From: a virus
IMG/VR virus record: IMGVR_UViG_3300027833_000044
Span: 1 to 64,000 of that record
DNA: 64,000 nucleotides
Strand: one strand, 5' to 3'
Shown here: positions 1 through 64,000 of the stretch, one piece after another
Layout: each line of letters begins with the position of its first letter
Position numbering within the stretch: the first letter of the stretch is position 1
The notes under the pieces: generated by a model
Databases searched by the model: none
What the model saw: only the letters and a program-made list of their open reading frames with translations
What the model was told of the DNA's origin: nothing
Position numbers and translations under genes: made by a program

Positions 1-2
1 CA

Positions 3-200
3 GACAATCTAGAAGTTGCACAATGGATTAGAGACAATCTAGACTTTGACCAAGTCATCTCTGAGTTCTATGTAGATGGTGACCCAACGTCTGGTTGGAT
101 TCATTTATCCTACGTAAGTCCTGAAGCGAATCGTAATAGATGTTTGACCGCAACACGTGTGGACGGTAAAGTCCAATATAGTGTTGGACTGCCTGAGTGA
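3..200 (+). CDS. C-terminal part of an M15-type peptidase (probable endolysin), 5' end outside window
   Basis: An open frame runs from the left edge to TGA at 198-200 (65 codons visible). The visible residues include AQWIRDNLDFDQVI, SGWIHLSY and a closing NRCLTATRVDGKVQY stretch. This is the pattern of the C-terminal half of D-Ala-D-Ala carboxypeptidase/endolysin proteins (peptidase M15), where the W-I/V-H-x-S-Y histidine is a zinc ligand. Such proteins cut peptidoglycan peptide bridges and commonly serve as endolysins. The N-terminal zinc-binding motif lies outside the window, so activity cannot be judged. The stop overlaps the GTG start of the next gene. Confidence 0.7.
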   Translation, partial: DNLEVAQWIRDNLDFDQVISEFYVDGDPTSGWIHLSYVSPEANRNRCLTATRVDGKVQYSVGLPE

Positions 201-727
201 AACATGTACAGAAACATGTACAGGTGTTTGCAATAGACCAGTTTGATAGTCTACAAGCAGAAGCATTATTACAAATACCTGTAAGTAACAAACCTGTCTA
301 TGGGGACTATGATGTTCATGGAGACCCTACGAAATGGGACTTCGATTCTAAATCATATTCCCTTGTTACCAAAAAATTAATTAAGGATGCAATAGAAAAA
401 TACTGTGAATCATGGGGATGTAATTCATATACATTAAATACTCTGTGGTATCATGTATATAATAAAGGTGGCAGTTATATGTCACACACCCACACCCTAT
501 CAAATATGACTGGTGTGGTACACTTGTTATTAGAAGATGAAAGAGACTATACTGATATAGTCGGTTATGAGGATTTATGGTGTACAGGAAAAATAAAAGA
601 AGGTGAGGTTGTATTATTCCCATCAATGACACCACACAAATCAAATCCAGTTCATGGAAAGAAAATCATTATCGGTTTTAATTGGGACATGTATTCGGAT
701 ATGCAAACATATAAGGTAGTACAGTGA
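197..727 (+). CDS. 2OG-Fe(II) oxygenase-like protein
   Basis: The 176-residue protein has a double-stranded beta-helix signature. A GGSYMSHTHT segment carries H97 and H99 (the H-x-H/D iron motif), followed by a hydrophobic SGV-like strand and a FPSMTPHKSNP segment whose H147 would be the distal iron ligand. The residue usually holding 2-oxoglutarate (Arg) seems replaced by Lys (HGKKIIIGFNW, K155/K156), so the cofactor may be bound differently. This class hydroxylates small molecules, peptides or nucleic acid; the substrate is unknown. The start is GTG at 197, overlapping the previous stop; an in-frame GTG at 224 is also possible, and neither has a good Shine-Dalgarno sequence. It opens the glycan/modification island. 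Confidence 0.65.
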   Translation: MKHVQKHVQVFAIDQFDSLQAEALLQIPVSNKPVYGDYDVHGDPTKWDFDSKSYSLVTKKLIKDAIEKYCESWGCNSYTLNTLWYHVYNKGGSYMSHTHTLSNMTGVVHLLLEDERDYTDIVGYEDLWCTGKIKEGEVVLFPSMTPHKSNPVHGKKIIIGFNWDMYSDMQTYKVVQ

Positions 728-1554
728 ATTTAATATTTCAATACATGATAACAAACGAGGAGACCGAGAAACGTTCTCCAGTTCCACAATATCCACAAGG
801 TACTAGGTCAGAACTCTATCGTGTGACTGGGGATTTGTCTGCAAAATCGTTTCAAATCTATGCGGATAAGATTGGATGTAAACACCAATATTCCACTAAA
901 CAAGTATTCACCGAAGGTAAGACTGGGTCAACTGTGTTGCTCTATGAATGCCTACGTATCATCTATGACCCTCTTTACGAACAATTCGACAAGATTGCAT
1001 TCATTGATACTGATATCATCTGTAACACCGAAGAGAACATCTTTGATGAAACTGGTGATTATGAGATTACAGGTGTTCTTGAATCTGAAATACGTACTGG
1101 TAAAGACGGTGGATACAATACTTGGGATTTCAGTAAGAAGACAAGAGATGCACTGGTAACCAAGTATAAGCGTAATGGTATCCCATGTGTCCCCACAGAA
1201 CCACCATATCGTCCCTCTTGTATCACTACCTTCAATACTGGTGTAATGGTATGGACTAAAGAAGCACGTATGAAAGCACGTGAGAAGTTTGATGATTGGT
1301 ACGAATACATGTCAGACGGTGACAAACACGGTGACCCGTTTTGGATTAACAATGACCAACCATGGTTATCTGGACAGATAATGAAACACGGATTAACGTG
1401 GCAAAGTATCGACCAGAAATGGAATGACACACCTACTCATTGGCCAGATGACAGAGGATTTGACATGAATTTCCTCCATTATACTGGGGGTGGTAATAAG
1501 GTTGTTATGTTAGAAGATTATAAAAAGGGTAAATTTAAGTACTTAAAAGCTTGA
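724..1554 (+). CDS. Glycosyltransferase, GT8-like (GT-A fold)
   Basis: The 276-residue protein carries a D-x-D metal/nucleotide-sugar motif (D95-T96-D97 in IAFIDTDIIC), a mid-protein FNTGVMVW segment and a terminal HYTGGGNK segment, the usual order in GT8-type enzymes. It should transfer a sugar from a nucleotide sugar to an unknown acceptor in the cytoplasm. The start is a GTG overlapping the TGA of the previous gene (GTGA), implying translational coupling. It is one of several divergent GT-A proteins within 17 kb (see 6618, 16048 and 58440), so it probably works in a multi-step glycan pathway. Confidence 0.7.
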   Translation: MNLIFQYMITNEETEKRSPVPQYPQGTRSELYRVTGDLSAKSFQIYADKIGCKHQYSTKQVFTEGKTGSTVLLYECLRIIYDPLYEQFDKIAFIDTDIICNTEENIFDETGDYEITGVLESEIRTGKDGGYNTWDFSKKTRDALVTKYKRNGIPCVPTEPPYRPSCITTFNTGVMVWTKEARMKAREKFDDWYEYMSDGDKHGDPFWINNDQPWLSGQIMKHGLTWQSIDQKWNDTPTHWPDDRGFDMNFLHYTGGGNKVVMLEDYKKGKFKYLKA

Positions 1555-1579
1555 CAAACCCAGTATTTCTTGTTATAAT
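1551..1579 (+). promoter_or_regulatory. Consensus sigma70 early promoter (TTGACA-N17-TATAAT)
   Basis: TTGACA lies at 1551-1556 and TATAAT at 1574-1579, separated by exactly 17 bp. Both boxes are perfect. The predicted start site (7 nt after the -10 box) is 1586, the A of an ATG, so the message may be leaderless. The -35 box sits over the stop codon of the upstream glycosyltransferase. Confidence 0.88.
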
Positions 1580-1585
1580 AACCAC

Positions 1586-2206
1586 ATGAAGAAAGAAATA
1601 CAACTACAACATAAGGAAGAAGAAGTGCTAAGTCAGTACCATAAGGTAATATTAACAGACGCAGATGGTGTTCTCCTGAACTGGGGTTACGCATTTGACG
1701 TGTGGATGACCGAGAAAGGTTACACCGCCAAAAGTAAATTAGAATACAATGTCGGTACAATATACGACATTACCACAGCAGAATCAAGAAAACTGGTTAG
1801 AGAGTTCAACGAATCTGCCCATATGGGTTTTGTACCTCCGTTAAGAGATGCAATGCAGTATGTCAGAAAGTTACACGAAGAACACGGTTATGTGTTCCAC
1901 TTGATTACTAGTATGAGTAAAGACGAGAACGCACAGAAACTAAGAACAATGAACATTAAGAAGTTGTTCGGTGAGACTGCATTCGTTAAATTCATCTATC
2001 TGGACACAGGTGCAGACAAGGATGAAGTCCTTGCACAATACAAAGGAACAGGTTATACTTGGGTTGAGGACAAAGTTGAAAACGCAATTGCGGGTGACAA
2101 ACAAGGTCTTGACTCAATTGTCATGGAACATGGATACAACATGGACAACCAAGACTATCCCCTAATGAAAAACTGGAAAGATGTGTACGAATACCTTGTA
2201 GGTTAA
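1586..2206 (+). CDS. HAD-superfamily phosphatase/nucleotidase-like protein
   Basis: HAD motif I is TDADGVLLNW (D-x-D nucleophile and acid), a Thr/Ser in LITSMSK fits motif II, and WVEDKVENA fits the acidic motif IV. The 206-residue size with a helical cap suits phage HAD proteins that dephosphorylate nucleotides or sugar phosphates; the substrate is unknown. Two starts compete. ATG 1586 coincides with the predicted transcript start (leaderless). GTG 1625, in frame, follows an AAGGAAG Shine-Dalgarno sequence at good spacing and would remove 13 charged residues that precede the HAD fold. It has its own strong promoter, so it may be expressed early, unlike its neighbours. Confidence 0.75.
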   Translation: MKKEIQLQHKEEEVLSQYHKVILTDADGVLLNWGYAFDVWMTEKGYTAKSKLEYNVGTIYDITTAESRKLVREFNESAHMGFVPPLRDAMQYVRKLHEEHGYVFHLITSMSKDENAQKLRTMNIKKLFGETAFVKFIYLDTGADKDEVLAQYKGTGYTWVEDKVENAIAGDKQGLDSIVMEHGYNMDNQDYPLMKNWKDVYEYLVG

Positions 2207-2208
2207 CG

Positions 2209-2216
2209 TATATATA
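2209..2216 (+). promoter_or_regulatory. Possible variant late promoter (TATATATA) directly before ATG
   Basis: TATATATA differs from the late consensus TATAAATA at one base. It lies exactly 5 nt before the ATG at 2222, the spacing seen at 39195, 30757 and 21492. The gene has no Shine-Dalgarno sequence here. Confidence 0.35.
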
Positions 2217-2221
2217 ACTAC

Positions 2222-3787
2222 ATGAAAAGATATGTAGGTTACTCCGAGTTTTATCATGATGCCGCACTCGCCATCGTTAATCCCGATGGTGAAGTTGCTT
2301 TCGCATCCCAATCAGAAAGATATAGTGGTTTTAAAATGGATGGTCATATCCATCCACCTATGTGGGAAATGGTTAATGAAGATGACCATGTTACCTTCTA
2401 CGAAGACCTACAAGAACGCATGACAGTCATGGGTGGGTTTAGAACTTTCGGTGGTGCGACAAAATTACATAAACTTGTTGCTAAAGACTTAACAGATGGT
2501 GACGAAACCCTGTATAGGGCACACACCGCAGAATTTAGAAGACCCATTCACGCTATGGCATCCTATGATGATTTCAATAAACATCATGAAAGTCATGCAG
2601 CACTTGGATTCTTTACCCGACCATGGGAATCAAAAGAGGATACAGTAATTGTATCTGTCGATGGTTCGGGAGAAGTAGAATCTACTGTAATCTATGACCA
2701 CAATTTCAAACCCCTCAAAGTTGTTAGATGGCCTCAGTCCTTGGGAACTCTCTATGGGATGGGTTGTGTTTCAATCAAATTAAAACCTTTAAGAGATGAA
2801 TACATTCTTATGGGTCTTTCTGCATATGGTGAACCTCAAGATGATTTGTATCAAATCTTACACGATTGTTATTACTGGCATGACACACTGGAAGGACAAG
2901 CTGTTTGGGACAAGGTAGATTTTAAAGGTGAGTGTATAGCAGATAGTGAACTTGCACATAGAGATTTCCAGTTTGAGAAACAGTTTAGAAAATTGGTAAA
3001 AAGTAAATATACTAACAAAGACTCAGATGTCGCTGCAACAGTTCAGAAATTCTTTGAGACAGAGATTTTAAAGATTATGACCGAAGCACGACAGTATGGT
3101 TCTAAGTTAATCTTTACTGGTGGATGTGCTCAAAACGTTGTTGCAAACTCCTTGATACGTCCAATGTTTGATGAGATGCATATTCCAATCGCACCTAATG
3201 ATGCGGGTAACGCTCTTGGTTGTGCCGCATACACATGGCACAAAGAGACAGGTGGTACACACTTAAAGTGGTCACCCTATCTAGGACACAATATTGAACG
3301 TGAGATAGACCCCAAAGAAGTTGCACAATATCTAGTAGACAATAAGGTATGTGGAGTTGCAAACGGACGTGCAGAGTACGGCCCTCGTGCGTTAGGTAAT
3401 CGTTCTTTACTTGCAGATGTTCGTTTTGATGTCAAAGATACAGTTAACGAAATCAAACGTAGACATAAATACAGACCCTTTGCACCCGCTATACTATCAG
3501 AATATGCAGACGAATACTTTGAAGGTCATATGGGTGAGTATATGCAGTACACCGCTATTGCAAAACATGACTATAGTTCAGTATCTCATGTAGACGGTAC
3601 TGCAAGAGTTCAACTTGTTAAACCAGACTGTGAGTCTGTATTGAGACAGATACTAGAAGAGTATTACAAATTAACGGGTGTTCCAATGTTACTAAATACA
3701 TCATTGAACATAAGAAATAAACCCATGGTCAATACCGTAGAAGACGCTATTGAATGGGAAGAAAAATATAAAGTAAAGGTATTTTAA
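2222..3787 (+). CDS. NodU/CmcH-type carbamoyltransferase
   Basis: The 521-residue protein has both family domains. The N-terminal Kae1-like domain has an HHESHA metal motif (121-126), VSVDGSGE (about 144-151) and a GGCAQNVVANS segment. The C-terminal domain has EYGPRALGNRS, HKYRPFAPAIL and an N-T-S-L-N segment near the end. These enzymes make carbamoyl-adenylate from carbamoyl phosphate and ATP and place the carbamoyl group on a hydroxyl. Known acceptors include sugars and antibiotics, and I recall a report of hydroxymethylcytosine for a viral homologue. Given its neighbours, a sugar hydroxyl is the simplest acceptor. It is followed directly by the next ORF (TAAATG). Confidence 0.9.
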   Translation: MKRYVGYSEFYHDAALAIVNPDGEVAFASQSERYSGFKMDGHIHPPMWEMVNEDDHVTFYEDLQERMTVMGGFRTFGGATKLHKLVAKDLTDGDETLYRAHTAEFRRPIHAMASYDDFNKHHESHAALGFFTRPWESKEDTVIVSVDGSGEVESTVIYDHNFKPLKVVRWPQSLGTLYGMGCVSIKLKPLRDEYILMGLSAYGEPQDDLYQILHDCYYWHDTLEGQAVWDKVDFKGECIADSELAHRDFQFEKQFRKLVKSKYTNKDSDVAATVQKFFETEILKIMTEARQYGSKLIFTGGCAQNVVANSLIRPMFDEMHIPIAPNDAGNALGCAAYTWHKETGGTHLKWSPYLGHNIEREIDPKEVAQYLVDNKVCGVANGRAEYGPRALGNRSLLADVRFDVKDTVNEIKRRHKYRPFAPAILSEYADEYFEGHMGEYMQYTAIAKHDYSSVSHVDGTARVQLVKPDCESVLRQILEEYYKLTGVPMLLNTSLNIRNKPMVNTVEDAIEWEEKYKVKVF

Positions 3788-4123
3788 ATGAGTGAAGAAG
3801 ACGCAAAAATAATCGAAACTAAGGGATATCATCCCGCAGATTCAAATGGAGACGGTAAAGTTTCCGATGCAGAACAGGAAATGTATCTGGAGTTCAAACG
3901 TAAAGAACTTGATGACCAAGATGCAATGCGGGATGCACAACGTAATATGGCATGGTTTGCACTAGGTGGTATGTTGTTATATCCCTTTGCAGTAGTTCTT
4001 GCCAATCTAGTTGGACTAGACCAAGCGTCTAAGATTCTAGGTGATATGGCAGCGACATACTTTGTCTCTGTTGCAGCAATCGTTGCTGCATTCTTTGGTA
4101 CTCAAGCGTATACCAAAAAATAA
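3788..4123 (+). CDS. Small membrane protein with one EF-hand and two TM helices
   Basis: The N-terminal soluble part holds a canonical 12-residue EF-hand loop (D18, N20, D22, K24, S26, E29 in DSNGDGKVSDAE), then a charged helix. Two hydrophobic segments follow (about residues 54-77 and 88-107), with a short Lys-rich tail. The 111-residue size and two-helix topology resemble phage holins, and an M15 peptidase lies 3.6 kb upstream. A Ca2+-responsive membrane role, possibly lysis timing, is inference only; it could equally anchor the glycan enzymes. It abuts the carbamoyltransferase and overlaps the next ORF by one base (TAATG). Confidence 0.6.
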   Translation: MSEEDAKIIETKGYHPADSNGDGKVSDAEQEMYLEFKRKELDDQDAMRDAQRNMAWFALGGMLLYPFAVVLANLVGLDQASKILGDMAATYFVSVAAIVAAFFGTQAYTKK

Positions 4124-4923
4124 TGGAAAAAGTCAGATGGAGAGGTACTTGGGGTGTTGGTGACTTTCAACATGCATTAAACGTTTGTCATAACTATTGT
4201 TTCGATAACAAGGTTAAGGTAAACTTGGAGATGCACTGGAGTCATGATGAGAATTACAAACCTCATCCAGATGACCCAGAAACAATCGTAGAACGAATGG
4301 AGTGGTTACACAATAAGTATCATAGACAAGATGATGTTGTTGTTACACATGTATTTAACTCCGACCTATTCCCCTCTGGTAATGTCAACCCTGATAAGTC
4401 AAAACCACGATTCTTCTTTGATTCAAATAAGTTTGACCCAACGAGTGCTCCACCAAATGATTGGATATTCAAACCTGAAGAGTTTGTAAAGAAGAGACCT
4501 AAGATAGTTATATGGACACCCGCATACAATAGTGAACCACCAAGAAATTGGAAAAAGTTCTTGACAATTGATGATTGGTCTGATATAATAAGCTTGTTGC
4601 GTTGGGAGGGGTGGATACTAGTGGAGCTAACTTATAGAACCCCTATCAAAGATGCATATAAACAGATACAAGAAGCAGACTTCATTGTCTGTTATGATGG
4701 TATGTGGCACTACATTGCAAGAAACTTTGGTAAACCAATGTACATTCCATCATGGGAAGGTATCACAGATTATAATACTCCTCAGTGTATAAGAAAACCA
4801 AGTAGAAAATCAACTATGGAATTCTTTGCAGATGGAGGAGAAAAGTTTCAACCCAATCTGTCTAAAATGAAGACTAAAGCAGACAGATATATAAGAATGT
4901 TAAAAGAAAAATATCATGAATAA
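4123..4923 (+). CDS. Putative glycosyltransferase, GT-B/heptosyltransferase-like C-terminus
   Basis: This is a 266-residue protein. Its C-terminal half has a strand-turn-helix pattern EADFIVCYDGMWHYIARN followed by GKPMYIPSW, like the donor-binding segment of GT9/ADP-heptose-type enzymes, where a conserved Asp and G/H precede an Ala-rich helix and a G-K-P. The N-terminal half is not recognisable. Fold and sugar specificity are inferred; a non-transferase epimerase-like protein cannot be excluded. It is coupled by one-base overlap to the EF-hand gene and overlaps a 55-residue membrane peptide gene at its end. Confidence 0.45.
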   Translation: MEKVRWRGTWGVGDFQHALNVCHNYCFDNKVKVNLEMHWSHDENYKPHPDDPETIVERMEWLHNKYHRQDDVVVTHVFNSDLFPSGNVNPDKSKPRFFFDSNKFDPTSAPPNDWIFKPEEFVKKRPKIVIWTPAYNSEPPRNWKKFLTIDDWSDIISLLRWEGWILVELTYRTPIKDAYKQIQEADFIVCYDGMWHYIARNFGKPMYIPSWEGITDYNTPQCIRKPSRKSTMEFFADGGEKFQPNLSKMKTKADRYIRMLKEKYHE

Positions 4924-5083
4924 AAAAGTACTACAAGTTGTAAATCTTTCACCAAGTGAGTCTTGGATAGAAAAACTAGTACACGTTCACCCAATGAAAC
5001 AAATTACTTATGCATCTATACTACAAGTAGTTGTATTCTTCTTTATGTTATTTATGTTTAAAGTAATAGGTAGTTACGTATGA
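4916..5083 (+). CDS. 55-residue single-TM peptide
   Basis: This short frame begins at ATG 4916 inside the end of the previous gene and stops at TGA 5081-5083, overlapping the ATG of the radical SAM gene. It has a charged N-terminus, a helix around SPSESWIEKLVHVHP, then one strongly hydrophobic segment (ITYASILQVVVFFFMLFMF) and a short tail. It fills the only gap between two coupled genes, which supports translation. No family is recognised. It may be a membrane anchor or a lysis-related peptide. Confidence 0.55.
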   Translation: MNKKVLQVVNLSPSESWIEKLVHVHPMKQITYASILQVVVFFFMLFMFKVIGSYV

Positions 5084-6042
5084 AAATAGATAGAGCAGTA
5101 ATTGAAATTAATGGTGGGTGTAACTACTCATGTACTATGTGTCCACAGGATACACGTACTGGTGGAAGACATAAAGACTTTCTCAAGAAGATGGGACTAG
5201 AAGAGTTCGAGAAGAATGTTGCAGATTGTGCTCAACACGGACTAAGAGTAGTCAACCTAGAAGGTAGTGGAGAACCCACACTAAATAGAAACCTACCTGA
5301 ATACATTAAGATTGTTAAGAAGTATGGTGCAAAGTGTTTCATGTTCTCTAATGGATTCCGTATGCACGGTAAGTTCATGGAAGATTGTGTTGATGCAGGA
5401 TTAGACTTCTATCGATTCTCTTTTATTGGATACAGTCCTGAGAAGTATGATGAGTGGATGAATAATATTATTGGAGGAAACTTTAATCATATTGTAAAGA
5501 ACATACGTGAAATGAAAGCATATGTAGATAAGACTGGTTCAGACTGTTCGGTTGCAACCTATCATCTCATTACTGATAATGACAATTTAGACTTTGAACT
5601 AAATGCATATAAAAAACTAGTAAATGACCTTGGTGTTAAAACTGAGATATGGAAGATGCATAACTGGTCTGGTGTCTATGACCCTAAACAAAATACACGT
5701 AATGGTGAAGAAAAGACATGTGGTAGACCGTTTAGTCCTGACGTTGTTATACGTGCAGGAGGTAGTGACGGTAAGAGAGGTGGTGTCGCACCTTGTTGTC
5801 AAGTACTAGGACAAGATGAGAAAGCAGTCCTTGGTCATACAAGTGAGAATACCATTGAAGAGATATGGAACGGGCCAGAGTACACCAAACTACGTGAAGA
5901 CCACACCAACAAAACATATCCTGACTATTGTAAAACATGCGACTTTCTATTAGATGACCCTGAAGTATTAGTTTATACTAATCATGAACGTGACTTGATG
6001 AAGATGCATGGAACTGAGTTTGACTTAAATGATTTCAGATAA
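5080..6042 (+). CDS. Radical SAM enzyme with C-terminal SPASM-like cluster domain
   Basis: The 320-residue protein has the C-x3-C-x2-C motif for the [4Fe-4S] cluster (C14, C18, C21 in GGCNYSCTMC), then LEGSGEPTLN, the G-G-E-P-like SAM-contacting segment. The C-terminal third has further cysteines (ETCGRPF-like, APCCQV, YCKTC), typical of SPASM/twitch auxiliary clusters, plus the usual IEEIWNGPEYTKLRE helix. Such enzymes modify peptides or dehydrogenate or epimerise sugars. Here a sugar or small-molecule substrate is plausible from context, but none is proven. It is expressed by coupling (ATGA) after the small TM gene. Confidence 0.88.
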   Translation: MKIDRAVIEINGGCNYSCTMCPQDTRTGGRHKDFLKKMGLEEFEKNVADCAQHGLRVVNLEGSGEPTLNRNLPEYIKIVKKYGAKCFMFSNGFRMHGKFMEDCVDAGLDFYRFSFIGYSPEKYDEWMNNIIGGNFNHIVKNIREMKAYVDKTGSDCSVATYHLITDNDNLDFELNAYKKLVNDLGVKTEIWKMHNWSGVYDPKQNTRNGEEKTCGRPFSPDVVIRAGGSDGKRGGVAPCCQVLGQDEKAVLGHTSENTIEEIWNGPEYTKLREDHTNKTYPDYCKTCDFLLDDPEVLVYTNHERDLMKMHGTEFDLNDFR

Positions 6043-6625
6043 TTTATGGATGATACAGATACCTGACCATAGGGTATCTCAACATTACGCAAATTTGTGT
6101 ATCCCAAGTTGGGACTGTAATGTTAATCTATTTGATGCATATACTCCAAATCATATGCCAGACTATCTTGACTTCAATTTGATGTGGGGAAATAGACCTT
6201 TTAGTGAGAGTGAGAAAGCAGGATTCTATAGTCACCTAGAACTATGGAAAAAATGTTTTGAAGAAGACAAACCTATCGCAATCATCGAACACGATGTTGC
6301 ACAACGTAAAAAGGATATGCCAATTATAGGTGATTTCTTTGCGTTTGCAGACTTTATTGATGAGGATGACTGGAAAAATTATTCTACCCGATTCAAGGGT
6401 CACCCTTACTGGGGAACAGACGAACCATTGTGTCCTGTAACTCATGCGTACTATATGACACCCGATGTTGCGGAGTCTATGTTCTATACAATATCAGAAC
6501 AACAAATCAATAAGTTTGTGGACGATTACATGTGGGAGTTTATGGGTAAAGATAAAAGTAAAATAATGCGATACTCTAGACCTATATACACAGACTGTAT
6601 CGGAGGAACAATGGTTCATGCGTAG
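6029..6625 (+). CDS. Glycosyltransferase, GT25-like
   Basis: The 198-residue protein has the GT25/LPS-glycosyltransferase pattern: a short N-terminal strand, then SESEKAGFYSHLELWKKC followed by KPIAIIEHDV (E-x-D equivalent of the metal motif) and a THAYYMTPDVAESMF segment. GT25 enzymes add galactose or glucose to lipo-oligosaccharide or protein hydroxylysine. It overlaps its neighbours on both sides (14 nt and 8 nt), so it is part of one translated cluster. Two more GT25 paralogues lie at 14507 and 15408. Confidence 0.7.
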   Translation: MISDNLWMIQIPDHRVSQHYANLCIPSWDCNVNLFDAYTPNHMPDYLDFNLMWGNRPFSESEKAGFYSHLELWKKCFEEDKPIAIIEHDVAQRKKDMPIIGDFFAFADFIDEDDWKNYSTRFKGHPYWGTDEPLCPVTHAYYMTPDVAESMFYTISEQQINKFVDDYMWEFMGKDKSKIMRYSRPIYTDCIGGTMVHA

Positions 6626-7409
6626 ATTAATATATCAAGTATCGGTAGGTAAACCTTCCAAACTATATGAACACTGTATTGATTCAGTCGCAAAGTATTG
6701 TGCGAAATATGACATCGAACACATTGTATTAACTCAACCCAAATTAAGAATTAAACCTGATATCTTTACCAGTGGACGTAGTGAAGCGTCCTATATGAAA
6801 TACGGTGGGTATCTTCCTATCTTTGAAAAGGAGAATGCATTTGACTATCTTGATAGATTTGACCAAATTGCGATTGTGGATGCCGATATATACATCCGAA
6901 CTGATGCAACAAACATATTTGATGATTTTGGTACTGACCACGCATTTGGTGCTGTAGCAGAACGTGAAATGGATATCCAAGACTGGTATGGTGGTAAGAT
7001 TCAAAACTACTCCGCTATGCAGTATAGACACTTACATAGTGCGGGTCAAGGTGATTTCAAACCAACTAAATTAGGTTATGAGTTCTTTAACATGGGAATG
7101 ATTCTCTTGAACTCCAAACTATTCAAACCATACCTCAAGGGACAAGACCCTCACAGTTTCCTAAACCGTATGGAATTTAAAGACTTTGTAGACGGAGTCG
7201 GTGCATATAAATGGAGTACTGACCAGACGTTACTAAACTATTTCCTGAAGAAGTATAAAATACCTACCAAACATATGGAAGGTAAATGGAATGGACTATT
7301 TGGTGCAATCAATAATGTAAAAGATTGTAACTTTGTACATTTCTTTCTAAAGGATAAACTCCCTGACGGTGGAGAAAATGTTGAACAGTTAATGAATCAA
7401 ATCGTATAA
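6618..7409 (+). CDS. Glycosyltransferase, GT8-like
   Basis: The 263-residue GT-A-type protein has a D-x-D motif (D88-A-D90 in IAIVDADIYI), a FNMGMILLN strand (the FNxGvm motif), then KWSTDQTLLN, the usual donor/acceptor acidic segment, and a NFVHFF histidine near the end. It starts 8 nt before the end of the GT25 gene. It ends in the overlapping TATAAATA late promoter of the next transcription unit, which marks the end of this operon. Sugar and acceptor are unknown. Confidence 0.72.
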   Translation: MRRLIYQVSVGKPSKLYEHCIDSVAKYCAKYDIEHIVLTQPKLRIKPDIFTSGRSEASYMKYGGYLPIFEKENAFDYLDRFDQIAIVDADIYIRTDATNIFDDFGTDHAFGAVAEREMDIQDWYGGKIQNYSAMQYRHLHSAGQGDFKPTKLGYEFFNMGMILLNSKLFKPYLKGQDPHSFLNRMEFKDFVDGVGAYKWSTDQTLLNYFLKKYKIPTKHMEGKWNGLFGAINNVKDCNFVHFFLKDKLPDGGENVEQLMNQIV

Positions 7410-7412
7410 ATA
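7405..7412 (+). promoter_or_regulatory. T4-type late promoter (TATAAATA)
   Basis: A perfect TATAAATA at the end of the GT8 gene, 52 nt before the ATG of the ferritin-like gene at 7465. That ATG is preceded by a good Shine-Dalgarno sequence (TAGGAGAAACAAT). The T4 late promoter is this single -10 element, read by host polymerase with gp55-gp33-gp45. Confidence 0.7.
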
Positions 7413-7464
7413 CTATAGACAATACCGTCAAAACTTATATTAATAGAGTGATAGGAGAAACAAT

Positions 7465-8163
7465 ATGTTAACCCCACAAGAATTTGTGAAGAAAATTCGC
7501 AACGAAAACCAACCACTATTCGAAGCATCCAAGATGAATACTAAGGCGTATTTTGAAGGTGACCTTCCTGAAGAGGAAATGGTTAATCATTTCATTGGTC
7601 GTATGGTCAATGAACGTATGAACATGTCTGAGATTTGTGATGCAATCGCAAGAGCACCCGATGACGCAGACCCTAGAGAGTTAGAACTTCTAACTAAACA
7701 AGCAGCAGATGAAGCAAAACATTACCGTATGGTTCGAGAAGTAATTGAACACATCAAAGGTGAAAAGATTGATGTAGTCAATGCACTTGTATCAGAAAGA
7801 AAGGCAAACACCGCAAAAGGTGCTGCACTTCTAGAAAAATATGATGCACAAGAAGATGAGGCAGTCCTTGCCGCATACCAACTTGTTGCAGAAGGACGTG
7901 CGGAAGCAGTCTGGAATCAGATGGCAGACACTATCGAAGATGACTTTATCTCTTCTCGTTATCGTGAGATTGCGAAAGACGAAGGTTTCCACAGTGCAAT
8001 CGGTGGATACTCGTTACGTAAACTTGCTACAGACGAAAAGACTCAAAGTCGTGTCCAACGTGTTGTTGACGCAATGCGTAAAGACCTATTTGAAATCTCT
8101 TGTAGAAATCAAGTTGAAGCACAGGGTTCGAGAGAACTTGTAAACGCTGCTTACGGTTGGTAG
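7465..8163 (+). CDS. Ferritin-like diiron protein
   Basis: The mostly helical 232-residue protein carries the full four-helix-bundle diiron ligand set: E50, E83-x-x-H86 (DEAKH), E143 and E173-x-x-H176 (DEGFH). This pattern occurs in diiron oxygenases, rubrerythrin/ferritin-like proteins and DUF455/MiaE-type hydroxylases; which one cannot be told. A role in oxidising an intermediate of the island's product is likely, and iron storage is possible. It has its own late promoter (7405) and a strong Shine-Dalgarno sequence, and is followed by the amidotransferase with no gap (TAGATG). Confidence 0.72.
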   Translation: MLTPQEFVKKIRNENQPLFEASKMNTKAYFEGDLPEEEMVNHFIGRMVNERMNMSEICDAIARAPDDADPRELELLTKQAADEAKHYRMVREVIEHIKGEKIDVVNALVSERKANTAKGAALLEKYDAQEDEAVLAAYQLVAEGRAEAVWNQMADTIEDDFISSRYREIAKDEGFHSAIGGYSLRKLATDEKTQSRVQRVVDAMRKDLFEISCRNQVEAQGSRELVNAAYGW

Positions 8164-8715
8164 ATGAAAATAGGACTCACTCAAAGAGTCCTCACGCACA
8201 ATAAACAAGTTCATGATTCTTTAGACCATAACTGGTATAGGTTACTAAAGGGTCATGAACTCGTTCCAATCCCAAATCGTGATGACTTAGATTATGAATC
8301 TCTTGCAGAATCTCTAGACCTCCTTGTTATTACAGGTGGAGGAAACGAGCGTATCCGTATCACTACAGAAGTATCCATTGCAACAGAAATGTCTAAGTTG
8401 GGTAAACCTATACTTGGTATATGTCATGGTGCATTTTTACTTACCGAAATACTTGGTGGTAAAACAAGGACGGGTAAAGAGAATCATTATGATACCGAAC
8501 ACTTGGTATACTGGCAGAAAAAACCCCACATGGTAAATAGTTTTCACACTATTGCTATTGACAAAGTACCACCAAATAGTGTATCATTGTGTATAGACAT
8601 AGATGGTGATTGTGAGTCTTGGATAAAGGATAATATTTGTGCAATCGTGTGGCATCCTGAGAGGATGACCATACCCTATATACCTACAGAGATAAAAGAG
8701 ATTACAAGATTATGA
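8164..8715 (+). CDS. Class I glutamine amidotransferase (GATase1)
   Basis: The 183-residue protein has the full catalytic triad of a class I glutaminase: nucleophile C87 in GICHGAFLL, with H164 and E166 in VWHPERM. The oxyanion segment VITGGGNER precedes it. The domain stands alone, so ammonia would go to a partner enzyme, or it may act as a gamma-glutamyl hydrolase (C26-like). The neighbouring cupin, carbamoyltransferase and sugar enzymes suggest amination of a sugar or small molecule. It overlaps the cupin gene by 4 nt (ATGA). Confidence 0.85.
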   Translation: MKIGLTQRVLTHNKQVHDSLDHNWYRLLKGHELVPIPNRDDLDYESLAESLDLLVITGGGNERIRITTEVSIATEMSKLGKPILGICHGAFLLTEILGGKTRTGKENHYDTEHLVYWQKKPHMVNSFHTIAIDKVPPNSVSLCIDIDGDCESWIKDNICAIVWHPERMTIPYIPTEIKEITRL

Positions 8716-9380
8716 AGGGAATGTTAAATATAGAAAACGGTGAGACCTATAAGGTTCGTGACGTATGGAGTTATGACGTTACTGTTTCAAAGGATTCAGT
8801 TCAATACCTTGGAGATGAGTTTGAAGGAACAAGTTATCTAATGGGTAAGAATTGTGATATCGATGTGAAAGAAGGATACACCATTCACCGTGGTGATTTT
8901 GCAGGACAGATAGGAAAAGAGTTTCTAGTATCTGGCGAGACGTTTGCTCATATAAAATTCTATGGACTATCCATGAATGATGACCGACTGTTTATACCTC
9001 ATGGTCTACCGAAGGGTAATCTATCCTATATGGATGGTGGTACAAATACTACCGCAGTAAATCCAGGCAGACTAGGATTACCTGTTATCAACTATGTCCA
9101 TTTCCCAGCAGGGATGAAACAAACCCTACACACCCATCCAAGTCAACGTATTGGTCTTATCCTTTCTGGTAAAGGTGAGATTGAACTTGATAATGGTGTA
9201 ATGTTTCCTATCAAAGCAGGGGACTGTTGGGTGATGGATAGAAATGTATTACACAACTTCATGTGTAATAAAGGCGAAGATGTAACATTATTTGTGTTCA
9301 GTCCTGACTCTGGTACAGGGCCGACAGATGAAATTAACCCATTGAAGGTGCGAACTTATGTCGGACAAACAAGAGTCTAA
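8712..9380 (+). CDS. Cupin-domain protein
   Basis: The 222-residue protein has the conserved cupin barrel in its C-terminal half: motif 1 HTHPSQRIGLILSGKGEIE (metal ligands His-x-His and downstream Glu-like position) and motif 2 with GDCWVMDRNVLHNF (third His). The N-terminal half looks like a second, degenerate barrel. Single-domain cupins of this type are isomerases/epimerases, dioxygenases or sensors; the substrate is unknown. It overlaps both neighbours, so it belongs to the same translated set as the amidotransferase. Confidence 0.75.
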   Translation: MKGMLNIENGETYKVRDVWSYDVTVSKDSVQYLGDEFEGTSYLMGKNCDIDVKEGYTIHRGDFAGQIGKEFLVSGETFAHIKFYGLSMNDDRLFIPHGLPKGNLSYMDGGTNTTAVNPGRLGLPVINYVHFPAGMKQTLHTHPSQRIGLILSGKGEIELDNGVMFPIKAGDCWVMDRNVLHNFMCNKGEDVTLFVFSPDSGTGPTDEINPLKVRTYVGQTRV

Positions 9381-9996
9381 GAAACTACTCATAATTACAG
9401 GGCCGCAAGGTTCTGGAAATCATCTATTCAGTAAAGTGTTTAGTTATCATCCCGATGTAAAGGGATGGGACTTTGGTGGAGAGTACTGGATACCATCTGA
9501 CGAAGAACCCTTTGCAGGATGTTGGATTGAACCAGACAAAACAAAGAGTATGTTGACCAAAGACTATATGGTCGCAAACGTTAGTGTACCATTTGTCTTT
9601 GATGGTGTCAAACAAATTCCTCAGATACAAGAGGTTGTCTACGAAGCACAAGATGCGGGTTACGAAGTAAAGGTCTGTATTGTAACAAGAGACCGAACCA
9701 TTAACGAAGAACAACAACTCAGAGTCCGTAAGGAAGTAACCCTACCTACTGCATTGCAGTACTACTACAACCTAGATGCGACTATAGAATTCATATCACA
9801 CGAATCACTCTACCTTTATGGTGGTGCATATCTGAAATGGTTAAGTAAAGTTCTTGACTTTCCGATTGCATATAGTGACGAACGACTATTGAAAGATATC
9901 AAAGAGAACCAGAATGCGAAGTATGTGAAACACGTAGAGGAACACTGGTTGGATGAACACGTATGGAATGGGATAAGACCAAAAAATGAAAGGTAA
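9358..9996 (+). CDS. P-loop protein, sulfotransferase-like
   Basis: The N-terminus LLIITGPQGSGNHLFSKV is a G-x-x-G-S-G-N loop as in the 5'-phosphosulfate-binding loop of sulfotransferase-fold proteins or a nucleotide kinase P-loop. The remaining 212 residues show a VCIVTRD strand, comparable to the 3'-phosphate loop, and a Trp/His-rich C-terminus. It starts 23 nt inside the cupin gene and overlaps the next P-loop gene by 11 nt. Sulfate transfer from PAPS is the best guess because two similar genes follow. A kinase remains possible. Confidence 0.5.
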   Translation: MSDKQESKKLLIITGPQGSGNHLFSKVFSYHPDVKGWDFGGEYWIPSDEEPFAGCWIEPDKTKSMLTKDYMVANVSVPFVFDGVKQIPQIQEVVYEAQDAGYEVKVCIVTRDRTINEEQQLRVRKEVTLPTALQYYYNLDATIEFISHESLYLYGGAYLKWLSKVLDFPIAYSDERLLKDIKENQNAKYVKHVEEHWLDEHVWNGIRPKNER

Positions 9997-10564
9997 GTAT
10001 TTATTAATGACAGGAGCGCCAGGCAGTCGATGGTCTGGAGTTGCAAATAGGATTCATGAATCCGTTGACTTTGACCATAGTGATGATACCGAAGAAAGGT
10101 CATTCTCACACCACAATGGTTTGATACATGGGGGTGCATACTTTGACCCTATGATGGAATTTGATAATGACTTTGGGTCATGGGACAAACCATTTAGTGG
10201 AGAAGACACTCATGGTATCCGACTAATCAAATCTCATACCTTTGCATATCAACTGAACTCCTTAAAAGAACATCCTATTGTTATGGTACTAAGGAACGAC
10301 TACGAGTGTTTGTCTTGGTGGTTGGAGTGTGGTGGTTTTGATATTCCGTATCCCAACTATGCGTGGTACAAAAATCAAGACGAAATGTTTACACAGATAC
10401 AGTTACAGAACAAAGCAATTAACAGATTTATATATAAGAACAGAGACAAAGTTGTCAAGTGTAAAACTAATTGGGGGGTATTAGAAGAGTTAGGACTAGA
10501 CTCTTCGGTAGCTTGTGATGGATACAGTAAAAAGGATGTGACCGTATATGTCTACCAACCCTAA
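9986..10564 (+). CDS. Sulfotransferase-like P-loop protein
   Basis: The 192-residue protein begins YLLMTGAPGSRWSGVANRI, a G-x-P-x-S-R-W-S loop typical of sulfotransferase-fold proteins. RLIKSHTFAYQL and IVMVLRNDYEC correspond to the K-S/T-H segment and the 3'-phosphate-binding R-N/D loop of PAPS enzymes. The fold looks shorter than in cellular enzymes. It is translated in overlap with the upstream P-loop protein and the downstream methyltransferase. The probable role is sulfation of the island's glycan or small molecule. Confidence 0.6.
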   Translation: MKGKYLLMTGAPGSRWSGVANRIHESVDFDHSDDTEERSFSHHNGLIHGGAYFDPMMEFDNDFGSWDKPFSGEDTHGIRLIKSHTFAYQLNSLKEHPIVMVLRNDYECLSWWLECGGFDIPYPNYAWYKNQDEMFTQIQLQNKAINRFIYKNRDKVVKCKTNWGVLEELGLDSSVACDGYSKKDVTVYVYQP

Positions 10565-11105
10565 AGCAATGACTGCCGAAACAAGACAGTGGTTGAAAGA
10601 CTACTTTACATACGACTGGCCAAGTTCACGCACTGCGGGACTTGATAGATATTATTGGACGGGGTTTAAATTAATTGAAGAAATCAGAGAAGGGGAATCA
10701 GTTCTGGATGTTGGTTGTGGTGTCAATCCTCTTAAGCGTCACATTACCAATCTTCATGGAATTGATATCACAGACATAGGTTCTGACGAACAGGTTGCAA
10801 TTGAATATTTTAAGACCGAAGAGAAGTATGATGTTGCGTTTGCATTGGGTAGTATCAACTTTGGTAGTTACGATACAATCAGAGACCAGACCGAATCAAT
10901 GGTCAATGCATTGAAACAGAAGTCTCGTATCTATTGGAGATGTAATCCCGCACACCGTGACCATGGTAATGACAAAGTAAAGGATGTGCCATTCTTTCAT
11001 TGGAGACTGGAACACCACCTCTTGTTATCAAAACGTTTTGGATACGAAGTAACAGAATTTATGCCTGACTTGAATCGTTATTATGTCAAGTGGGAAAGAG
11101 AATGA
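10548..11105 (+). CDS. SAM-dependent methyltransferase (class I)
   Basis: Motif I of a Rossmann methyltransferase is clear (ESVLDVGCGVNPLK, about residues 43-56), followed by an acidic strand end (HGIDITDIG) and a motif IV-like YDVAFALGSINFGSYD. The 185-residue protein has no target-recognition domain, which argues against a sequence-specific DNA methylase. O- or N-methylation of a sugar or metabolite fits the island. It starts 17 nt inside the upstream gene and ends in an ATGA overlap with the next sulfotransferase. Confidence 0.8.
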   Translation: MSTNPKAMTAETRQWLKDYFTYDWPSSRTAGLDRYYWTGFKLIEEIREGESVLDVGCGVNPLKRHITNLHGIDITDIGSDEQVAIEYFKTEEKYDVAFALGSINFGSYDTIRDQTESMVNALKQKSRIYWRCNPAHRDHGNDKVKDVPFFHWRLEHHLLLSKRFGYEVTEFMPDLNRYYVKWERE

Positions 11106-11815
11106 TTAAGATGTTCGTCCACATCCCCAAGAATGGTGGGATGACAATAAGAAAGAATAAACAAATTCGTCAAAAGGTATTACTTTCTGGGCCAGACAAC
11201 CTAAAGAATGCGGAGTATGTACAAGGTCTTACAAAGAAAATGCATGACACCAAAGACCACGCAGGGTACGAACACGGACGTTGGAGAGACTGGCGACAAG
11301 ACGTAAGGGACACATATCAAGCAGTTGCAATCGTTCGTAATCCTTGGGACAGAGTATGTTCTCGTTACATGTTTGCAAAGAAAGTCATGGAATTTGAAGG
11401 GACACAACCAGAAGATTATGCAGATACTTCATCCTTCGAGGCATTCCTAGAGGAACGTCATAAGTGGGGTGGTCAAGAGTATATGTGGCATCGTGCAATT
11501 CGTGGATGGTATCCTGCATACGACCATGTGTCAGACGAAGAAGGAAACAACCGATGTCACATCTTACGGTTTGAGAACTACAACGAAGACGTGAGGACAT
11601 ACTTCGGTCTACTGAGTAACCCAGACCCTCGCAATATTACACGTGTACCTAATGACAGAGGCAAGACAGGATTCGGTACTTCTTATAAGGATATATACAC
11701 TAAAGAGACTATTCAGATAATTGCTGACTGGTATCAAAAAGACATCGACTATTGGGGATTTGACTTCGATACGGGTGCAACAAGGAACTATTGGAATGCT
11801 ACAACAACTATTTGA
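11102..11815 (+). CDS. Sulfotransferase (Sulfotransfer_2-like)
   Basis: Start chosen at ATG 11102, in an ATGA overlap with the methyltransferase stop; a GTG 12 nt earlier is less likely. The N-terminal FVHIPKNGGMTI is the K-x-G-G/T PAPS loop seen in carbohydrate sulfotransferases, and AIVRNPWDRVCSRYMFA is the R-N-P-x-R 3'-phosphate motif. A HILRFENY segment follows. These enzymes move sulfate from PAPS onto sugar hydroxyls or amines. This is the clearest sulfotransferase of the three in a row and the best evidence that the product carries sulfate. Confidence 0.85.
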   Translation: MIKMFVHIPKNGGMTIRKNKQIRQKVLLSGPDNLKNAEYVQGLTKKMHDTKDHAGYEHGRWRDWRQDVRDTYQAVAIVRNPWDRVCSRYMFAKKVMEFEGTQPEDYADTSSFEAFLEERHKWGGQEYMWHRAIRGWYPAYDHVSDEEGNNRCHILRFENYNEDVRTYFGLLSNPDPRNITRVPNDRGKTGFGTSYKDIYTKETIQIIADWYQKDIDYWGFDFDTGATRNYWNATTTI

Positions 11816-12413
11816 CAAGTACCAATGTGATAAAGGTACAGAAAAACATCACTACTATAAAGAATACGAACCCTATTTTGAGTCCGTAAGAAACGACCCT
11901 ATTAATATTCTTGAGATTGGAACATACAAGGCAGCGTCTACCCAAGCGTTTCATGAATACTTTCCTAATGGAACAATCTATACGATTGATATATTTGCAA
12001 GGACAAACCCAAAAGACTTAAACATATTAAAGAGTGGTAGAGTTGAATGGTTAAAATGGGATTCTACAGATGCGTCTCTTGGTAAAAAGATAAAAGAACA
12101 ATGGGGTGACGTAAAGTTTGACTTCATTATTGATGATGGTGCTCATTGGCCAGAAGCAAATCGATTGACCCTTGAAAACTGTATACCATTTATGAAAGAA
12201 GACGGAACATATTTTGTTGAAGATGTGTGGCCGATGCACAAGATGAGTCAAGCAGAATTATCGAACCCTTGGTTGGTTAGATTATCTGAAAGATATGACA
12301 TGTTAAAACACATGAGGTTTATGACTGCACTGGATAGTTATAACACAACACACTATGACCGCAGAAAAGAAACTAAATGCGGTGATACATACATTATAGC
12401 AATTAACAATTAG
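11796..12413 (+). CDS. SAM-dependent methyltransferase (class I, cephalosporin-hydroxylase/Methyltransf_24-like)
   Basis: Start chosen at ATG 11796, with an AAGGAA sequence upstream, where the protein begins MLQQLFDKYQCDKG as family members do. Motif I is INILEIGTYKAASTQAFHEYF, the acidic strand end is YTIDIFA, and FDFIIDDGAHW is the D-D-G/S-x-H segment that can bind metal. This type methylates sugar O- or N-positions (for example macrolide sugar methyltransferases). At 205 residues it is complete. It overlaps the sulfotransferase end by 20 nt. Confidence 0.75.
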   Translation: MLQQLFDKYQCDKGTEKHHYYKEYEPYFESVRNDPINILEIGTYKAASTQAFHEYFPNGTIYTIDIFARTNPKDLNILKSGRVEWLKWDSTDASLGKKIKEQWGDVKFDFIIDDGAHWPEANRLTLENCIPFMKEDGTYFVEDVWPMHKMSQAELSNPWLVRLSERYDMLKHMRFMTALDSYNTTHYDRRKETKCGDTYIIAINN

Positions 12414-12420
12414 TAGGTAA

Positions 12421-13764
12421 ATGATGATTAAATTAGTCTTATTCGATTTAGACGGTGTCCTTGTTGATACTAAGAAAATTCACTTTGATGCACTGAATGT
12501 GGCATTGGAGCATAATGACTATCTTCCGATAACAATGAACGAACATCTTCTGAGGTTCGATGGATTATCAACTGACCAGAAATTGGACATGTTAGGTATT
12601 CCTAGTAAGGAACAAAGGTTGATTCAGACTCGTAAACAAGCACATACTTATATGGCAATGAATACGATTAAACCAAATTATGATATCATAGAGTTGTTGG
12701 AACTACTTAAAGAAGAAGGATATAAGATTGGTGTATGTTCGAACGCAATAGAAAAGACCGTAGAGAACTGTATTGGTCAATTGGGTATTGAACAGTGGTT
12801 AGATATCACGTTGAGTAGTTGGGATGTTGAGAACAACAAACCCCATCCAGAGATTTACTGGAAAGCAATGTCTAAGATGGGAGTCTATCCAGACGAAACT
12901 GTTATTATAGAAGATTCTCCGACAGGACTTACCGCTGCATATCGTTCTGGTGCAAATGTTGTTAGAGTAGATTCTCCCGATGACACTAACATCTCATTGT
13001 TTGATAAGATACTGGGTGCTGATGTTGCCACCGCCCCTAAGTGGAAAGACGAGAACCTGAACGTTCTCATTCCTATGGCGGGTGCGGGTAGTCGTTTTCA
13101 AAAAGCAGGATACACTTTTCCCAAACCATTGATTGATGTAAACGGAAAACCTATGATTCAACATGTAGTTGATAATCTAGGTATTGATGCAAACTACATT
13201 TTTATTGTACAGAAAGAACATCGTGAGAAGTATAACCTAGATTCTATGTTAGACTTGATTGTACCCAACTGTACTATTGTAGAAGTAGATGGTGTTACCG
13301 AAGGTGCGGCATGTACCACACTACTCGCAGAAGAATTCATTAACAATGACCAACCATTATTCATTGCAAACTCTGACCAGTATGTAGAATGGAACTCTTT
13401 GGACTTTATGTATAAGATGAGAGAGACCAACGCAGACGGTGGTATTGTTACTTTCAAATCAACACACCCTAAGTGGAGTTATGCAAAAACCAACTCTCAA
13501 GGTCATGTTACTAGAGTTGCAGAAAAGAATCCGATAAGTGCTAACGCAACCGTGGGATTCTATTACTGGAAACATGGTAAGGACTATGTCGAGTATACAA
13601 AAGAAATGATTGACAAAGATATCAGAGTGAACGATGAGTTCTATGTGTGTCCAGTATTCAATCAAGCAATTGCAGATAACAAAAAGATACGTACTTACGA
13701 AGCAGATGAAATGTGGGGATTAGGTACACCCGAAGACTTGGAAAGATATCTATTGGGTTTCTAA
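12421..13764 (+). CDS. Fusion: HAD phosphatase + sugar nucleotidyltransferase
   Basis: The 447-residue protein has two enzymes in one chain. Residues 1 to about 210 form a beta-phosphoglucomutase-like HAD domain (LVLFDLDGVLVDT with D9/D11, CSNA motif II, NNKPHPEIYW motif III lysine, IIEDSPTG motif IV). From about 215 comes a nucleotidyltransferase (NVLIPMAGAGSRFQ, then TFPKPLIDVNGKPMIQ, and IANSDQY as the metal-binding strand). Together they could dephosphorylate or isomerise a sugar phosphate and activate it to an NDP-sugar. The start is ATG 12421 or 12424 (ATGATG), with TAGGTAA upstream. It is followed directly by the next ORF (TAAATG). Confidence 0.85.
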   Translation: MMIKLVLFDLDGVLVDTKKIHFDALNVALEHNDYLPITMNEHLLRFDGLSTDQKLDMLGIPSKEQRLIQTRKQAHTYMAMNTIKPNYDIIELLELLKEEGYKIGVCSNAIEKTVENCIGQLGIEQWLDITLSSWDVENNKPHPEIYWKAMSKMGVYPDETVIIEDSPTGLTAAYRSGANVVRVDSPDDTNISLFDKILGADVATAPKWKDENLNVLIPMAGAGSRFQKAGYTFPKPLIDVNGKPMIQHVVDNLGIDANYIFIVQKEHREKYNLDSMLDLIVPNCTIVEVDGVTEGAACTTLLAEEFINNDQPLFIANSDQYVEWNSLDFMYKMRETNADGGIVTFKSTHPKWSYAKTNSQGHVTRVAEKNPISANATVGFYYWKHGKDYVEYTKEMIDKDIRVNDEFYVCPVFNQAIADNKKIRTYEADEMWGLGTPEDLERYLLGF

Positions 13765-14532
13765 ATGAAAGTTGCTTTATGTATATCGGGAAGATGGAAC
13801 GAATATTGCCACTCTAAGTGGGTAGACCGTTCCAAACGACTTCTTCCCTTTGATGAGATATTTACTGGGACATGGGAAGGTCAAGACGTTGTTGTTGATT
13901 ATTACTTCCCTGAACCTAAGAATGAATATCATCCAGTCTTTGACACTGAACCATATCCCGATGACGCATCCACCCTCAGACGTGAAGTCTTTCCTCGTTT
14001 AATCGAGAAAGATATGCATATGGACGAAAATGCTTACCGTGACCCCGCATCTAGTCAGTTAAAACATGCGTATGCATCCGCTAACTGGCACAAACAGATT
14101 CTCATACACAATGAGATGATGAAGACAATACCTGAAGAGTACGATATGATTATTCGTACAAGGTTTGATGTGATTGTATCTGACCAAATTGATTGGAAAG
14201 AAATCATAGAAGACTCGTACAAGAGAATGATTCCGAAAGGATACAACTGTATGAACTACTATGGTAATCACGACTTTAACAAAGTGAAACACACGGATAG
14301 TGAGACTACCTATTATATCAACGATGCAATGATAGTACACCCCAGAGATTGTTGGGACACAGATTTGGTAGATTCTTTGTATAAGAACAAGCAATTGAAG
14401 AGTGCGGAAGAAGGATGGTATCAAATATTATCTGAACCGTTTGGATTCTATCATGAGAGTTATCATGGTGGATGTTATCTATCTGAGAGATGGGAGTATG
14501 TAAGAGATGTTGATGAAAGCCTTCATAATTAG
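13765..14532 (+). CDS. Putative glycosyltransferase-like protein
   Basis: The 255-residue protein begins MKVALCISGRW, as do many phage and bacterial glycan-modifying proteins, and has a central YDMIIRTRFDVIVSDQI strand with an R-x-R-x-D pattern. A DAMIVHP segment and a late EGWYQILSEPFGF fit a GT-A-like fold without a classical D-x-D. Family assignment is from pattern only. It sits between a clear NDP-sugar synthase and GT25 genes, so a transferase role is reasonable. Its last 26 nt overlap the next gene. Confidence 0.45.
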   Translation: MKVALCISGRWNEYCHSKWVDRSKRLLPFDEIFTGTWEGQDVVVDYYFPEPKNEYHPVFDTEPYPDDASTLRREVFPRLIEKDMHMDENAYRDPASSQLKHAYASANWHKQILIHNEMMKTIPEEYDMIIRTRFDVIVSDQIDWKEIIEDSYKRMIPKGYNCMNYYGNHDFNKVKHTDSETTYYINDAMIVHPRDCWDTDLVDSLYKNKQLKSAEEGWYQILSEPFGFYHESYHGGCYLSERWEYVRDVDESLHN

Positions 14533-15226
14533 TATGGTAAACAATCACGAGTCCACTGTTGCGACTCGTATGGTTATTGAATCTATAAAGAAAACTGGAA
14601 CAAAACTAGAACCAATCATCTTACCCGCTACCACACCAAACACTATCGGTGAAGGAATAGACCAGTTGAATATGAGTGGGATTGCGTGGACATATCCCCT
14701 AGACGAACACCAAGATGGTCTTGATATGAAAACAGGACTACGTCTCACTCATTACAAGACTGCAAATCATGAAAATAGAGTTGCTTGTATGATATCTCAT
14801 ATGAGGTGTTGGCAGAAATCCCTCGACCTCAATGAGACTATCGTTGTACTAGAACACGATGCATTGTTTACAGATTCTCTTTTGCCAAAAGACTTGACTT
14901 CTGAATGGAAGGGTGGTATAATAGGTCTTAATGACCCCAGAGGTGCAACCAGAAGGTCTCAAGACTTTCACAGAAAGGTATCATCTAAGGTTGGATTACA
15001 ATCCGTACCATATGTAGATGATTGGGATGTACCACAGGGACTTGCGGGTAACTCTGCATATATGATATCACCAAAAGCAGCAAAAAAGTTGCTTAACAAA
15101 GTAAAAGAAATAGGTATGTGGCCTAACGATGCATTGATGTGTAAACAGATGTTTCCATGGTTAGAGGTGGTATATCCCTACTACACAACTATACAGAAAG
15201 GGTTGACTTCAACCACAACACAATAA
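14507..15226 (+). CDS. Glycosyltransferase, GT25-like
   Basis: The 239-residue protein has the GT25 pattern: an N-terminal AFIISMVNN strand, VACMISHMRCWQKSLDLNETIVVLEHDALF (His/Trp helix then E-x-D metal motif) and a NSAYMISPKAAKKLL segment near the C-terminus. The start may be 14507 or the second Met at 14513; both lie inside the upstream gene. It is a paralogue of 15408 and, more distantly, 6029, suggesting serial sugar additions or acceptor variants. The stop overlaps the next ATG (TAATG). Confidence 0.75.
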   Translation: MLMKAFIISMVNNHESTVATRMVIESIKKTGTKLEPIILPATTPNTIGEGIDQLNMSGIAWTYPLDEHQDGLDMKTGLRLTHYKTANHENRVACMISHMRCWQKSLDLNETIVVLEHDALFTDSLLPKDLTSEWKGGIIGLNDPRGATRRSQDFHRKVSSKVGLQSVPYVDDWDVPQGLAGNSAYMISPKAAKKLLNKVKEIGMWPNDALMCKQMFPWLEVVYPYYTTIQKGLTSTTTQ

Positions 15227-15411
15227 TGGAAATACAACCAGTATCATCAATACCTAAAGTATCAGCACGTTCGTTCACTGTTGAACAAGTGCATAAACTT
15301 TCGGATGGAAATTATAAGATTCAAAGTACGACTTATTATGTTACTACATATGACAGTAAGGGAAGATTATCCACAACAACAAACAATAGTACAATGAGTT
15401 ATATTATATGA
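15226..15411 (+). CDS. Small protein of unknown function
   Basis: This is a 61-residue ORF with ATG at 15226 coupled to the preceding stop; an upstream in-frame start at 15157 would overlap the GT25 gene widely and is less likely. The protein is Ser/Thr/Tyr-rich (TTYYVTTYDSKGRLSTTTNN) and reads as a small beta-hairpin domain similar in style to structural-protein fragments. There is no catalytic motif and no family is recognised. It sits between two GT25 genes and overlaps the second by 4 nt. Confidence 0.6.
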   Translation: MEIQPVSSIPKVSARSFTVEQVHKLSDGNYKIQSTTYYVTTYDSKGRLSTTTNNSTMSYII

Positions 15412-16055
15412 AAGCATATGTTATTACAATAAGAGGAAATATAAATTCTGTTCAAGCAGCGAACAAGTGTATTGATTCTGGTAAACTTCATGGACTAAAG
15501 ATTGAGAAGTTCTCTGCAATCACCCCCGCAGACAATCCTGTAGAACTACTAAAAACAAGAGGTATATCCCCAATACAATTTGATGAGAAATATTCTCGTA
15601 ATGAAAATTGTATCGCAGCGTTCTTATCTCACTATGCGTTGTGGGAAGCGTGTTCGAAAGGTACGGAGAACTTTGTTATCTTTGAACATGACGCAATCAT
15701 GGTAGACAGAATTCCCCCCGCATTACCTAACTATGTAATGAATCTTGGACACCCATCATATGGTAAGTGGAACACCCCCGCACAACTAGGTATTAATCCA
15801 CTAACAACAAAGAGATATTTTCCTGGCGCTCATGCATACATGGTTACTCCCCAAGGCGGAAGACTGTTGGTAGAGAATGCACCTATGTATGCAAAACCAA
15901 CCGATGTGTATCTAAACATAGACACTTTCCCTTGGTTACAGGAGTGGTATCCCTTTATTGCAGAGGCACGAGACACATTCACCACAATACAAGTAGAAGC
16001 AGGGTGTCGTGCAAAACACAATTGGAAAGAGGGTTATGAAATCATCGATGCTTAA
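15408..16055 (+). CDS. Glycosyltransferase, GT25-like
   Basis: The 215-residue protein begins MKAYVITIRGN and has ENCIAAFLSHYALWEAC followed by FVIFEHDAIM (E-x-D), then GAHAYMVTPQGGRLLVENA, the same order as in 14507. It looks complete. It probably adds galactose or glucose to the growing glycan; the specificity is unknown. It overlaps the next transferase and lies in the same uninterrupted plus-strand cluster. Confidence 0.75.
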   Translation: MKAYVITIRGNINSVQAANKCIDSGKLHGLKIEKFSAITPADNPVELLKTRGISPIQFDEKYSRNENCIAAFLSHYALWEACSKGTENFVIFEHDAIMVDRIPPALPNYVMNLGHPSYGKWNTPAQLGINPLTTKRYFPGAHAYMVTPQGGRLLVENAPMYAKPTDVYLNIDTFPWLQEWYPFIAEARDTFTTIQVEAGCRAKHNWKEGYEIIDA

Positions 16056-16713
16056 AGTCTTCCTAACAGGTTGTGATAATAACACTGAGTGGCAGTTGCC
16101 TTGGTTTGTTCACAACTATCGTAAACACAATACAACCCCTCTAGTACTTGCAGACTTTGGTATGTCTAAAGAAGCACGTACCATTGCAGAAGAGTCATTT
16201 GATTTAATAATAACAGTGAAGAGTGAAGCACAGGGATGGTTTAAGAAACCTCGTGCAATTTTAGATGCAACTAAGTTAGACGGTGTAAAGAAAGTCTGTT
16301 GGTTGGATACTGACTGTGAAATTACCGCAGACATATCACCAATATTTAACCTATCAGAATACGGTAAGTTGGGTATGGTGAAAGATAGACCTTGGAGTAC
16401 ACGTAGAAGTGAACTTGGGAGTTGGTATAACTCTGGAGTTGTTCTGGTAGAAAACACTCCAAATATTCTGAAGATGTGGGCAGACGAATGTATTCGTAAC
16501 CCCGTTCAAGGAGACCAAGAAGTTCTTTATATAATGATGGGAGGGGATGAGATTACAAAAATGTCGTATATTAAACCTTTACCTCACACGTACAATACGT
16601 TACGTTTAGACTATATAGATAACATAGAAGTAAAAAATCCCAAGATTATCCATCATACTGGAAGTAAAGGGAACGAAGTAATAAGGAGACAGATAGATGA
16701 ATTATCTACTTAA
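16048..16713 (+). CDS. Glycosyltransferase, GT8-like
   Basis: GT-A protein with VCWLDTDCEI (D-x-D), a WYNSGVVLVEN strand (FNxGv equivalent), NPVQGDQEVLY acidic segment and a terminal IIHHTGSKGN, which is the H-x-G-x-K phosphate-binding motif of GT8. I chose ATG 16048 (MLKVFLTGCDN), overlapping the previous stop. ATG 16036 and the longer frame from 16009 are alternatives, and none has an ideal Shine-Dalgarno sequence. It is the last transferase of the main island. Confidence 0.72.
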   Translation: MLKVFLTGCDNNTEWQLPWFVHNYRKHNTTPLVLADFGMSKEARTIAEESFDLIITVKSEAQGWFKKPRAILDATKLDGVKKVCWLDTDCEITADISPIFNLSEYGKLGMVKDRPWSTRRSELGSWYNSGVVLVENTPNILKMWADECIRNPVQGDQEVLYIMMGGDEITKMSYIKPLPHTYNTLRLDYIDNIEVKNPKIIHHTGSKGNEVIRRQIDELST

Positions 16714-16903
16714 CGCATTAATCAAAAGACTTGAGGGCGACATCGCCATTGCAAAAGCAAACGTTAATGTGTACATGAAAAACAGTGCGGGGATTGGAGA
16801 ACATCCAGACATCGTAGAATCAATAGAAACGCAAATCAGTAAGATTGCGGAAGCGGAAGATAAAATAAACGCTATTAATACCCATTTTGGGATTGGAAAA
16901 TAA
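16697..16903 (+). CDS. Small coiled-coil protein, unknown
   Basis: This 68-residue protein is preceded by a strong Shine-Dalgarno sequence (AAGGAGACAGATAG). It is predicted almost entirely helical, with heptad-like spacing in ESIETQISKIAEAEDKINAIN. No family is recognised. It overlaps the transferase by 17 nt and leads into the nuclease gene one base later. Confidence 0.65.
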   Translation: MNYLLNALIKRLEGDIAIAKANVNVYMKNSAGIGEHPDIVESIETQISKIAEAEDKINAINTHFGIGK

Positions 16904-16904
16904 A

Positions 16905-17309
16905 ATGTATGAATATAGATGTAAGGTAGTCAGAGTTGTAGACGGTGACACGGTAGACGTGGATGTCGATTTAGGATTTGGTGTGTGGTTAAAAAAAGAA
17001 CGTGTACGTCTTTTAGGAATTGATACCCCAGAATCTAGGACACGTGACAAGGTAGAAAAACAATATGGACTAGCTGCAAAAGCATTTCTTAAACAAGTTC
17101 TAGGAACTAGTCCTATTCTTAAAACAACAAAGGATGGTAAGGGTAAGTTCGGACGTATCCTTGGTGAGTTTATTGTTGAGATTGAAAACAATAGAATTAA
17201 TATAAATCAATATTTAGTTGACAATCATCACGCAGTAGAGTATAATGGACAGTCTAAAGATTCCATTAAAGAACAACACTTAGTAAACAGAGAACTAGTA
17301 CAACTATGA
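16905..17309 (+). CDS. Staphylococcal-nuclease-like (thermonuclease) protein
   Basis: Start chosen at ATG 16905, giving 134 residues starting MYEYRCKVVRVVDGDTV. The OB-fold nuclease pattern is clear: DGDTVDVDVDLGF (Ca2+-binding Asp), RVRLLGIDTPESR (catalytic Arg and Asp/Thr), GKFGRILGEF (second catalytic Arg region) and a C-terminal HHAVEYNG. Family members cut DNA and RNA with Ca2+. No signal peptide is visible, so it would act inside the cell, for example on host nucleic acid. It overlaps the co-chaperonin by 4 nt. Confidence 0.88.
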   Translation: MYEYRCKVVRVVDGDTVDVDVDLGFGVWLKKERVRLLGIDTPESRTRDKVEKQYGLAAKAFLKQVLGTSPILKTTKDGKGKFGRILGEFIVEIENNRININQYLVDNHHAVEYNGQSKDSIKEQHLVNRELVQL

Positions 17310-17560
17310 AGGTCTTACATAACAACGTCCTTGTGACAAATGCAGAAGTTGAAGAGAAGACTGCGGGTGGTATTATCCTATCGGGTGATATCTCTACAGG
17401 TAATAAACCCGCAATAGTTATTGCGGTTGGTGAGAGTGTAACAAACGTTTTACCTAAACAAAAGGTTTATCTAGATTGGCCAAAAGCAATGGCAGTTGAA
17501 ATTGATGGACTAAAGTGTGCAGTGATTGATGAAATACACATCAAACTAATTATAGAATAG
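17306..17560 (+). CDS. GroES-like co-chaperonin (Cpn10)
   Basis: The 84-residue Cpn10 fold has an N-terminal strand MKVLHNNVLV, a mobile-loop segment EEKTAGGIILSG whose I-I-L matches the GroEL-contacting tripeptide, and IVIAVGESV (the conserved G-x-V strand). T4 uses gp31 as its own co-chaperonin to fold the capsid protein with host GroEL. This protein probably does the same job but looks more like bacterial GroES in length and loop. It overlaps the nuclease gene by 4 nt (ATGA). Confidence 0.85.
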   Translation: MKVLHNNVLVTNAEVEEKTAGGIILSGDISTGNKPAIVIAVGESVTNVLPKQKVYLDWPKAMAVEIDGLKCAVIDEIHIKLIIE

Positions 17561-17569
17561 AGTAATATA

Positions 17570-18199
17570 ATGAGAGTAAATGTCTTAGGTAATGGAGACA
17601 ATGCGGGATTGTTCCAACGTGGTACTAAGGGTAAGTTACTAATATGTAATATGCCTCCGTTTGAGATTCCTCGTAGTGAGGTTTACGGAACTTGTATGGT
17701 GGACTTCAAGATGATGAAGGCACTACAGGAAGGTCGTATTCAATTAGATATGTACGATTGGATTCTAGGTACAAGACCCAAACTGTGGATGGAACAGTCT
17801 GGAACATTCTATATGAAATACTCTCATCTTATCAAGGGATTCTATTCTCATATTCCAAAGTATGCGGGTGACCCAAAGTATGCCGCAACTAACTTTAATT
17901 GTGGTCACATGGCAGTTCATTATGCATGTGCAAAAATGCGAGCAACCGAAGTTCACATCTATGGATTCGATAGTATCTTTGATATGAACTTAGATAGTTT
18001 CACTGACTTGTTATTAGAATCAGACCGTTCTACTAATAACACAGTAAGACTTGCTGGCAACTGGAGACCTATATGGACAGAGATGTTCAAAGAATTTAAA
18101 GAGGTCAAATTCCATTTATATCATAGTCACAAAAACATCAAAATACCTATATCTAAGAACGTAGAAGTTCATGCGATATCTCATGGTCAAAAGACTTGA
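17570..18199 (+). CDS. Unknown protein, possible sialyltransferase/GT-like Rossmann protein
   Basis: The 209-residue protein begins MRVNVLGNGDNAGLF, a strand-loop with G-N-G as in GT42/sialyltransferase-like proteins. ATEVHIYGFDSIFD resembles the second nucleotide-binding strand of those folds, and YHSHKNIKIPIS near the end has a His. I cannot assign it firmly. If it is a transferase it closes the island. Its stop overlaps the -35 box of the tRNA promoter, so the transcript ends or is re-initiated here. Confidence 0.45.
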   Translation: MRVNVLGNGDNAGLFQRGTKGKLLICNMPPFEIPRSEVYGTCMVDFKMMKALQEGRIQLDMYDWILGTRPKLWMEQSGTFYMKYSHLIKGFYSHIPKYAGDPKYAATNFNCGHMAVHYACAKMRATEVHIYGFDSIFDMNLDSFTDLLLESDRSTNNTVRLAGNWRPIWTEMFKEFKEVKFHLYHSHKNIKIPISKNVEVHAISHGQKT

Positions 18200-18224
18200 C
18201 ATTCTATACCAATAGTGATATAAT
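18196..18224 (+). promoter_or_regulatory. Consensus sigma70 promoter for the tRNA genes
   Basis: TTGACA 18196-18201, 17-bp spacer, TATAAT 18219-18224. The predicted start is near 18231, leaving about 11 nt of leader before the first tRNA. Confidence 0.88.
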
Positions 18225-18241
18225 ATCTTATTGATTGAAAA

Positions 18242-18317
18242 CGTCTCATGGTGAAACTGGATATCATCCGAGTCTTCTAAACTTGTGTTCAAGGTTCGAG
18301 TCCTTGTGAGACGGCCA
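18242..18317 (+). tRNA. tRNA-Arg (anticodon TCT)
   Basis: A 76-nt cloverleaf: acceptor CGTCTCA pairs with TGAGACG, a four-pair D stem, anticodon stem CGAGT/ACTTG with loop CTTCTAA (anticodon TCT, reads AGA/AGG), T stem CAAGG/CCTTG with loop TTCGAGT, discriminator G and an encoded CCA. It is read from a dedicated early promoter. Confidence 0.93.
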
Positions 18318-18327
18318 ATCAACGCTT

Positions 18328-18402
18328 GCCTCCGTAGTTTAACGGATAAAACAGTCCGCTACGAACGGACAACTCGTGGTTCGATTCCATGCGGGGGCAC
18401 CA
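18328..18402 (+). tRNA. tRNA-Arg (anticodon ACG)
   Basis: A 75-nt cloverleaf: acceptor GCCTCCG/CGGGGGC, D stem GTTT/AAAC, anticodon stem GTCCG/CGGAC with loop CTACGAA (anticodon ACG, reads CGT and, after host A-to-I editing, CGC/CGA), T stem CGTGG/CCATG, discriminator A and an encoded CCA. It lies 10 nt after the first tRNA in the same transcript. Confidence 0.93.
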
Positions 18403-18428
18403 ATTACAATGTTTAAAAGGTATAAATA

Positions 18429-18620
18429 ATGCTACAGCCTAAGAAAAGTATTCATGATGATGAAAATCATGACTACAGAATCTTTAAGATGAATGATGGT
18501 TACGAATTTGGAGACTTATCCGATTCGGATTTATCATGTTTCAAACAGACTGAGTTAGACGAAGGTCAAAAGATGGCAGTAGTCAATAACAAAAGTCTAT
18601 TCATATACATAGAGGAGTAA
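18429..18620 (+). CDS. Small acidic protein, unknown
   Basis: This 63-residue protein has many Asp/Glu residues (HDDENHDY, GDLSDSDLS). ATG 18429 is preceded by AAAAGG at 8 nt; the intervening bases spell TATAAATA, which may be a late promoter or only a spacer. No family is recognised. It is followed 4 nt later by a membrane protein gene. Confidence 0.55.
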   Translation: MLQPKKSIHDDENHDYRIFKMNDGYEFGDLSDSDLSCFKQTELDEGQKMAVVNNKSLFIYIEE

Positions 18621-18624
18621 CTCA

Positions 18625-18837
18625 ATGGATAAAGTAAAAGAACTAATTAATAACGTAAAAGCAATGTTAGTAGACCCAATAGTAGACCTATGGGACGAAT
18701 ACAAGAACGAAGTTGGTCTTGTTATCGGAACAATAAGTGTAGTTGTGGGAATATTCCAAGGAGCATCATTACTGATTGTCTCTGGTGCAGTATTAGTCGC
18801 AATGACTGGTTACGACATATATGAAAAATATGTCTGA
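18625..18837 (+). CDS. Small membrane protein, holin-like topology
   Basis: The 70-residue protein has an amphipathic N-terminal helix (MDKVKELINNVKAMLVDPIVDLW), then two closely spaced hydrophobic segments (VGLVIGTISVVVGIF and ASLLIVSGAVLVAMTGY), ending in charged EKYV. Small two-helix proteins of this kind are often holins or tail-associated membrane proteins. Nothing else supports lysis here and no endolysin is adjacent. ATG 18625 follows GAGGAG at a short spacing, a good ribosome site. Confidence 0.6.
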   Translation: MDKVKELINNVKAMLVDPIVDLWDEYKNEVGLVIGTISVVVGIFQGASLLIVSGAVLVAMTGYDIYEKYV

Positions 18838-18838
18838 A

Positions 18839-18894
18839 TAATACGACACTAGAAACGGATTAATAGGAATAACTACCATAATACGACTATTATG
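18839..18894 (+). other. Two TAATACGAC direct repeats 40 bp apart, second within a hairpin
   Basis: TAATACGAC occurs at 18839-18847 and 18879-18887. The second copy is inside a perfect 7-bp inverted repeat (CATAATA-CGAC-TATTATG, 18877-18894). The 9-mer equals the recognition half of the T7 promoter, but the initiation half does not match. It may be an operator or RNA hairpin. Confidence 0.5.
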
Positions 18895-18903
18895 ACAGTT
18901 TAG

Positions 18904-18932
18904 AAGAGGACTTTATGTCCTCTTTTTCTTTT
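18904..18932. terminator. Rho-independent terminator between convergent genes
   Basis: Stem AAGAGGAC (18904-18911), loop TTTAT and GTCCTCTT (18917-18924), followed by a T-rich tract. The flanking A/T content lets it work in both directions. It overlaps the 3' end of the minus-strand kinase gene, whose stop codon is in the loop. Confidence 0.8.
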
Positions 18933-19593
18933 CTCTTTCTTGTTTAATCCACTTCTTCGCTTTACTATTATCTACTGGACTACGTAAGAACTTCTGAACA
19001 TCTCTATATGCACGTAGAGTTTCTGCCTTGTAGTCTTTACCGTCTGAGTTATCGACAATCAACATATCCTTTTTACCAAACATCTGTTGAAATGCACCGA
19101 TGTTCTTCTGGACAGTTTTCCAATAGTTAGTAACTTCTTTCTCACCGATAGTACGGTCACGAGCAGCGTCACGTGAGATTGCAGTTTCTAGGTCAGTGTT
19201 TACAAATATCATTGCAGTATCATAACCTAACGCTTCCATTGACTGTACTTGTTTCTTAACCTTTGGAAAATCTTTACCAGTACCATCAATAACTACACCA
19301 AGTCTACCCATAAGGTATCTTGCTTGTTTCTTACCTGTTAATGCCTTTGCACGTCCACGAATGTCTTGTCCTTGAACTGAGAAGATATTTTCAGGAGACA
19401 TTTCGAGTCCTGCTTTCTTCATTGCAGATTCGTATGCGTCATCCGAATTAACTACCTTCAGACCAAGGGCGGGGAGACCTGTTTTCCCGACAATGAAGGA
19501 CTTACCACTGCCTGGCCCGCCTGCTAGGAAAACTGCTTTAAAGATAGCGGGGTCATCCACGCCCTCTGTCATAAACTTCTTAAACTTTAACAT
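18913..19593 (-). CDS. P-loop kinase, zeta-toxin/polynucleotide-kinase-like
   Basis: The 226-residue protein has a clear Walker A motif (AVFLAGGPGSGKS, residues 21-32), a VVNSDDAYE segment, VVIDGTGKDF (Walker B-like strand, as in zeta-toxin and PNK-type kinases) and an Arg-rich lid (SRDAARDRTIGEKEV). It ends in a basic tail (REKKKRT). The substrate may be a nucleotide, nucleic-acid 5' end or UDP-sugar. No antitoxin-like partner is adjacent, so calling it a toxin is not justified. It is last in a minus-strand operon. Confidence 0.75.
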   Translation of the reverse strand: MLKFKKFMTEGVDDPAIFKAVFLAGGPGSGKSFIVGKTGLPALGLKVVNSDDAYESAMKKAGLEMSPENIFSVQGQDIRGRAKALTGKKQARYLMGRLGVVIDGTGKDFPKVKKQVQSMEALGYDTAMIFVNTDLETAISRDAARDRTIGEKEVTNYWKTVQKNIGAFQQMFGKKDMLIVDNSDGKDYKAETLRAYRDVQKFLRSPVDNSKAKKWIKQEREKKKRT

Positions 19594-20414
19594 TAGTATA
19601 CCTTAATTATTTTCTTTAAAATTGTGGCGACATTCGGCACTGTATTCTGTTTCCAATTATCATCCCCATACTCATCATGCATTGTGTTGCTACCTATGTA
19701 GTCAACCACATCCCCGATTGATTTTTCTGTTCCTGTTAAACGAGTTGGGACTTCAGGTATAGGGTTTGACCTATGAATTTCTTGTCTCAGGGTATCGTTT
19801 TGGTAATCATCAATCAAGTCAAAGTCTTCGGTGCAATATGCCGCAAAGTCATTTTTGATATCTTGTGCATTAAATGTAGTACCGTCTTCTATATCGTGTC
19901 CCGCAAGAAAGACTGCGTCAAACTTGACACCTTCTGGTGGAATAACATTATAGTTATCCGCACCCATGGCATACATACCATTGGAATCTATGATATTACA
20001 ACCAAACTCTAACATTAAATCTTGGTATAGACTTGTGTGTCCATCTGGAAATGCAACCCATATATTAGGCGAACATCCAAAATATTTGTTAATAATAGGA
20101 GTCATGTGTTGACTTGCATTACTTTTTAGTGTTTCGTAGTTTGCATCCATTAGGGTAGGAAACTTACCATTTCTGAAAGAAGGAACAAACAAAACATTTT
20201 GATACTTCGAACACGTTAAGAAATTACTGTATACTATGCCAGCAATAACGTGTCGGTCTGTGCCAATCAATTTATCAGTCAACTTTGACTGATTGTATGT
20301 CTTGATACGGTCTTTGATTCTTAACTTTAACGCTACATCTGCTTCTTCAGAAATGAGTAGATTGTTCATCTCTCCGTTCGCAGATATAACTACATTATTA
20401 CGTGTTCCATACAT
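19593..20414 (-). CDS. Unknown protein, paralogue of 20417-21214
   Basis: This 273-residue protein shares the order of motifs with the upstream gene: YQNVLFVPSF, a DANY segment, HMTPIIN, VKFDAVFLAGHD and AYCTEDFDLIDD, ending KVY. The alternating strands and helices with F-D-A-V-F-L-A-G suggest a Rossmann-like fold of the methyltransferase/hydrolase type, but no catalytic motif is recognised. It overlaps the kinase start by one base. This tandem paralogue pair is discussed in the findings. Confidence 0.65.
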   Translation of the reverse strand: MYGTRNNVVISANGEMNNLLISEEADVALKLRIKDRIKTYNQSKLTDKLIGTDRHVIAGIVYSNFLTCSKYQNVLFVPSFRNGKFPTLMDANYETLKSNASQHMTPIINKYFGCSPNIWVAFPDGHTSLYQDLMLEFGCNIIDSNGMYAMGADNYNVIPPEGVKFDAVFLAGHDIEDGTTFNAQDIKNDFAAYCTEDFDLIDDYQNDTLRQEIHRSNPIPEVPTRLTGTEKSIGDVVDYIGSNTMHDEYGDDNWKQNTVPNVATILKKIIKVY

Positions 20415-20416
20415 TT

Positions 20417-21214
20417 TTAATATACCTTAAAATATTCGTCCGCAGTTTCAATATTTAATGCTACTCTGAAGTAACCCATCATTTGTTTCATGCTTTGCAT
20501 GTATGTAGCTTTAGTATTAACACGGTCTGTCATGTCGATAAGTTTTTGAGGAGTGTTTACGCAAGTGTACATTCTATCTTTTAGAAGAGTAATATCCACA
20601 GTCGCACCATTAATAGATGATTCAGAAACTCTACGAACATCGATTAAATCAACGTTATCACCGATACAGTATTTTGCAAACTTCGCTTTAATATCATCAA
20701 TTTGGTATGTACCCTTTTTATCCGCTTCAACACCTAGTAGAACAACACAATCAAACTTTACGTCTGTTTTGATTTTGAAGTCATGGTCAAGTCTAAAATA
20801 AGAATCAGTTTCTATTTGATTTACTTCGTAATGGTCGTATATAGGTTTCATGTAGTTATCACCATTCTTTGGCATAGTTACATGGATAGTACCCTCAGAC
20901 TCATTTGCAAGATGAATGATAGGAAGTAGATGGTCACCCGCAGAATTTATAGACCTGTAGTTTCTATCTCTTAATCTTTCATAGTTTCCGTCTTCAAACG
21001 ATGTAACAACAAGAATGTTCTGATATCCACGACTGACAATCAATCCATCAATCATTGAGGCATCTGTTACTAAAGGTGTGAAATCATCAATGTGAACGTT
21101 CTTTCCGTTGAACACTGATATCTTTCCAAGGTTCTGGAGTAGAGTGACTTTGGTGTCGAGATTAATAACGGAGGTCTCTTCGACTCCTTTTGGTTGTGTC
21201 TTATATAGTAACAT
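20417..21214 (-). CDS. Unknown protein, paralogue of 19593-20414
   Basis: This 265-residue protein has YQNILVVTSF, DRNY, HLLPIIH, VKFDCVVLLGVEA and KYCIGDNVDLID in the same order as its downstream neighbour, and the same KVY ending. It also has a C-terminal helical segment (TYMQSMKQMMGYFRVAL) absent or replaced in the neighbour. The family is not recognised. The two genes are separated by 2 nt and should be made in similar amounts. Confidence 0.65.
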   Translation of the reverse strand: MLLYKTQPKGVEETSVINLDTKVTLLQNLGKISVFNGKNVHIDDFTPLVTDASMIDGLIVSRGYQNILVVTSFEDGNYERLRDRNYRSINSAGDHLLPIIHLANESEGTIHVTMPKNGDNYMKPIYDHYEVNQIETDSYFRLDHDFKIKTDVKFDCVVLLGVEADKKGTYQIDDIKAKFAKYCIGDNVDLIDVRRVSESSINGATVDITLLKDRMYTCVNTPQKLIDMTDRVNTKATYMQSMKQMMGYFRVALNIETADEYFKVY

Positions 21215-21486
21215 TATGTCCCCTTATAGATTTTTTGAATGTGGTCTTCGAACTGTTCTATTTTTTCGAGACGTTTTGGCCAGAGGATATACTCTTTCTC
21301 TGGGTTTTGTTTTAGATTGTTTAGTAGGGGTTGAACCGCATTAAACAACTTGTCTAATTTTTCTTGAGTTTCGGATACCGATGCAGTAGTAGAAGCAACT
21401 GACGCTTGTGCCTGTTGCACAACCTCTAGTTCATTCTCATCGACAAGGGTAAATCCAAAGTCAAATAGTTGGTCTGTAGTATTCAT
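21214..21486 (-). CDS. Small coiled-coil protein conserved in T4-like phages (unknown)
   Basis: This is a 90-residue protein with a Gln/Ala/Ser-rich coiled-coil middle (VVQQAQASVASTTASVSETQEKLDKLF) and a conserved-looking C-terminus with YILWPKRLEKIEQFEDHI. I recall this W-P-x-R motif in marine T4-like hypothetical proteins, without a known role. The ATG lies exactly at the predicted +1 of a TATAAATA late promoter, so the mRNA may be leaderless. It is the first gene of the minus operon. Confidence 0.65.
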   Translation of the reverse strand: MNTTDQLFDFGFTLVDENELEVVQQAQASVASTTASVSETQEKLDKLFNAVQPLLNNLKQNPEKEYILWPKRLEKIEQFEDHIQKIYKGT

Positions 21487-21491
21487 AGTGT

Positions 21492-21499
21492 TATTTATA
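21492..21499 (-). promoter_or_regulatory. Late promoter (TATAAATA), start site at ATG of 21486
   Basis: On the minus strand this reads AAAGG-TATAAATA-ACACT-ATG. T4 late promoters place TATAAATA at -13 to -6, which puts +1 on the A of the ATG. Confidence 0.7.
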
Positions 21500-21523
21500 C
21501 CTTTAAATAGTTAGAGAAAACGC

Positions 21524-21552
21524 TTGACAAACCCTGTTCTTAGTGTTATAAT
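21524..21552 (+). promoter_or_regulatory. Consensus sigma70 promoter
   Basis: TTGACA 21524-21529, 17-bp spacer, TATAAT 21547-21552. It is divergent from the minus-strand late promoter 25 bp away and drives the small ORF at 21587. Confidence 0.88.
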
Positions 21553-21586
21553 AAGTACTTAGATAATCAAGTTGAAGAGAGAATAT

Positions 21587-21742
21587 ATGACTAAGCACGA
21601 ACTTTTAAGTATTCACCTAAACAATAGTGACTTAAACCTCACTAACCTCTCCAATATCTACAACTCCAGTGTTTCCGTTGTGCGTTGTATACTAATACAG
21701 TATTACAGCACCAAGGGTTTCACTCACCCAATTCTAAAATAA
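21587..21742 (+). CDS. 51-residue early protein, unknown
   Basis: ATG 21587 follows GAAGAGAGAATAT (a weak to fair Shine-Dalgarno sequence) 35 nt after a perfect early promoter, and the frame runs to TAA 21740-21742. The sequence is rich in Asn, Leu and Ser, with a possible helix-turn-helix in LLSIHLNNSDLNLTNLSNIY followed by SVSVVRCILIQYY. No family is recognised. Small proteins directly behind strong early promoters often act on host functions; that is inference. Confidence 0.6.
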   Translation: MTKHELLSIHLNNSDLNLTNLSNIYNSSVSVVRCILIQYYSTKGFTHPILK

Positions 21743-21745
21743 AGC

Positions 21746-21774
21746 TTGACAAATTAAGTTTTGTCCTGTATACT
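21746..21774 (+). promoter_or_regulatory. Sigma70 promoter (TTGACA-N17-TATACT)
   Basis: TTGACA 21746-21751 and TATACT 21769-21774 with a 17-bp spacer. It begins 4 nt after the previous stop codon and drives 21801. Confidence 0.82.
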
Positions 21775-21800
21775 AGTATTTATATAGTATGGAGTTATAA

Positions 21801-22100
21801 ATGCAAACATTTCACGGTTCAATGAAGTACGACATGCATGGTCGTAAACGTAAAACCAACGCATGGAAGAAGACCCCCAAACGAACCCCCGAATTTAAAC
21901 CTCTTGAAAATTACTCTATAGGTAATGGCGAAGACCATCGTAAGAAGTATCCGTCTGTTAGTGACATGACCCGTTATGTCTCACAACAAGATAATTCCTA
22001 TAAATTAGAAGAATCTAAGAAGTTTACAGTCGCACCCGCATACAATAAAGGTGCATACCAAGTCATCCCCAGAGGTGACGTTAAACACATAGGAAAATAA
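21801..22100 (+). CDS. Small basic early protein, unknown
   Basis: This 99-residue protein is preceded by GGAG (TATGGAGTTATAA-ATG). The N-terminal half is very basic (GRKRKTNAWKKTPKRTPEF), the rest polar with several Tyr. It may bind nucleic acid, but no domain is recognised. The start follows an early promoter by 27 nt, so expression right after infection is expected. The next small ORF begins 2 nt after its stop. Confidence 0.65.
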   Translation: MQTFHGSMKYDMHGRKRKTNAWKKTPKRTPEFKPLENYSIGNGEDHRKKYPSVSDMTRYVSQQDNSYKLEESKKFTVAPAYNKGAYQVIPRGDVKHIGK

Positions 22101-22102
22101 CC

Positions 22103-22273
22103 ATGATAACACCAGAAGGAACTTATATTACCGATGAATTTCATACATTTGCTCGTGAGATGTACCAAGAGAATTGTCGTGAACGTGAACAGTATAACGA
22201 ACCTTTACTAACATTTGATGAATATATTAGTAAAAATAATCAGTTTTTGCTTGACAACTTCCCTGAAGTATGA
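22103..22273 (+). CDS. 56-residue early protein, unknown
   Basis: A frame from ATG 22103 to TGA 22271-22273, 2 nt behind the previous gene. The protein is acidic and helical (FHTFAREMYQENCREREQYNEP), with an LLTFDEYISKNNQFLLDNF C-terminus. The promoter of the next gene is embedded in its last codons (22251-22279). No family is recognised. Tight spacing and full filling of the gap support it. Confidence 0.55.
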   Translation: MITPEGTYITDEFHTFAREMYQENCREREQYNEPLLTFDEYISKNNQFLLDNFPEV

Positions 22274-22279
22274 TATAAT
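22251..22279 (+). promoter_or_regulatory. Consensus sigma70 promoter inside the end of an ORF
   Basis: TTGACA 22251-22256, 17-bp spacer, TATAAT 22274-22279. The boxes cover the last codons and stop of the 56-residue ORF. It drives 22315 onward. Confidence 0.88.
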
Positions 22280-22314
22280 ACTTGTATTGATAATGAGACT
22301 GTGAGAGGAAATTT

Positions 22315-22794
22315 ATGAAATTAGTAATTCAAACCCAATACAAAGAGAACTATGCCGCACATAATGAGGATTATGTCCACGGTGTCTCCGAATCCTATTG
22401 GAAGAACAAGGGTGGTAGCACCTACATTGTGGACTATGTGTCCATAGAACAAGCTCAATCTGAAGGATACTACGAAGAGTTGTATTCTAAAATTGAGTTC
22501 AGTAATGAGGCATGTGAAGAATATGTCATTAGTGCAGAAGTAATAGATGATATTGATTTCGATATCACCAACCACGTTGAGAAGTGGGAGACTCCTATTA
22601 TGTTAAGGAATTTTTCTGGTACTAAGTTCCATGCGACTAGAACCACCATGAATGGTGAGTATGGTTACATGAAATCCGATATCGCAAAGACCGAAAGAAC
22701 TTGGGTCTTGGGTGATGACGAGTCTGGTGAGTATCACCTACATCTAACCGATGGTAGAGTTATGACCAGTGACCAGTATAGGGAGGCGGCATAA
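22315..22794 (+). CDS. Conserved phage protein of unknown function
   Basis: The 159-residue protein is preceded by GAGAGGAAATTT, a strong Shine-Dalgarno sequence. It begins MKLVIQTQYKENYAAHN and contains GGSTYIVDYVS, an acidic helix-rich middle and a beta-rich C-terminus (ERTWVLGDDESGEYHLHL). The starting motif resembles hypothetical proteins of marine T4-like phages. No catalytic residues are evident. It is the first gene of an early operon running at least to 24090; its stop overlaps the next ATG (TAATG). Confidence 0.65.
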   Translation: MKLVIQTQYKENYAAHNEDYVHGVSESYWKNKGGSTYIVDYVSIEQAQSEGYYEELYSKIEFSNEACEEYVISAEVIDDIDFDITNHVEKWETPIMLRNFSGTKFHATRTTMNGEYGYMKSDIAKTERTWVLGDDESGEYHLHLTDGRVMTSDQYREAA

Positions 22795-23069
22795 TGGCAG
22801 ATAGACTTATGAAAGGTGGGTGTATGGTCGAAAAGACTGACCTACCTGAGATGAATGGGTATCAACTCATTTATAAATTTGATAATGGTTACGGTGCATC
22901 TGTAGTCAAACACGATATGTCTTACGGTAATAAACTTGGACTGTATGAACTTGCAGTACTTGACAGTGATGGTGGGTTGTGTTATACTACCCCTATAACT
23001 GAAGATGTTGTCGGTCACCTAACAATGGGTGACGTTGATAAATTACTTGTAGAGATATCACACCTATGA
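22794..23069 (+). CDS. Small conserved-looking protein, unknown
   Basis: The 91-residue protein has the pattern GYQLIYKFDNGYGASVVKHDMSYGN, then LGLYELAVLDSDGGLCYTTPI, a beta-sheet-rich fold of unknown family seen in phage early regions. ATG 22794 overlaps the previous stop and the end overlaps the next ATG by 4 nt, so it is part of a coupled early operon. No function is assigned. Confidence 0.65.
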   Translation: MADRLMKGGCMVEKTDLPEMNGYQLIYKFDNGYGASVVKHDMSYGNKLGLYELAVLDSDGGLCYTTPITEDVVGHLTMGDVDKLLVEISHL

Positions 23070-23617
23070 ACATATTCCATTTAGACAAAGACCCTATACT
23101 TGCCGCACAGATGATGTGTGACAAACACGTGGTCAAGATGGTCACTGAGTACGGTCAGATGTTGTCTACCGCACATCGTGTACTAGATGGTGAGTTGTAT
23201 ACAGACAAGACCAAGAATGGTCGTAACATCAAACGATGGAGACTGAGAGGTGCTGCACAAGAAAAAGACTTGTACAAAGCATCACATGTCAATCACCCGT
23301 CCAACATATGGATACGTGAGAATGCAGAGAACTACCGATGGTTGTTCAAACACTTCCAAGCAACTGCGAAGGAGTATGAGAAACGATACGGACGTGTACA
23401 CATGACCTATGATAAACTAGGTGGTTATGTATGGTTTGCACCACGTAATATAAATTTAGTCGGAAGACTTACAAAGTTCGCACAAGCAATGCCTGAGTAT
23501 TGCAAACGTGAAGACCCAGTAGAAGCATACCGTTTCTACTATATAAATGAGAAGGTAACATTCGCAAAGTGGAAGAACGTTGAGACACCTCAATGGTTCA
23601 CTGAAGGAGTAGCTTAA
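23066..23617 (+). CDS. Conserved phage protein with CDKHVVKM motif, unknown
   Basis: The 183-residue protein begins MNIFHLDKDPILAAQMMCDKHVVKMVTEYGQML; the D-x-D-P and C-D-K-H-V-V-K-M block is one I recall in hypothetical proteins of phages and large viruses. It continues with STAHRVLDGE, a helical NHPSNIWIRENAENYRWLF segment and a C-terminal RFYYINEK. The conserved His/Cys/Asp cluster suggests an enzyme or metal site, but the function is unknown. It is followed immediately by 23618. Confidence 0.7.
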   Translation: MNIFHLDKDPILAAQMMCDKHVVKMVTEYGQMLSTAHRVLDGELYTDKTKNGRNIKRWRLRGAAQEKDLYKASHVNHPSNIWIRENAENYRWLFKHFQATAKEYEKRYGRVHMTYDKLGGYVWFAPRNINLVGRLTKFAQAMPEYCKREDPVEAYRFYYINEKVTFAKWKNVETPQWFTEGVA

Positions 23618-23824
23618 ATGACTATGCCTGATGAACGGTATCATGCCCTCAAGAGAACTGCAACCTTTCTAAAAGAATTGCAGAACCCTCACGGTAGATA
23701 CAAAAGAGATAACATAACTGAGATACGTAAGATGGCATCAAATTGCCTTCGACACTACCCTTGGGATATGTATCTAGATGACCTTGCGGAAATTGCCCCT
23801 CACATTTTGGAAAACCCTAAATAA
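23618..23824 (+). CDS. Small early protein, unknown
   Basis: This 68-residue protein is directly downstream of 23066 with no spacer. It is largely helical (YHALKRTATFLKELQN, ITEIRKMASNCLRHYP, MYLDDLAEIAPHIL). No family is recognised. The stop TAA overlaps an ATG, but the next gene probably starts 12 nt later. Confidence 0.6.
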   Translation: MTMPDERYHALKRTATFLKELQNPHGRYKRDNITEIRKMASNCLRHYPWDMYLDDLAEIAPHILENPK

Positions 23825-23835
23825 TGGAGAATGAA

Positions 23836-24090
23836 ATGAAATACCAAGAAATCGTTGACACCTTACGTGAAGGTGTAGTGAACTTATCGTTTACAAAAGT
23901 AAAAGATGGAGAAGTTCGTAATATGAGAGCGACACTGGTATCCGAACAGATACCACAGGACAAGATGCCTAAGACTGACGCTAATGCAAATACTGAGAAG
24001 AACCAAGTTGCGGTTCGTGTATTTGACTTAGATTTACAGGACTGGCGTTCATTCCGTGTAGATTCGCTCTTGACATTTAATGCAGGATAA
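23836..24090 (+). CDS. WYL_2/DUF2693-like SH3-fold protein
   Basis: Start chosen at ATG 23836, because GGAG at 23827-23830 lies 5-6 nt upstream; ATG 23824 would add four residues. The 84-residue protein reads VNLSFTKVKDGEVRNMRATL, then VAVRVFDLDLQDWRSFRVDSL, the pattern of phage SH3-barrel proteins in the WYL_2 group (F-T-K...R-x-M-x-A-T-L and V-F-D-x-x-x-x-W-R-S-F-R). These are thought to bind nucleic acid or proteins. The next promoter overlaps its last codons. Confidence 0.7.
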   Translation: MKYQEIVDTLREGVVNLSFTKVKDGEVRNMRATLVSEQIPQDKMPKTDANANTEKNQVAVRVFDLDLQDWRSFRVDSLLTFNAG

Positions 24091-24098
24091 GTTATAAT
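24070..24098 (+). promoter_or_regulatory. Consensus sigma70 promoter directly before ATG
   Basis: TTGACA 24070-24075, 17-bp spacer, TATAAT 24093-24098. The ATG at 24106 is 8 nt past the -10 box, so the predicted transcript begins on or within 1-2 nt of the start codon. Confidence 0.88.
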
Positions 24099-24105
24099 AC
24101 ACACT

Positions 24106-24756
24106 ATGGTCAAAAAACTAACAGCAGCAGAGAAAGCAAAGAAAACCAGAGAAGCGAAGAAACTCGCCTCTCTGAAAGAACTTGGTTTCGAACGTAAGAA
24201 AGTCAAACGCACACGCAAACCTATGTCTGAAGAACAAAGGGAAGCAGCGATTGAACGACTTGCAAAAGCACGTGCTGCACGTGGGGCAGATGGAAGTAAA
24301 TCCGTTCACAGGGATATACGAGATTTGCCAGAAGACCATTTCTTGCATTGGAAAAAGGTCAAAGAATGGCTTAAGTGTAATCAAGACCAACTCAAGGGAA
24401 TGAAAGGATATAAGAATTCAAAGAACTCAAAAGAACGTGCAGAGTACATTGACCTTAATACCTACATAACTAACATGAAGAGATATCTATCTCAAGGTGT
24501 ATGGTTAGATTTCCGTTATGGTGAACAACGTGAGGGACGTATCCAAAAGGTGTGTGTCGCAATGGCATACTATCCTGATGGGACTCCCAAACGTCAATAC
24601 AATTGTTGGTATCCTGATATCGCACAAGTCTGGACTAGGGAACTTGAAGAAGAGTTCGCAAAAGATTCAGACTATGCTAATCAATTTAAATTGGAAAAAC
24701 CTCCAGTTCCAGACGTTATAAATAATGAGGAAGAGGATATAGAAGATGAAGATTGA
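24106..24756 (+). CDS. Conserved unknown protein with basic N-terminal helix
   Basis: The 216-residue protein begins with a Lys/Ala/Glu-rich coiled helix (KKLTAAEKAKKTREAKKLA) and a basic linker, followed by a globular C-terminus with KVKEWLKCNQDQLKG, GVWLDFRYGEQREG and NCWYPDIAQVWTRELEEEF. It ends in a very acidic tail (INNEEEDIEDED). It lies where T4 keeps genes 59/33, but I see no similarity to the gp59 helicase loader. A nucleic-acid-binding role is possible. The transcript appears leaderless. Confidence 0.65.
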   Translation: MVKKLTAAEKAKKTREAKKLASLKELGFERKKVKRTRKPMSEEQREAAIERLAKARAARGADGSKSVHRDIRDLPEDHFLHWKKVKEWLKCNQDQLKGMKGYKNSKNSKERAEYIDLNTYITNMKRYLSQGVWLDFRYGEQREGRIQKVCVAMAYYPDGTPKRQYNCWYPDIAQVWTRELEEEFAKDSDYANQFKLEKPPVPDVINNEEEDIEDED

Positions 24757-25021
24757 TATGATTATTGGTGGAGTGGATTCCTCAGAAGAAGAATCTAACT
24801 TCATGAACAAGAAGAAATTTACACGTATGGTAGAAGACTGTGTGCGAACAAAGTCTATGACATATATGGATACGGTTGTTTATCTGTGTGAACAGAACAA
24901 CTTAGAGATTGAGGATGTCAAGAAATATATTTCGACATCTGTCAAAGAGAAGATTGAGTTTGAAGCAATGAAGCTTAACTTTCTCGAAAAGGGTGGTGAC
25001 CTTTCCCTAAATAAAGGTTGA
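24746..25021 (+). CDS. 33: gp33-like late transcription co-activator
   Basis: The 91-residue protein has FTRMVEDCVRTKSMTYMDTVVYLCEQNNLEIEDVKKYISTSVKEKIEFEAMKLNFL when read in pieces, which follows the layout of T4 gp33 (hydrophobic-helix, MSYLEA-like, ENNLE-like, then I-K-E-K-I-x-x-E-A). gp33 bridges RNA polymerase and the sliding clamp to activate TATAAATA promoters, consistent with the many such promoters here. It overlaps the upstream gene by 11 nt and lies directly before gene 32, as in T4-type order. Confidence 0.75.
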   Translation: MKIDMIIGGVDSSEEESNFMNKKKFTRMVEDCVRTKSMTYMDTVVYLCEQNNLEIEDVKKYISTSVKEKIEFEAMKLNFLEKGGDLSLNKG

Positions 25022-25046
25022 CATTACTTGATTGTAGTGTTATAAT
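25018..25046 (+). promoter_or_regulatory. Consensus sigma70 promoter of gene 32
   Basis: TTGACA 25018-25023 (overlapping the gp33 stop), 17-bp spacer, TATAAT 25041-25046. It gives a leader of about 57 nt before ATG 25110, which has CGGAG as ribosome site. Confidence 0.88.
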
Positions 25047-25109
25047 ACTAAACTATATTATGAATAATGTGGATAAACTAAAATACGCAAATATACGGAG
25101 AATATAAAT

Positions 25110-26027
25110 ATGTCTTTTGCAAACTTAAAAACCAATCGTACCGATGTGTCCAAACTGGCAAATGCCGCACAGGAAATGTCTGGTACAAAACAAACCAACA
25201 AATACGAAGATACTCGTTTCTGGAAACCTACTGTCGATGACAGCGGTAACGGATATGCAGTTGTTCGTTTTCTTCCTGCCGCAGAAGGGTCAGAATTACC
25301 ATGGGTAAGATACTTTGACCATTTCTTTAAAGGGCCAACAGGTCAATGGTACGTTGAGAAGTCTCTGACTACTCTAGGTAACAATGACCCAGTGAGTGAA
25401 TATAACTCACGTCTTTGGAACACAGGCATCGATGAAGACAAAGAAACTGCACGTAGACAGAAGCGTAGACTTCATTATGTTGCAAACATCATGGTCATTA
25501 GTGACCCTTCTAATCCTGCTAACGAAGGTAAAGTATTCCTTTACGACTTCGGTAAGAAAATCTTTGATAAGGTTATGGATAAGATGCAACCTGAATTTCC
25601 AGGCGAAGAACCAATCAATCCATTCGATTTTTGGAGTGGTGCGGACTTTCAACTGAAGATTCGTAATGTTGCGGGTTACAGGAACTATGATAAGTCGGAG
25701 TTCAAATCCCCTGCGGCATTGTTCGAAGGTGACGAGACTAGACTAGAAGCAACATACAATCAGTTACATGATTCAAGTGAGTTTGCTGATACTGGTTCAT
25801 ACAAATCTTATGACGAACTGAAAAGTCGTTTAGAGGTTGTACTGGGTCAATCTACTGGTTCGGGTTCAACGGTAAAGAATGATTCTTTAACACAGACTGC
25901 GGAAGTAGTTAGTGCTAAAGAACAAGAACCACAAGTTCTTGCATCTGCACCAGAACCTACTATCACAGCTTCAACTGACGAAGATGATACTTTATCATAC
26001 TTTGCGAAGTTAGCTGCTGAGGACTAA
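25110..26027 (+). CDS. 32: Single-stranded DNA-binding protein gp32
   Basis: The 305-residue protein follows gp32 throughout: an N-terminal basic self-association segment (residues 1-20), [36 protein letters not shown], a [28 protein letters not shown] core and an acidic C-terminal tail (about 245-305) for partner binding. In T4 the core holds a zinc site (His64, Cys77, Cys87, Cys90). Here the corresponding region ([16 protein letters not shown]) has no Cys, so the zinc site is missing. It coats ssDNA in replication and recombination. Strong early promoter, GGAG ribosome site. Confidence 0.9.
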   Translation: [305 protein letters not shown]

Positions 26028-26033
26028 TCCTCA
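26018..26033 (+). other. Small hairpin over the gene 32 stop codon
   Basis: TGAGGA-CTAA-TCCTCA: a six-pair stem with the stop codon in the loop. It lies 11 nt before the main terminator and may help protect the 3' end or slow termination. Confidence 0.45.
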
Positions 26034-26043
26034 ACAAGGATGG

Positions 26044-26073
26044 AAAAGGGGACTCTTCGGAGTCCCTTTTTTT
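26044..26073. terminator. Bidirectional terminator with TTCG tetraloop
   Basis: GGGACTC-TTCG-GAGTCCC (26049-26066) with an A run before and seven T after. It ends the gene 32 transcript and, read from the other strand, the gp29-IscU-IscA transcript; its T run overlaps the IscA stop codon. Confidence 0.9.
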
Positions 26074-26401
26074 ATGGGAGAGGGTCGAATCCTATTGAAA
26101 CACCGCATCCACAGGACGAAACTTCTTTAGGGTTTATTATCTTGAAGTATTCGTTAAGACCTTCTTTAGTCCAATCTAGAGTACACTCTTCTAAGTAAGG
26201 TAATGACTCTTCATTAATAACTATACTAAACTTACCATAGTCGAATGCAACATCGTCTTCGTTAGACTCATCTGCATATTCGATAACATATTCAAAACCA
26301 ACGCATCCACCTGAAGTAACACCAAGACGTATTAACTTCATATGTCTGTCTTCGGTTCTCTGAATACATTTCTGTACTGCTGCGTCTGTTATTTCAATCA
26401 C
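26072..26401 (-). CDS. A-type Fe-S carrier (IscA/ErpA/HesB-like)
   Basis: The 109-residue protein has the three conserved cysteines: C33 in SGGCVGFEY and C97/C99 in SSCGCGVSIGF. The surrounding strands match the A-type carrier fold. These proteins accept iron or [Fe-S] clusters from IscU and deliver them to target proteins. Its gene overlaps iscU by 4 nt and sits at the end of a late tail operon. HesB-type genes are known in marine phages; a neighbouring IscU is less usual. Confidence 0.92.
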   Translation of the reverse strand: MIEITDAAVQKCIQRTEDRHMKLIRLGVTSGGCVGFEYVIEYADESNEDDVAFDYGKFSIVINEESLPYLEECTLDWTKEGLNEYFKIINPKEVSSCGCGVSIGFDPLP

Positions 26402-26877
26402 TCTATGAAGTCCTCTCGTTCGAGTGGTGGATTATTATGACCTATCATTGATTGGTCTAGGATAGGATGTGTGTAGTCCTTTTCGTTCTTTGTCTCATAG
26501 TCTACCATCGCTTGTTTGATAGCATCTTCTGCTAGTACACTACAATGTAATTTGATTGGGGGCAATTGTAGTGCATCTGCGATATCTTTGTCTTTGATTA
26601 GTTTTGCTTCCTCGACTGTCTTACCCATCATCATGTCTACGAACAATGACGAAGATGCAATTGCACTTCCACATCCGTAAGTCTTGAATTTTACATCGAT
26701 GATTTTATCTTCATCGTCAAGTAAGAGTTGTAGTTGCATGACATCACCACATGCGGGAGCACCCGCAAGTCCTGTCGCAACCTTGGGGTCTTTTCTATCT
26801 AAACTTCCAACGGAATGTTTTTGAGGATTTGCAAGAACGGCTTCGAATCGTTTTACTACTTCTTCTGAATATGCCAT
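26398..26877 (-). CDS. iscU: Fe-S cluster scaffold protein IscU-like
   Basis: The 159-residue protein carries the scaffold ligands C43 and D45 (GAPACGDVMQL), C69 (TYGCGSAIASSS) and H111-C112 (LPPIKLHCSVLAEDAI). The Leu-Pro-Pro-x-Lys segment is the HscA/HscB-binding motif. About 25 extra residues at the C-terminus (YTHPILDQSMIGHNNPPLER) extend beyond typical IscU. The ATG overlaps the stop of gp29 by one base (TAATG), so it is translated together with the tape-measure protein. A cluster for a phage or virion protein is a likely purpose. Confidence 0.92.
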   Translation of the reverse strand: MAYSEEVVKRFEAVLANPQKHSVGSLDRKDPKVATGLAGAPACGDVMQLQLLLDDEDKIIDVKFKTYGCGSAIASSSLFVDMMMGKTVEEAKLIKDKDIADALQLPPIKLHCSVLAEDAIKQAMVDYETKNEKDYTHPILDQSMIGHNNPPLEREDFIE

Positions 26878-28544
26878 TATGCAACCCTGTCTAAGTCATC
26901 TGTAGCGGGTGAAGAGTCACCATACACTGCTTGACTACTTGAGTTAGTTGTGTTAGTTGTTGTTGATGGTGCAATCACTGTATTACCCGCAGATTGTTTT
27001 GCTTGGAGTTCTTCTAGTGCAGTCTGGAGTTTCATTATACGTTCTTCCGTAAACTTTGCACCTTTACTGTCACCACGACCTTGTTCATTATATGTACTCA
27101 TACGGTCTTGATTAATTTTTAGGTGTCTCTTGTAACGTTCTTCGGTTGCTGCCATTATATCTTGTTCAGACTTAGGAGCTCTTTTTGTTTCTTTATAATC
27201 AAATCCGTCTTCGTCTGTGCCTCTCATTTCATGAAAGTCATCATCCTGAACCATAACTTTGGGTTGAGGTGTTGGTTTAACAACATCTTTCTCTACTTGA
27301 GGTTTTACTCTACCTTGTTTGATTTCTTTTACTTCTGGTTCTTCTTCGTCACCACCAAATCCAAAGAATGATGCAATCTTACTAGCGACACCACCAATTG
27401 CATTCTTGACCCAGTCAATCGCACCATTAAATACTGACGCAATTCCCATGAACAAGTCCATGATACCATCTTTGAAACTAAACGAGTCTAGTATTTCAGA
27501 GAAGTTTTCGAATCCTAGTTTACCCGCAATCCATGAGATAGCAGCTTTCAATAGGTCAAGTGGCATACCAATTAGTCCACCAAGGACACCACCGACTGCA
27601 CCAAGGATACCACCAAGGATACCTTCTTCAGCGAATCCAGAGATTGCACCTTTGATACCATCAATGATACCCATTATTAAAGTAAGAGGTGCGAAGATTA
27701 CTCGACCTAGTGATTTGAATATTGTAAAGACAGGTGACAATGCACCTTTCAATGCACTAAATGTTCCACCGAATATTTTAAAAGCACCAAGGAAAGACTT
27801 AATTCCACTACCAATTCTTGAGAATATTCCACCCACTGCTTTTGAATCGCCACCAATAAGGTTTGTGAGAGGACGAAACATGTTTCCAATATTAGTCAAA
27901 CCACTTTTAAACGTGTTACCAATCTTATACATTCTCTTCATGAAGTTTGATGTACCAGTAACGGGTTTGCCATCAACACCCAATCCAACCATTGCATAGA
28001 TTGACTTTGATATTCCAGACATTGTTGTTCTTATTCTTAGAATAACATTACTCTTCATACCCATAAGTTTGGAAAGATTTGGGCCAAGTTTACCATCTGG
28101 TGTCAACCCAACCATCTTATATAACCCTGTTCGGAGTGTACTAGTGACAAGTTTAAATCCTTTTGTCATTTTTCCACCGACCAAGTCATCAAACATTTGA
28201 CCTAGAGCTAAAAGATATTTACCAAAACCTTGGGTTAAACCAACTGCAAGACCAGTAAGAGCAGCACCAATCGCACCAAGGAATCCCATAAGACCCATTC
28301 CTGCCGCATCTTTAAATCCCTGTACTCCTGCACCAAACTCATCTCTAGTAGGTTTCTTACCACCAACCTTTTCTCGTTTCTCTTCGAGTTTGTCGCCTGC
28401 CGCATTTGCCATAGATTTAAAGTATTGTGCAAAGGACTTATTCAGAGTAGCGAGTTCACTAATCTGTTTTTCGTCTCTCTTTTCACTTTTAATACCTTCA
28501 ATCTGAACTGCTTCAGTAAGGTGTGCTATGGTTAATTCTGCCAT
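26877..28544 (-). CDS. 29: Tail tape-measure protein (gp29-like, baseplate hub)
   Basis: The 555-residue protein has a charged helical N-terminus, a long middle rich in Gly/Ala hydrophobic helices (for example AAGMGLMGFLGAIGAALTG, and GGILGAVGGVLGGLIG), repeated M-V-G-L-x-x-D-G-K units, and a polar Ser/Thr C-terminus. Length is close to T4 gp29 (590), suggesting a tail slightly shorter than T4. It sits after gp26 and its extension, as expected for a tape measure following its chaperones. Tape-measure proteins fix tail length and are ejected during DNA delivery. Confidence 0.8.
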   Translation of the reverse strand: MAELTIAHLTEAVQIEGIKSEKRDEKQISELATLNKSFAQYFKSMANAAGDKLEEKREKVGGKKPTRDEFGAGVQGFKDAAGMGLMGFLGAIGAALTGLAVGLTQGFGKYLLALGQMFDDLVGGKMTKGFKLVTSTLRTGLYKMVGLTPDGKLGPNLSKLMGMKSNVILRIRTTMSGISKSIYAMVGLGVDGKPVTGTSNFMKRMYKIGNTFKSGLTNIGNMFRPLTNLIGGDSKAVGGIFSRIGSGIKSFLGAFKIFGGTFSALKGALSPVFTIFKSLGRVIFAPLTLIMGIIDGIKGAISGFAEEGILGGILGAVGGVLGGLIGMPLDLLKAAISWIAGKLGFENFSEILDSFSFKDGIMDLFMGIASVFNGAIDWVKNAIGGVASKIASFFGFGGDEEEPEVKEIKQGRVKPQVEKDVVKPTPQPKVMVQDDDFHEMRGTDEDGFDYKETKRAPKSEQDIMAATEERYKRHLKINQDRMSTYNEQGRGDSKGAKFTEERIMKLQTALEELQAKQSAGNTVIAPSTTTNTTNSSSQAVYGDSSPATDDLDRVA

Positions 28545-28548
28545 TGTC

Positions 28549-28734
28549 TTATCCGTTTTGGTTTTTCATTCGTTCTTCTTGTTCTTTAAGATATTCTTCT
28601 AGTAATACTAGGTAAATCTCCCTCTCCCATGGCATCATATGTTCTATGTCATACAATGAATAATTAAAGTGTTGCATTAAAGCAAAATTGGTCTTAAAAT
28701 GGTTGACCAAATTATCATGCGAGAGGCATATTAA
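28549..28734 (-). CDS. gp26 C-terminal extension in the -1 frame (probable frameshift product)
   Basis: After the eight-T run ending gp26, the -1 frame is open for 61 codons to TAA at 28549-28551, 4 nt before the tape-measure ATG. It encodes LVNHFKTNFALMQHFNYSL then DIEHMMPWEREIYLVLL and EEYLKEQEERMKNQNG, a helical domain I recall from marine T4-like tail-hub proteins. There is no start codon near its beginning; an internal ATG at 28675-28677 has no Shine-Dalgarno sequence and would give only 42 residues. A -1 shift on T-TTT-TTT would fuse it to gp26. Alternatively it is a separate gp51-like gene. Confidence 0.6.
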   Translation of the reverse strand, partial: LICLSHDNLVNHFKTNFALMQHFNYSLYDIEHMMPWEREIYLVLLEEYLKEQEERMKNQNG

Positions 28735-29441
28735 AAAAAATCTTGAAGACCCTCCAGAGTTACTTTATTCTCGAATCCACATTCGCAAGTGAATTCAACG
28801 TCTTTTTTCATTACTGGAACAGTCTTTAAAAACTCTCCAACTTTTGTAAACTGTATGTTTGTCATTGAATCAATAAACTCAGCCAGTTCTTTCTTACTTA
28901 CATCTGATACAAGGTGGTGTTCATCATCTGTCATGATTGAAATCATACAATCTTCAATCATCATGAATCCAAACTCCGCTTCGGAGACACCTTCACGGAA
29001 GTTCTTTACGAATCCATCGTAAGTAGGATATCTTAATTCAATAGAGATATCATCTGTAATCTGAACCACATTGTCTACATCTTCTTGTTTTGTAACTTCG
29101 AGAGACGATAAGTCAATATCAACGTCTGTCCTTTTGTCACATCCTTCATCTTCGCATTTAAAGTGTAGGGTTGATGATTCACCAACCGACTTACTACGAA
29201 TCTGAGTGAACATGTACTCAACATCAAATGTTGCAAGTTCGCTTGTTTTGATATCATCATTCACACATGCAACAACCGTGTCAACCATTGCCCTCATTGC
29301 CTGCTTTTGGTCTTGTGACTCAAACGCAGAGAGAAGAAGTTTCTCCTCTTTGACCAAGTATGGTCGGTACGTGACAACTTTGTCACTAGATGGAATCACC
29401 ATCTCATATTTTAGATTTTGATTTAACTTAGGTAGTGCCAT
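28731..29441 (-). CDS. 26: Baseplate hub protein gp26-like
   Basis: The 236-residue protein starts at ATG 29441, preceded by GGAGAATATA (a TTG 12 nt earlier is ignored). It begins MALPKLNQNLKYEMVIPS and follows the T4 gp26 baseplate family layout. It includes a zinc-finger-like pair of Cys pairs: CEDEGCDKR near residue 95 and CECGFENKVTLEGL near the C-terminus. gp26 is needed for assembly of the baseplate hub. It ends at TAA right after a run of eight T in the mRNA sense, where a frameshift extension begins. Confidence 0.75.
   Translation of the reverse strand: MALPKLNQNLKYEMVIPSSDKVVTYRPYLVKEEKLLLSAFESQDQKQAMRAMVDTVVACVNDDIKTSELATFDVEYMFTQIRSKSVGESSTLHFKCEDEGCDKRTDVDIDLSSLEVTKQEDVDNVVQITDDISIELRYPTYDGFVKNFREGVSEAEFGFMMIEDCMISIMTDDEHHLVSDVSKKELAEFIDSMTNIQFTKVGEFLKTVPVMKKDVEFTCECGFENKVTLEGLQDFF
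28733..28740 (-). other. Eight-T slippery run at the end of gp26
   Basis: The coding strand reads GAT-TTT-TTT-TAA. Pairing in the -1 frame is perfect (TTT-TTT to TTT-TTT), which is ideal for -1 ribosomal slippage and also prone to polymerase slippage. Confidence 0.6.
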
Positions 29442-29456
29442 TATATTCTCCAAATA

Positions 29457-30158
29457 TTATAAAAATTTCCTAATCAGTTCACCCGCAAGACCTTCAACAA
29501 AGTCGTTGCCCACACGGTCACCCTTTTTGGACTTCCAGTTCTTGTACGATAATTGTACCGTAACTTCAAGTAACTGTCCGTCATCACTCAACGCAATTTC
29601 ACTTAATGTTGTTGGGTATGCTTTATCTAGGACTAAAGTATAAGTGATATCGTCTCCGAATACCGCATTTAAGTCAAACTCACCCTGTGCAAGGTCGAGT
29701 GGCCCTAGTCTTGGTAATCTTCCACGTATAGAGGAAGGTATCTTACCAGAATCAAATAATTTCTTTTTCTTTATAGGGAAAGCAACACCCTTTTTAATGT
29801 GTTGTATAATAACTGGATGTGTGTAATCGTTAAAATACCCTACTTCTTTAGTATCTGAATTCACTGCTTGTGATTGCCACAATTCAAAGTACTCTCTTAC
29901 ACCCATGTCATTAAGACAATGAAACGTGAGTGTTACGTCTTCTACTGCATAACCATATGCAACTTTGGTTACGTCAAGACCCATAGGTCTTTCTGTAGAA
30001 AGGATTTGTCTGCCAGGCAATGACGCTGCTTTACATAACAAGTTTAAGTTACGTGCATCGCCCTTGATAGGTGGTAAGAAAATCTTATACAGATTTCCCA
30101 TTGCCAGTCCGCCACCAGAACCAACCGATGATTTAAAATCGTCAATACGAATTGCCAT
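29457..30158 (-). CDS. 54: Tail-tube-fold baseplate protein (gp54/gp19-like)
   Basis: The 233-residue protein starts MAIRIDDFKSSVG and has the tail-tube family pattern LYKIFLPP, LLCKAASLPGRQI, the Y-x-V-E-D-V-T-L-T-F-H strand and VREYFELWQSQ, which matches gp19/gp54-type tube proteins. Position next to gp26/gp29/gp48 favours gp54, the junction between baseplate and tail tube, rather than the main tube protein. ATG 30158 overlaps the previous gene by one base. It is read from the minus-strand late operon. Confidence 0.7.
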   Translation of the reverse strand: MAIRIDDFKSSVGSGGGLAMGNLYKIFLPPIKGDARNLNLLCKAASLPGRQILSTERPMGLDVTKVAYGYAVEDVTLTFHCLNDMGVREYFELWQSQAVNSDTKEVGYFNDYTHPVIIQHIKKGVAFPIKKKKLFDSGKIPSSIRGRLPRLGPLDLAQGEFDLNAVFGDDITYTLVLDKAYPTTLSEIALSDDGQLLEVTVQLSYKNWKSKKGDRVGNDFVEGLAGELIRKFL

Positions 30159-30751
30159 TAATCCTTACCTATACTTTGTCTTGAATCGTAGAACACCTTC
30201 TGTGAGTTTGCTTTACGGAACTGTGCAGTCGGTAAGAATGTTGCAATCTCCCACTCTGGAGCAGGGACTTCTGCAAACTTACTCTTGACATGTGAATTCA
30301 AGTAGTGTTTAAAACATGGTTTATAGTATCGCAATTTTGCAATACCTTGTAATCTCTTGTAAGTAATATTAAACTTTGCATCATCTGAGTTCTTACTTGA
30401 CGCAACTTCCATCAACGAATCCAACATCTTTGCACGAAGGATAGGTGGAAGGTAGTGAAGGTTAATTCCATAGAATCCACCCTCTGCTGGCCCGACCACG
30501 ATAATCAATGGGAATGCATCATAGTATGGAAGTTTATCTTTAGTCTTCGGGTCATAGAAGAACATTTGCATTGACCCGATAACACCTTGTTTCGCTCTTT
30601 GTTTTATCTGGTCTTCCTTCATTAACGCTTCACGATTAATGGAACGCATGTTGGATGCTTTCTTTCTGAACCATTCACGGGATTCCTTGGTACGGGGAGT
30701 AACTCCTGCACGGAATGCCTGTAGTTCTAGTCTGTTGAATATATTACTCAT
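30158..30751 (-). CDS. Conserved T4-like late protein, unknown
   Basis: The 197-residue protein has a basic helical N-terminus (NREALMKEDQIKQRAKQG), then MQMFFYDPKTKDKLPYYDAFPLI with FYGINLHYLPPILRAKMLDSL. I recall this D-K-L-P-Y-Y-D-x-F-P-L and N-L-H-Y-L-P-P pattern in marine T4-like phages with no named function; it lies beside head-completion and hub genes, so it is probably a virion or assembly protein. The ATG is the predicted +1 of a late promoter (TATAAATA-GAACT-ATG). Confidence 0.7.
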   Translation of the reverse strand: MSNIFNRLELQAFRAGVTPRTKESREWFRKKASNMRSINREALMKEDQIKQRAKQGVIGSMQMFFYDPKTKDKLPYYDAFPLIIVVGPAEGGFYGINLHYLPPILRAKMLDSLMEVASSKNSDDAKFNITYKRLQGIAKLRYYKPCFKHYLNSHVKSKFAEVPAPEWEIATFLPTAQFRKANSQKVFYDSRQSIGKD

Positions 30752-30756
30752 AGTTC

Positions 30757-30764
30757 TATTTATA
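30757..30764 (-). promoter_or_regulatory. Late promoter (TATAAATA), start site at ATG of 30751
   Basis: On the minus strand: GG-TATAAATA-GAACT-ATG. +1 falls on the A of the start codon by T4 spacing. There is no Shine-Dalgarno sequence at normal distance. Confidence 0.72.
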
Positions 30765-30781
30765 CCAATTTTACTTCAATT

Positions 30782-31267
30782 TTATTTTTTTCTTCGAGTA
30801 TATGGTGCTAACTTCTTGAGTGGTTTTGTTGATTTAGGAATAAGACTTTTCAAGGGTTCATTCTTTTCTGTCCATATGACAAATCTCCAACCTCGGTCTT
30901 TTGCATATGCGTTTGCTGCTTCCCACTTATTTATGTTCTTTACATAAGTAAAACTTTCGTTGAGATATCGTTTTGTCTTCTTACTACCTGTAGGTATTCG
31001 AGTCTCTTTATCTGGTTTAATTTCAACCAACCAAGTCTTACCATCTTCCATGACCATTTTTAAGTCCATAAAATATCTATGATAACGCTTGTCAACTTCA
31101 TATAGATATGGTATAACGACTTCTTCAGAAGACCATTTTACTACTTTTGGGTTATCATCACACCATTTGAAGGCATGTTTCTCCCACAAAGAACGATATA
31201 CCACACCAGTATGGTCGCCTTCGTATTTCTTTGTATTTTTTACTCTGTATCTTCCCGAATATGCCAT
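30782..31267 (-). CDS. 4: Head completion protein gp4
   Basis: The 161-residue protein aligns with T4 gp4 by eye from the first residue: MAYSGRYRVKNTKKYEGD, YRSLWEKHAFKWCDDNPKVVKWSSE, VIPYLYEV, YFMDL and WLVEIKPDKE, and a Lys/Arg-rich end. The D and E-x-K in YFMDL/VEIKP fit a nuclease-like active site as in TnsA-type folds. T4 gp4 finishes packaged heads before tail joining. It starts the minus-strand late operon behind the divergent promoter pair. Confidence 0.88.
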   Translation of the reverse strand: MAYSGRYRVKNTKKYEGDHTGVVYRSLWEKHAFKWCDDNPKVVKWSSEEVVIPYLYEVDKRYHRYFMDLKMVMEDGKTWLVEIKPDKETRIPTGSKKTKRYLNESFTYVKNINKWEAANAYAKDRGWRFVIWTEKNEPLKSLIPKSTKPLKKLAPYTRRKK

Positions 31268-31275
31268 AAAAACCT

Positions 31276-31283
31276 TATAAATA
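31276..31283 (+). promoter_or_regulatory. Late promoter (TATAAATA) for gp48 operon
   Basis: Perfect TATAAATA 38 nt before ATG 31322; predicted +1 near 31289. It faces a minus-strand late promoter at 31303-31310. Confidence 0.8.
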
Positions 31284-31302
31284 AAGATAATGATTTACAA
31301 CC

Positions 31303-31310
31303 TATTTATA
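31303..31310 (-). promoter_or_regulatory. Late promoter (TATAAATA) for gp4 operon
   Basis: TATTTATA on the plus strand, so TATAAATA on the minus strand, 35 nt before the gp4 ATG. Predicted +1 near 31297, so the two divergent transcripts would overlap by about 9 nt. Confidence 0.8.
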
Positions 31311-31321
31311 GAGAAATTAAA

Positions 31322-32365
31322 ATGGCAACAGTCACAAACATAAATGACGTACAGGTTGGAGACACTTTAACGTCTGCACAAATTTACGAAGCAGCAACTG
31401 GTTCAAAGCCTGGCATTCAAGAAAACAAGTCCAGAAAAGACCTTGAGTATCCACTTAACAATCCTGATGAATATAAGGGTAGGTTAGTCTTCAATGTAAT
31501 GAAAGAACCTGAAACTGACCTTGGTAATATTAGTGAAGCTGCGACATCATTTGCGAAGTCTATCGGTGACGGTTTAAAGAACGCACTAGGAACTAATAAC
31601 CCCGATGAGGTTGCAAAGGCAGTCAAATCTCATAAAGGTGAAGTTAACGTTCCTATTATCAAACAAAGACCATTAATTAAACTTGACAGACAAGTATCGA
31701 TGTATCTACCTGTTGGTCTACAGTACCGTGATAACGTTGCATATGAGAATATGGACTTGGGTGGTGCGGGTGCGTCTGCGGAAGCTGGATTACAACAAGG
31801 TTTGAGTGGTGTTAGGAGTTTGATTGAAGGTGGATTGAAAACTCTAAGTGCGGGTCTTGGTGGTGCGGCAAACAAAGATGTTGCAAAATTAGGGGTTGTT
31901 AAACTTGCATCTAAGTTACCTGATGAAGTATCGGGTGCATTTAAATCAGCAGCGGGTGTAACAACCAATCCAAACACTCGTGTGTTATTCAAACAAGTTA
32001 ATCTTCGTGAGTTTGCATTTGCATTTAAGTTCATTGCAACTTCGGCAAAAGAAGCAGAAGAAGTAAAAGAGATTATCAAATTATTCAGAACAGAACTATA
32101 TCCAGAAAATATTAATCTAGAAGTAGGTGGAAGTGAAATCTCTATTGGATATAAGTTCCCTAACAAATTCCAAATTGATGTGGAGTATGATGGGGAAGAA
32201 ATTGCAACAAGAATCAAACCATGTTTTCTTAGAGATGTGAATGTAACATATAACAACACATCAATGACTATGCACTCCGATGGTAACTTCCAAGAAATAG
32301 AAATGTCATTATCATTCCAAGAAACAAGAACACTCAACAGAAAAGATGTAGAGGAAGGATACTAA
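31322..32365 (+). CDS. 48: Baseplate tail-tube cap protein gp48-like
   Basis: Start chosen at ATG 31322 (MATVTNINDVQVGD); an open upstream frame has no ribosome site. The 347-residue protein contains YPLNNPDEYKGRLVFNVM, a Gly/Ala-rich middle (GGAGASAEAGLQQGLSG) and a C-terminus FLRDVNVTYNNT-SDGNFQEIEMSLSFQETRTLNR that matches T4 gp48 (P-x-x-I-x-x-I-...-N-G-N-F-x-...-T-L-x-M-x-E-x-x-T-L-N-R). gp48 caps the baseplate and starts tail-tube growth. The stop overlaps the gp53 ATG (TAATG). Confidence 0.82.
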   Translation: MATVTNINDVQVGDTLTSAQIYEAATGSKPGIQENKSRKDLEYPLNNPDEYKGRLVFNVMKEPETDLGNISEAATSFAKSIGDGLKNALGTNNPDEVAKAVKSHKGEVNVPIIKQRPLIKLDRQVSMYLPVGLQYRDNVAYENMDLGGAGASAEAGLQQGLSGVRSLIEGGLKTLSAGLGGAANKDVAKLGVVKLASKLPDEVSGAFKSAAGVTTNPNTRVLFKQVNLREFAFAFKFIATSAKEAEEVKEIIKLFRTELYPENINLEVGGSEISIGYKFPNKFQIDVEYDGEEIATRIKPCFLRDVNVTYNNTSMTMHSDGNFQEIEMSLSFQETRTLNRKDVEEGY

Positions 32366-33147
32366 TGACAACAAAATACTTTAAAAACTTTAACATCGTT
32401 GGATATAATTTTGGTAGCGAAACTAGTAAAGTTCTCTTTGATGATATAACTCAATACGTTGATATTATCGATGGACTAAAAGATAACGTCTCTTTCTACG
32501 AACAGTTTACTATTATAGCGGGTGATAGACCCGACACTCTCTCATATAGATTGTACGGAACTACCGATTACTATTGGACATTCTTTCTTATGAATGACCA
32601 CTTACGTGAATCTGGATGGCCAATACCTACATATGACTTGTTGGATACTGCAAAAACAAAGTACCCATATAGAATTATAACAACAAATTCAGATATATCA
32701 ACATCATTTCCAGTTGGTCAGATTATAACTGGAGTAAATAGTGGTACACAGGGCAGGATTATTAAACGTAATCTTGATATGGGACAACTAGTAGTTGATA
32801 CTTCGGTTACTGCGGGAGAGTACTTTGGACTGTACCCTAATCTTGTAAACTTTAGTCCTACAGAGAACATTCAATACATCGCAGAAGACGGTGCATTTTA
32901 TAATGCTACTCTTGTAAAAGAATCAGAACAATATAATGCAGTCCATCATTATGAGGATGCGGACGGTGTGTGGCAAGACCTCACATTGTTTGACTTTGCA
33001 AATCCAAGTTCACAGTACACTGCTATAACACATAGAGATAGAATTGAGAAAAGAAACGATGTCCTCAAAGAAATAAACGTTTTAAAACCAGACGTAATCG
33101 ATAAAGTCGTTGGTGAATTTAATAATTTTCATAAAAAGGTAGGTTAA
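32365..33147 (+). CDS. 53: Baseplate wedge protein gp53-like
   Basis: The 260-residue protein has FYEQFTIIAGDRPDTLSYRLYGTTDYYWTFFLMNDHL, which matches T4 gp53 (P-x-x-x-A-x-x-x-Y-G-x-P-x-L-Y-W-v-l-L-x-x-N). It is longer than T4 gp53 (196 residues) by a beta-rich insert (about 110-195, SFPVGQIITGVNSGTQG and so on). gp53 joins wedges around the hub. Coupled with its neighbours by one-base overlaps. Confidence 0.8.
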   Translation: MTTKYFKNFNIVGYNFGSETSKVLFDDITQYVDIIDGLKDNVSFYEQFTIIAGDRPDTLSYRLYGTTDYYWTFFLMNDHLRESGWPIPTYDLLDTAKTKYPYRIITTNSDISTSFPVGQIITGVNSGTQGRIIKRNLDMGQLVVDTSVTAGEYFGLYPNLVNFSPTENIQYIAEDGAFYNATLVKESEQYNAVHHYEDADGVWQDLTLFDFANPSSQYTAITHRDRIEKRNDVLKEINVLKPDVIDKVVGEFNNFHKKVG

Positions 33148-34502
33148 TGTCTACGTCACAACAGTTCAAAATAACTGAGGCATCAATCTCAGCAGACCGT
33201 TTTGGTGGATTTGGTTCAAATTCATTTGATGTAAGAACATCTGTTGCAGAATTGAACGTGTTTGAAAGTTTAGACAAACCTTATCTGACGGGAACTGTTG
33301 TTATTCTTGATGATAAAGCACTGTTTGATGCTATAAATTTTCAAGGAACAGAACGATTTCGTGTAAAACTTGCATCTGCGGATAACACTTTAGATACCGT
33401 ATTCGAACGTACCTTTATGATGACTGGAATCGAACGTTCAATCAAATCAAATGATAACGGAAAATCTAGTATGTATGTTATTACATTACTAGACGAACAT
33501 GCTTATCTGAGTAGTTTAAAACGAATCAGTAGGTCTTTCAATGGACGTATCGATAAGATTATAATTAAACTCCTTGCAACTCAAATGAATATGGATGTAG
33601 ATATCTCATACTTGTTTAAAGGTGACGGTAAAGAATCCGCACCAATTCAGACAAATATAAAAGGTATCATTCCCAATCTAAGTCCTATTGCAGCAATCAA
33701 GTGGTTGGTGTCAAGAGCGACCACCGTGACAGGGTCTCCATTCTTTGCGTATGCATCTATGCACGATAACAATCTTCGTCTAGGTAATCTGGACTGCATG
33801 TTATCACAAAAAGCGTTTAATTCAAAATTACCATATACGTACAATCCCGCAAACGTATCTAACGCAGACACTCAAACAGAAGTAGAAAAAACGTTTACTA
33901 TTAAAGCATTAAAAACATCTAAGATGGCAAACACCTTAAAACTCATTCAAGAAGGTGCAGTAACAAGTGGCATGTGTAATACCAATCTTAACACAGGACA
34001 GATATTTAATCAACACTTCTCAGTCAGAGATACTTTAGGTAAACTATCGGGACAGGGTATCATTGGCGAGAATCAAAATGTATTTGATACAGAATTTTTG
34101 ATGAATGAGAATCCAGTCGATACATTCAACGCACAAAACATTCATACGGTAACTTCGAGTGGAACATATGGTAGATACAAAAGTTATCATGACGAATTTG
34201 ATGCAACCAAGTTTAAAAAGAAACTAGAAAGTAAAGCATTGACCAATCACCTATATAAGAACATGATGAATGTTGTTGTAGAGGGTGCAGGATTTATTGT
34301 TTCGAAAGCAAGTGTTGGGGACATAGTAAACCTGAAGATTGTAAACGACAATACAGAACAAGATAAAAATGCGAGTGAAGAAGACTTAATTGATAAAGCT
34401 AAGTCTGGTGATTGCATTATCTATGATACTAGACATACCTTCTCTGGAACTCAACACACAGTATCCATAAACGTATGTAAACTAGAGAGACTTTCACAAT
34501 GA
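33147..34502 (+). CDS. 27: Baseplate hub protein gp27-like
   Basis: The 451-residue protein begins with a two-barrel-like pattern (FDVRTSVAELNVFESLDKPYLTGTVVILDD, then RTFMMTGIERSI, YVITLLDEHAYLSSLKRISRSF). It lies directly upstream of the gp5 OB domain, the partner of gp27 in the cell-puncturing device. A C-terminal barrel GFIVSKASVGDIVNLKIVN and SGDCIIYDTRHTFSG fits the fourth gp27 domain. Similarity to T4 gp27 (391 residues) is by topology and context more than by residue identity. ATGA overlap with the next gene. Confidence 0.7.
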   Translation: MSTSQQFKITEASISADRFGGFGSNSFDVRTSVAELNVFESLDKPYLTGTVVILDDKALFDAINFQGTERFRVKLASADNTLDTVFERTFMMTGIERSIKSNDNGKSSMYVITLLDEHAYLSSLKRISRSFNGRIDKIIIKLLATQMNMDVDISYLFKGDGKESAPIQTNIKGIIPNLSPIAAIKWLVSRATTVTGSPFFAYASMHDNNLRLGNLDCMLSQKAFNSKLPYTYNPANVSNADTQTEVEKTFTIKALKTSKMANTLKLIQEGAVTSGMCNTNLNTGQIFNQHFSVRDTLGKLSGQGIIGENQNVFDTEFLMNENPVDTFNAQNIHTVTSSGTYGRYKSYHDEFDATKFKKKLESKALTNHLYKNMMNVVVEGAGFIVSKASVGDIVNLKIVNDNTEQDKNASEEDLIDKAKSGDCIIYDTRHTFSGTQHTVSINVCKLERLSQ

Positions 34503-35365
34503 CAATGAAACCTATTCTTTCAGAATATTATGGTGATAATACACGATGGTTCATTGCAACTGTTGTTGACGCATCACCCCCATACGGTTTTGAAGGACGT
34601 GTAAAGATTCGTGTTCATGGATTACATACATCATCCACTGTAGCAATTCCTCAACATGATTTACCATGGGCACAATGTCTTGTACCAACCACAGAAGGTG
34701 GAATCTCTGGTATTGGTAGAATGCCACAGATTCAACCTAACGCACTAGTCTTCGGTATGTTTATGGACGGAATGAACTCTCAAACACCTATTGTAATGGG
34801 TAGTCTACCGCACATTGAATTACCTACTAGGATACAACTAGGTCAAGATGGTGAGGATATCGGAGAAGATAACAAACCAGAAAATCTATGGCAAAGCTTT
34901 GTTGCTGCGGTCAAACCGAAAGATGTTGATATACAAAATGATAATTCTGGTAATATTAATAATCTGGTAAGATTATCACGAGAGAAGACTGCGGTTAAGT
35001 TCTTTCTAAATCTAGGTTATACCGTCAAACAATCTATAGGTTTGGTTTCGTCACTCGGTCAAGCGTCTGGTATGCGAACTGGGGTAAATGTACAGTCATC
35101 TGGACTTGCAAGATTCTCTCGTTTAAGGTATAATGACTTACAGAACTTTTCAAATGATTTCAATAAGTTTCTGGTTCAACTTGCCTTTATTGCATATGAG
35201 TTGAACGGAACACAAACTAACGCAAACATAAAACTATTACAATCAGATAAATTTGATGGTGAAGATGGTGTGTGTAGTATAGTGTGTAAGTATTATCTCA
35301 AAGATAGTAGTCTTGCGAATCAATCGCAACTTGCAGCACGAAGAATGAACGATAGGATAGGATAA
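34499..35365 (+). CDS. 5: gp5 N-terminal OB-domain protein (baseplate hub)
   Basis: The 288-residue protein begins with WFIATVVDASPPYGFEGRVKIRVHGLHT, then DLPWAQCLVPTTEGGISGIGRMPQIQPNALVFGMFMDG and PIVMGSLPHI when read in segments. This is the gp5/VgrG OB fold. The T4 gp5 lysozyme domain and needle are absent here and are encoded by the next two genes. The C-terminal half (after about 150) is helical and of unknown role. Coupled by overlap to gp27 and to the amidase gene. Confidence 0.85.
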   Translation: MTMKPILSEYYGDNTRWFIATVVDASPPYGFEGRVKIRVHGLHTSSTVAIPQHDLPWAQCLVPTTEGGISGIGRMPQIQPNALVFGMFMDGMNSQTPIVMGSLPHIELPTRIQLGQDGEDIGEDNKPENLWQSFVAAVKPKDVDIQNDNSGNINNLVRLSREKTAVKFFLNLGYTVKQSIGLVSSLGQASGMRTGVNVQSSGLARFSRLRYNDLQNFSNDFNKFLVQLAFIAYELNGTQTNANIKLLQSDKFDGEDGVCSIVCKYYLKDSSLANQSQLAARRMNDRIG

Positions 35366-37152
35366 TGGCACTAAGTAAAGAATCACTGAATAGTTCGATA
35401 AATTCAGAAATCAATAAACAGACTAGTGCAAACGCAAAGTATGTTAATAGTGCTACAAGTGCAGTCGATGATACCTTTGCAAAAACTACCAGTAAGATTG
35501 GTAGTGTTGACGGAGAAGTCTTGGGTGGGGTTAAGTCTTTGGGTGCATCTGCTCTTGACGGAAACGAAGTATTAAAAGATGGTATAGGAAAACTTACTGA
35601 TAAGATTCCTAGTTTAGAAGGTGCTGCAACTGCACAATCAACCATACCAAACCTTTTAGGTTTATCAGAAGCAGACCCTACTGCATCTGCAATGGAAGTT
35701 GTCGGTGGGGGTTCACCCAAAGATATTCAATCTGGTGTAGATAAGGTAACAACTATCTCTGGTGAGGCAATGACAGATATATCTACGTTCACTGCCACTA
35801 TCGCATCCTCAGATGAATTAACAAGTATCTCTGCCGCACTTCCTGATTTAAAGATTCCAAGTCTTGATGCCGTTGTGGGTGAGATTACCCCTGTCGCATC
35901 TCTCAGTAGTCTTGGGGATACTGTAAAGGATAACGTATCAGACGCAACTGGTGTTGGTGGTCTATCTGCGACACTTACAGATGCAAAGAATGAATTAAGT
36001 ACTGTAGGTAGTGTTGGTGATTTAGTTACTAGTGGGTTAAGTGATATCACATCTGCTACCACTGAATTCTTATCAGATGCAACTGACTTTGCAACTAACT
36101 TTACCGAAACAATAGACAAGGGTTTGGGTGGAGTCTTACAGAATCTTGCGGAAGGACTTACGGGTAATGCATCTTCATTCCTCGCTAACCTCGTGCCAGG
36201 CGGTATTAGTGCAACCGAATCAGAAAGAAAAAGAATACTAGAACAGTTTTCAACGGGTGACCCCGCAGATAAAACTAAAGCGGTCAAATCACTTACCGCA
36301 AAATCAAATAATGTCTCTCCAAAAATGAAGGGTATTATTAATAAAGTAGATGCAGAAAACACTAACGACCTATCTAATAAAGTAACAATTGCAGCAAGAA
36401 AGGCGGGTGTTCCTGAGTCAGAGATTCAAGACGCAACCGCAGAGATGGAAATAATTGACACGGGTCTAGACCAACTTGATACTACTATTGGTGGTTCTGT
36501 TGTTGTTGATTCAAGTCTATTTGATGAAGACTTCTCTATTGGTGCAAACGAAAACAGATGGTCTGGTCGTACAACTAAAGATGAAGTATTTACATATGTT
36601 GCATCTGTAGAAGAGTTGGACGCAGAATTCTCACGTATAGAACGAGATGTCACCGAAGTGATTGTCCACGCAACCGAAACATATACAAATAAAGATATCG
36701 GTGCAATAGAGATAAATAACATTCATAACGAATTAGGACATGATGGTATTGGATATCATTATGTGATTAGACGGGATGGTAGACTTCAACGTGGTAGACC
36801 CGCAAACAAAGTTGGAGAACACGCAGTAGTAAATGGACATGATGTATATTCTATTGGTGTTGCACTGGTCGGTGGTATTAATGTATCTTCGGGAGATGAT
36901 AACCCTGAGACACACATGTCTTCGTCATCGTTCACTCGTGAACAGTATTCGACTCTAGAGAAATTTATTAGGTCGTTCTATCGTAGATATTCTGGTGGAC
37001 AAGTATTTGGACACAATGATGTTGATATCGCAGAACAAGACCCATACTTTGATGTGGTTGATTACATAGAGTCAATATTTAGAAAGACTAATGTGACTAC
37101 AGACCCGTCAAGTAATCCTCCATTGAGTCCAACAGAGATTAATGTACAATGA
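35365..37152 (+). CDS. Baseplate protein with N-acetylmuramoyl-L-alanine amidase domain
   Basis: The first 390 of 595 residues are Ser/Asp/Thr-rich with short helices and look structural. A T7-lysozyme-type amidase (Amidase_2) follows: strand VTEVIVHATE with H435, GYHYVIRRDGRLQRGRP (about 463-479), YSIGVALVGG, and GHNDVDIAEQDPYFD with H550 and D559, matching the zinc-ligand order His...His...Asp/Cys. It should cut the glycan-peptide amide bond in peptidoglycan during tail penetration. It lies between the OB and needle pieces of gp5, so it replaces the T4 lysozyme domain. Confidence 0.85.
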   Translation: MALSKESLNSSINSEINKQTSANAKYVNSATSAVDDTFAKTTSKIGSVDGEVLGGVKSLGASALDGNEVLKDGIGKLTDKIPSLEGAATAQSTIPNLLGLSEADPTASAMEVVGGGSPKDIQSGVDKVTTISGEAMTDISTFTATIASSDELTSISAALPDLKIPSLDAVVGEITPVASLSSLGDTVKDNVSDATGVGGLSATLTDAKNELSTVGSVGDLVTSGLSDITSATTEFLSDATDFATNFTETIDKGLGGVLQNLAEGLTGNASSFLANLVPGGISATESERKRILEQFSTGDPADKTKAVKSLTAKSNNVSPKMKGIINKVDAENTNDLSNKVTIAARKAGVPESEIQDATAEMEIIDTGLDQLDTTIGGSVVVDSSLFDEDFSIGANENRWSGRTTKDEVFTYVASVEELDAEFSRIERDVTEVIVHATETYTNKDIGAIEINNIHNELGHDGIGYHYVIRRDGRLQRGRPANKVGEHAVVNGHDVYSIGVALVGGINVSSGDDNPETHMSSSSFTREQYSTLEKFIRSFYRRYSGGQVFGHNDVDIAEQDPYFDVVDYIESIFRKTNVTTDPSSNPPLSPTEINVQ

Positions 37153-38597
37153 CAACTAAGAAAGACAATTTCAGTGAACGAGTTAACAAACTAGGTGAGG
37201 GTAATGAAAATACTCTTGGTGTTGCTCAAGATGGTATGCAAGACCCCACAGGTGAATTTCCTAAGAGAGATTATAACTTTGGGACTGGTATCAATAAAGC
37301 TGCTCGTGGAATTAAGATAAATGAACTCTATGTTGGGGGTGGTGATATTGGTGTATCTTTGGGGATACAATCACAACGTCCTTCTGAATATCCTTTCAAC
37401 CAAGTATCAGAATCTTTATCTGGTCACATTGTTGAATACGATGACACGCCAGGCGGTGAACGAGTATTAATCAAACACCGCACGGGTGCGGGTGTAGAGA
37501 TGAGAGCAGATGGTTCTGTCCTTATCTCAGCGGTAAACAACAAGGTAGAAGTCACTGGTGGTGACCAAACAGTAATCGTGGAAGGACACGGTAACCTTAT
37601 CTACAATGGTAATCTTAATCTTAAAGTAACAGGTGACTACAACATAGATGTTGGTGGTAACATGAATCTGAATGTTGCGGGTAACCTAGTAGAACAGATT
37701 GAACACAATCATAAGACTACAGTCACAGGTAATACCAACCTTACAACAAAAGGTACAAAGACAGTTAAGACCGTTGGAACAAATACTGAGATGATGTTAT
37801 CAGATAATAATCAGTTTGTCAAGGGTAATCAACAGAATCTTGTCGAAGGTAATATCGACCAGTCATCTGAAAAGAAAATATTTGTATCTGGTAAAGAGTC
37901 CTACGCAGTATCATCTAAGAACACCAATATTACGGGTGCGAAGTTCGTATCGGTATTGGGACAGAAGGGTGCAATCGGTGGTAAGAAGGTTGACTTTACT
38001 GGTAATGTGTATCAAGGTAATGAAGGTGCAACCGCAGAATCTTCGGGTGCAATCTTCCACGGTACATTCAAGGGTATTGCAGACGAAGCGATTCGTTCAT
38101 ACAATGCGAATGTAGCAGGATTTGCCGAAGTATCTGACACTACAAATGCACAGTCATATGCGGAAGCAGCTACTTCTGGAACTGCGGTTGGTGATACTCA
38201 TACGGCAGCAACCAAGACACAGGCAACCATTACAGGGGAAGACCCACTAACTCCATTAGTAGTAGTAGGACACGCAACCTCTGGTTCGTATGCAATCAAG
38301 AATGTTGTGGTCGATGCAGAAGATTCCTTAAAGAACAAAATTCTATTAACAGACGATTATAAGAACGTCTTTGATAAGATACCAACTACCCAAGAGATTC
38401 GTTCTGCATTAAGAAATTCTGGTTCTCGTGATACCGTTGGTAGTATTCTTGTTTCAGAAGAAAGACTCAATCCAGACTTCAAGACAAAGACACCACCGTC
38501 AATTGGAAGAACTGCAAAGAAATCTCCATCCTCTAGATTTGGATTCGAACCGATTGGTAATGCACTAGAGAATAGAGGTAAGAGGTTCACACCATGA
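37149..38597 (+). CDS. gp5 C-terminal needle (triple beta-helix) protein
   Basis: The 482-residue protein has a VgrG/gp5C signature: GGERVLIKHRTGAGVEMRADGSV, then VEVTGGDQTVIVEGHGNL and short repeats of x-x-x-G-x-x-x-x-x-V-x-G-x (NLNLKVTGDYNIDVGGNMNL, NLTTKGTKTVKTVGTNTEM). These build the trimeric spike that punctures the outer membrane. After about residue 290 comes an Ala/Thr-rich stretch and a separate C-terminal segment (NVFDKIPTTQEIRSAL, FGFEPIGNALENRG) possibly for the tip. Overlaps the amidase gene by 4 nt (ATGA). Confidence 0.85.
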   Translation: MTTKKDNFSERVNKLGEGNENTLGVAQDGMQDPTGEFPKRDYNFGTGINKAARGIKINELYVGGGDIGVSLGIQSQRPSEYPFNQVSESLSGHIVEYDDTPGGERVLIKHRTGAGVEMRADGSVLISAVNNKVEVTGGDQTVIVEGHGNLIYNGNLNLKVTGDYNIDVGGNMNLNVAGNLVEQIEHNHKTTVTGNTNLTTKGTKTVKTVGTNTEMMLSDNNQFVKGNQQNLVEGNIDQSSEKKIFVSGKESYAVSSKNTNITGAKFVSVLGQKGAIGGKKVDFTGNVYQGNEGATAESSGAIFHGTFKGIADEAIRSYNANVAGFAEVSDTTNAQSYAEAATSGTAVGDTHTAATKTQATITGEDPLTPLVVVGHATSGSYAIKNVVVDAEDSLKNKILLTDDYKNVFDKIPTTQEIRSALRNSGSRDTVGSILVSEERLNPDFKTKTPPSIGRTAKKSPSSRFGFEPIGNALENRGKRFTP

Positions 38598-39187
38598 TAA
38601 TTTTAGTAGACCCAGTATATAATCCAGAATTTCAGAGTTCCATTAACTCTGCAACTAGACTAGCGCCAGGCGTTACGATTGCAAAGTTTCTTGGTGCATA
38701 TGGTGACAGGACATCCTTTAATCACGTTGAGAGTGAATCAACAAGAAAACAAATTGCAAGAAATTTATATCTTCAATCAGAAGCAATGAGAATCATTAAC
38801 GGTAACACTAAAAACTTTAGTAAGGTTAGATTGATTGTCTCGGAAGGTCTATATGACCTAAAGTCTGCTGATGCGGGTAATGATACTATGACTAAGAAAT
38901 CCGATGGTCGTTTAGTATATTATCAAGTAATCGACAGAGAAGGAAAGATTGACCTAGAAAAGACTTTTGATGTTGCAGAGTACTGGAAAGACTACATTAA
39001 TTTTGGTACACTTTATTTAGATTACGACACATATAATCCAGATAAAACACTTACGGGTCAGATAGGTTTAGAGTTTCCAACCGTTCCAAGTAGTTTTGAC
39101 ATTACCTTTAAAAATAACGTTGATACTTATTTTAATAATGAGTTAACTAGTAAAAATGAATTGGTAGAAATTAAAGAAAGAGACTAA
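38594..39187 (+). CDS. Putative baseplate-associated protein, unknown
   Basis: The 197-residue protein begins MIILVDPVYNPEFQSSINSA and contains LAPGVTIAKFLGAYGDRTSF, RKQIARNLYLQSEAMRII and a C-terminal beta segment. This family is familiar from the needle-gp25 interval of marine T4-like phages but has no T4 name that I can give. It overlaps the needle gene by 4 nt. It is probably structural. Its stop is 20 nt before gp25. Confidence 0.6.
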   Translation: MIILVDPVYNPEFQSSINSATRLAPGVTIAKFLGAYGDRTSFNHVESESTRKQIARNLYLQSEAMRIINGNTKNFSKVRLIVSEGLYDLKSADAGNDTMTKKSDGRLVYYQVIDREGKIDLEKTFDVAEYWKDYINFGTLYLDYDTYNPDKTLTGQIGLEFPTVPSSFDITFKNNVDTYFNNELTSKNELVEIKERD

Positions 39188-39194
39188 AAAAGGT

Positions 39195-39202
39195 TATAAA
39201 TA
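39195..39202 (+). promoter_or_regulatory. Late promoter (TATAAATA), start site at ATG of gp25
   Basis: Reads AAAAGGT-TATAAATA-GAAGT-ATG. T4 spacing puts +1 on the A of ATG 39208. Confidence 0.75.
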
Positions 39203-39207
39203 GAAGT

Positions 39208-39657
39208 ATGGCAATACGTAGAGCGTTCGCACAAGAAGATACTAACCTCCAGTCTGCTACGGTAACGACTAGTAGGGAGAGGCAGTATTCTGATATAGAC
39301 CTTTCATTTAAGGTGAAACCTACCAGTGGAGAAATCTTCAAGAAGGTAGATGGAGCCGCAGTGAAACAGGCAATCAAGACCCTAGTTATGACAAATAGAC
39401 TAGAGAAACCTTTTCGTCCCGATTTTGGTGGAGACGTGCAAGGACAGTTGTTCGAACTAGCGGATAGAGGACGGTCTTCTATTCTACGTAGAGGTATTAT
39501 ACAGAATATAGAAGTATATGAACCCAGAGCAGAAGTTCTTAATGTGATTGTAAAAATGCAACCTGATAGACACAGTCTGGACGTAACTATTAAATTTAAG
39601 GTAGTGAATACAACGGAAGAAGTAGAATTCACAACAACACTTGCAAGGTTAAGATAA
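39208..39657 (+). CDS. 25: Baseplate wedge protein gp25
   Basis: The 149-residue protein belongs to the GPW/gp25 family: YSDIDLSFKVKPTSGEIFKKVDGAAVKQAIKTLVMT read as pieces, then NRLEKPFRPDFGGDVQGQLFE (the E-R-P-F-x-P-x-x-G core that forms the sheath-initiating loop), and VEVYEPRAEVLNVIV-type C-terminal strands. gp25 joins gp6, gp7 and gp53 and starts sheath polymerisation. The message appears leaderless. It is followed one nt later by gp6. Confidence 0.9.
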   Translation: MAIRRAFAQEDTNLQSATVTTSRERQYSDIDLSFKVKPTSGEIFKKVDGAAVKQAIKTLVMTNRLEKPFRPDFGGDVQGQLFELADRGRSSILRRGIIQNIEVYEPRAEVLNVIVKMQPDRHSLDVTIKFKVVNTTEEVEFTTTLARLR

Positions 39658-39658
39658 C

Positions 39659-41485
39659 ATGGCGACAACAATAAAATCAACCTCATTAGATTTTGATGCA
39701 ATCAAAAATAATCTAAAGACGTTTCTGGCAGAGAAAAACGAATTCTCAGACTTTAACTTTGAAGCATCTGGACTGTCAAATATCTTAGATGTCCTTGCAT
39801 ACAATACACACTACAATGGTCTGACCGCTAACTTTGCACTCAATGAATCTTTCCTTGGAACTGCACAATTACGTAGTTCTCTTGTGTCTCTTTCAGAAGG
39901 TATAGGATATATTCCAGATTCTAAAACGTCTTCTCAAGCACTCATTAAGATGTCTGTTAATTTAAGTGGTGTCGCAGGACGTACCGCAACATTACAGATA
40001 CCTAGTGGATTCAAATTTAATGCAACTGTTGATACCACAGAATATGTATTCCAGACCCTAGAAAATTTAAGTGCAACTGATAACGGTGAAGGTCTTTACA
40101 TATTTAAAGATGCTGCTGGCAGTGACACTATTAAAGTGTTTGAGGGAACAGAAAGAACAAAGACTTTCCTCATAACAAGAAAAGAAGAGAACGCAGTTTA
40201 CATTATTCCAGACGTAAATATGGATATTGATACTGCGGTAGTTCGTGTTTATGAAACAGCGGGTGCGTCTGCATTCTCTACATATACAAATTTACTTAAA
40301 GCAACAACAATTAGTGTTGCATCAACATTATATATTCTAAAAGAATCCCCGAATGGATTCTTTGAATTATCATTTGGTAATGGAACTACTTTGGGTAGAG
40401 CTCCAGATGCGGGTAACAAAGTTGTTCTGAGTTACCTTGCGGCAACTGGGCCTGCATCTGATACCGCTAAAGTCTTTGAACCACAATCTGGTATCAATGT
40501 GGCGGGTAGTAACTATTCGGTTACCGTTAGCACTGTCGCAAATGCAGTTGGTGGGGGTGAGAAAGAATCACTCGAATCCATTCGTAAAGTTGCACCGTTT
40601 CAATATGCAACTCAGAACCGAATGGTAACTGCGGTAGATTACTCTACTCTAGTACTGAGAAACTTCTCTACACTTATTAAAGATATTCAATCATTTGGTG
40701 GTGAAGATGCAATCAACCCAGAATTTGGGACAGTTATTATGTCGGTACTGTTCAATTCAGATGTAGATGCAGCAACCGAAGCAGTAACAAAACAATCAAT
40801 CCTAGACCTTTCTAACCAATTGTCTGTTGCATCATTTAATTTAAAGTTTAGTGACCCAGTAAAAACTTTCATTGAGACAGAAGTATTCTTCCAATTCAAC
40901 CCTAACTTGACAACACTTTCTAGGAATACAATCCAAGATAGTGTCAATACAATAATTACTAATTACTTCACAGAAAACACAGGTAAGTTTGGTCAATCAT
41001 TTAGACGTTCGAATCTATTAACTTTAGTAGATGACGTAAGTCCTGCTATCTTATCATCTCGTGCAACAGTTAAAATGCAGAGAAGATTCTCACCTACATT
41101 AACTAAGATTCAAGACCACACTCTGAGATTTGCAGCATCAATTGCTGAGTTCGATGACAAAAACTATATAGTTACTTCAAACGCATTTACTTATAAAAAC
41201 AAAGTATGTATTGTTAGAAACAAACTAAATTCTAATAAGTTAGAAGTCTTTAACCAAAATGACCGTATTGTTATAGTAGACAACGTAGGTTCATTCTCTA
41301 CTGATACTGTAAGTATAGTTGGACTACAGATAGATAACTTTAGTGGTGCAGAATCATTTATTAAAGTAACTGCGGTAGCAGCGAATCAAAGTGCAATCAC
41401 ACCGTTTAGAGAAGATATTATTGAACATGACAAATCTCAATCCTTTAGTCGTATTGTAGATGTGGATAGCGGAGTCACAAATTAA
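39659..41485 (+). CDS. 6: Baseplate wedge protein gp6
   Basis: The 608-residue protein has SLDFDAIKNNLKTFLAEKNEFSDFNFEASGLSNILDVLAYNTHYN read as pieces, followed by NESFLGTAQLRSSLVSLSEGIGY, the gp6/gpJ-type N-terminus. Central strands LPNGFFELSFGNG-like (SPNGFFELSFGNGT) and VSTVANAVGGGEKESLE are also typical. gp6 forms the ring of the wedges that rearranges on contraction. Length is close to T4 gp6 (660). The end overlaps gp7 (TAATG). Confidence 0.9.
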   Translation: MATTIKSTSLDFDAIKNNLKTFLAEKNEFSDFNFEASGLSNILDVLAYNTHYNGLTANFALNESFLGTAQLRSSLVSLSEGIGYIPDSKTSSQALIKMSVNLSGVAGRTATLQIPSGFKFNATVDTTEYVFQTLENLSATDNGEGLYIFKDAAGSDTIKVFEGTERTKTFLITRKEENAVYIIPDVNMDIDTAVVRVYETAGASAFSTYTNLLKATTISVASTLYILKESPNGFFELSFGNGTTLGRAPDAGNKVVLSYLAATGPASDTAKVFEPQSGINVAGSNYSVTVSTVANAVGGGEKESLESIRKVAPFQYATQNRMVTAVDYSTLVLRNFSTLIKDIQSFGGEDAINPEFGTVIMSVLFNSDVDAATEAVTKQSILDLSNQLSVASFNLKFSDPVKTFIETEVFFQFNPNLTTLSRNTIQDSVNTIITNYFTENTGKFGQSFRRSNLLTLVDDVSPAILSSRATVKMQRRFSPTLTKIQDHTLRFAASIAEFDDKNYIVTSNAFTYKNKVCIVRNKLNSNKLEVFNQNDRIVIVDNVGSFSTDTVSIVGLQIDNFSGAESFIKVTAVAANQSAITPFREDIIEHDKSQSFSRIVDVDSGVTN

Positions 41486-42498
41486 TGGCAATAAACCATC
41501 CACATGGCAAGAACGATACTCTGATTGATTTGAATAGGAGGGATATTACCTTCCCTAAAAATCAAATCCAAGAGATTCTTCCTGAATTCTTTAAAGGTAC
41601 GTATCCAAAACTCATAAGTCTTTTGGAGGAGTACTATCATTTTGAGACGGGGTCTGATTCTCCTTCTCGTTTGATTAGTGAGTTGTTCCTTAATCGTGAT
41701 ATTACTCAGAATGATATAGAACTTCTATCCTTTATTGAAGACGAACTTCTATTGGGTCAATCTTTCTTCGAAGGATTTGCGGACAAACGTGCTGCAGCAA
41801 AGTATTCAAACACATTATATCGTTCAAAAGGAACATTGTATTCAATACAACAATTCTTTAGGACGTTCTTTTCCATTGACCCAGACGTAATTTATACTAA
41901 GAAAAATGTATTTAAGGTCGGAGAAGAAGACTCTAAGATTGGTTTTAACTCTCAGAAGTTTATAACTGATAACAGATTATATCAAACTTTTGCATTACTT
42001 ATCAAATCAGAGATTGCAGAAACACAATGGAAAGAACCGTATAAGTTGTTCGTCCATCCTGCTGGCATGTTTGTTGGTAGTGAGGTACAAATTGTATCTC
42101 AAGCAAAGGATGAGATAACTGCTCCTTTGGTTCTGGCCGAACCACCCCCACCAATTACTATTGAAAATACAGGGGCGTTTAATGTGTTACCAACACTAGA
42201 TTTAACTGCAATTGTTGATGACCTATATAGTGATTCAGATGGTGTGTTAAGTAGAATTAATGCAGAACTTACTGATATCAGAGGGTTCAGACCAAATACT
42301 ATACAGACTATTGAAAATCAGTATTCATCATTGAGAGAAGCACAAACTGCAACATCTCCAACATTTGATGATTCTGACGAATTTGAAACAAATGGTATGG
42401 ATTTATCAAACCATTTCCATTGGGAAACAATAGACCAAGAGAAACATATTTTTTACAGTGCAGATAGTGACCAATACCTAAAAAGTTTTACATTGTAG
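41485..42498 (+). CDS. 7: gp7-like baseplate wedge protein, C-terminal domain only
   Basis: The 337-residue protein resembles the C-terminal third of T4 gp7: ILPEFFKGTYPKLISLLEEYYHF, a DKRAAAKYSNTLYRSKGTLYSIQQFFRTFF segment (T4: D-K-R-...-Y-x-x-K-G-x-x-x-S-x-x-F-L-F), and LFVHPAGMFVG. T4 gp7 has 1032 residues, so about two thirds are missing or located elsewhere. It should be the wedge initiator contacting gp6/gp53. Its own start overlaps the gp6 stop. Confidence 0.65.
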   Translation: MAINHPHGKNDTLIDLNRRDITFPKNQIQEILPEFFKGTYPKLISLLEEYYHFETGSDSPSRLISELFLNRDITQNDIELLSFIEDELLLGQSFFEGFADKRAAAKYSNTLYRSKGTLYSIQQFFRTFFSIDPDVIYTKKNVFKVGEEDSKIGFNSQKFITDNRLYQTFALLIKSEIAETQWKEPYKLFVHPAGMFVGSEVQIVSQAKDEITAPLVLAEPPPPITIENTGAFNVLPTLDLTAIVDDLYSDSDGVLSRINAELTDIRGFRPNTIQTIENQYSSLREAQTATSPTFDDSDEFETNGMDLSNHFHWETIDQEKHIFYSADSDQYLKSFTL

Positions 42499-42509
42499 TG
42501 TAAAATACT

Positions 42510-42517
42510 TATAAATA
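42510..42517 (+). promoter_or_regulatory. Late promoter (TATAAATA)
   Basis: Perfect TATAAATA 22 nt before ATG 42540; predicted +1 about 42523. Confidence 0.75.
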
Positions 42518-42539
42518 GATTAAATAGACGGATTATCAA

Positions 42540-43565
42540 ATGGCGAAACAACTACTAAACAGAGGAATAACAGCAAACGATGGTACAGGTGATACCTTAC
42601 GTACTGCTGCTCAAAAAATAAACGAGAACTTTGCAGAACTCTACACCTCTATTGGTGGAGATTCTGCTACTGCGAACGTAAAACTTGCAGCGAGTGGAGC
42701 AATCTTCGAAGGATTGGCATCAAATGCCCATCAAACTGTACTTTCTCCAGTTGAACCAACACAAGATAATACCGTCTATATTCCAGATGACAGTGGAACA
42801 TTAATATTAGACTCTTGTGCTCAGACGTTGACCAACAAGACTATTCTTGTTCCGACACTAACAACACCTAAGATTAGAGATGCGAATGCGAGTCATACGT
42901 ACAATGTACTAGTAGGTGACATTAGTGCGAACCGTAATATTTCACTACCCGCACTACAAAGTAATGATGAATTTGTGTTTGCAAATGCAACTCAAACATT
43001 ACTTAATAAGACTATCGGTGGGTTGACAGTTAATAACCCCGTGTTTGGTGGTATTTCTGGTGGTTCAATTCTGTTCGATAGTGCAGATAATGAATATTTA
43101 AAGTTTGTAAAGACTGCAAGTGCGGTAAACTTTGTCACAATGACAAACAGTGCCACAGGCAATAGTCCATCAATAGATGTAGACGGTGGTGACACAAATA
43201 TTAGTCTTGAACTTGCCGCAAAAGGTACTGGTGCAGTTGAAATCAAAAACAAACTTGTTCTAGAAAAAGGAACAGATGTTGCTTCTACTACTGCTATAGA
43301 TATGAATGAACCATTAACAGTATTTAACTCTGGTTCACAAATCCTTCCAACTATCGGAGATGGAACAATTCAAGGGGAAGTAAAATACTTCAGTAACGTT
43401 GGTGCGGGTGAAGCAAGACTTACTGTAGGTGGTACTTCAAATATCTATGGTGTAGGTAATAATGGCCATATCTCTTTCGGACAAGGTGACGGATGTATAC
43501 TAGTATGGAACTCAACTAAAAGCAAATGGTTTTTCGTGTCAAATAATGGCACAACAATAGGGTAA
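42540..43565 (+). CDS. Phage structural/fibre-like protein
   Basis: The 341-residue protein begins MAKQLLNRGITANDGTGDTLRTAAQKINENFAELY in segments, the N-terminal motif (N-D-G-T-G-D-x-L-R-x-A-x-x-x-I-N-x-N-F-x-E-L-Y) shared by many virion proteins of marine T4-like phages. A beta-rich middle has two T-L-T/L-N-K-T-I units. The C-terminal GCILVWNSTKSKWFFVSNNGT looks like a small glycan-binding or trimerisation module. It lies between gp7 and gp8, so it is probably attached to the baseplate. Confidence 0.65.
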   Translation: MAKQLLNRGITANDGTGDTLRTAAQKINENFAELYTSIGGDSATANVKLAASGAIFEGLASNAHQTVLSPVEPTQDNTVYIPDDSGTLILDSCAQTLTNKTILVPTLTTPKIRDANASHTYNVLVGDISANRNISLPALQSNDEFVFANATQTLLNKTIGGLTVNNPVFGGISGGSILFDSADNEYLKFVKTASAVNFVTMTNSATGNSPSIDVDGGDTNISLELAAKGTGAVEIKNKLVLEKGTDVASTTAIDMNEPLTVFNSGSQILPTIGDGTIQGEVKYFSNVGAGEARLTVGGTSNIYGVGNNGHISFGQGDGCILVWNSTKSKWFFVSNNGTTIG

Positions 43566-43570
43566 TTGAA

Positions 43571-44929
43571 ATGGCGATTATAACTCAAGATTTAAAGAAA
43601 CAAGTATTAAAGGATATCAAAACAGATTTTGATGCCGCAGGAGAAAATTACTTTGCAGTAATAGGTCGTTCCGAAGATTGGAATGATTCTGACATAGCGC
43701 CAACTGCCATAAGTTCTGCAAGAGAAGAAAGAAACTTTCGTCTTGGAGTACAATCTGCAAAAAACATTATTGATTTATCCTTTGTTGTTCCCAGATACAA
43801 CTGGTCTTCTGGTGCAATCTATTCCGCATACGATGATGCACAAGTAGGTTATCCTGCTCAGTCATACTATGTTATGAATGACAATAACCAAGTATACATG
43901 TGTATTCAACAATCTAAAAATGCGGCAGGACAATCACAGGTATCTAGTGTTCAACCGACTGGTAATACAACTGGTGTTGCATTTGATACCGCAGATGGTT
44001 ACATTTGGAAATTCTTATATTCTATCAGTGCTTTAGACGCAAACAAATATATTTCTGCCAACTATTTACCAATTAAATTACAAGGTGCGACTGACTCAGA
44101 TTCCCCTGCTGCTGATGTCGAACAACTTGCAGTACAGAATGCCGCTATCATAGGACAAGTTACAGGTTATGCAATTGACTCAGGTGGTTCAGGATATACG
44201 TCCACACCAACTGTCACCGTAATAGGTAATGGTACAAAAGCAAAAGCGAGTGCAACAATCTCTGGTGGACAAGTTGTAAGGGTAGAACTCATTGATAGTT
44301 CTGGTGCTTACACACTTGGTAGTGGATATGATTATGCAGATGTTACTGTAACTGGTGGTGGTGCTCCAACAAAGCCAGCGGGAATTAGAGCAATACTTTC
44401 ACCTGTATTAGGACATGGAGGAGACCCAAGGGATGACCTTCGTTCTACCTCAATCATGTTTAACGCAAAACCATCTGGTACAGAAGGAAATGACTTTATC
44501 ATTGGTAATGACTTCCGTCAAGTTGGTTTAATTAGAAATTTAAAAGACAGTTCTGGTTCAGTAGACTTTACTGCCTCTACAGGTATTGGTTTAAAGAAAC
44601 TAGTATTAGGAAGTGTATCTCAAGGGTTTACCGCAGATAACACTATTGAAGGTTCGACTACTGGAATCCAAGGATTAATTGACAAAGTAGATTCTTCTAA
44701 TATATGGTATCACCAAACCGAAGTAACTGGTTTTGGTAATTTTGGTTCAGGCGAAGCAATATCAGAAATAGATGGTAATGGTGCGGGAGTATTAAACGCA
44801 TCTTTTCATCCATACGTAAACCCAGAAATTGACGTATTCTCTGGTGAAGTATTGTATATAGATAACCGTGCAGCGGTTACTCGTAGTGCAGACCAGACTG
44901 AAGATATTAAAATCGTAATCCAAATTTAA
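43571..44929 (+). CDS. 8: Baseplate wedge protein gp8
   Basis: The 452-residue protein starts MAIITQDLKKQVLKDIKTDFDAAGENYFAVIGRSEDWND and has LSFVVPRYNWSSGAIYSAYDD and GYIWKFLYSISALDANKYI in the expected gp8 order. It carries extra Gly-rich beta repeats between about 195 and 270 (AIDSGGSGYTSTPTVTVIGNG). T4 gp8 is 334 residues, so this one has an inserted domain. gp8 is part of the wedge. It is the last classical T4 wedge gene in this run. Confidence 0.85.
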   Translation: MAIITQDLKKQVLKDIKTDFDAAGENYFAVIGRSEDWNDSDIAPTAISSAREERNFRLGVQSAKNIIDLSFVVPRYNWSSGAIYSAYDDAQVGYPAQSYYVMNDNNQVYMCIQQSKNAAGQSQVSSVQPTGNTTGVAFDTADGYIWKFLYSISALDANKYISANYLPIKLQGATDSDSPAADVEQLAVQNAAIIGQVTGYAIDSGGSGYTSTPTVTVIGNGTKAKASATISGGQVVRVELIDSSGAYTLGSGYDYADVTVTGGGAPTKPAGIRAILSPVLGHGGDPRDDLRSTSIMFNAKPSGTEGNDFIIGNDFRQVGLIRNLKDSSGSVDFTASTGIGLKKLVLGSVSQGFTADNTIEGSTTGIQGLIDKVDSSNIWYHQTEVTGFGNFGSGEAISEIDGNGAGVLNASFHPYVNPEIDVFSGEVLYIDNRAAVTRSADQTEDIKIVIQI

Positions 44930-44938
44930 GGTAAAGAC

Positions 44939-47900
44939 ATGTCAAAGACATTTACATCTAACGTATTTCAATCAACCTATAAGGATGATTTTAGGGACAG
45001 TGATAATTATCATCGTGTCCTCTTTAACAGTGGTAGAGCGATTCAAGCACGTGAACTTACCCAGTTACAAACAATCATTCAAGAGGAAATCGGAAGATTT
45101 GGTCGTAATATTTTCCTAGATGGTTCTGCCGTAAATCCTGGCGGGCCTCATGTCAATAGTAATTACGAGTTTATTAAATTAGATACTTCAGTAAGAACTC
45201 TACCAGACGATACCTCTTCTTTACTAGGACTTGAGTTTACTCATAGTGCAACAAGTACTGCTGTAAGAATTCTAGAAGTTGTTCCTGCTACAGGTTCAGA
45301 CCCAGCAACACTATATGTTCAATACACAAACACCTCTGGTGGTTCTGTGGGAACAAACCCTGTTCGTATGAATGCGGGTGTTGATATTTCAAGTGGTAGT
45401 TTTACCTTTACTGTACAATCAACAAATACTATTGCAAACCCTGCCGTAGGACAAGGTTGTCAAGTATCAAATGCAGCGGGTGATTTCTTTACTCGTGGAC
45501 ACTTTGTATTTGCAAAACCTCAATCACTTATTATATCAAAATATACAAGATATCCTACTAAAACTATTGGTTTTAGAGTAACAGAAGACATTGTTACTGT
45601 TGCAGATACTAACGAGTTATATGATAATCAGGGTGCAAATCCTAATCTATCCTCGCCTGGCGCTGACAGATATCGTATCAAACTTACTTTAGTAACAAAA
45701 GCTGACGTTGCCGCAGATGAAAACTTTGTTTATTACTGCGATATTGTTGAAGGTAATATAGTTGACCAAGTGACTGGTGCAGATACTTACAATGCACCTA
45801 ATACACTTGTTGCACAAAGAACCTTTGATGAGTCTGGTGATTACATTGCAAAAGACTTCACTATAGATTTTAGTGACTCAGGAGACAATTTACTTGCATC
45901 TGTATCAGATGGTACTGCATACATAAACGGACATCGTGGTGCAACAGAAAAACCAACACCTCTTACTATCGCAAAACCAAGAACTGACGTAACTTTAACG
46001 AATGAAGTATCTGGTATTAGTTATGGTCAATTTGTCTTGTGTAGTGAAGTAAAGGGTGACATTGGTTCATTATTTAAGACAGTTAATCTATCAACATCTA
46101 CTACTAACCCTGCTGCAAGTGTTACAGGTACAGCAAGAGTTCGTTTTGTAGAAAAGAGTGGTGCTCAATTTAAAGTCTATCTATTTGATATCAAGATGAA
46201 TAGTGGACAGTCTTTCCGAAATATTAAAACACTTGGTACTACCACAGCTAATAGAGCAATCCCTGTTTTTGAATCTAGTAAAGCAGTGATTAAGGATGCG
46301 ACTAAAGTAAACTTAGTATATCCTCTTCCTAATCCAAGACCAAGAGCGATTACAGACGTTGACTTTGAAGTTCAAAGAGTTTCTGCTACGATTTCTAATT
46401 CGTCAAGTTCATTCTCTATGCCCAACTTGACCGTGACTGGTGAAACGTATGTGAATACAAGTGATTGGATTGTTGTCAACGCATCTACTGGTGCGGTACA
46501 AACTGGTGCAACCTTTGGTTCTTCTGGTACTACCGCTATGACTGTTAGTAACGTAGCATCTGCCAATGCTATCGTGTATCATAAAGTTAATAAATCACAA
46601 CCAGTAGTTAGACCAAAGACACTAACCGATGCAACAAAAACTGCAACACTATCAACCGATTCTTTAACTGGTGCAAAATATCTAGATTTAAGTAAAACTG
46701 ATATCTATAGTGTACAATCAATTAGACTAACTAATTCTGGTGGTACAGATATCTCTCATCAATTTACTGTTGATGATGGTCAACGAGCAGGATTCTATGG
46801 TAATGGTCGATTGGTATTGAATGGTGGAGAGACTCAAAACGGAACAGTTTATTGTGCATTTAAACATTTTGTTCATGGTAATGGAGATTACTTCTCAGTT
46901 AACTCTTACGAAGGTAAGGTTGATTATGACAAGATACCCGCATTCAAAGTCGGGCCTAGAACATCCGTAAACTTACGTGACGTAGTTGATTTCCGTTCTG
47001 CGGTAAACTCTAGTAATGTATTTACTGCTTCAACACAAAACGAAATCCCTGCTAATGGTGATATCTTCCAAGGTGACGTAACATATTATGTTCCTCGTTC
47101 AGATAAAATCGTAGTTACAGAACAAGGTGAAGTTAAAAATATTCTCGGTGAAGCAGGATTCTCTTCACAGATTCCCGAAACTCCATCAAATACTCTAGGT
47201 CTATTTGAACTAGAACATAACGCATATGGTCTAAATGACTCTGACGTAGTTGTGACTCCTCTCAAAGCGAAAGGATTTACAATGAAAGACATCTCTGAAC
47301 TTGAGAATAGAATTGACAAGTTAGAAGAAGCAACAACTCTAAGTATGTTAGAACTTGATACCTCTTCACTTTTAGTTCTTGATTCTGCTGGAAACTCCAG
47401 AATGAAATCAGGTTTCTTCGTAGATAACTTTGTAAACAGAGCATTCTCAGACGCAGAAAACTCAGAGTATCGTGCTGCTATTGAACCAACTAAAGGTTTA
47501 CTTTCTTGTGCAGTGTTTGAAGATAACGTTGGACTTGTATATGACAGTGCCGCATCATCGAACACTATTCTTAAAGGTGATACGATATTCCTTAATTATA
47601 CACATGTTGAATCAATAAGTCAACCCGTAGTTTCTGGAACAGAGAACGTTAACCCATTCGCAGTTATTACTGGGGAAGGAAACCTTACTCTATCTCCCGC
47701 TTCGGATGAGTGGTTTCAAACATCATACAAACCCGCAAACGTAATTAACAAGACTGCGGAAGAACAACTAGGTGACCTAAACGAAGGTAACCTTGCAGTA
47801 GGTACTGCACAGAAACGTGGATTCGCTGGCGGTGGTGGTTCATGGCAGTGGTCTGGAGCGCCTTTCATTCCATTATTAGGATTCGGTGAATTCGGTATTG

Positions 47901-50137
47901 GTGGTGGCGGTGGTGGTATCGGTAACCTCTTTGGAGGATGGAGAGGAGCGGGTCAGTGGAACTGGTCTGGTCTAAACACCCAAAGAAGTTCAAACGGTAT
48001 AAACCAAACTGGTGTGTCTTCATCTAATGAAGGTGGATTTACTGGTAGAACAACAAGTTTCAGTCAACAAGTAGTTGTTGGTAATAGAACAGTTCGTAAG
48101 GTTGTTGGTGATAAAACTGTATCATTAACATTCCTTCCATTCATTCGTTCTCGTGAGGTATCTTTCCGTGCAGAAGGTCTAAGACCTAACACTAGATACT
48201 TCCCATTCTTTGATGGTAAAGATGTTGCAACTTTCTGTAAAGAAAAAGCATTCCAAAGACATGCAAGTGGAACTTTCCTAAGTGGTAAAGAAAATAGATT
48301 AGCTACTACTCACCCAGAGGGTTCTCAGAATTTAATATCTAACTCAAATGGTGAAATTGACGGTTCATTCTTTATTCCATCAAACGAAACAACTCGTTTC
48401 CGTGCGGGAACAAGAGAGTTTAAATTACTTGATATTAGTAAGAATGATGATGCCGCTTCTTTATCACACGCATCAAATAACTATGTTGCTCAAGGTACAT
48501 TAGACACCAGACAGAAGACTGTTACATCTACTCGTATTACTCAAGTAAGAACACGTAGATGGACAGAGACTACACGTGTCCGTAATCGTGACCCCCTTGC
48601 ACAATCATTCACAGTGACTAAACCCTCTGGAATGTTTGTTACTAAGGTACAGACTTATTTTAAAACCAAGGATGCGAATATTCCTGTTGAATTACAGATT
48701 CGTCCTATGGTAAATGGTGCTCCATCTTCTACAGAGATTATTGGTAACGCATCTAAGTTCTTGAACCCAAGTGCGGTAAACCTTCCTTCTTCTCAAACAC
48801 AAGCTGCGGTCTTAAATGCACCCACTACATTTGAGTTTGATGAACCAATCTTCTTGAATCCAGAACAGGATTATTGTATTGTTCTTCTTGCAGAATCAAT
48901 TGATTATAACGCTTATGTCGCAGAGACTTATGCGTTTGAACTTGGTTCTACAGAAAAACGTATTTCACGTCAACCATCTATGGGGTCATTATTTAAGTCT
49001 CAGAATGGTAAGACATGGGAGCCAGACCAAACAAAAGACCTTGCATTTAAAATCTTCACTGCGGACTTTGATACTGCGGGTGGTTATGCAGTGTTTGAAA
49101 ACGCTCCTCTCGAAAAAGAAGCTGTTTCAAGTAATCCATTCTTTACAACAACATCCGATGCGACAGTCACTATGTTATTCCCGAACCACGGGTATGATGT
49201 AAGTGATACTATCACAATTTCAGGTGCAGTTGGTGGTAATGGATTATCTGCGGGTAATATAAACGGTAACAGAACTGTTACTCACGCAGATGGATTCGGT
49301 ATCAAATTTGAAGCGGGTAGTACTGCAAATGCGGGTGGTAGAATTGGTGGAAGTGCAGTTAAGGCGGATAGACAAGTTCTGTTCGATACTGTTGTTCCCG
49401 AATTTACAACACTACAACCCGATGATACAAATATAACATATAATGTTAAGTTTACTACTGGTAAATCATTTGCCTCTGTCGGACAAACAAGATATCAAAA
49501 AGATGGTGCGTACTCTTCTGAGATTCGTATTGGAGACGAAAACTATTTCCCAACTCCAAGACTTATTGCTAAGAGTGCAAACGAGACTGCTGAAATTACA
49601 GGTGGTGCTAAGTCCACAACCTTTAAAGTTAATATGTCAACAGTCCGTAGCGATGTTTCTCCATTGGTTGATGCACAAAGAGTATCACTTAAAACTTCAA
49701 ACAATATTATTGATAATCAAGCGGCATCTGCTGCTGCGGGATTCAATGTTCCGTTAAGTTATGTTGCAGAAACCGCTTCGTTTGGTGGTTCTTCTCTTGC
49801 AAAACACATGACCACAGTTGGTCAACTCGAAGAACCCGCAGTTGGTTTAAAACTAATAATTTCTTGTTTAAGACCAGTTGGTTCTGCCTTTGATTTATAT
49901 TGGAGAGTTGCACAAGACGGTGAAAATATCTTTGATTTAGATTGGACACTAGAAACACCAGAACAAACGATTGCTGCTGATGAAAGAAACTTCCGTGATT
50001 ATCGTTTCCTAATTGGTGGAGATGGTGGAGATGTAGATGCATTCTCGCAATATCAATTTAAGATTGTAATGCGTACCAATAACTCTGCAAAAGTTCCTTT
50101 CTTTAAGGACTTACGTGCAATTGCAATGGCAACATAA
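44939..50137 (+). CDS. Giant baseplate/tail-fibre protein (DUF4815-type)
   Basis: The 1732-residue protein begins TFTSNVFQSTYKDDFRDSDNYHRVLFNSGRAIQARELTQLQTII in segments, then FGRNIFLDGSAVNPGG, the N-terminus I recall from DUF4815 proteins of cyanophages. Later SFRAEGLRPNTRYFPFFDGKDV and RDPLAQSFTV segments are also common to those proteins. Between about residues 958 and 1020 lies a Gly/Trp-rich insertion. It probably replaces or extends gp9/gp10 to link wedges and fibres. SD AAGG at 9 nt. It ends one base into the next gene. Confidence 0.75.
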   Translation: MSKTFTSNVFQSTYKDDFRDSDNYHRVLFNSGRAIQARELTQLQTIIQEEIGRFGRNIFLDGSAVNPGGPHVNSNYEFIKLDTSVRTLPDDTSSLLGLEFTHSATSTAVRILEVVPATGSDPATLYVQYTNTSGGSVGTNPVRMNAGVDISSGSFTFTVQSTNTIANPAVGQGCQVSNAAGDFFTRGHFVFAKPQSLIISKYTRYPTKTIGFRVTEDIVTVADTNELYDNQGANPNLSSPGADRYRIKLTLVTKADVAADENFVYYCDIVEGNIVDQVTGADTYNAPNTLVAQRTFDESGDYIAKDFTIDFSDSGDNLLASVSDGTAYINGHRGATEKPTPLTIAKPRTDVTLTNEVSGISYGQFVLCSEVKGDIGSLFKTVNLSTSTTNPAASVTGTARVRFVEKSGAQFKVYLFDIKMNSGQSFRNIKTLGTTTANRAIPVFESSKAVIKDATKVNLVYPLPNPRPRAITDVDFEVQRVSATISNSSSSFSMPNLTVTGETYVNTSDWIVVNASTGAVQTGATFGSSGTTAMTVSNVASANAIVYHKVNKSQPVVRPKTLTDATKTATLSTDSLTGAKYLDLSKTDIYSVQSIRLTNSGGTDISHQFTVDDGQRAGFYGNGRLVLNGGETQNGTVYCAFKHFVHGNGDYFSVNSYEGKVDYDKIPAFKVGPRTSVNLRDVVDFRSAVNSSNVFTASTQNEIPANGDIFQGDVTYYVPRSDKIVVTEQGEVKNILGEAGFSSQIPETPSNTLGLFELEHNAYGLNDSDVVVTPLKAKGFTMKDISELENRIDKLEEATTLSMLELDTSSLLVLDSAGNSRMKSGFFVDNFVNRAFSDAENSEYRAAIEPTKGLLSCAVFEDNVGLVYDSAASSNTILKGDTIFLNYTHVESISQPVVSGTENVNPFAVITGEGNLTLSPASDEWFQTSYKPANVINKTAEEQLGDLNEGNLAVGTAQKRGFAGGGGSWQWSGAPFIPLLGFGEFGIGGGGGGIGNLFGGWRGAGQWNWSGLNTQRSSNGINQTGVSSSNEGGFTGRTTSFSQQVVVGNRTVRKVVGDKTVSLTFLPFIRSREVSFRAEGLRPNTRYFPFFDGKDVATFCKEKAFQRHASGTFLSGKENRLATTHPEGSQNLISNSNGEIDGSFFIPSNETTRFRAGTREFKLLDISKNDDAASLSHASNNYVAQGTLDTRQKTVTSTRITQVRTRRWTETTRVRNRDPLAQSFTVTKPSGMFVTKVQTYFKTKDANIPVELQIRPMVNGAPSSTEIIGNASKFLNPSAVNLPSSQTQAAVLNAPTTFEFDEPIFLNPEQDYCIVLLAESIDYNAYVAETYAFELGSTEKRISRQPSMGSLFKSQNGKTWEPDQTKDLAFKIFTADFDTAGGYAVFENAPLEKEAVSSNPFFTTTSDATVTMLFPNHGYDVSDTITISGAVGGNGLSAGNINGNRTVTHADGFGIKFEAGSTANAGGRIGGSAVKADRQVLFDTVVPEFTTLQPDDTNITYNVKFTTGKSFASVGQTRYQKDGAYSSEIRIGDENYFPTPRLIAKSANETAEITGGAKSTTFKVNMSTVRSDVSPLVDAQRVSLKTSNNIIDNQAASAAAGFNVPLSYVAETASFGGSSLAKHMTTVGQLEEPAVGLKLIISCLRPVGSAFDLYWRVAQDGENIFDLDWTLETPEQTIAADERNFRDYRFLIGGDGGDVDAFSQYQFKIVMRTNNSAKVPFFKDLRAIAMAT

Positions 50138-50343
50138 TGAATAAATTGATACCCGTAGAAGGAAACTCAAATTTGGCAAGATGTCCAAATACGGGTACAA
50201 TTATTAATATAAATAAAGATGAGATAAGTAAAGCTCGTTTATTAAAAGCGAGAAGAAGAGACCAAGAAAAAGAGTTTTTAGAATTAAAACATGAAGTCGG
50301 TGAAGTAAAAGAACTCCTTAACAAACTAATAGAGAAACTGTAA
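50137..50343 (+). CDS. Small coiled-coil protein, unknown
   Basis: This 68-residue protein has an N-terminal ARCPNTGTIININKDE segment (a beta-turn region) and a long coiled coil (LLKARRRDQEKEFLELKHEVGEVKELLNKLIEKL in segments). Coupled by one-base overlaps with both neighbours. It may be a fibre chaperone or a linker in the baseplate; no family is recognised. A TATAAATA sequence inside it may start the fibre transcripts. Confidence 0.6.
   Translation: MNKLIPVEGNSNLARCPNTGTIININKDEISKARLLKARRRDQEKEFLELKHEVGEVKELLNKLIEKL
50208..50215 (+). promoter_or_regulatory. Possible late promoter inside small coiled-coil gene
   Basis: TATAAATA about 128 nt before ATG 50343. It could drive the fibre genes, but its intragenic position makes chance likely. 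Confidence 0.3.
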
Positions 50344-51842
50344 TGGCTACAACAAAACCGACAATTACAACGATTAATGATACGTTCACTACGTTGGTTA
50401 CTAATACCAACACAGTCTCATTAGACTTAGGTGCAACTGGTCGATTAAATACGAATCAAGATTCTAGTGCCGTTGCAGCTATTAACGAACTGGAACTAGG
50501 TATTCGTGGTGCTTCCAATAACCTAGTTGCTACAGACCTTGCAGACTTTACTGCCAATAACATCGTATCTGCACTACATGAACTTGATAGTGATTTACAT
50601 GGTGTTGGTGGTGGTAACGCTAAGGCAGACCTAACAACAAACGCAAAAGCAGTTGTTGATGGTATTAATGAACTAGAAGTTGCTATTCGTGGAACTGATA
50701 ACGGACTGGTTTCAGCTATCCTATCAACCACTGCGACTAACTTAGTTACTGGTATCGCTGAACTTGACTCCGATATCGGTGCAAGACCTCATACTACTCT
50801 GACCACTGATGCGAAAACTCTTACAGGTGCGGTCAACGAGTTAGATAGTGATTTGGGTGCAAGGGAATCTCTGGGAACAATAAATAAAACATCTGTTGTT
50901 AATGCAGTCAATGAACTAGAAACTGCAATCCGTGGTACTACAGCAAATTACACTATTAGTACTAGTAGTAATGATTTAGTAGGTGCGGTAAACGAACTTG
51001 ATGCATTGCAAGGTAATGTTGTAATGGGAACAAGTGCATCTACCGTTACAGGTGCAATTGCAGAACACGATGCAGAACTTGGTGACTCTGCAATGGGAAC
51101 GGCCAAAACTACTATAACAGGTGCGATTGCAGAACTAGAAGTAGAGATTGATACACTTAACACAAAGGTTGAACCCACTCAATCATTAACAACTACTGCA
51201 ACTACATTATCAGATGCAGTAAATGAACTTGATGCACTACAAGGCGATAGTGCCTTGGGAACGGTCAAAACTACTATAACAGGTGCAATCCACGAACTTC
51301 ATGGCGAAGTTGATGGTATTCATACTGAAATTGGTAGTAGTAATATTAATAGTATTGCCTCAAGTAATAATCATATTACTGGTGCCTTGGTTCAATTACA
51401 TACAGAACTAGGAAGTGCCGCATTAGATACTAGTGCAAATACTCATACTGGTGCAATCAATGAACTGCACACCACACTTGGTCAAGCATTAACAGATAGC
51501 GGTGCCAATGGTAATCTTGTTCGACAAGGTAACGTTACCTTTAATAATGTAGGACTTGGACTACATGTACTTGACAGTGCTATAGGTAATTTAGTTGGTT
51601 TAAATGCTACAGATGTTCCTGCTGCGGGTCATAATAACTTAGTATCCGCTATCAACGAAGTTGCTGCAAGAGTAACTGGACTTGATGCTTCTGGTGCTGA
51701 GGTTGATTCTAGAATCGGTTCATTATCAAATCTACACGCTGCTTTCACAGGAACAGAAGATGACAGTATAGTGAATGCTATAAATGCACTGAGAGGCGAT
51801 ATCCCATTAATATTTAATGAGAATGGCGTACAACTTAATTAA
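50343..51842 (+). CDS. Fibrous repeat protein, tail fibre component
   Basis: The 499-residue protein consists of about 13 copies of a unit of roughly 30-35 residues ending in A-[IV]-N-E-L-D/E-x-x-[IL]-[RG] (for example LTGAVNELDSDLGARESLG, VVNAVNELETAIRGTT). Each unit is helix-turn, giving a long trimeric coiled-coil-like rod. It lies at the start of the fibre cluster. Possibly it joins the giant baseplate protein to the tetrad-repeat fibres. No catalytic features are visible. Confidence 0.65.
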   Translation: MATTKPTITTINDTFTTLVTNTNTVSLDLGATGRLNTNQDSSAVAAINELELGIRGASNNLVATDLADFTANNIVSALHELDSDLHGVGGGNAKADLTTNAKAVVDGINELEVAIRGTDNGLVSAILSTTATNLVTGIAELDSDIGARPHTTLTTDAKTLTGAVNELDSDLGARESLGTINKTSVVNAVNELETAIRGTTANYTISTSSNDLVGAVNELDALQGNVVMGTSASTVTGAIAEHDAELGDSAMGTAKTTITGAIAELEVEIDTLNTKVEPTQSLTTTATTLSDAVNELDALQGDSALGTVKTTITGAIHELHGEVDGIHTEIGSSNINSIASSNNHITGALVQLHTELGSAALDTSANTHTGAINELHTTLGQALTDSGANGNLVRQGNVTFNNVGLGLHVLDSAIGNLVGLNATDVPAAGHNNLVSAINEVAARVTGLDASGAEVDSRIGSLSNLHAAFTGTEDDSIVNAINALRGDIPLIFNENGVQLN

Positions 51843-51853
51843 TCGGAGAGAAC

Positions 51854-54403
51854 ATGACTGTTCCATTAAAGCTAAAAGACAGTGATGGTGCTGAATTAGC
51901 TGAGTTCTCTTCATCCGAAGAGAATTATTTAGCATTCCTAACTGGTCAACACATGGCGGGTTTTGGTGCGGGTACGCCTGGCACATTAACAACTACTGAA
52001 TCTGGTGTTACCACTAATATTGGGTCAATAACAGATACTAAGTACGACCAATCGGTTGGTCACTCTACTGGGAGTGGACTTCAAACTATTACAACAACTA
52101 CATCTTCTCTGCTTCAAGCAGCGGGAAGTATTGATAATGCAACAACAAGAGCTTATACTAATTTTCGTCTTCCTATAATGCAGAGAGACAGTGATGGTCA
52201 AAGACTTATTCGTGAAATGAATGACTCAGATATGGACTCTTTAGTCACTAGAATACGTAATCGTATTTTTGTATCTGACTATCCTAGCACATTCCGTCTT
52301 GGTTCTAGTACTCCTTCGGGTACTTACAGCACTTATCTTAGTGGTATTGCAAGTGACACTAGAACAGATGGTACAGATATATCGTTTAACATTTACAGAA
52401 AAACAAATGATAATGCACCAACTAAGGTATTACCGTTTTCTATAAAACGTGCTGCTGGGTCTACAGGAACATATCAAGGTTTTCAGTTGATGACCGACCA
52501 ACAAGTCAGAGAAACTTTTGCTGATTATGTTAGAAATAAGATTGCGGCAGGTATAAGTTCGAATGAGGTTGGAACATATAAACTATACCCTTCTGGTACA
52601 ACACCAACGGGTCAAGGTTTATCTGGAACATGGGCTGCAAAGGGAACTGCGACAGATACTAGACAGGTTGTCGCTGACCAAAACTATACCAGAAGTCGTC
52701 AATCAACATATATAAAATTAAGAAATTCAAATTATAGTCTTGCATATCAGAGAGTTAGGTCTTCGACCTACATAGGCACCAGTGAGTCTGGCCCTCGAAC
52801 AAGTACTTATACGACCACAGCAATCCATGTTAGAACTGAAACCTATGCGGCATCTGGTTTCCTTGGTAATTTTACTGGTGATTTCACTGGCAGTACAGAA
52901 AGAACATACTCAAAACTAAGACAAACTCAAGCAGATTACACTGGTAATTTCACGGGTGAGTTTAGTGCAGTTTACCAAAGATTGAGTACATTCTTAGGTG
53001 ATTATGGTAATAAGACCGTTAATAGTATTGTTGTGTCGGATTTCACTGGTAATTCAACAACAGACTTTATTGGTGTGTATTCTAGAAGTCAAGCTTTTTT
53101 AGGTAATTTCACTGGTACATACAATCGTACTAGTACAAGAGACAGCGAAGAAATTAATGCTGCGAATTATTCCAGAGACTTTGAGGGTAACTTCTCTAGA
53201 GATTTCGAGAGAACAAGAGACTCAAACTACCAAAGAACTTCTTATACTAACTACCAAAGAACTTCTTATCAAGATTATACAAGAGACTCCAATAGAACTT
53301 CTTATCAAGATTTTACAGGTGACTTTCAGGGTAATTATTCTAGAAACTTTGCTAGAAATTACGATAGACTACGGGTAGTCACCACTGGTTACCAGACCGA
53401 TTTCCAAAGAGGCACCGCAAAGCAGGGCACCTTGGAGAACTTTACAGGTAATTTTGTAGGTACAAGTTATTATACTAGACAAAGACAAAACTATGCATAT
53501 GGTTGGTCTGGTTATTATTATCAAAAGAACGGTTCGAGCACAGATGATTATTGGCGAGTATCATATCAGGGTACTACTGTTAATCTCAATGGTGGGGCTT
53601 TCTTTGTATTTTTCTCTGCTGGCAGTAACAACGATGCAAATAAACAGTGGGGGCCAACGCCTGGCACACCTGATTCAGAAAATATTAGTCAACACTTTCC
53701 TCAATCAGACTATGACTTAATAACAAGTTATAATCTTACTACAGCTATTCCGTCTTACCATGACTTTATTAGTAATGGTTGGGATGGGTTTGAATCCCGA
53801 ATAGCTAATGTAACGGGTGTAATAATCGGTAACTATGAATATGAAAGAGGTTCGTTTGTTTACAACGAAACTTCAACTGGTGGTCAAAACACATATTATT
53901 ACAGATTAAGACGTAGATTTGCTACATACTATACTGGTAACTATGCAGCACAATATTTAGGTGGATATGCAAGAAACTATTCACGTGGATTTACACGTAA
54001 TAGTACTGCCAACTCTCAAGCTTCCTATGCAGGAGACTATACAGGAGATTTTGCGGGTGATTTCTTAGGAGATTACAGTAGAAGTTTTGAGGGAGATTAT
54101 CAAAGAAGTTTTGAAGGAAATTTCTCAAGAAACTATATGTCTACCAGAAGTTCAAACTATAGTGGTGGTGACGCATATGTTAGAGAATATGTTGGTAATT
54201 TCATAGGTAATTTCTCAAGAACCTTTAGTATCCCCTATGAGGGCAATTATCAAAGGAACTTTGTTGGAAACTACACGGGCGATTATCAAAGAAACTTCCT
54301 CGGTAATTTCCTTAGAAACTTCCTTGGTAATTATGCGGGTGCCACAATTACGTCAAATCCAGAAAATATCGAGACTTATACTCTCTACGTAAGAACAGCA
54401 TAA
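51854..54403 (+). CDS. Tetrapeptide-repeat fibre protein A (with globular insert)
   Basis: The 849-residue protein has an N-terminal domain (about 1-275), homologous to that of 54414 (ENYLAF, SDYPSTFRLGSSTPSGTYSTYLSG, SIKRAAGSTGTYQGF). Two blocks of four-residue repeats, [YF]-x-[GR]-[NDT] (about 280-535 and 690-830), follow. Between them is a non-repeat insert (about 537-690) with many aromatic residues. The end ETYTLYVRTA matches the paralogue. It is probably a receptor-binding fibre, with the insert as adhesin head. Ribosome site GGAGAGAAC. Confidence 0.7.
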   Translation: MTVPLKLKDSDGAELAEFSSSEENYLAFLTGQHMAGFGAGTPGTLTTTESGVTTNIGSITDTKYDQSVGHSTGSGLQTITTTTSSLLQAAGSIDNATTRAYTNFRLPIMQRDSDGQRLIREMNDSDMDSLVTRIRNRIFVSDYPSTFRLGSSTPSGTYSTYLSGIASDTRTDGTDISFNIYRKTNDNAPTKVLPFSIKRAAGSTGTYQGFQLMTDQQVRETFADYVRNKIAAGISSNEVGTYKLYPSGTTPTGQGLSGTWAAKGTATDTRQVVADQNYTRSRQSTYIKLRNSNYSLAYQRVRSSTYIGTSESGPRTSTYTTTAIHVRTETYAASGFLGNFTGDFTGSTERTYSKLRQTQADYTGNFTGEFSAVYQRLSTFLGDYGNKTVNSIVVSDFTGNSTTDFIGVYSRSQAFLGNFTGTYNRTSTRDSEEINAANYSRDFEGNFSRDFERTRDSNYQRTSYTNYQRTSYQDYTRDSNRTSYQDFTGDFQGNYSRNFARNYDRLRVVTTGYQTDFQRGTAKQGTLENFTGNFVGTSYYTRQRQNYAYGWSGYYYQKNGSSTDDYWRVSYQGTTVNLNGGAFFVFFSAGSNNDANKQWGPTPGTPDSENISQHFPQSDYDLITSYNLTTAIPSYHDFISNGWDGFESRIANVTGVIIGNYEYERGSFVYNETSTGGQNTYYYRLRRRFATYYTGNYAAQYLGGYARNYSRGFTRNSTANSQASYAGDYTGDFAGDFLGDYSRSFEGDYQRSFEGNFSRNYMSTRSSNYSGGDAYVREYVGNFIGNFSRTFSIPYEGNYQRNFVGNYTGDYQRNFLGNFLRNFLGNYAGATITSNPENIETYTLYVRTA

Positions 54404-54413
54404 ATAGGTTGAT

Positions 54414-57400
54414 ATGGGAACTACAACACTAAAACTTGAAGGTACGAATGGTGACCTCAAGGAGATAACCACCGTAGAGGAAAACTACCTTGCATATCAA
54501 GCAGGGTTGCATTTGTCTGCGTTGGATTCGAGTGCAGTAGGAACACTTACCGCATCCTCAACCAATAATACTTTAATTGGAACATATACCGACACCACAT
54601 TTAATGATGCTGTCGGAACACACGGATTTTCTGGTGGTAATGTTCCTGTTGTACAAACAACAACTTCTTTATATCAAAGGGAAGGAGTTGCCGATTTCGC
54701 AGGCGATTCCGATGCATTCCGATATCCTATTGAATATAATAATAATAGTGGAACTGATGAGATTCATGAACTTGATTCCTCAGAAGTAGACACACTTACA
54801 GACCGTTTGGTAAGTCGTATTGCGACATCCGAATATCCTGGCACTTATCGTCTTGGGTCTTCTTCACCAAATGGAACATACTCTACTTATAAAGCAGGGG
54901 TATTTTCTGATAGATTACAAACAGGCGCTTCAGGAACAGTTTATAACCTTTATGTGAAGTCTTCTATGTCTTCACCTACTGCAATCAGACCCGTTACAAT
55001 TAAAAGAGCGAGCGGGATGACTGGTTCTTTCCAAGGTCTGAAAGAAATGACCGATGCGGAAATTAAATATTCTTTCGGTTCAAGAGTTCAATCCAGAATA
55101 ACAAATGGTTCGAATGGAGTTGGAACATACCAATTAAGAAGTAATGTTCAAGGTGCTCCAACAGATACAGGAACTTGGTCAACTCGTGGTACTGCAACTG
55201 ATACTCGTTTTAATCTAGTAAACACTGATTATAGTGCAAACTATCAAAGGGTTAGTACAACAGATTCTACTAGAAACCGTACCGCAGATTTCTCTAGAAG
55301 TGTTGATTATACTGGTAACTATCAACGAAACTTTACAGGTAACTTTCTGGGTGAATATACTGGAGACTTCACAGGTAACTTTGTTGGTGACTTTGTAGGT
55401 AATTATTCTAGAAGTTTTATCGGAGATTACGTAGGTAATTACTCCAGAAACTTTGAAGGTAACTATACTGGTAATTATTCTAGAAACTTCCTTGGAAACT
55501 ACATAGGTAACTATGCACGTGCATATTCTGCTGTCTATTCAAGAACAAGAGTAACAACATACACTGGTGATTTCACTGGTAACTATGTCGGAAACTATTC
55601 AAGAAACTATAGTGCTGCATATACCAGAAACAGTACTGCGGAATTTGTAGGTGATTTTACTGGTAATTATACAGGTAACTATACAAGAAACTATAGTGCA
55701 AATTATCAGAGAACTCGTGTTACTAACTTCCTTGGAGATTTTACTGGTGATTATACTGGTAACTATGCTCGTAACTATGAAGCGGATTATACAAGAAATA
55801 GAGTCACGACATTTACAGGTAACTTCTTAGGTGATTACACAGGTAACTACGCTAGAAACTTCGAAGCAGACTACCAAAGAACTCGTATCACTAACTCAGC
55901 GGGAACATATACAGGTAATTTCTTAGGAGATTACACTGGTAACTATGCCAGAAACTTTAGTGCAAACTATCAGAGAACCCGTTCAACTGATTACACACAG
56001 GTCTTTACAGGTAACTACGAAGGTAATTATACTGGTAACTATGCTCGTAATTATCTTGGTAACTACGCAAGAGCATACACCCGAACACGTATTACTGATT
56101 ACGTAGGAGATTTTGCGGGCGACTATGCAGGGAATTTCTTAGGTGACTATACAGGTAACTATGCACGTAATTATCTTGGTAACTATGTTGGTGATTATGC
56201 AGGAGACTTTGCAGGAAACTTCTTAGGTGACTACACAGGTAACTATGCACGTGCTTATAGTGCAAACTACCAAAGAACCCGTGCAACTAACTACCAAAGA
56301 ACTCGTGCAACCAACTACGCAAGAGCATTTAGTGCAAACTACCAGAGAACCCGTGCTACTAACTACCAGAGAACCCGTGCAACTAACTATGCTAGAAACT
56401 TCTTAGGTAACTACGCTAGAAACTATCTTGGTAACTATGTAGGAAACTATACAGGTAACTTTGCGGGTAACTATACTGGTAACTTTGTAGGTAACTATGC
56501 AAGGACTCGTGCTACTGCATACGCAAGAACACGTGCTACTAACTATGCGGGTGGTGGTAAAAGTGGTGACGCTTATAACTACACTGGTAACTTTGTAGGT
56601 AACTACACTGGTAACTTTGTAGGTAACTACGCAAGAACAAGAGCAACTGCATATAGTAGAACAAGAGCAACTGCATATGCGAGAACTCGTGCGACCAACT
56701 ACGCAAGAGCGTTTACTGCAAACTATGCTAGAAACTATCTTGGTAACTATCTTGGAGACTATGTTGGTAACTTCTTAGGAGATTACACTGGTAACTATGC
56801 TCGTAATTATCTTGGTAACTATCTTGGAGACTATGTTGGTAACTTCTTAGGTGACTATACAGGTAACTATGCTAGAAACTTTAGTGCAAACTACCAGAGA
56901 ACATCTACTAGAGATTCTAATAGAACTCGTATTACCGACTATAGTCAGAATTATGCAAGAAACTTTAGTGCAAACTATCAACGAACATCTACTAGAGATT
57001 CTAATAGAACTCGTATTACTACATACACGGGTGACTTTGTAGGTAATTACGCAAGAAACTTTACTGCAAACTACGCTAGAAACTTTAGTGCCGCCTATGC
57101 CCGAACCCGTGTAACTGATTCCACAGGTAACTTTGTTGGTGATTTCTTAGGAGATTATACAGGAAACTATGCACGTAATTATAGTGCGAACTATCAAAGA
57201 ACCCGTGCTACTGATTATGTTGGTGATTATGTTGGTGACTTTGCGGGTAACTATGTAGGAAACTATGCTCGTAATTACCAAGCAGATTATCAGAGAACCC
57301 GTGCAACTGATTATGCAGGAGATTTTGCGGGTAACTACACTGGTAACTATGCTAGAAACTTCTCTGCCGCATACACTAGAAATAGTACAAATACCTTTGT

Positions 57401-57965
57401 GGGAGACTTCTTGGGTGACTATACTGGTAACTATGCTAGAGAATTTACTGCGAATTATTTAAGAAATAGTGTTGCAACATTCTTAGGTGACTTTGCGGGT
57501 GATTACACTGGTAACTATGCAAGAGCATTTAGTGCAGACTACACAAGAAATAGTGTTGCTGATTTTGCGGGTAACTTTGTCGGTGAATACACTGGTAACT
57601 ACAGTAGAAGTTTTACTGCGGATTACCAAAGAACAAGGGTGTCTACATATAGTGCTGCATATAGTAGAACAAGAACTTCTCTATATAGTGCAAACTATCA
57701 GAGAACAAGAAGTTCTGCATACACAAGGAATTCCACAGTTGACTCCACAAGGAACTCTACTGCGGTATTCACAAGGACTTGCGTTGTAGTACGTTCAAGT
57801 GCATATAGTAGAACAAGAACAAGTGTTACTACCTTCACAGGTGATTACACTGGTAACTTTGTTGCAGAGTTTACAGGAGATTATGTTGGTAATTATGTAG
57901 GAACAACAATTGATTCGGGTAGTTCCGTAATTAAAACGTATACCCTATACCAGAGAACAGCATAA
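54414..57965 (+). CDS. Tetrapeptide-repeat fibre protein B
   Basis: The 1183-residue protein has an N-terminal domain (1 to about 270) shared with 51854: ENYLAYQAGLHLSALD, SEYPGTYRLGSSSPNGTYST, TIKRASGMTGSFQGL. From about 275 to 1163 comes an almost unbroken four-residue repeat, [YF]-x-G-[ND] alternating with [YF]-x-R-[NT] and R-x-T-N units (for example YTGNYARNYSANYQRT). One break, GGGKSGDAY, lies near residue 715. The end KTYTLYQRTA is the common C-terminus. It is a very long thin fibre by inference, with Arg-rich and Tyr-rich faces. Confidence 0.75.
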   Translation: MGTTTLKLEGTNGDLKEITTVEENYLAYQAGLHLSALDSSAVGTLTASSTNNTLIGTYTDTTFNDAVGTHGFSGGNVPVVQTTTSLYQREGVADFAGDSDAFRYPIEYNNNSGTDEIHELDSSEVDTLTDRLVSRIATSEYPGTYRLGSSSPNGTYSTYKAGVFSDRLQTGASGTVYNLYVKSSMSSPTAIRPVTIKRASGMTGSFQGLKEMTDAEIKYSFGSRVQSRITNGSNGVGTYQLRSNVQGAPTDTGTWSTRGTATDTRFNLVNTDYSANYQRVSTTDSTRNRTADFSRSVDYTGNYQRNFTGNFLGEYTGDFTGNFVGDFVGNYSRSFIGDYVGNYSRNFEGNYTGNYSRNFLGNYIGNYARAYSAVYSRTRVTTYTGDFTGNYVGNYSRNYSAAYTRNSTAEFVGDFTGNYTGNYTRNYSANYQRTRVTNFLGDFTGDYTGNYARNYEADYTRNRVTTFTGNFLGDYTGNYARNFEADYQRTRITNSAGTYTGNFLGDYTGNYARNFSANYQRTRSTDYTQVFTGNYEGNYTGNYARNYLGNYARAYTRTRITDYVGDFAGDYAGNFLGDYTGNYARNYLGNYVGDYAGDFAGNFLGDYTGNYARAYSANYQRTRATNYQRTRATNYARAFSANYQRTRATNYQRTRATNYARNFLGNYARNYLGNYVGNYTGNFAGNYTGNFVGNYARTRATAYARTRATNYAGGGKSGDAYNYTGNFVGNYTGNFVGNYARTRATAYSRTRATAYARTRATNYARAFTANYARNYLGNYLGDYVGNFLGDYTGNYARNYLGNYLGDYVGNFLGDYTGNYARNFSANYQRTSTRDSNRTRITDYSQNYARNFSANYQRTSTRDSNRTRITTYTGDFVGNYARNFTANYARNFSAAYARTRVTDSTGNFVGDFLGDYTGNYARNYSANYQRTRATDYVGDYVGDFAGNYVGNYARNYQADYQRTRATDYAGDFAGNYTGNYARNFSAAYTRNSTNTFVGDFLGDYTGNYAREFTANYLRNSVATFLGDFAGDYTGNYARAFSADYTRNSVADFAGNFVGEYTGNYSRSFTADYQRTRVSTYSAAYSRTRTSLYSANYQRTRSSAYTRNSTVDSTRNSTAVFTRTCVVVRSSAYSRTRTSVTTFTGDYTGNFVAEFTGDYVGNYVGTTIDSGSSVIKTYTLYQRTA
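55238..57905 (+). repeat. 12-bp-periodic DNA coding for tetrapeptide repeats
   Basis: Most of the segment is built from near-copies of a 12-bp unit such as GGTAACTATACA. Larger duplications are multiples of 12: a 72-bp pair beginning at 56732 and 56804, and an 84-bp pair beginning at 56876 and 56960. Synonymous codon changes between copies (TAT/TAC, GGT/GGA, AGA/CGT) show selection on the protein. Confidence 0.85.
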
Positions 57966-58006
57966 TAAAATTGATATATATAAACGTGAGTGTTAGGAGA
58001 TAAAAC

Positions 58007-58468
58007 ATGGCAAGAGTATGGTTAGAAAACGCATTTTGGGAAACCCCTAAAAAACAAATATTGAATGCGATTAGTGAAGAAACGGTTGACAATAAGGAAA
58101 TACGTCAAGTTCATAAAATGAACAGACATAATCCAAATGGTACTGAGAATGCATTATTCTTAGAAGCGGTTGAATCCCTTACCGAAGAAAAGATAGACGA
58201 ATCTAGTAAGAAACGTCTAGAAAAGAAACAAGCGGAAGCGGAACTTGAGAAACAAAAACAACTTGAGCATGAACGTGCTAGGAAGTTAGAAAAGTTATTC
58301 GAGTATAAACTAGAAACTTTTGAAATTCCTGAAATTAAGAATTCCAAAAATCGACTATTAAAATCAAAGTTAAGACGCTCTAGGTCTATCCCAGAAGTTA
58401 ACTTATATGCTATGATGATTGTGAAGGAATCTATAGATAATGAACTTGAAGAAATCCAACCAAAGTAA
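58007..58468 (+). CDS. Charged coiled-coil protein, unknown
   Basis: The 153-residue protein has a good ribosome site (TTAGGAGATAAAAC). It begins MARVWLENAFWETPKKQILNAI and has a long charged helix (SSKKRLEKKQAEAELEKQKQLEHERARKLEKLF in segments) followed by a basic stretch. I recall similar proteins beside tail fibres in marine T4-like phages, perhaps as a fibre chaperone. No firm family is recognised. It overlaps the next glycosyltransferase by 29 nt. Confidence 0.6.
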   Translation: MARVWLENAFWETPKKQILNAISEETVDNKEIRQVHKMNRHNPNGTENALFLEAVESLTEEKIDESSKKRLEKKQAEAELEKQKQLEHERARKLEKLFEYKLETFEIPEIKNSKNRLLKSKLRRSRSIPEVNLYAMMIVKESIDNELEEIQPK

Positions 58469-59198
58469 AGGTTTTGTAGTTGTAGCATCGAAGAATCAAA
58501 ACTTCTACACATATGCGGTCAACTTAATCGAAGCTATTAAAGACTATTATCCAGAAGCACTTATTACTCTGGTGACGGAGGAGCGTTTCCTTGATAGTCG
58601 AGCAGACGAAGCAGACCAAATAATATTTTGTACAGACCATTACCGTGCAAAACTATGGGGTATGGCACAAACTCCTTATGATATTACCATGTATGTTGAT
58701 GCAGACATGGATTGTGAACATGAAGATATTATTACTATTTGGGATGAGATGAAAGACTATGATATGGTCTTCCATGAACTTACCAAAGAACGTGAAAAAT
58801 TCTATGCAATTCGTGAATTCAAATACGAAGGTAAAACAGAGAAGTTTTCTCTATGTGGTGGAGTCTGTCTCTACAGAAGTGAAAATCCTCTTGTTCGTGA
58901 ATTTATGGAAGATTGGTTTGAGATATATAATTCTCAACATACCAATCAGTGGCAACCAAAAGGGTTTGACCACGACCAATTTCAAAAGGATTTAAAACAC
59001 TTTGACCAAACAACTCTCTGGTACATGACAGAGAAAATGGACAAATATAAAGATTTAAAAATAGGAATCTTTTCAGATGATATTAGGTGGAACTACTTTA
59101 CCCAGTATGCATATGAAGGATTAAAATCAATAGAAGGGAAACCACCTATATTAAGACATTACTCAGGTTCACTGAAGAAGGATAGACTTATAGTATGA
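58440..59198 (+). CDS. Glycosyltransferase, GT8-like, next to tail fibres
   Basis: The 252-residue GT-A protein has ITMYVDADMDCEHED (D87, D89, D91 D-x-D motif), FSLCGGVCLY (FNxGv equivalent), DHDQFQKDL acidic segment and HYSGSLKKDRL at the end, the H-x-S-G-x-x-K phosphate motif of GT8. Located behind the Tyr/Arg-rich fibres and before a 2OG oxygenase, it may glycosylate the fibres or the host surface. It starts 29 nt inside the upstream gene and overlaps the next by 4 nt. Confidence 0.75.
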   Translation: MNLKKSNQSKGFVVVASKNQNFYTYAVNLIEAIKDYYPEALITLVTEERFLDSRADEADQIIFCTDHYRAKLWGMAQTPYDITMYVDADMDCEHEDIITIWDEMKDYDMVFHELTKEREKFYAIREFKYEGKTEKFSLCGGVCLYRSENPLVREFMEDWFEIYNSQHTNQWQPKGFDHDQFQKDLKHFDQTTLWYMTEKMDKYKDLKIGIFSDDIRWNYFTQYAYEGLKSIEGKPPILRHYSGSLKKDRLIV

Positions 59199-59863
59199 TA
59201 GATGTTCCGATTAAAAATAAAGATGTATTATCTGTATTAGACAGATGGTTATGGTATTACGACAATAGGGAAGACCTTAAAAAAGTTGTGCGACTTCACG
59301 GTAAATCAACGGAAAGAGACTTCTATGTTGGGGAAAAACATCGTGATGAAATCATTGCTATGGACACAAACCATGAAGGATTTCCCGATTCGGTTCATGG
59401 ATACTCTTTAAAATCGGATAGAATAGAATTTGTTAAAGGGAATAATCCAGAGAATGCAAATTATATCGCTAAGTTTAGTGAATTGAACACAGAACTTTGT
59501 CACATTCTATCATCTAAAAACAATGCATTAGCACAACTGTATCCACCAGATGGACACATTTCGTGGCATAATAATGCAAATGCATCTGCATATAACATCA
59601 TTTTCTCTTGGTCAGAAACAGGAGATGGGTGTTTTAAGTATGTTGATGGTCACACTGGTAATGAAGTTGTCATGCAAGATGTCAAAGGATGGCAGTGTAA
59701 AGCAGGATACTTCGGTGCATATCAAGAACCTTGGTATAAAAGGGTCTACCATGCAGCCGAAACTGACTGTTGGAGAATGACCGTATCTTATATTTTCAAT
59801 CGTAGTGACATGTCCCATGGACTACAAGATGAAATAATAGAAGAAATAATGTCTGATTTTTGA
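59195..59863 (+). CDS. 2OG-Fe(II) oxygenase-like protein with HxN motif
   Basis: The 222-residue protein has LYPPDGHISWHNNANASAYNIIFSW in pieces, with H125 and N127 at the iron position (H-x-N instead of H-x-D), then GDGCFKYVD, and VYHAAETDCWRMTVSYIF with H186 and R194 for the distal iron and 2OG contacts. This fits an AlkB/P4H-like fold of T4-like phages. An Asn ligand would weaken iron binding, so activity is uncertain. Hydroxylating a fibre residue for the adjacent glycosyltransferase is an attractive idea. Confidence 0.6.
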   Translation: MIDVPIKNKDVLSVLDRWLWYYDNREDLKKVVRLHGKSTERDFYVGEKHRDEIIAMDTNHEGFPDSVHGYSLKSDRIEFVKGNNPENANYIAKFSELNTELCHILSSKNNALAQLYPPDGHISWHNNANASAYNIIFSWSETGDGCFKYVDGHTGNEVVMQDVKGWQCKAGYFGAYQEPWYKRVYHAAETDCWRMTVSYIFNRSDMSHGLQDEIIEEIMSDF

Positions 59864-59884
59864 TGTAGTTGGGTTTCGTTTCCT

Positions 59885-59892
59885 TATAAATA
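59885..59892 (+). promoter_or_regulatory. Late promoter (TATAAATA)
   Basis: Perfect TATAAATA 42 nt before ATG 59935; predicted +1 near 59898. It marks the start of another late fibre operon. Confidence 0.75.
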
Positions 59893-59934
59893 AAGACAAG
59901 AAGAAAGTTTATTGTTTTTATATGGGTACTCAAG

Positions 59935-60303
59935 ATGTTGACACCAAACTACGAAGATATTACAATCATACAGGGTGCAGATGTAGCGATAGAAATACAT
60001 CTCATCAATGACAGCGACAGTGCGTATGACCTTACTAATAGGGCTGTAACGTCTAAAATGAAAAGAAATTACACTGACTCTGCGGGTGACCCAGATACGG
60101 TGTCGTTTAATGCAGCTATCATTTCCCCCGCAACTCAGGGGATTGTGAATCTCTCACTAACTAATATCCAAACCGATGCATTGAAGACTCGTGGACGCTA
60201 TGTCTACGATGTAGAAATATCTTATGTCGATAGTGATTCCAATACAATAATTCAAAGAGTCCTCGAAGGTCAAGCAGAAGTAAGTCCTTCGGTCACTAAA
60301 TAA
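59935..60303 (+). CDS. Small beta-sandwich structural protein (BppU-N/Ig-like)
   Basis: The 122-residue protein begins EDITIIQGADVAIEIHL, then YDLTNRAVTSKMKRNY and a C-terminal RGRYVYDVEISYVDSD. This is the strand order of the N-terminal baseplate/fibre-attachment domain of BppU-like proteins. It stands alone just before a long fibre, so it probably attaches the fibre to the baseplate. The ribosome site is weak; an ATG at 59922 is in another frame. Confidence 0.6.
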   Translation: MLTPNYEDITIIQGADVAIEIHLINDSDSAYDLTNRAVTSKMKRNYTDSAGDPDTVSFNAAIISPATQGIVNLSLTNIQTDALKTRGRYVYDVEISYVDSDSNTIIQRVLEGQAEVSPSVTK

Positions 60304-60314
60304 GGGAAAAATTA

Positions 60315-63300
60315 ATGACTGATAAGATATACATCAAAAAGATTGTTGTCGGGACTCCAATTAAGCGAGTAACATCTGGTGCCTTTAATATTGAGAATTT
60401 GTCAGGGGTAGATGTATCTGCGACAGAATCCGATGGTTCAATACTTGCATACAAATCTAGTACAAGTAAATTCGTCACAACAAATTTAAAAGGTTCGGGT
60501 AATATATCCGCCAACTACGATAGTAGTAATAATCAATATGTTTTTGGATTTGACCAGACTGCCTTTGTTGGTAATCTGATTCCATCTACAAATGAGACTC
60601 AAGACCTTGGTAGTACCACTAATAAGTGGAGAGATTTGTTTCTAAGTGGAAACACTATTCAACTCGGAAGTGTATTACTAAGAGACAGTGGTGGCTCTTT
60701 TGTTGTTGTTGACAGTTCTGGTAATAAAGAAACTCTTGGTGTTTCTCTTTCTTCAAACAATACTGCGGTATTCTCTTTTGACAGTGGTCAGGGTCAATTT
60801 ACATTTAACGATTCTGACCTTGCAAGAACAAACATCAATGAGACATTCCATAGTGGTATAACTGTACTTAATGGTGCAACTATTGATAGTGCAACCATTA
60901 CTAATCTTGCAAACACAAATTTAACAGGAAGTCAAGCGACTTTCGATAGTGCAAATATTGGTTCTCTACGAGTAACTGGTAATACCGTCCTAGATGGTAA
61001 TTTAACCATTACTGGTACAGAGACAATATTAAACACCGAAACAATTCAACTTGCAGACAACACAATTGTTCTTAACTCAAACGCAACTGGTACACCTAGT
61101 GAAGATGCGGGTATTGAGATTGAACGTGGTTCTTCTGCAAACAAATCATTCTTATGGGATGAGGGTAGTGAGTATTGGACACTAGGTTCAGAGACTCTTC
61201 AAACTACAGGTAAGATTTTATACAGTAATGTATATAGTTCAGAAGGTGACCTACCTAGTGCATCAACCTATCATGGTATGTTCGCACACGTACATGGAAC
61301 AGGTAAAGGTTACTTTGCACATGCGGGTGCATGGCACAAACTATTAGACGAAACATCGTCAACCACCGCAAGTTTAACCGAAGGGTCTAACTTATATTAT
61401 ACAACCACTCGTGCGGATTCAGACTTTGATATCCGACTTGCTACCAAAACAACAAGTAACGTAGCAGAAGGCACAAACCTCTATTATACCTCTGCTCGTG
61501 CAGATAGCGATGCTAAAAATTCAGTATCCGCAACTGACGCTGGCGGAGATGGTTCACTTTCATACAATAGTTCAACTGGTGTAATAACTTATACAGGGCC
61601 AAATGCATCTGAAGTAAGGGCACATTTAACAGCAAACAAAGGTTTGTCTGTATCCAACGGTGAGTTCAATATAGACTCCGCTAACGTTAGAGGCATGTTC
61701 TCTGCGGGTGGTGACCTATCTTATAATAGTGGAACAGGTCAGTTCTCATTTGACGTAGAACAAGTCTATACCAAAACAAACTTTGATTCCGATTTAGGTG
61801 CTGCATTAGATGGTGGAGCGGGTATTACATATGACTCCGCACAAGACACTATCTCTATTACAGCAACTGGAGTAACTGCGGGAACATACGGTAACGCATC
61901 TCAGATTCCAGTATTTTCAGTTAATGCACAAGGTCAATTAGACAGTGCGGGTACAGTTGCAGTTGCGGGTGTATCAACATTAGCATTTGATTCCTCTGGT
62001 GGTAACCTCACTATTGGAACTGCTGATGGGAACACATTTCTTACTACTATCACACTTGACCCATTCACTACTGCGGACTTAACAGAAGGTGCAAACAAAT
62101 ATTATACTACTGCTCGTTCTGATTCTGACTTTGACGTTAGACTCGGCACGAAATCGACTTCAAATCTCAGTGAGGGGAGTAACTTATATTACACCACTGC
62201 AAGATGGGACGCACGTCTTGCTGAAAAAGACTTAGATGATATTGCAGAAGGTTCAACGAATCTATTTTATACCTCTGCTCGTGCAGATAGCGATGCTAAA
62301 AATTCAGTATCAGTAACAGATGCAGGAGGAGACGGTTCATTATCCTACAACTCAACAAACGGTGTCTTCACATACACAGGGCCAAGTTCAAGTGACGTTC
62401 GAGCACACTTTAGTGCTGCGGGTGATTTAACTTATGACTCTTCTACTGGTAGATTCTCTATTGATGTGGAGAATGTTTATACAAAGTCTAACTTTGATTC
62501 AGACCTTGGTGATGCGTTGGTTGGTGGAACAGGAATCACATATGATTCTTCGTCCGATACAATCAATCTTACAAACACTGGTGTCACTGCTGCAACATAC
62601 GGTTCTGCAACTTCAGTTCCTCAGTTCTCAGTAAATGCACAAGGTCAGATTGACTCTGCACGTAATGTAACTATTGCGGGTGTTACTGGTGTAGATTTTG
62701 ATAGTTCAAACGCAACTATTACAATACAAACAACTGGTGGGAACTTTACGGATGTCATATCACTCGACCCATTCACTACGGCAAACTTATCAGAAAATAC
62801 TAACCTCTACTATACAGACGCAAGAGCAAGAGCGTCCAACTCTGTCACAGATGCGGGTGGAGATGGTTCACTGGCATATAACAGTACTACAGGTGTTATC
62901 ACTTATACTGGGCCTAGTGCTGCTGAAGTAAGAGCACACTTAACTGCAAACAAAGGACTCTCCGTTTCTAATGGTGAGTTTAACATAGATTCCTCAAATG
63001 TCAAGGGAATGTTTAGTGCGAGTGGTGACCTATCATATTCGAATGGTCAGTTCTCTTTCACAGAAAGAACCGATGCAGAAGTAAGGGGATTAGTATCCGC
63101 AACTGACGCTGGCGGAGATGGTTCTTTCTCTTACAATGCAAGTACTGGTGCATTCACTTACACTGGCCCAAGTGCTACTGAAGTAAGAGCACACTTAACC
63201 GCAAATAAAGGTTTGAGTGTATCTTCTGGTGAGTTTAACATAGACTCTGATAATGTCAAGGGAATGTTCTCTGCCACAGACGCTGGCGGAGACGGAAGTT

Positions 63301-64000
63301 TCTCTTACAGTAATGGTGTCTATACCTACACAGGGCCAAATGCGACAGAAGTAAGGGCACATCTTACTGCAAACAAAGGTTTATCTGTAACCAATGGTGA
63401 ATTCAATATTGACTCTGCGAATGTCAAAGCGATGTTCTCAGGTGGTACTGGTGTAACATACAGTAATGGTGCAATCAGTATCGGTCAGGCAGTTGCAACC
63501 TCGGATGACGTAACATTCAACGACTTGGTAGTCTCAGGAAATCTGAGTATCTTAGGTTCACAGACTGACGTTGCAACCACGAACTTGACAGTAACAGATA
63601 AGAATATTACTATTGCTGATAGTTCAACAACAAGTGCATTAACAAACGGTGCGGGATTAACATTCGGTGCATGGTCTTCAGGTACTATTCCGACATTCAC
63701 TTGGAGTCATGGTGACCAAAGATTGGTCTCAAACTATGCTATCGGTGCAAACCTAGTCGGTAATGTCACGGGTAATGTCACGGGTACGACATCTGATATA
63801 TCCAATCATACAACCGCAGACTTAACTGAAAACACTAATCTTTATCATACCACTGCACGTGCAAGAGGTGCCATATCGGTAACCGATGCGGGTGGGGATG
63901 GAAGTGCATCATACAATAGTTCAACAGGTGTCATTACCTATACAGGGCCGAGTGCATCTGAGGTAAGAGCACATCTGACTGCGAACAAAGGTCTAAGTGT
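60315..64000 (+). CDS. Long modular tail fibre protein, 3' end outside window
   Basis: ATG 60315 after TAAGGGAAAAATTA opens a frame that stays open to the right edge (1228 codons seen). The N-terminus MTDKIYIKKIVVG is followed by TQDLGSTTNKWRDLFLSG, a phage-fibre peg motif, and L-G-x-E-T-L-Q-T-T. From about residue 400 on, modules repeat: TDAGGDGSxSYN, TYTGPSA, EVRAHLTANKGLSV and F-N-I-D-S-x-N-V-K-G-M-F-S. DLTEGxNLYYTTAR elements separate some of them. It is typical of cyanophage tail fibres and probably contacts the host. Confidence 0.75.
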   Translation, partial: MTDKIYIKKIVVGTPIKRVTSGAFNIENLSGVDVSATESDGSILAYKSSTSKFVTTNLKGSGNISANYDSSNNQYVFGFDQTAFVGNLIPSTNETQDLGSTTNKWRDLFLSGNTIQLGSVLLRDSGGSFVVVDSSGNKETLGVSLSSNNTAVFSFDSGQGQFTFNDSDLARTNINETFHSGITVLNGATIDSATITNLANTNLTGSQATFDSANIGSLRVTGNTVLDGNLTITGTETILNTETIQLADNTIVLNSNATGTPSEDAGIEIERGSSANKSFLWDEGSEYWTLGSETLQTTGKILYSNVYSSEGDLPSASTYHGMFAHVHGTGKGYFAHAGAWHKLLDETSSTTASLTEGSNLYYTTTRADSDFDIRLATKTTSNVAEGTNLYYTSARADSDAKNSVSATDAGGDGSLSYNSSTGVITYTGPNASEVRAHLTANKGLSVSNGEFNIDSANVRGMFSAGGDLSYNSGTGQFSFDVEQVYTKTNFDSDLGAALDGGAGITYDSAQDTISITATGVTAGTYGNASQIPVFSVNAQGQLDSAGTVAVAGVSTLAFDSSGGNLTIGTADGNTFLTTITLDPFTTADLTEGANKYYTTARSDSDFDVRLGTKSTSNLSEGSNLYYTTARWDARLAEKDLDDIAEGSTNLFYTSARADSDAKNSVSVTDAGGDGSLSYNSTNGVFTYTGPSSSDVRAHFSAAGDLTYDSSTGRFSIDVENVYTKSNFDSDLGDALVGGTGITYDSSSDTINLTNTGVTAATYGSATSVPQFSVNAQGQIDSARNVTIAGVTGVDFDSSNATITIQTTGGNFTDVISLDPFTTANLSENTNLYYTDARARASNSVTDAGGDGSLAYNSTTGVITYTGPSAAEVRAHLTANKGLSVSNGEFNIDSSNVKGMFSASGDLSYSNGQFSFTERTDAEVRGLVSATDAGGDGSFSYNASTGAFTYTGPSATEVRAHLTANKGLSVSSGEFNIDSDNVKGMFSATDAGGDGSFSYSNGVYTYTGPNATEVRAHLTANKGLSVTNGEFNIDSANVKAMFSGGTGVTYSNGAISIGQAVATSDDVTFNDLVVSGNLSILGSQTDVATTNLTVTDKNITIADSSTTSALTNGAGLTFGAWSSGTIPTFTWSHGDQRLVSNYAIGANLVGNVTGNVTGTTSDISNHTTADLTENTNLYHTTARARGAISVTDAGGDGSASYNSSTGVITYTGPSASEVRAHLTANKGLS
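61519..64000 (+). repeat. Repeated fibre module, six copies so far
   Basis: The DAGGDGS element occurs at about 61534, 62310, 62848, 63097, 63270 and 63878. It is usually followed by YTGP and then RAHLTANKGLSV (or RAHFSAAGDL). Copy spacing varies from about 170 to 780 nt, so modules are inserted and lost as units. Confidence 0.8.

Follow-up and report, generated by a model that had tools for sequence, protein, structure and literature searches.

In phage lambda, the tail assembly chaperone pair G/GT depends on a -1 shift at the heptamer GGGAAAG, and in P2 the slippery site of the pair E/E' is TTTTTTG. A 2016 review still treated T4 as an exception to conserved G-T frameshifting (PMC5009743). 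A frameshift chaperone reading for T4-like phages was put forward in 2022 by Vladimirov, Gautam and Davidson, whose study is cited in PMC10885494 and PMC12846349; in the parts relayed there, poly-T is given as the -1 signal of TAC-N genes in such phages (PMC12846349), and some of these phages are said to have a short gene plus a second, longer fused gene, with no frameshifting (PMC10885494).

We examined the gp26 locus of a virus in this light, using the term window for the whole stretch of DNA that was analysed (64,000 nt). Gene 26 of this marine T4-like phage very probably encodes the short chaperone, with minority slippage at T_TTT_TTT, itself probably aided by an upstream Shine-Dalgarno (SD)-like element, yielding a predicted long form of 297 aa (Table 1).

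Table 1. Features of the gp26 locus and its immediate neighbours in the window
Feature	Position	Strand	Remarks
gp26 ORF, short form, tail assembly chaperone (TAC-N)	28731..29441	-	236 aa
SD-like GGAGGG	28750..28755	-	9 nt 5' of the slippery heptamer
Slippery heptamer T_TTT_TTT	28734..28740	-	gp26 stop TAA (28733-28731) directly 3'
Short hairpin UAUGC-CUCUC-GCAUG	28716..28730	-	right after the gp26 stop; fold prediction
-1 frame extension (TAC-C), gp51-like C-terminal domain of the long form	28549..28734	-	61 codons
Predicted frameshift product, long form (TAC-NC)	28549..29441	-	297 aa; inferred, predicted protein only
Tape measure protein (gp29-like), next gene downstream	26877..28544	-	555 aa; from position and weak phrog matches
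Tail-tube-like protein (gp54-like), next gene upstream	29457..30158	-	phrog_45 tail tube, E 2e-31

The 3' end of gp26 reads CAA GAT TTT TTT TAA, with the run of eight T (T8, 28740-28733, minus strand) that an earlier note on this DNA had pointed out. The extension begins at 28734 (TTA), its stop ends at 28549 and the tape-measure ATG lies at 28544, leaving a gap of 4 nt, just as that note had placed its 61-codon -1 frame. Together, gp26 and the extension sit between the tail-tube-type and tape-measure genes, all on the same strand, and the same-strand neighbours also include head closure (gp4) and DNA end protector (gp2) genes. The tape measure gene matched several tape-measure phrogs weakly (best named one, E 1e-9). 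The junction lies just before the tape measure gene in the window and in relatives, which supports the note's placing of a -1 shift at the lambda-type genome position. Among the 110 ORFs of the window (stop-to-stop, at least 90 codons), only gp26 has an XXXYYYZ heptamer in frame close to its stop and can also be extended by 50 or more codons in the -1 frame.

Beyond the tape measure gene, two iron-sulphur assembly genes follow directly (26072-26877, minus strand). One matches an IscU/NifU-type scaffold (PF01592, E 1e-39), the other an A-type carrier (PF01521, E 4e-15), and both look like members of the same operon as the tail genes. Further along, on the plus strand, the product of 23066-23617 is possibly a pyrimidine-dimer glycosylase, judging from a Pyr_excise match just above its cut-off (PF03013, E 3e-6).

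Among 80 IMG/VR loci, isolate cyanophages, a pelagiphage and a methylophage, the extension occupies the -1 frame in every locus whose sequence spans the junction. The arrangement is also found in phiM9, RL2RES, DLP6, XZ1, D486, Aeh1, Marzo and C48C1, and reaches the Ackermannviridae at about 20% protein identity. Thus the genome comparison proposed in the earlier note finds all three features conserved: the run of T, an open -1 frame and the place before the tape measure. For codon-level statistics, we used 37 divergent relatives whose gp26 ends in a Phe pair (FF), having removed members at least 90% similar; these statistics ignore the remaining relatedness. All 37 keep T_TTT_TTY (T_TTT_TTT in 24, T_TTT_TTC in 13), and in all of them the codon before the Phe pair ends in T. 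Moreover, TTT encodes the first Phe of the pair in 37/37, as against 60% of Phe codons elsewhere in the same genes (binomial 5e-9, ignoring relatedness). By this measure of codon usage, the heptamer is preserved by codon choice. Several relatives have a stop in the -1 frame only two codons ahead of the gp26 stop, and there the shift must therefore occur within the T run. Five loci (L096, L100, L101, L102 and L103; Vibrio D510 and VPALA, Ackermannviridae) keep the -1 extension and have CTT TTC, ATT TTC or GTT TTC near the stop in place of the FF heptamer, so that another slip site or re-initiation must serve there.

The extension itself bears the marks of a translated sequence: its pN/pS is 0.21 in the -1 frame, versus 0.86 and 2.5 when the two alternative frames are read, and across 16 extension pairs the substitutions at codon positions 1, 2 and 3 of the -1 frame number 155, 70 and 291. 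This pattern of substitutions is that of a protein evolving in the -1 frame under strong protein-level selection.

The two forms could also be joined at the level of the transcript, if RNA polymerase were to add a base within T8, putting gp26 and the extension in frame in part of the mRNA. In the window and its near relatives, eight T in a row is in principle long enough for such polymerase slippage. However, the 13 relatives with TTTTTTC have only six T and the same extension, and phiM9 and RL2RES have TTTTTTG; what is conserved is thus the register of the ribosomal heptamer and not the length of the homopolymer, which disfavours polymerase slippage and makes it an improbable source of the long form.

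Even less probable, in our view, is that the extension forms a small gene of its own (gp51), whose translation would depend on re-initiation or coupling once ribosomes have reached the gp26 stop. It is annotated as a separate CDS in S-SSM5, S-RIM32, phiM9 and others, and some relatives carry TAATG or TGATG at the gp26 stop. Yet no ATG, GTG or TTG occurs in the first codons after the slip in 27 of the 37 divergent relatives, a set that counts the window among its members. The first candidate starts in the window's -1 frame are a TTG at codon 9 (28710) and an ATG at codon 20 (28677); no Shine-Dalgarno sequence was found upstream of either, and both fall inside the conserved domain of the extension. 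The earlier note's view that the extension lacks a usable start, its internal ATG having no ribosome site, is therefore upheld, with the TTG as an addition. Likewise, the Mosig and Melnitz-1 annotations begin the extension so late that its domain is truncated, and re-initiation would not need a heptamer conserved at the codon level. In phiM9, RL2RES, XZ1, D486 and Marzo, an ATG in the -1 frame overlaps the gp26 stop, and re-initiation could accordingly contribute there. Five loci (L089, L091, L092, L098 and L104) combine TAATG or TGATG at the gp26 stop with a retained T6 slippery site, and a double mechanism is possible in these.

The homopolymer of eight at the junction also invites the idea, raised in the earlier note as an error of 7 or 9 T, that a sequencing or assembly indel splits one continuous gene, but this has practically no standing: the identical T8 junction in >20 independently assembled contigs from other samples excludes an assembly error, about 80 public contigs share the arrangement, as do many isolate genomes, with protein identity falling as low as about 20%, and the TTTTTTC relatives argue against a homopolymer artefact.

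With ribosomal frameshifting on the heptamer as the preferred reading, we looked at elements that could stimulate it. With the criteria of PMC4066793 for the distance at which an upstream SD promotes -1 shifts in E. coli, we found an SD-like element in 31 of the 37 divergent relatives, versus 17.8 expected from synonymous resampling; none of 500 trials reached 31 (maximum 25; relatedness ignored). The six that lack it are L067, L071, L072, L090, L104 and L105. The Glu codon within the element is GAG in 21/23 cases, versus 34% elsewhere (P 3e-8, relatedness ignored). Taken alone, the window's element is unremarkable, arising in 79% of synonymous resamplings. Across the family, these resampling and codon counts indicate that the element is kept by codon choice, and GGAGGG is probably a stimulator of -1 slippage, acting through pairing with 16S rRNA.

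Downstream of the slip site, a 5-pair hairpin directly after the stop was compared across 19 near relatives: each pair is conserved in 74-100% of them, and one pair varies on both sides. The hairpin is not kept in more distant relatives and is a possible weak stimulator in the near clade only. Folding across relatives revealed no downstream RNA structure conserved family-wide: individual stem-loops looked good, but their register differs between clades, and we therefore claim no conserved downstream stimulator. An Rfam search gave no match.

These elements suggest the following course of events. A minority of ribosomes on GAT TTT TTT TAA would slip back one base, with tRNA-Phe in the P and A sites re-pairing with UUU UUU, probably helped by the upstream GGAGGG. 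The slipped ribosomes would then read LICLSHDN... for 61 codons, giving a long form that continues as ...QDFF-LICLSHDNLVNHFKTNFALMQHFNYSLYDIEHMMPWEREIYLVLLEEYLKEQEERMKNQNG. By analogy with lambda G/GT, the N-part may coat the tape measure protein, the rare C-terminal domain may recruit tail-tube subunits, and both forms would leave the finished tail. We infer the slippage itself and its rate, as well as the SD effect and the binding partners.

The identity of the two parts was addressed by profile searches. gp26 matches PF12322 T4_baseplate (E 3e-54) and phrog_150 baseplate hub (E 2e-56), and for the extension the hits are phrog_634 'baseplate hub assembly catalyst' (gp51; E 5e-25) and the end of phrog_150. 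When profiles were compared (hhalign), window-type gp26 aligned with T4-type gp26 (E 7.5e-28) and with the N-part of T4-type gp51 (E 4e-14), and the two T4-type proteins aligned with each other (E 1e-18). The extension aligned with the C-terminus of T4 gp51 (residues ~202-249; E 1.8e-9), and gave no alignment with T4-type gp26. These profile matches show homology among the window gp26, T4 gp26 and the N-terminal part of T4 gp51; T4 gp51 would thus be the natural long form and T4 gp26 the short form. Vladimirov et al. reportedly name these same two genes for T4. The earlier note's equation of the extension with gp51 stands in part: the extension does belong to the gp51 family, through phrog_634 and the gp51 C-terminus, but T4 gp51 corresponds to the whole long form. 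Its proposal that gp26 and its extended form are the T4-like counterpart of G/G-T is supported by the gp26/gp51 homology, the conserved junction and the genome position.

The 64-kb record and each of four related contigs (92-149 kb) hold one gp26 match only, and the extension likewise has a single match in each of the four contigs. A T4-style second gene (separate short and fused long) was not found in these five sequences, which may be fragments.

We also modelled the fold of gp26, using the window and IMG/VR sequences (mean pLDDT 84.7). The top PDB match of the model was HK97 gp13 (2OB9; Foldseek E 0.56, prob 0.85), covering only the N-terminal ~90 residues, and VIA-align returned Z 7.9 for 3FGX and 7.2 for 2OB9, the next being 4.3, all below 8 and again over the N-terminal ~90 residues. 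According to PMC9603447, 3FGX and 2OB9 are both tail assembly chaperones of phages. The predicted model thus shows a moderate resemblance to known tail assembly chaperones, which, being limited to the N-terminal part, we count as supportive and not as proof. A sequence search of the PDB returned nothing relevant, and a Pfam Stealth_CR2 match of the extension, below its cut-off, was taken as chance. Of note, two Cys pairs of gp26 (C96/C101 and C219/C221) are invariant in near relatives and partly lost in several cyanophages; these pairs suggest a zinc ribbon.

Taken together, these results suggest, family-wide, that in marine T4-like phages a single tail chaperone gene with a frameshift has been annotated as two, 'baseplate hub' and 'baseplate hub assembly catalyst'. 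The short 'gp51' of cyanophage records is the C-terminal domain only, and entries in which the C-part is missing, or appears as its own gene starting at an internal codon, would need correcting. Public annotation omits the extension in ACG-2014i and metaG-MbCM1, and an internal codon serves as its annotated start, cutting the domain, in C48C1 as in Mosig and Melnitz-1; the loci with annotation problems are L002, L003, L004, L097 and L105. A wider reading, which we offer tentatively and would not favour over its negation, is that T4-like phages of the marine/cyanophage branch rely on a compact signal of bacterial type (an SD-like element at about -9, T_TTT_TTY, and a stop directly or one codon after) without conserved downstream structure, and that some lineages add a stop-overlapping ATG, combining frameshifting with re-initiation as an intermediate toward T4's separate genes.

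Compared with described systems, the window phage shares with the T4-like TAC-N systems of the 2022 study, as far as these are relayed in the citing papers, a short and a long form and a poly-T slippery site; unlike that set, in so far as it is described there, it is an uncultured marine phage. Given that publication, the observation at gp26 is correct but not new in kind; the additions made here are the tests at codon level and the SD-like sequence upstream of the heptamer. Lambda G/GT has a different heptamer, whereas the window phage has T_TTT_TTT with the stop directly after. P2 E/E' resembles the locus, by description, in its contractile tail, its -1 shift before the tape measure and its T-rich slippery site. 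E. coli dnaX likewise has an SD-like element about 10 nt 5' of its heptamer; its heptamer differs, and the window phage is without a strong conserved downstream hairpin. T4 genes 26 and 51 have homologous parts in the window phage, yet in T4 they are separate and divergently transcribed. As these homologies are read, T4 carries its short and long forms on two genes, whereas the window phage and its relatives have a single gene with a predicted frameshift, which supports an explanation of the old T4 puzzle, namely the role of gp26 and gp51 and the apparent absence of a frameshift in T4.

Follow-up and report, generated by a model that had tools for sequence, protein, structure and literature searches.

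A tetrapeptide-repeat tail-fibre protein of a T4-like marine myovirus, predicted to run out and back as two equal, complementary arms

The stretch of DNA analysed here (the window, 64,000 nucleotides) is nearly all of the 64,023-base IMG/VR virus record IMGVR_UViG_3300027833_000044. Matches to T4-type families place the baseplate genes at 31175-44929, upstream of a fibre gene cluster bounded by a DUF4815 protein (44939-50137) on one side and a large fibre starting at 60315 on the other. The closest records to the gp8-like protein are those of phage C48C1 (35% identity), cyanophages and the Pelagibacter phage HTVC008M. The open reading frame singled out by an earlier note on this DNA is present as claimed (54414-57965, plus strand, 1183 aa) and sits within this T4-like tail-fibre cluster, flanked by further fibre genes and downstream of the baseplate genes. 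From this position we infer that a T4-like marine myovirus would use its product as a long tail-fibre (adhesin) protein, presumably carried in the virion. The relevant genes of the cluster are:

50343..51842, + strand: upstream tail-fibre protein (PHROGs match, phrog_25848)
51854..54403, + strand: tandem paralogue of 849 aa, with N-domain, repeats and tail in common with the target (42% identity over residues 3-281) and a large non-repeat region in mid-array
54414..57965, + strand: the target, a predicted giant hairpin fibre protein of 1183 aa (open reading frame, period of four, >100 distinct relatives with N-domain and/or tail)
58007..58468, + strand: small conserved cassette gene, which precedes 81/83 distinct glycosyltransferase-like genes
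58440..59198, + strand: glycosyltransferase-like (GT-like) protein with a conserved DxD (Pfam matches in relatives, alignment)
59195..59863, + strand: predicted 2OG-Fe(II) oxygenase of prolyl-hydroxylase fold (AF2 model, Foldseek, VIA)
59935..60303, + strand: tail-fibre assembly-type protein (PHROGs matches, phrog_3304 / phrog_1084)

The target has no Pfam family and gave only weak matches to unnamed PHROGs families, and a sequence search of the PDB found nothing meaningful for its repeat array. A close match to a fibre of known structure, against which the earlier note had staked its reading, was found neither in that search nor when the fibre model was compared by Foldseek with the PDB and BFVD (no match at E<=0.001); its remark that it knew of no described structure for this repeat agrees with the lack of a sequence match among solved structures. 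A literature search found no paper on tetrapeptide repeats in phage tail fibres, on VTGN or on C48C1, and neither virion proteomics nor microscopy for the fibre came to light. A match in Enterococcus phage 156 lies antisense to annotated genes and was set aside as chance. A scan of IMG/VR yielded 24 relatives of the fibre, and reverse scans with the neighbouring genes enlarged the family to 115 distinct sequences of 356 to >3394 aa, all of which have the N-domain or part of it; a tail resembling ETYTLYVRTA closes most of those that are complete. Among annotated phage records, the target N-domain occurs only in that of C48C1, whose hypothetical protein (OQ984149, 3348 aa) shares the N-domain, repeats, tail and three following genes, but is nearly three times longer and has several non-repeat segments between its repeat blocks. 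The VTGN repeat of a "structural protein" of the cyanophage S-RIM2 is also of period four, with G-N/D at positions 3-4, but position 1 is aliphatic rather than aromatic, and the T4 gp5 beta-helix is matched only weakly by VTGN-type repeats of this kind. With the period-4 repeat alone in common and no matching N-domain, S-RIM2 was rejected as a relative.

A strict four-residue period extends across residues ~276-1161 of the target, much as the earlier note had described it: a given aromatic residue has another one four positions further on in 72% of cases; for lags 8-20 the figure is 66-71%, and for lags that are not multiples of 4 it is 0-4%. The misfit to collagen, pentapeptide and heptad repeats that it had pointed out holds, as does its view of an uncommon fibre, here within a tail-fibre gene cluster. 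The array is less uniform than the single break once proposed near residue 715, since Arg-type stretches (RTRATN, STRDSN) lack the aromatic and the register shifts twice, near residues 290 and 1137, whereas the supposed break, GGGKSGDAY, preserves the register and stands at the midpoint of the array. The repeat is kept as protein and not as DNA: no two of nine copies of YTGNYARN share a DNA spelling, and between the target and its relative L012 the DNA differences fall mostly at third codon positions. In composition the array is rich in Tyr, Arg, Gly and Asn, with a net charge of +36, no Pro and no His.

The repeats are flanked by a base domain and a short tail, and the protein can be divided as follows (residues of the target in brackets):

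54450..54695, + strand: module A of the N-terminal domain (13-94; hhalign to module B, P=1e-4; AF2 pLDDT ~90)
54753..54983, + strand: module B, intact, with its own last strand YNLYVK (114-190; hhalign to module C plus tail, Prob 96.7%, E=4e-10)
55029..55217, + strand: first part of module C, ending at GTATDTR (206-268; hhalign to module B, E=6.6e-8)
55218..56549, + strand: arm 1 (~269-712; arm lengths 447/448 to flanking motifs, mirror axis)
56550..56588, + strand: tip motif GGGKSGDAYNYTG, the putative turn at the array midpoint (713-725; motif at midpoint in L012, L016, L017 and L019; axis centre at residue 717)
56589..57896, + strand: arm 2 (~726-1161; arm lengths, mirror axis)
57897..57962, + strand: C-terminal tail of 22 residues, the predicted last strand of module C (1162-1183; hhalign gain, AF2 strand, structural alignment 42..1183)

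The N-domain thus comprises three modules (~276 residues). Module B closes with a short hairpin plus a strand of the type YNIYxR; module C is without its final strand, which, according to both profile alignment and AlphaFold2 (AF2), the C-terminal tail supplies from beyond the array. The hhalign score of module B against module C improves from E=6.6e-8 without the tail to E=4e-10 (Prob 96.7%) with it, and the tail by itself can be aligned with module B's final strand at P=3e-4, against P=0.2 in a column-shuffle control. Of the structure prediction that the earlier note had proposed, a monomer run of AF2 (43 sequences in the alignment) gave a confident base and tail, with pLDDT ~90 over residues 1-276 and 83-97 in the tail, but left the array unfolded, at pLDDT ~30 and with no secondary structure. 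At the base, the modelled strands 255-276 and 1158-1181 satisfy i+j = 1434-1436. A VIA-align search with this model gave two matches only, both to MABP beta-prism domains, and as the aligned range was 42..1183 the tail belongs to the aligned domain. Sequence statistics therefore show the array to be inserted into module C, at its last hairpin: with the tail as the missing last strand of that module, the array would be a giant hairpin that runs out and back.

Such a topology is difficult to reconcile with the end-to-end beta-solenoid or stacked-strand fibre favoured by the earlier note, in which the chain coils once from base to tip. Elongated repeat proteins are frequently solenoids, and a strict, even-numbered period that brings up an aromatic at each fourth position would suit one. 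A one-way chain, however, has its ends at opposite poles, whereas here both ends of the array are anchored in one domain module, to which the tail returns, and the equal arms, antiparallel complementarity and mirrored indels set out below would be left unexplained. Moreover, perfect repeats are known to draw too many beta-solenoid predictions from AF2 (PMC11795689), and yet it predicts none here, so that the solenoid must be regarded as extremely improbable. Our own expectation that AF2 would hallucinate a beta-solenoid was wrong.

An array that leaves and returns to one place should turn at its middle. Four proteins that carry the tip motif (1183, 1135, 875 and 850 aa) have arms of 447/448, 423/424, 293/294 and 281/282 residues, respectively, on either side of it, and in many relatives a larger non-repeat segment occupies the middle of the array instead. 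Among 64 non-redundant relatives, non-repeat residues peak at a relative position of 0.50 (bin 0.48-0.52), with 68% as compared with 36+-4% after rotation, a value reached in 0/5000 rotations.

If the two arms lie side by side, their residues might be expected to show it. Across the family, the residue classes of the two arms are anticorrelated about the mirror (Gly -0.27, Arg -0.25, aromatic -0.17). The effect is confined to offsets that lie a few residues at most from i+j=a+b+4, and elsewhere the correlation is near zero. As a guard against circularity, every other 40-residue block served to choose the axis and the blocks in between to score it. Of 120 such choices, 77 lay no more than 8 residues from the array mirror axis (8.5 expected), and 1549 of the 1898 informative Arg/Gly pairs in the held-out blocks (82%) were Arg:Gly, whereas the same procedure with the arms set parallel gave 897/1691 (53%) and no preferred offset. 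In one relative, L159, every held-out pair was complementary (39/39 and 37/37), and in the window protein both halves picked the same axis, with 52 Arg:Gly pairs as against 5 like pairs. A consistent axis from both halves was obtained for 26 of 60 relatives, the non-agreeing ones being mostly shorter or insert-rich; no ungapped mirror axis was found for the paralogue at 51854-54403 or for C48C1, both of which have large non-repeat inserts. When plain residue volume replaced the Arg/Gly classes, a clear axis emerged mainly in the longest relatives.

The pairs enriched across the arms are Tyr:Tyr (3.7x), Arg:Gly (3.7x), Arg:Phe (~2.5x) and Phe:Ser (~2x). In longer units, the octad Y-x-R-x-R-x-S-x stands opposite Y-x-[G/R]-x-[F/Y]-x-G-x, while two octads of the former kind opposite one another are absent from the 25 commonest combinations, although ~55 would be expected from the margins. 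The two unit types, Gly and Arg, recognised in the earlier note do exist; for a good part, their order tracks the opposite arm and not the simple alternation it described. Its suggestion that Tyr/Phe and Gly/Arg lie on one face is in line with this cross-arm pairing, in which position 1 is opposite 1 and position 3 opposite 3. With a pair matrix derived from 22 other proteins, most of the local windows along the arms, from the base up to the tip, put the axis of the window protein at i+j=1434. The centre of this axis, residue 717, is inside the tip motif, and the same sum is found at the base of the AF2 model (276+1158=1434). Scanned globally, the matrix gives a peak that exceeds the other axes of equal phase only modestly, since Tyr:Tyr pairs come round again at every fourth residue, and the four-residue period likewise makes axes a few residues apart near-equivalent (1430, 1434, 1436).

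The arms also appear to change together. Between the relatives L016 and L019, indels of +14, -4, -4, -16, +4 and +18 occur in each arm, at corresponding distances from the base. Over 118 pairs of proteins, an arm-1 indel is matched by one of equal size no more than 12 residues from its mirror position in 164 of 945 cases (32.5 expected with randomised positions). A Gly/Arg swap in arm 1 is accompanied by the opposite swap at the mirror residue in 28 of 106 cases (26%), against 128/5140 (2.5%) for a swap of any kind where arm 1 is unchanged; the relatives in both of these counts share ancestry and the pairs are not phylogenetically independent. A distant family member, L029 (27% identity, 2838 aa, Lys/Gln-type units), has its mirror axis at 3067, as against an a+b of 3070, but with a code in which like faces like (Gly opposite Gly, r=0.44, z=12), so that the topology outlasts the particular code.

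Taken at face value, the unfolded array of the AF2 model (pLDDT ~30) might instead suggest a disordered, Tyr/Arg/Gly-rich adhesive loop or brush with no defined pairing of its arms, and the composition, rich in Tyr, Arg, Gly and Asn with its +36 charge and absence of Pro, would be compatible with this. A disordered loop, however, has no need of arms equal to within one residue, of residue-level complementarity or of compensatory indels and swaps, and we consider it very unlikely. An unfolded prediction is to be expected if partner chains are needed, yet it is not positive support for a hairpin either.

The insertion, the equal arms, their complementarity and the compensatory changes, all shown by sequence statistics, make it very probable that the fibre is an out-and-back hairpin with two equal antiparallel arms set on module C. 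In such a hairpin the base domain of ~276 residues and three modules would anchor the fibre. The chain would leave the last hairpin of module C, run outward for ~445 residues, turn at GGGKSGDAY, return over an equal length and finish as the last strand of module C, residue i lying opposite residue 1434-i. Tyr would face Tyr and Arg would face Gly or Phe, so that large side chains meet small ones; Arg over Gly between aromatic rings, in a cation-pi ladder, could account for the code. The arms may well be in beta conformation, and if they are extended strands the fibre could reach up to ~150 nm (arms of ~147 nm at ~0.33 nm per residue). The distal tip, which may be the host-binding part, would be the turn itself or, in many relatives, the larger non-repeat segment.

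The closest known architecture to the window fibre is the needle of T4 gp37, with which it has no sequence match. In gp37 the needle D11 is inserted in the collar domain D10, with arms of 50 residues each (882-931 and 960-1009), and Gly921 packs against Phe970 of another subunit (PMC6957217). By our arithmetic the latter are an exact mirror pair (921+970 = 882+1009), small opposite large. The likeness thus lies in a stem inserted within a base domain, here module C split by the array, and in two equal arms (447/448 here) around a tip, and the estimated ~147 nm of the window arms is similar to the 1450 A of the T4 long tail fibre (PMC6957217). The window arms differ in being ~9-fold longer (~445 residues) and in carrying an Arg/Gly code on a strict repeat of four residues; the HxH iron-binding motifs of a gp37-type needle do not occur in the array, which has no His. 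The base may also differ: in place of a collar fold (gp12/gp10/gp11), the fold search gave the MABP beta-prisms of MVB12B (3tow) and MPEG-1/perforin-2 (6u2w), matching base plus tail at modest Z (6.1 and 3.0) with a long model of mostly low confidence. The MPEG-1 MABP domain has an "extraordinary elongated beta-hairpin" (PMC6753088), but MABP hairpins are short and non-repetitive, and with 8% identity and such Z values homology is not claimed. By analogy with gp37, a trimeric six-stranded needle, with pairing within or between chains, would be the most likely assembly.

Downstream of the fibre, the oxygenase was identified by its predicted fold alone, as profile searches of the PDB and Pfam gave no identification. 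The AF2 model (pLDDT 95, pTM 0.91) has a double-stranded beta-helix fold, matching the P. putida P4H with E=3e-6 in Foldseek and with a VIA Z=10.5 over 147 residues (4j25). H125, N127, H186 and R194 are invariant across 55 sequences, N127 replacing the D/E of the H-x-D/E...H iron triad. The 59195-59863 product is thus probably a 2OG-Fe(II) oxygenase of prolyl-hydroxylase fold. In the GT-like protein, D87 and D89 of the DxD are invariant in the alignment, and 6 of 12 relatives have weak Pfam matches to Nucleotid_trans (PF03407, 2.4e-4) and Glycos_transf_2 (PF00535). Among 83 distinct GT-like genes, the oxygenase is next in every case (83/83) and the small gene comes before in 81; where upstream DNA is available, a fibre of this family or tail type lies directly upstream in 73 of 78. 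This strict linkage suggests that the GT-like protein and the oxygenase act on the adjacent fibre, which they may modify.

The near-invariable presence of these two genes could also be taken to favour a linear chain of tetrapeptide repeats, with a sugar coat made by the two neighbouring enzymes, in the style of TLP-4 (PDB 9ikm, repeat xTAS), which we take to be a sugar-coated fibril; 9ikm is matched by the related VTGN repeat, but not by the target array. Set against such a chain are the cross-arm complementarity, which implies side chains packed together, the absence of Pro, and N-x-S/T sequons that are not enriched in the array relative to D-x-S/T (0.415 vs 0.455). In addition, the glycosyltransferases of pelagimyophage recognition clusters have been ascribed to changes of the host surface or O-chain (PMC7029224). 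We judge this chain highly improbable as the structure of the array; modification could still go together with a hairpin.

We are aware of no protein fold with mutual recognition, through a repeating code, between two strands of ~440 residues that co-vary by position. It is tempting to regard the target as a protein duplex, in which arms of hundreds of residues from one chain pair by a side-chain code (Tyr-Tyr, Arg-Gly, Arg-Phe), undergo coordinated insertions, deletions and swaps like those of an RNA stem, and are finished by the fibre's own hydroxylase-fold enzyme and glycosyltransferase; this fuller reading is put forward tentatively, at slightly less than an even chance. If confirmed, the structure, tip position and length of such fibres could be read from sequence by rule, and they might provide a template for the design of long protein needles. 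It would also point to a route by which marine phages change fibre length, since both arms must alter together. Finally, an overlooked pair of oxygenase and GT-like protein would be tied to fibre maturation, a link that is directly testable; relatives in IMG/VR number >500 for the oxygenase and >380 for the glycosyltransferase-like protein.

The 3348-aa relative of the fibre carried by phage C48C1 (OQ984149; 14989-25032) contains several non-repeat segments of roughly 100-240 residues each that separate its repeat blocks, together with a stretch of about 75 residues duplicated in tandem, and this sequence organization suggests modular duplication. Two short relatives (L090:7539-8849 and L093:3148-4488) have the middle of the array exchanged for other repeats (NYAGPT, NYLGEASGAV), but the N-terminal base and the C-terminal tail are retained in both. 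The V/L-T-G-N/D period-4 repeats of cyanophage fibres (S-RIM2, L002:1669-7407) bear a weak sequence resemblance to the T4 gp5 beta-helix.

In the window itself, gp5-type proteins are matched by two separate genes, with an amidase-domain gene sitting between them:

34499-35365, gp5-type baseplate hub/lysozyme match
37149-38597, gp5-type baseplate hub/lysozyme match

The window has just two genes for tRNAs, and both are specific for Arg:

18242-18402, tRNA-Arg (TCT) and tRNA-Arg (ACG)

Since the fibre gene has 65 AGA and 31 CGT codons, these tRNAs may aid the translation of Arg-rich fibres, although the same two codons are also dominant in other structural genes and not in the fibre alone.

With respect to the cassette downstream of the fibre, the family of the 2OG-Fe(II) oxygenase (59195-59863) has an invariant H-x-N...H and an Arg downstream, whereas the usual iron triad is H-x-D/E...H; judging from these residues, either the metal binding or the reaction type may be altered. 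At four loci (L101, L108, L191 and L194), the small gene, the glycosyltransferase-like gene and the oxygenase are preceded by a protein that is not a repeat fibre, and a period-4 protein is present farther upstream within each locus.
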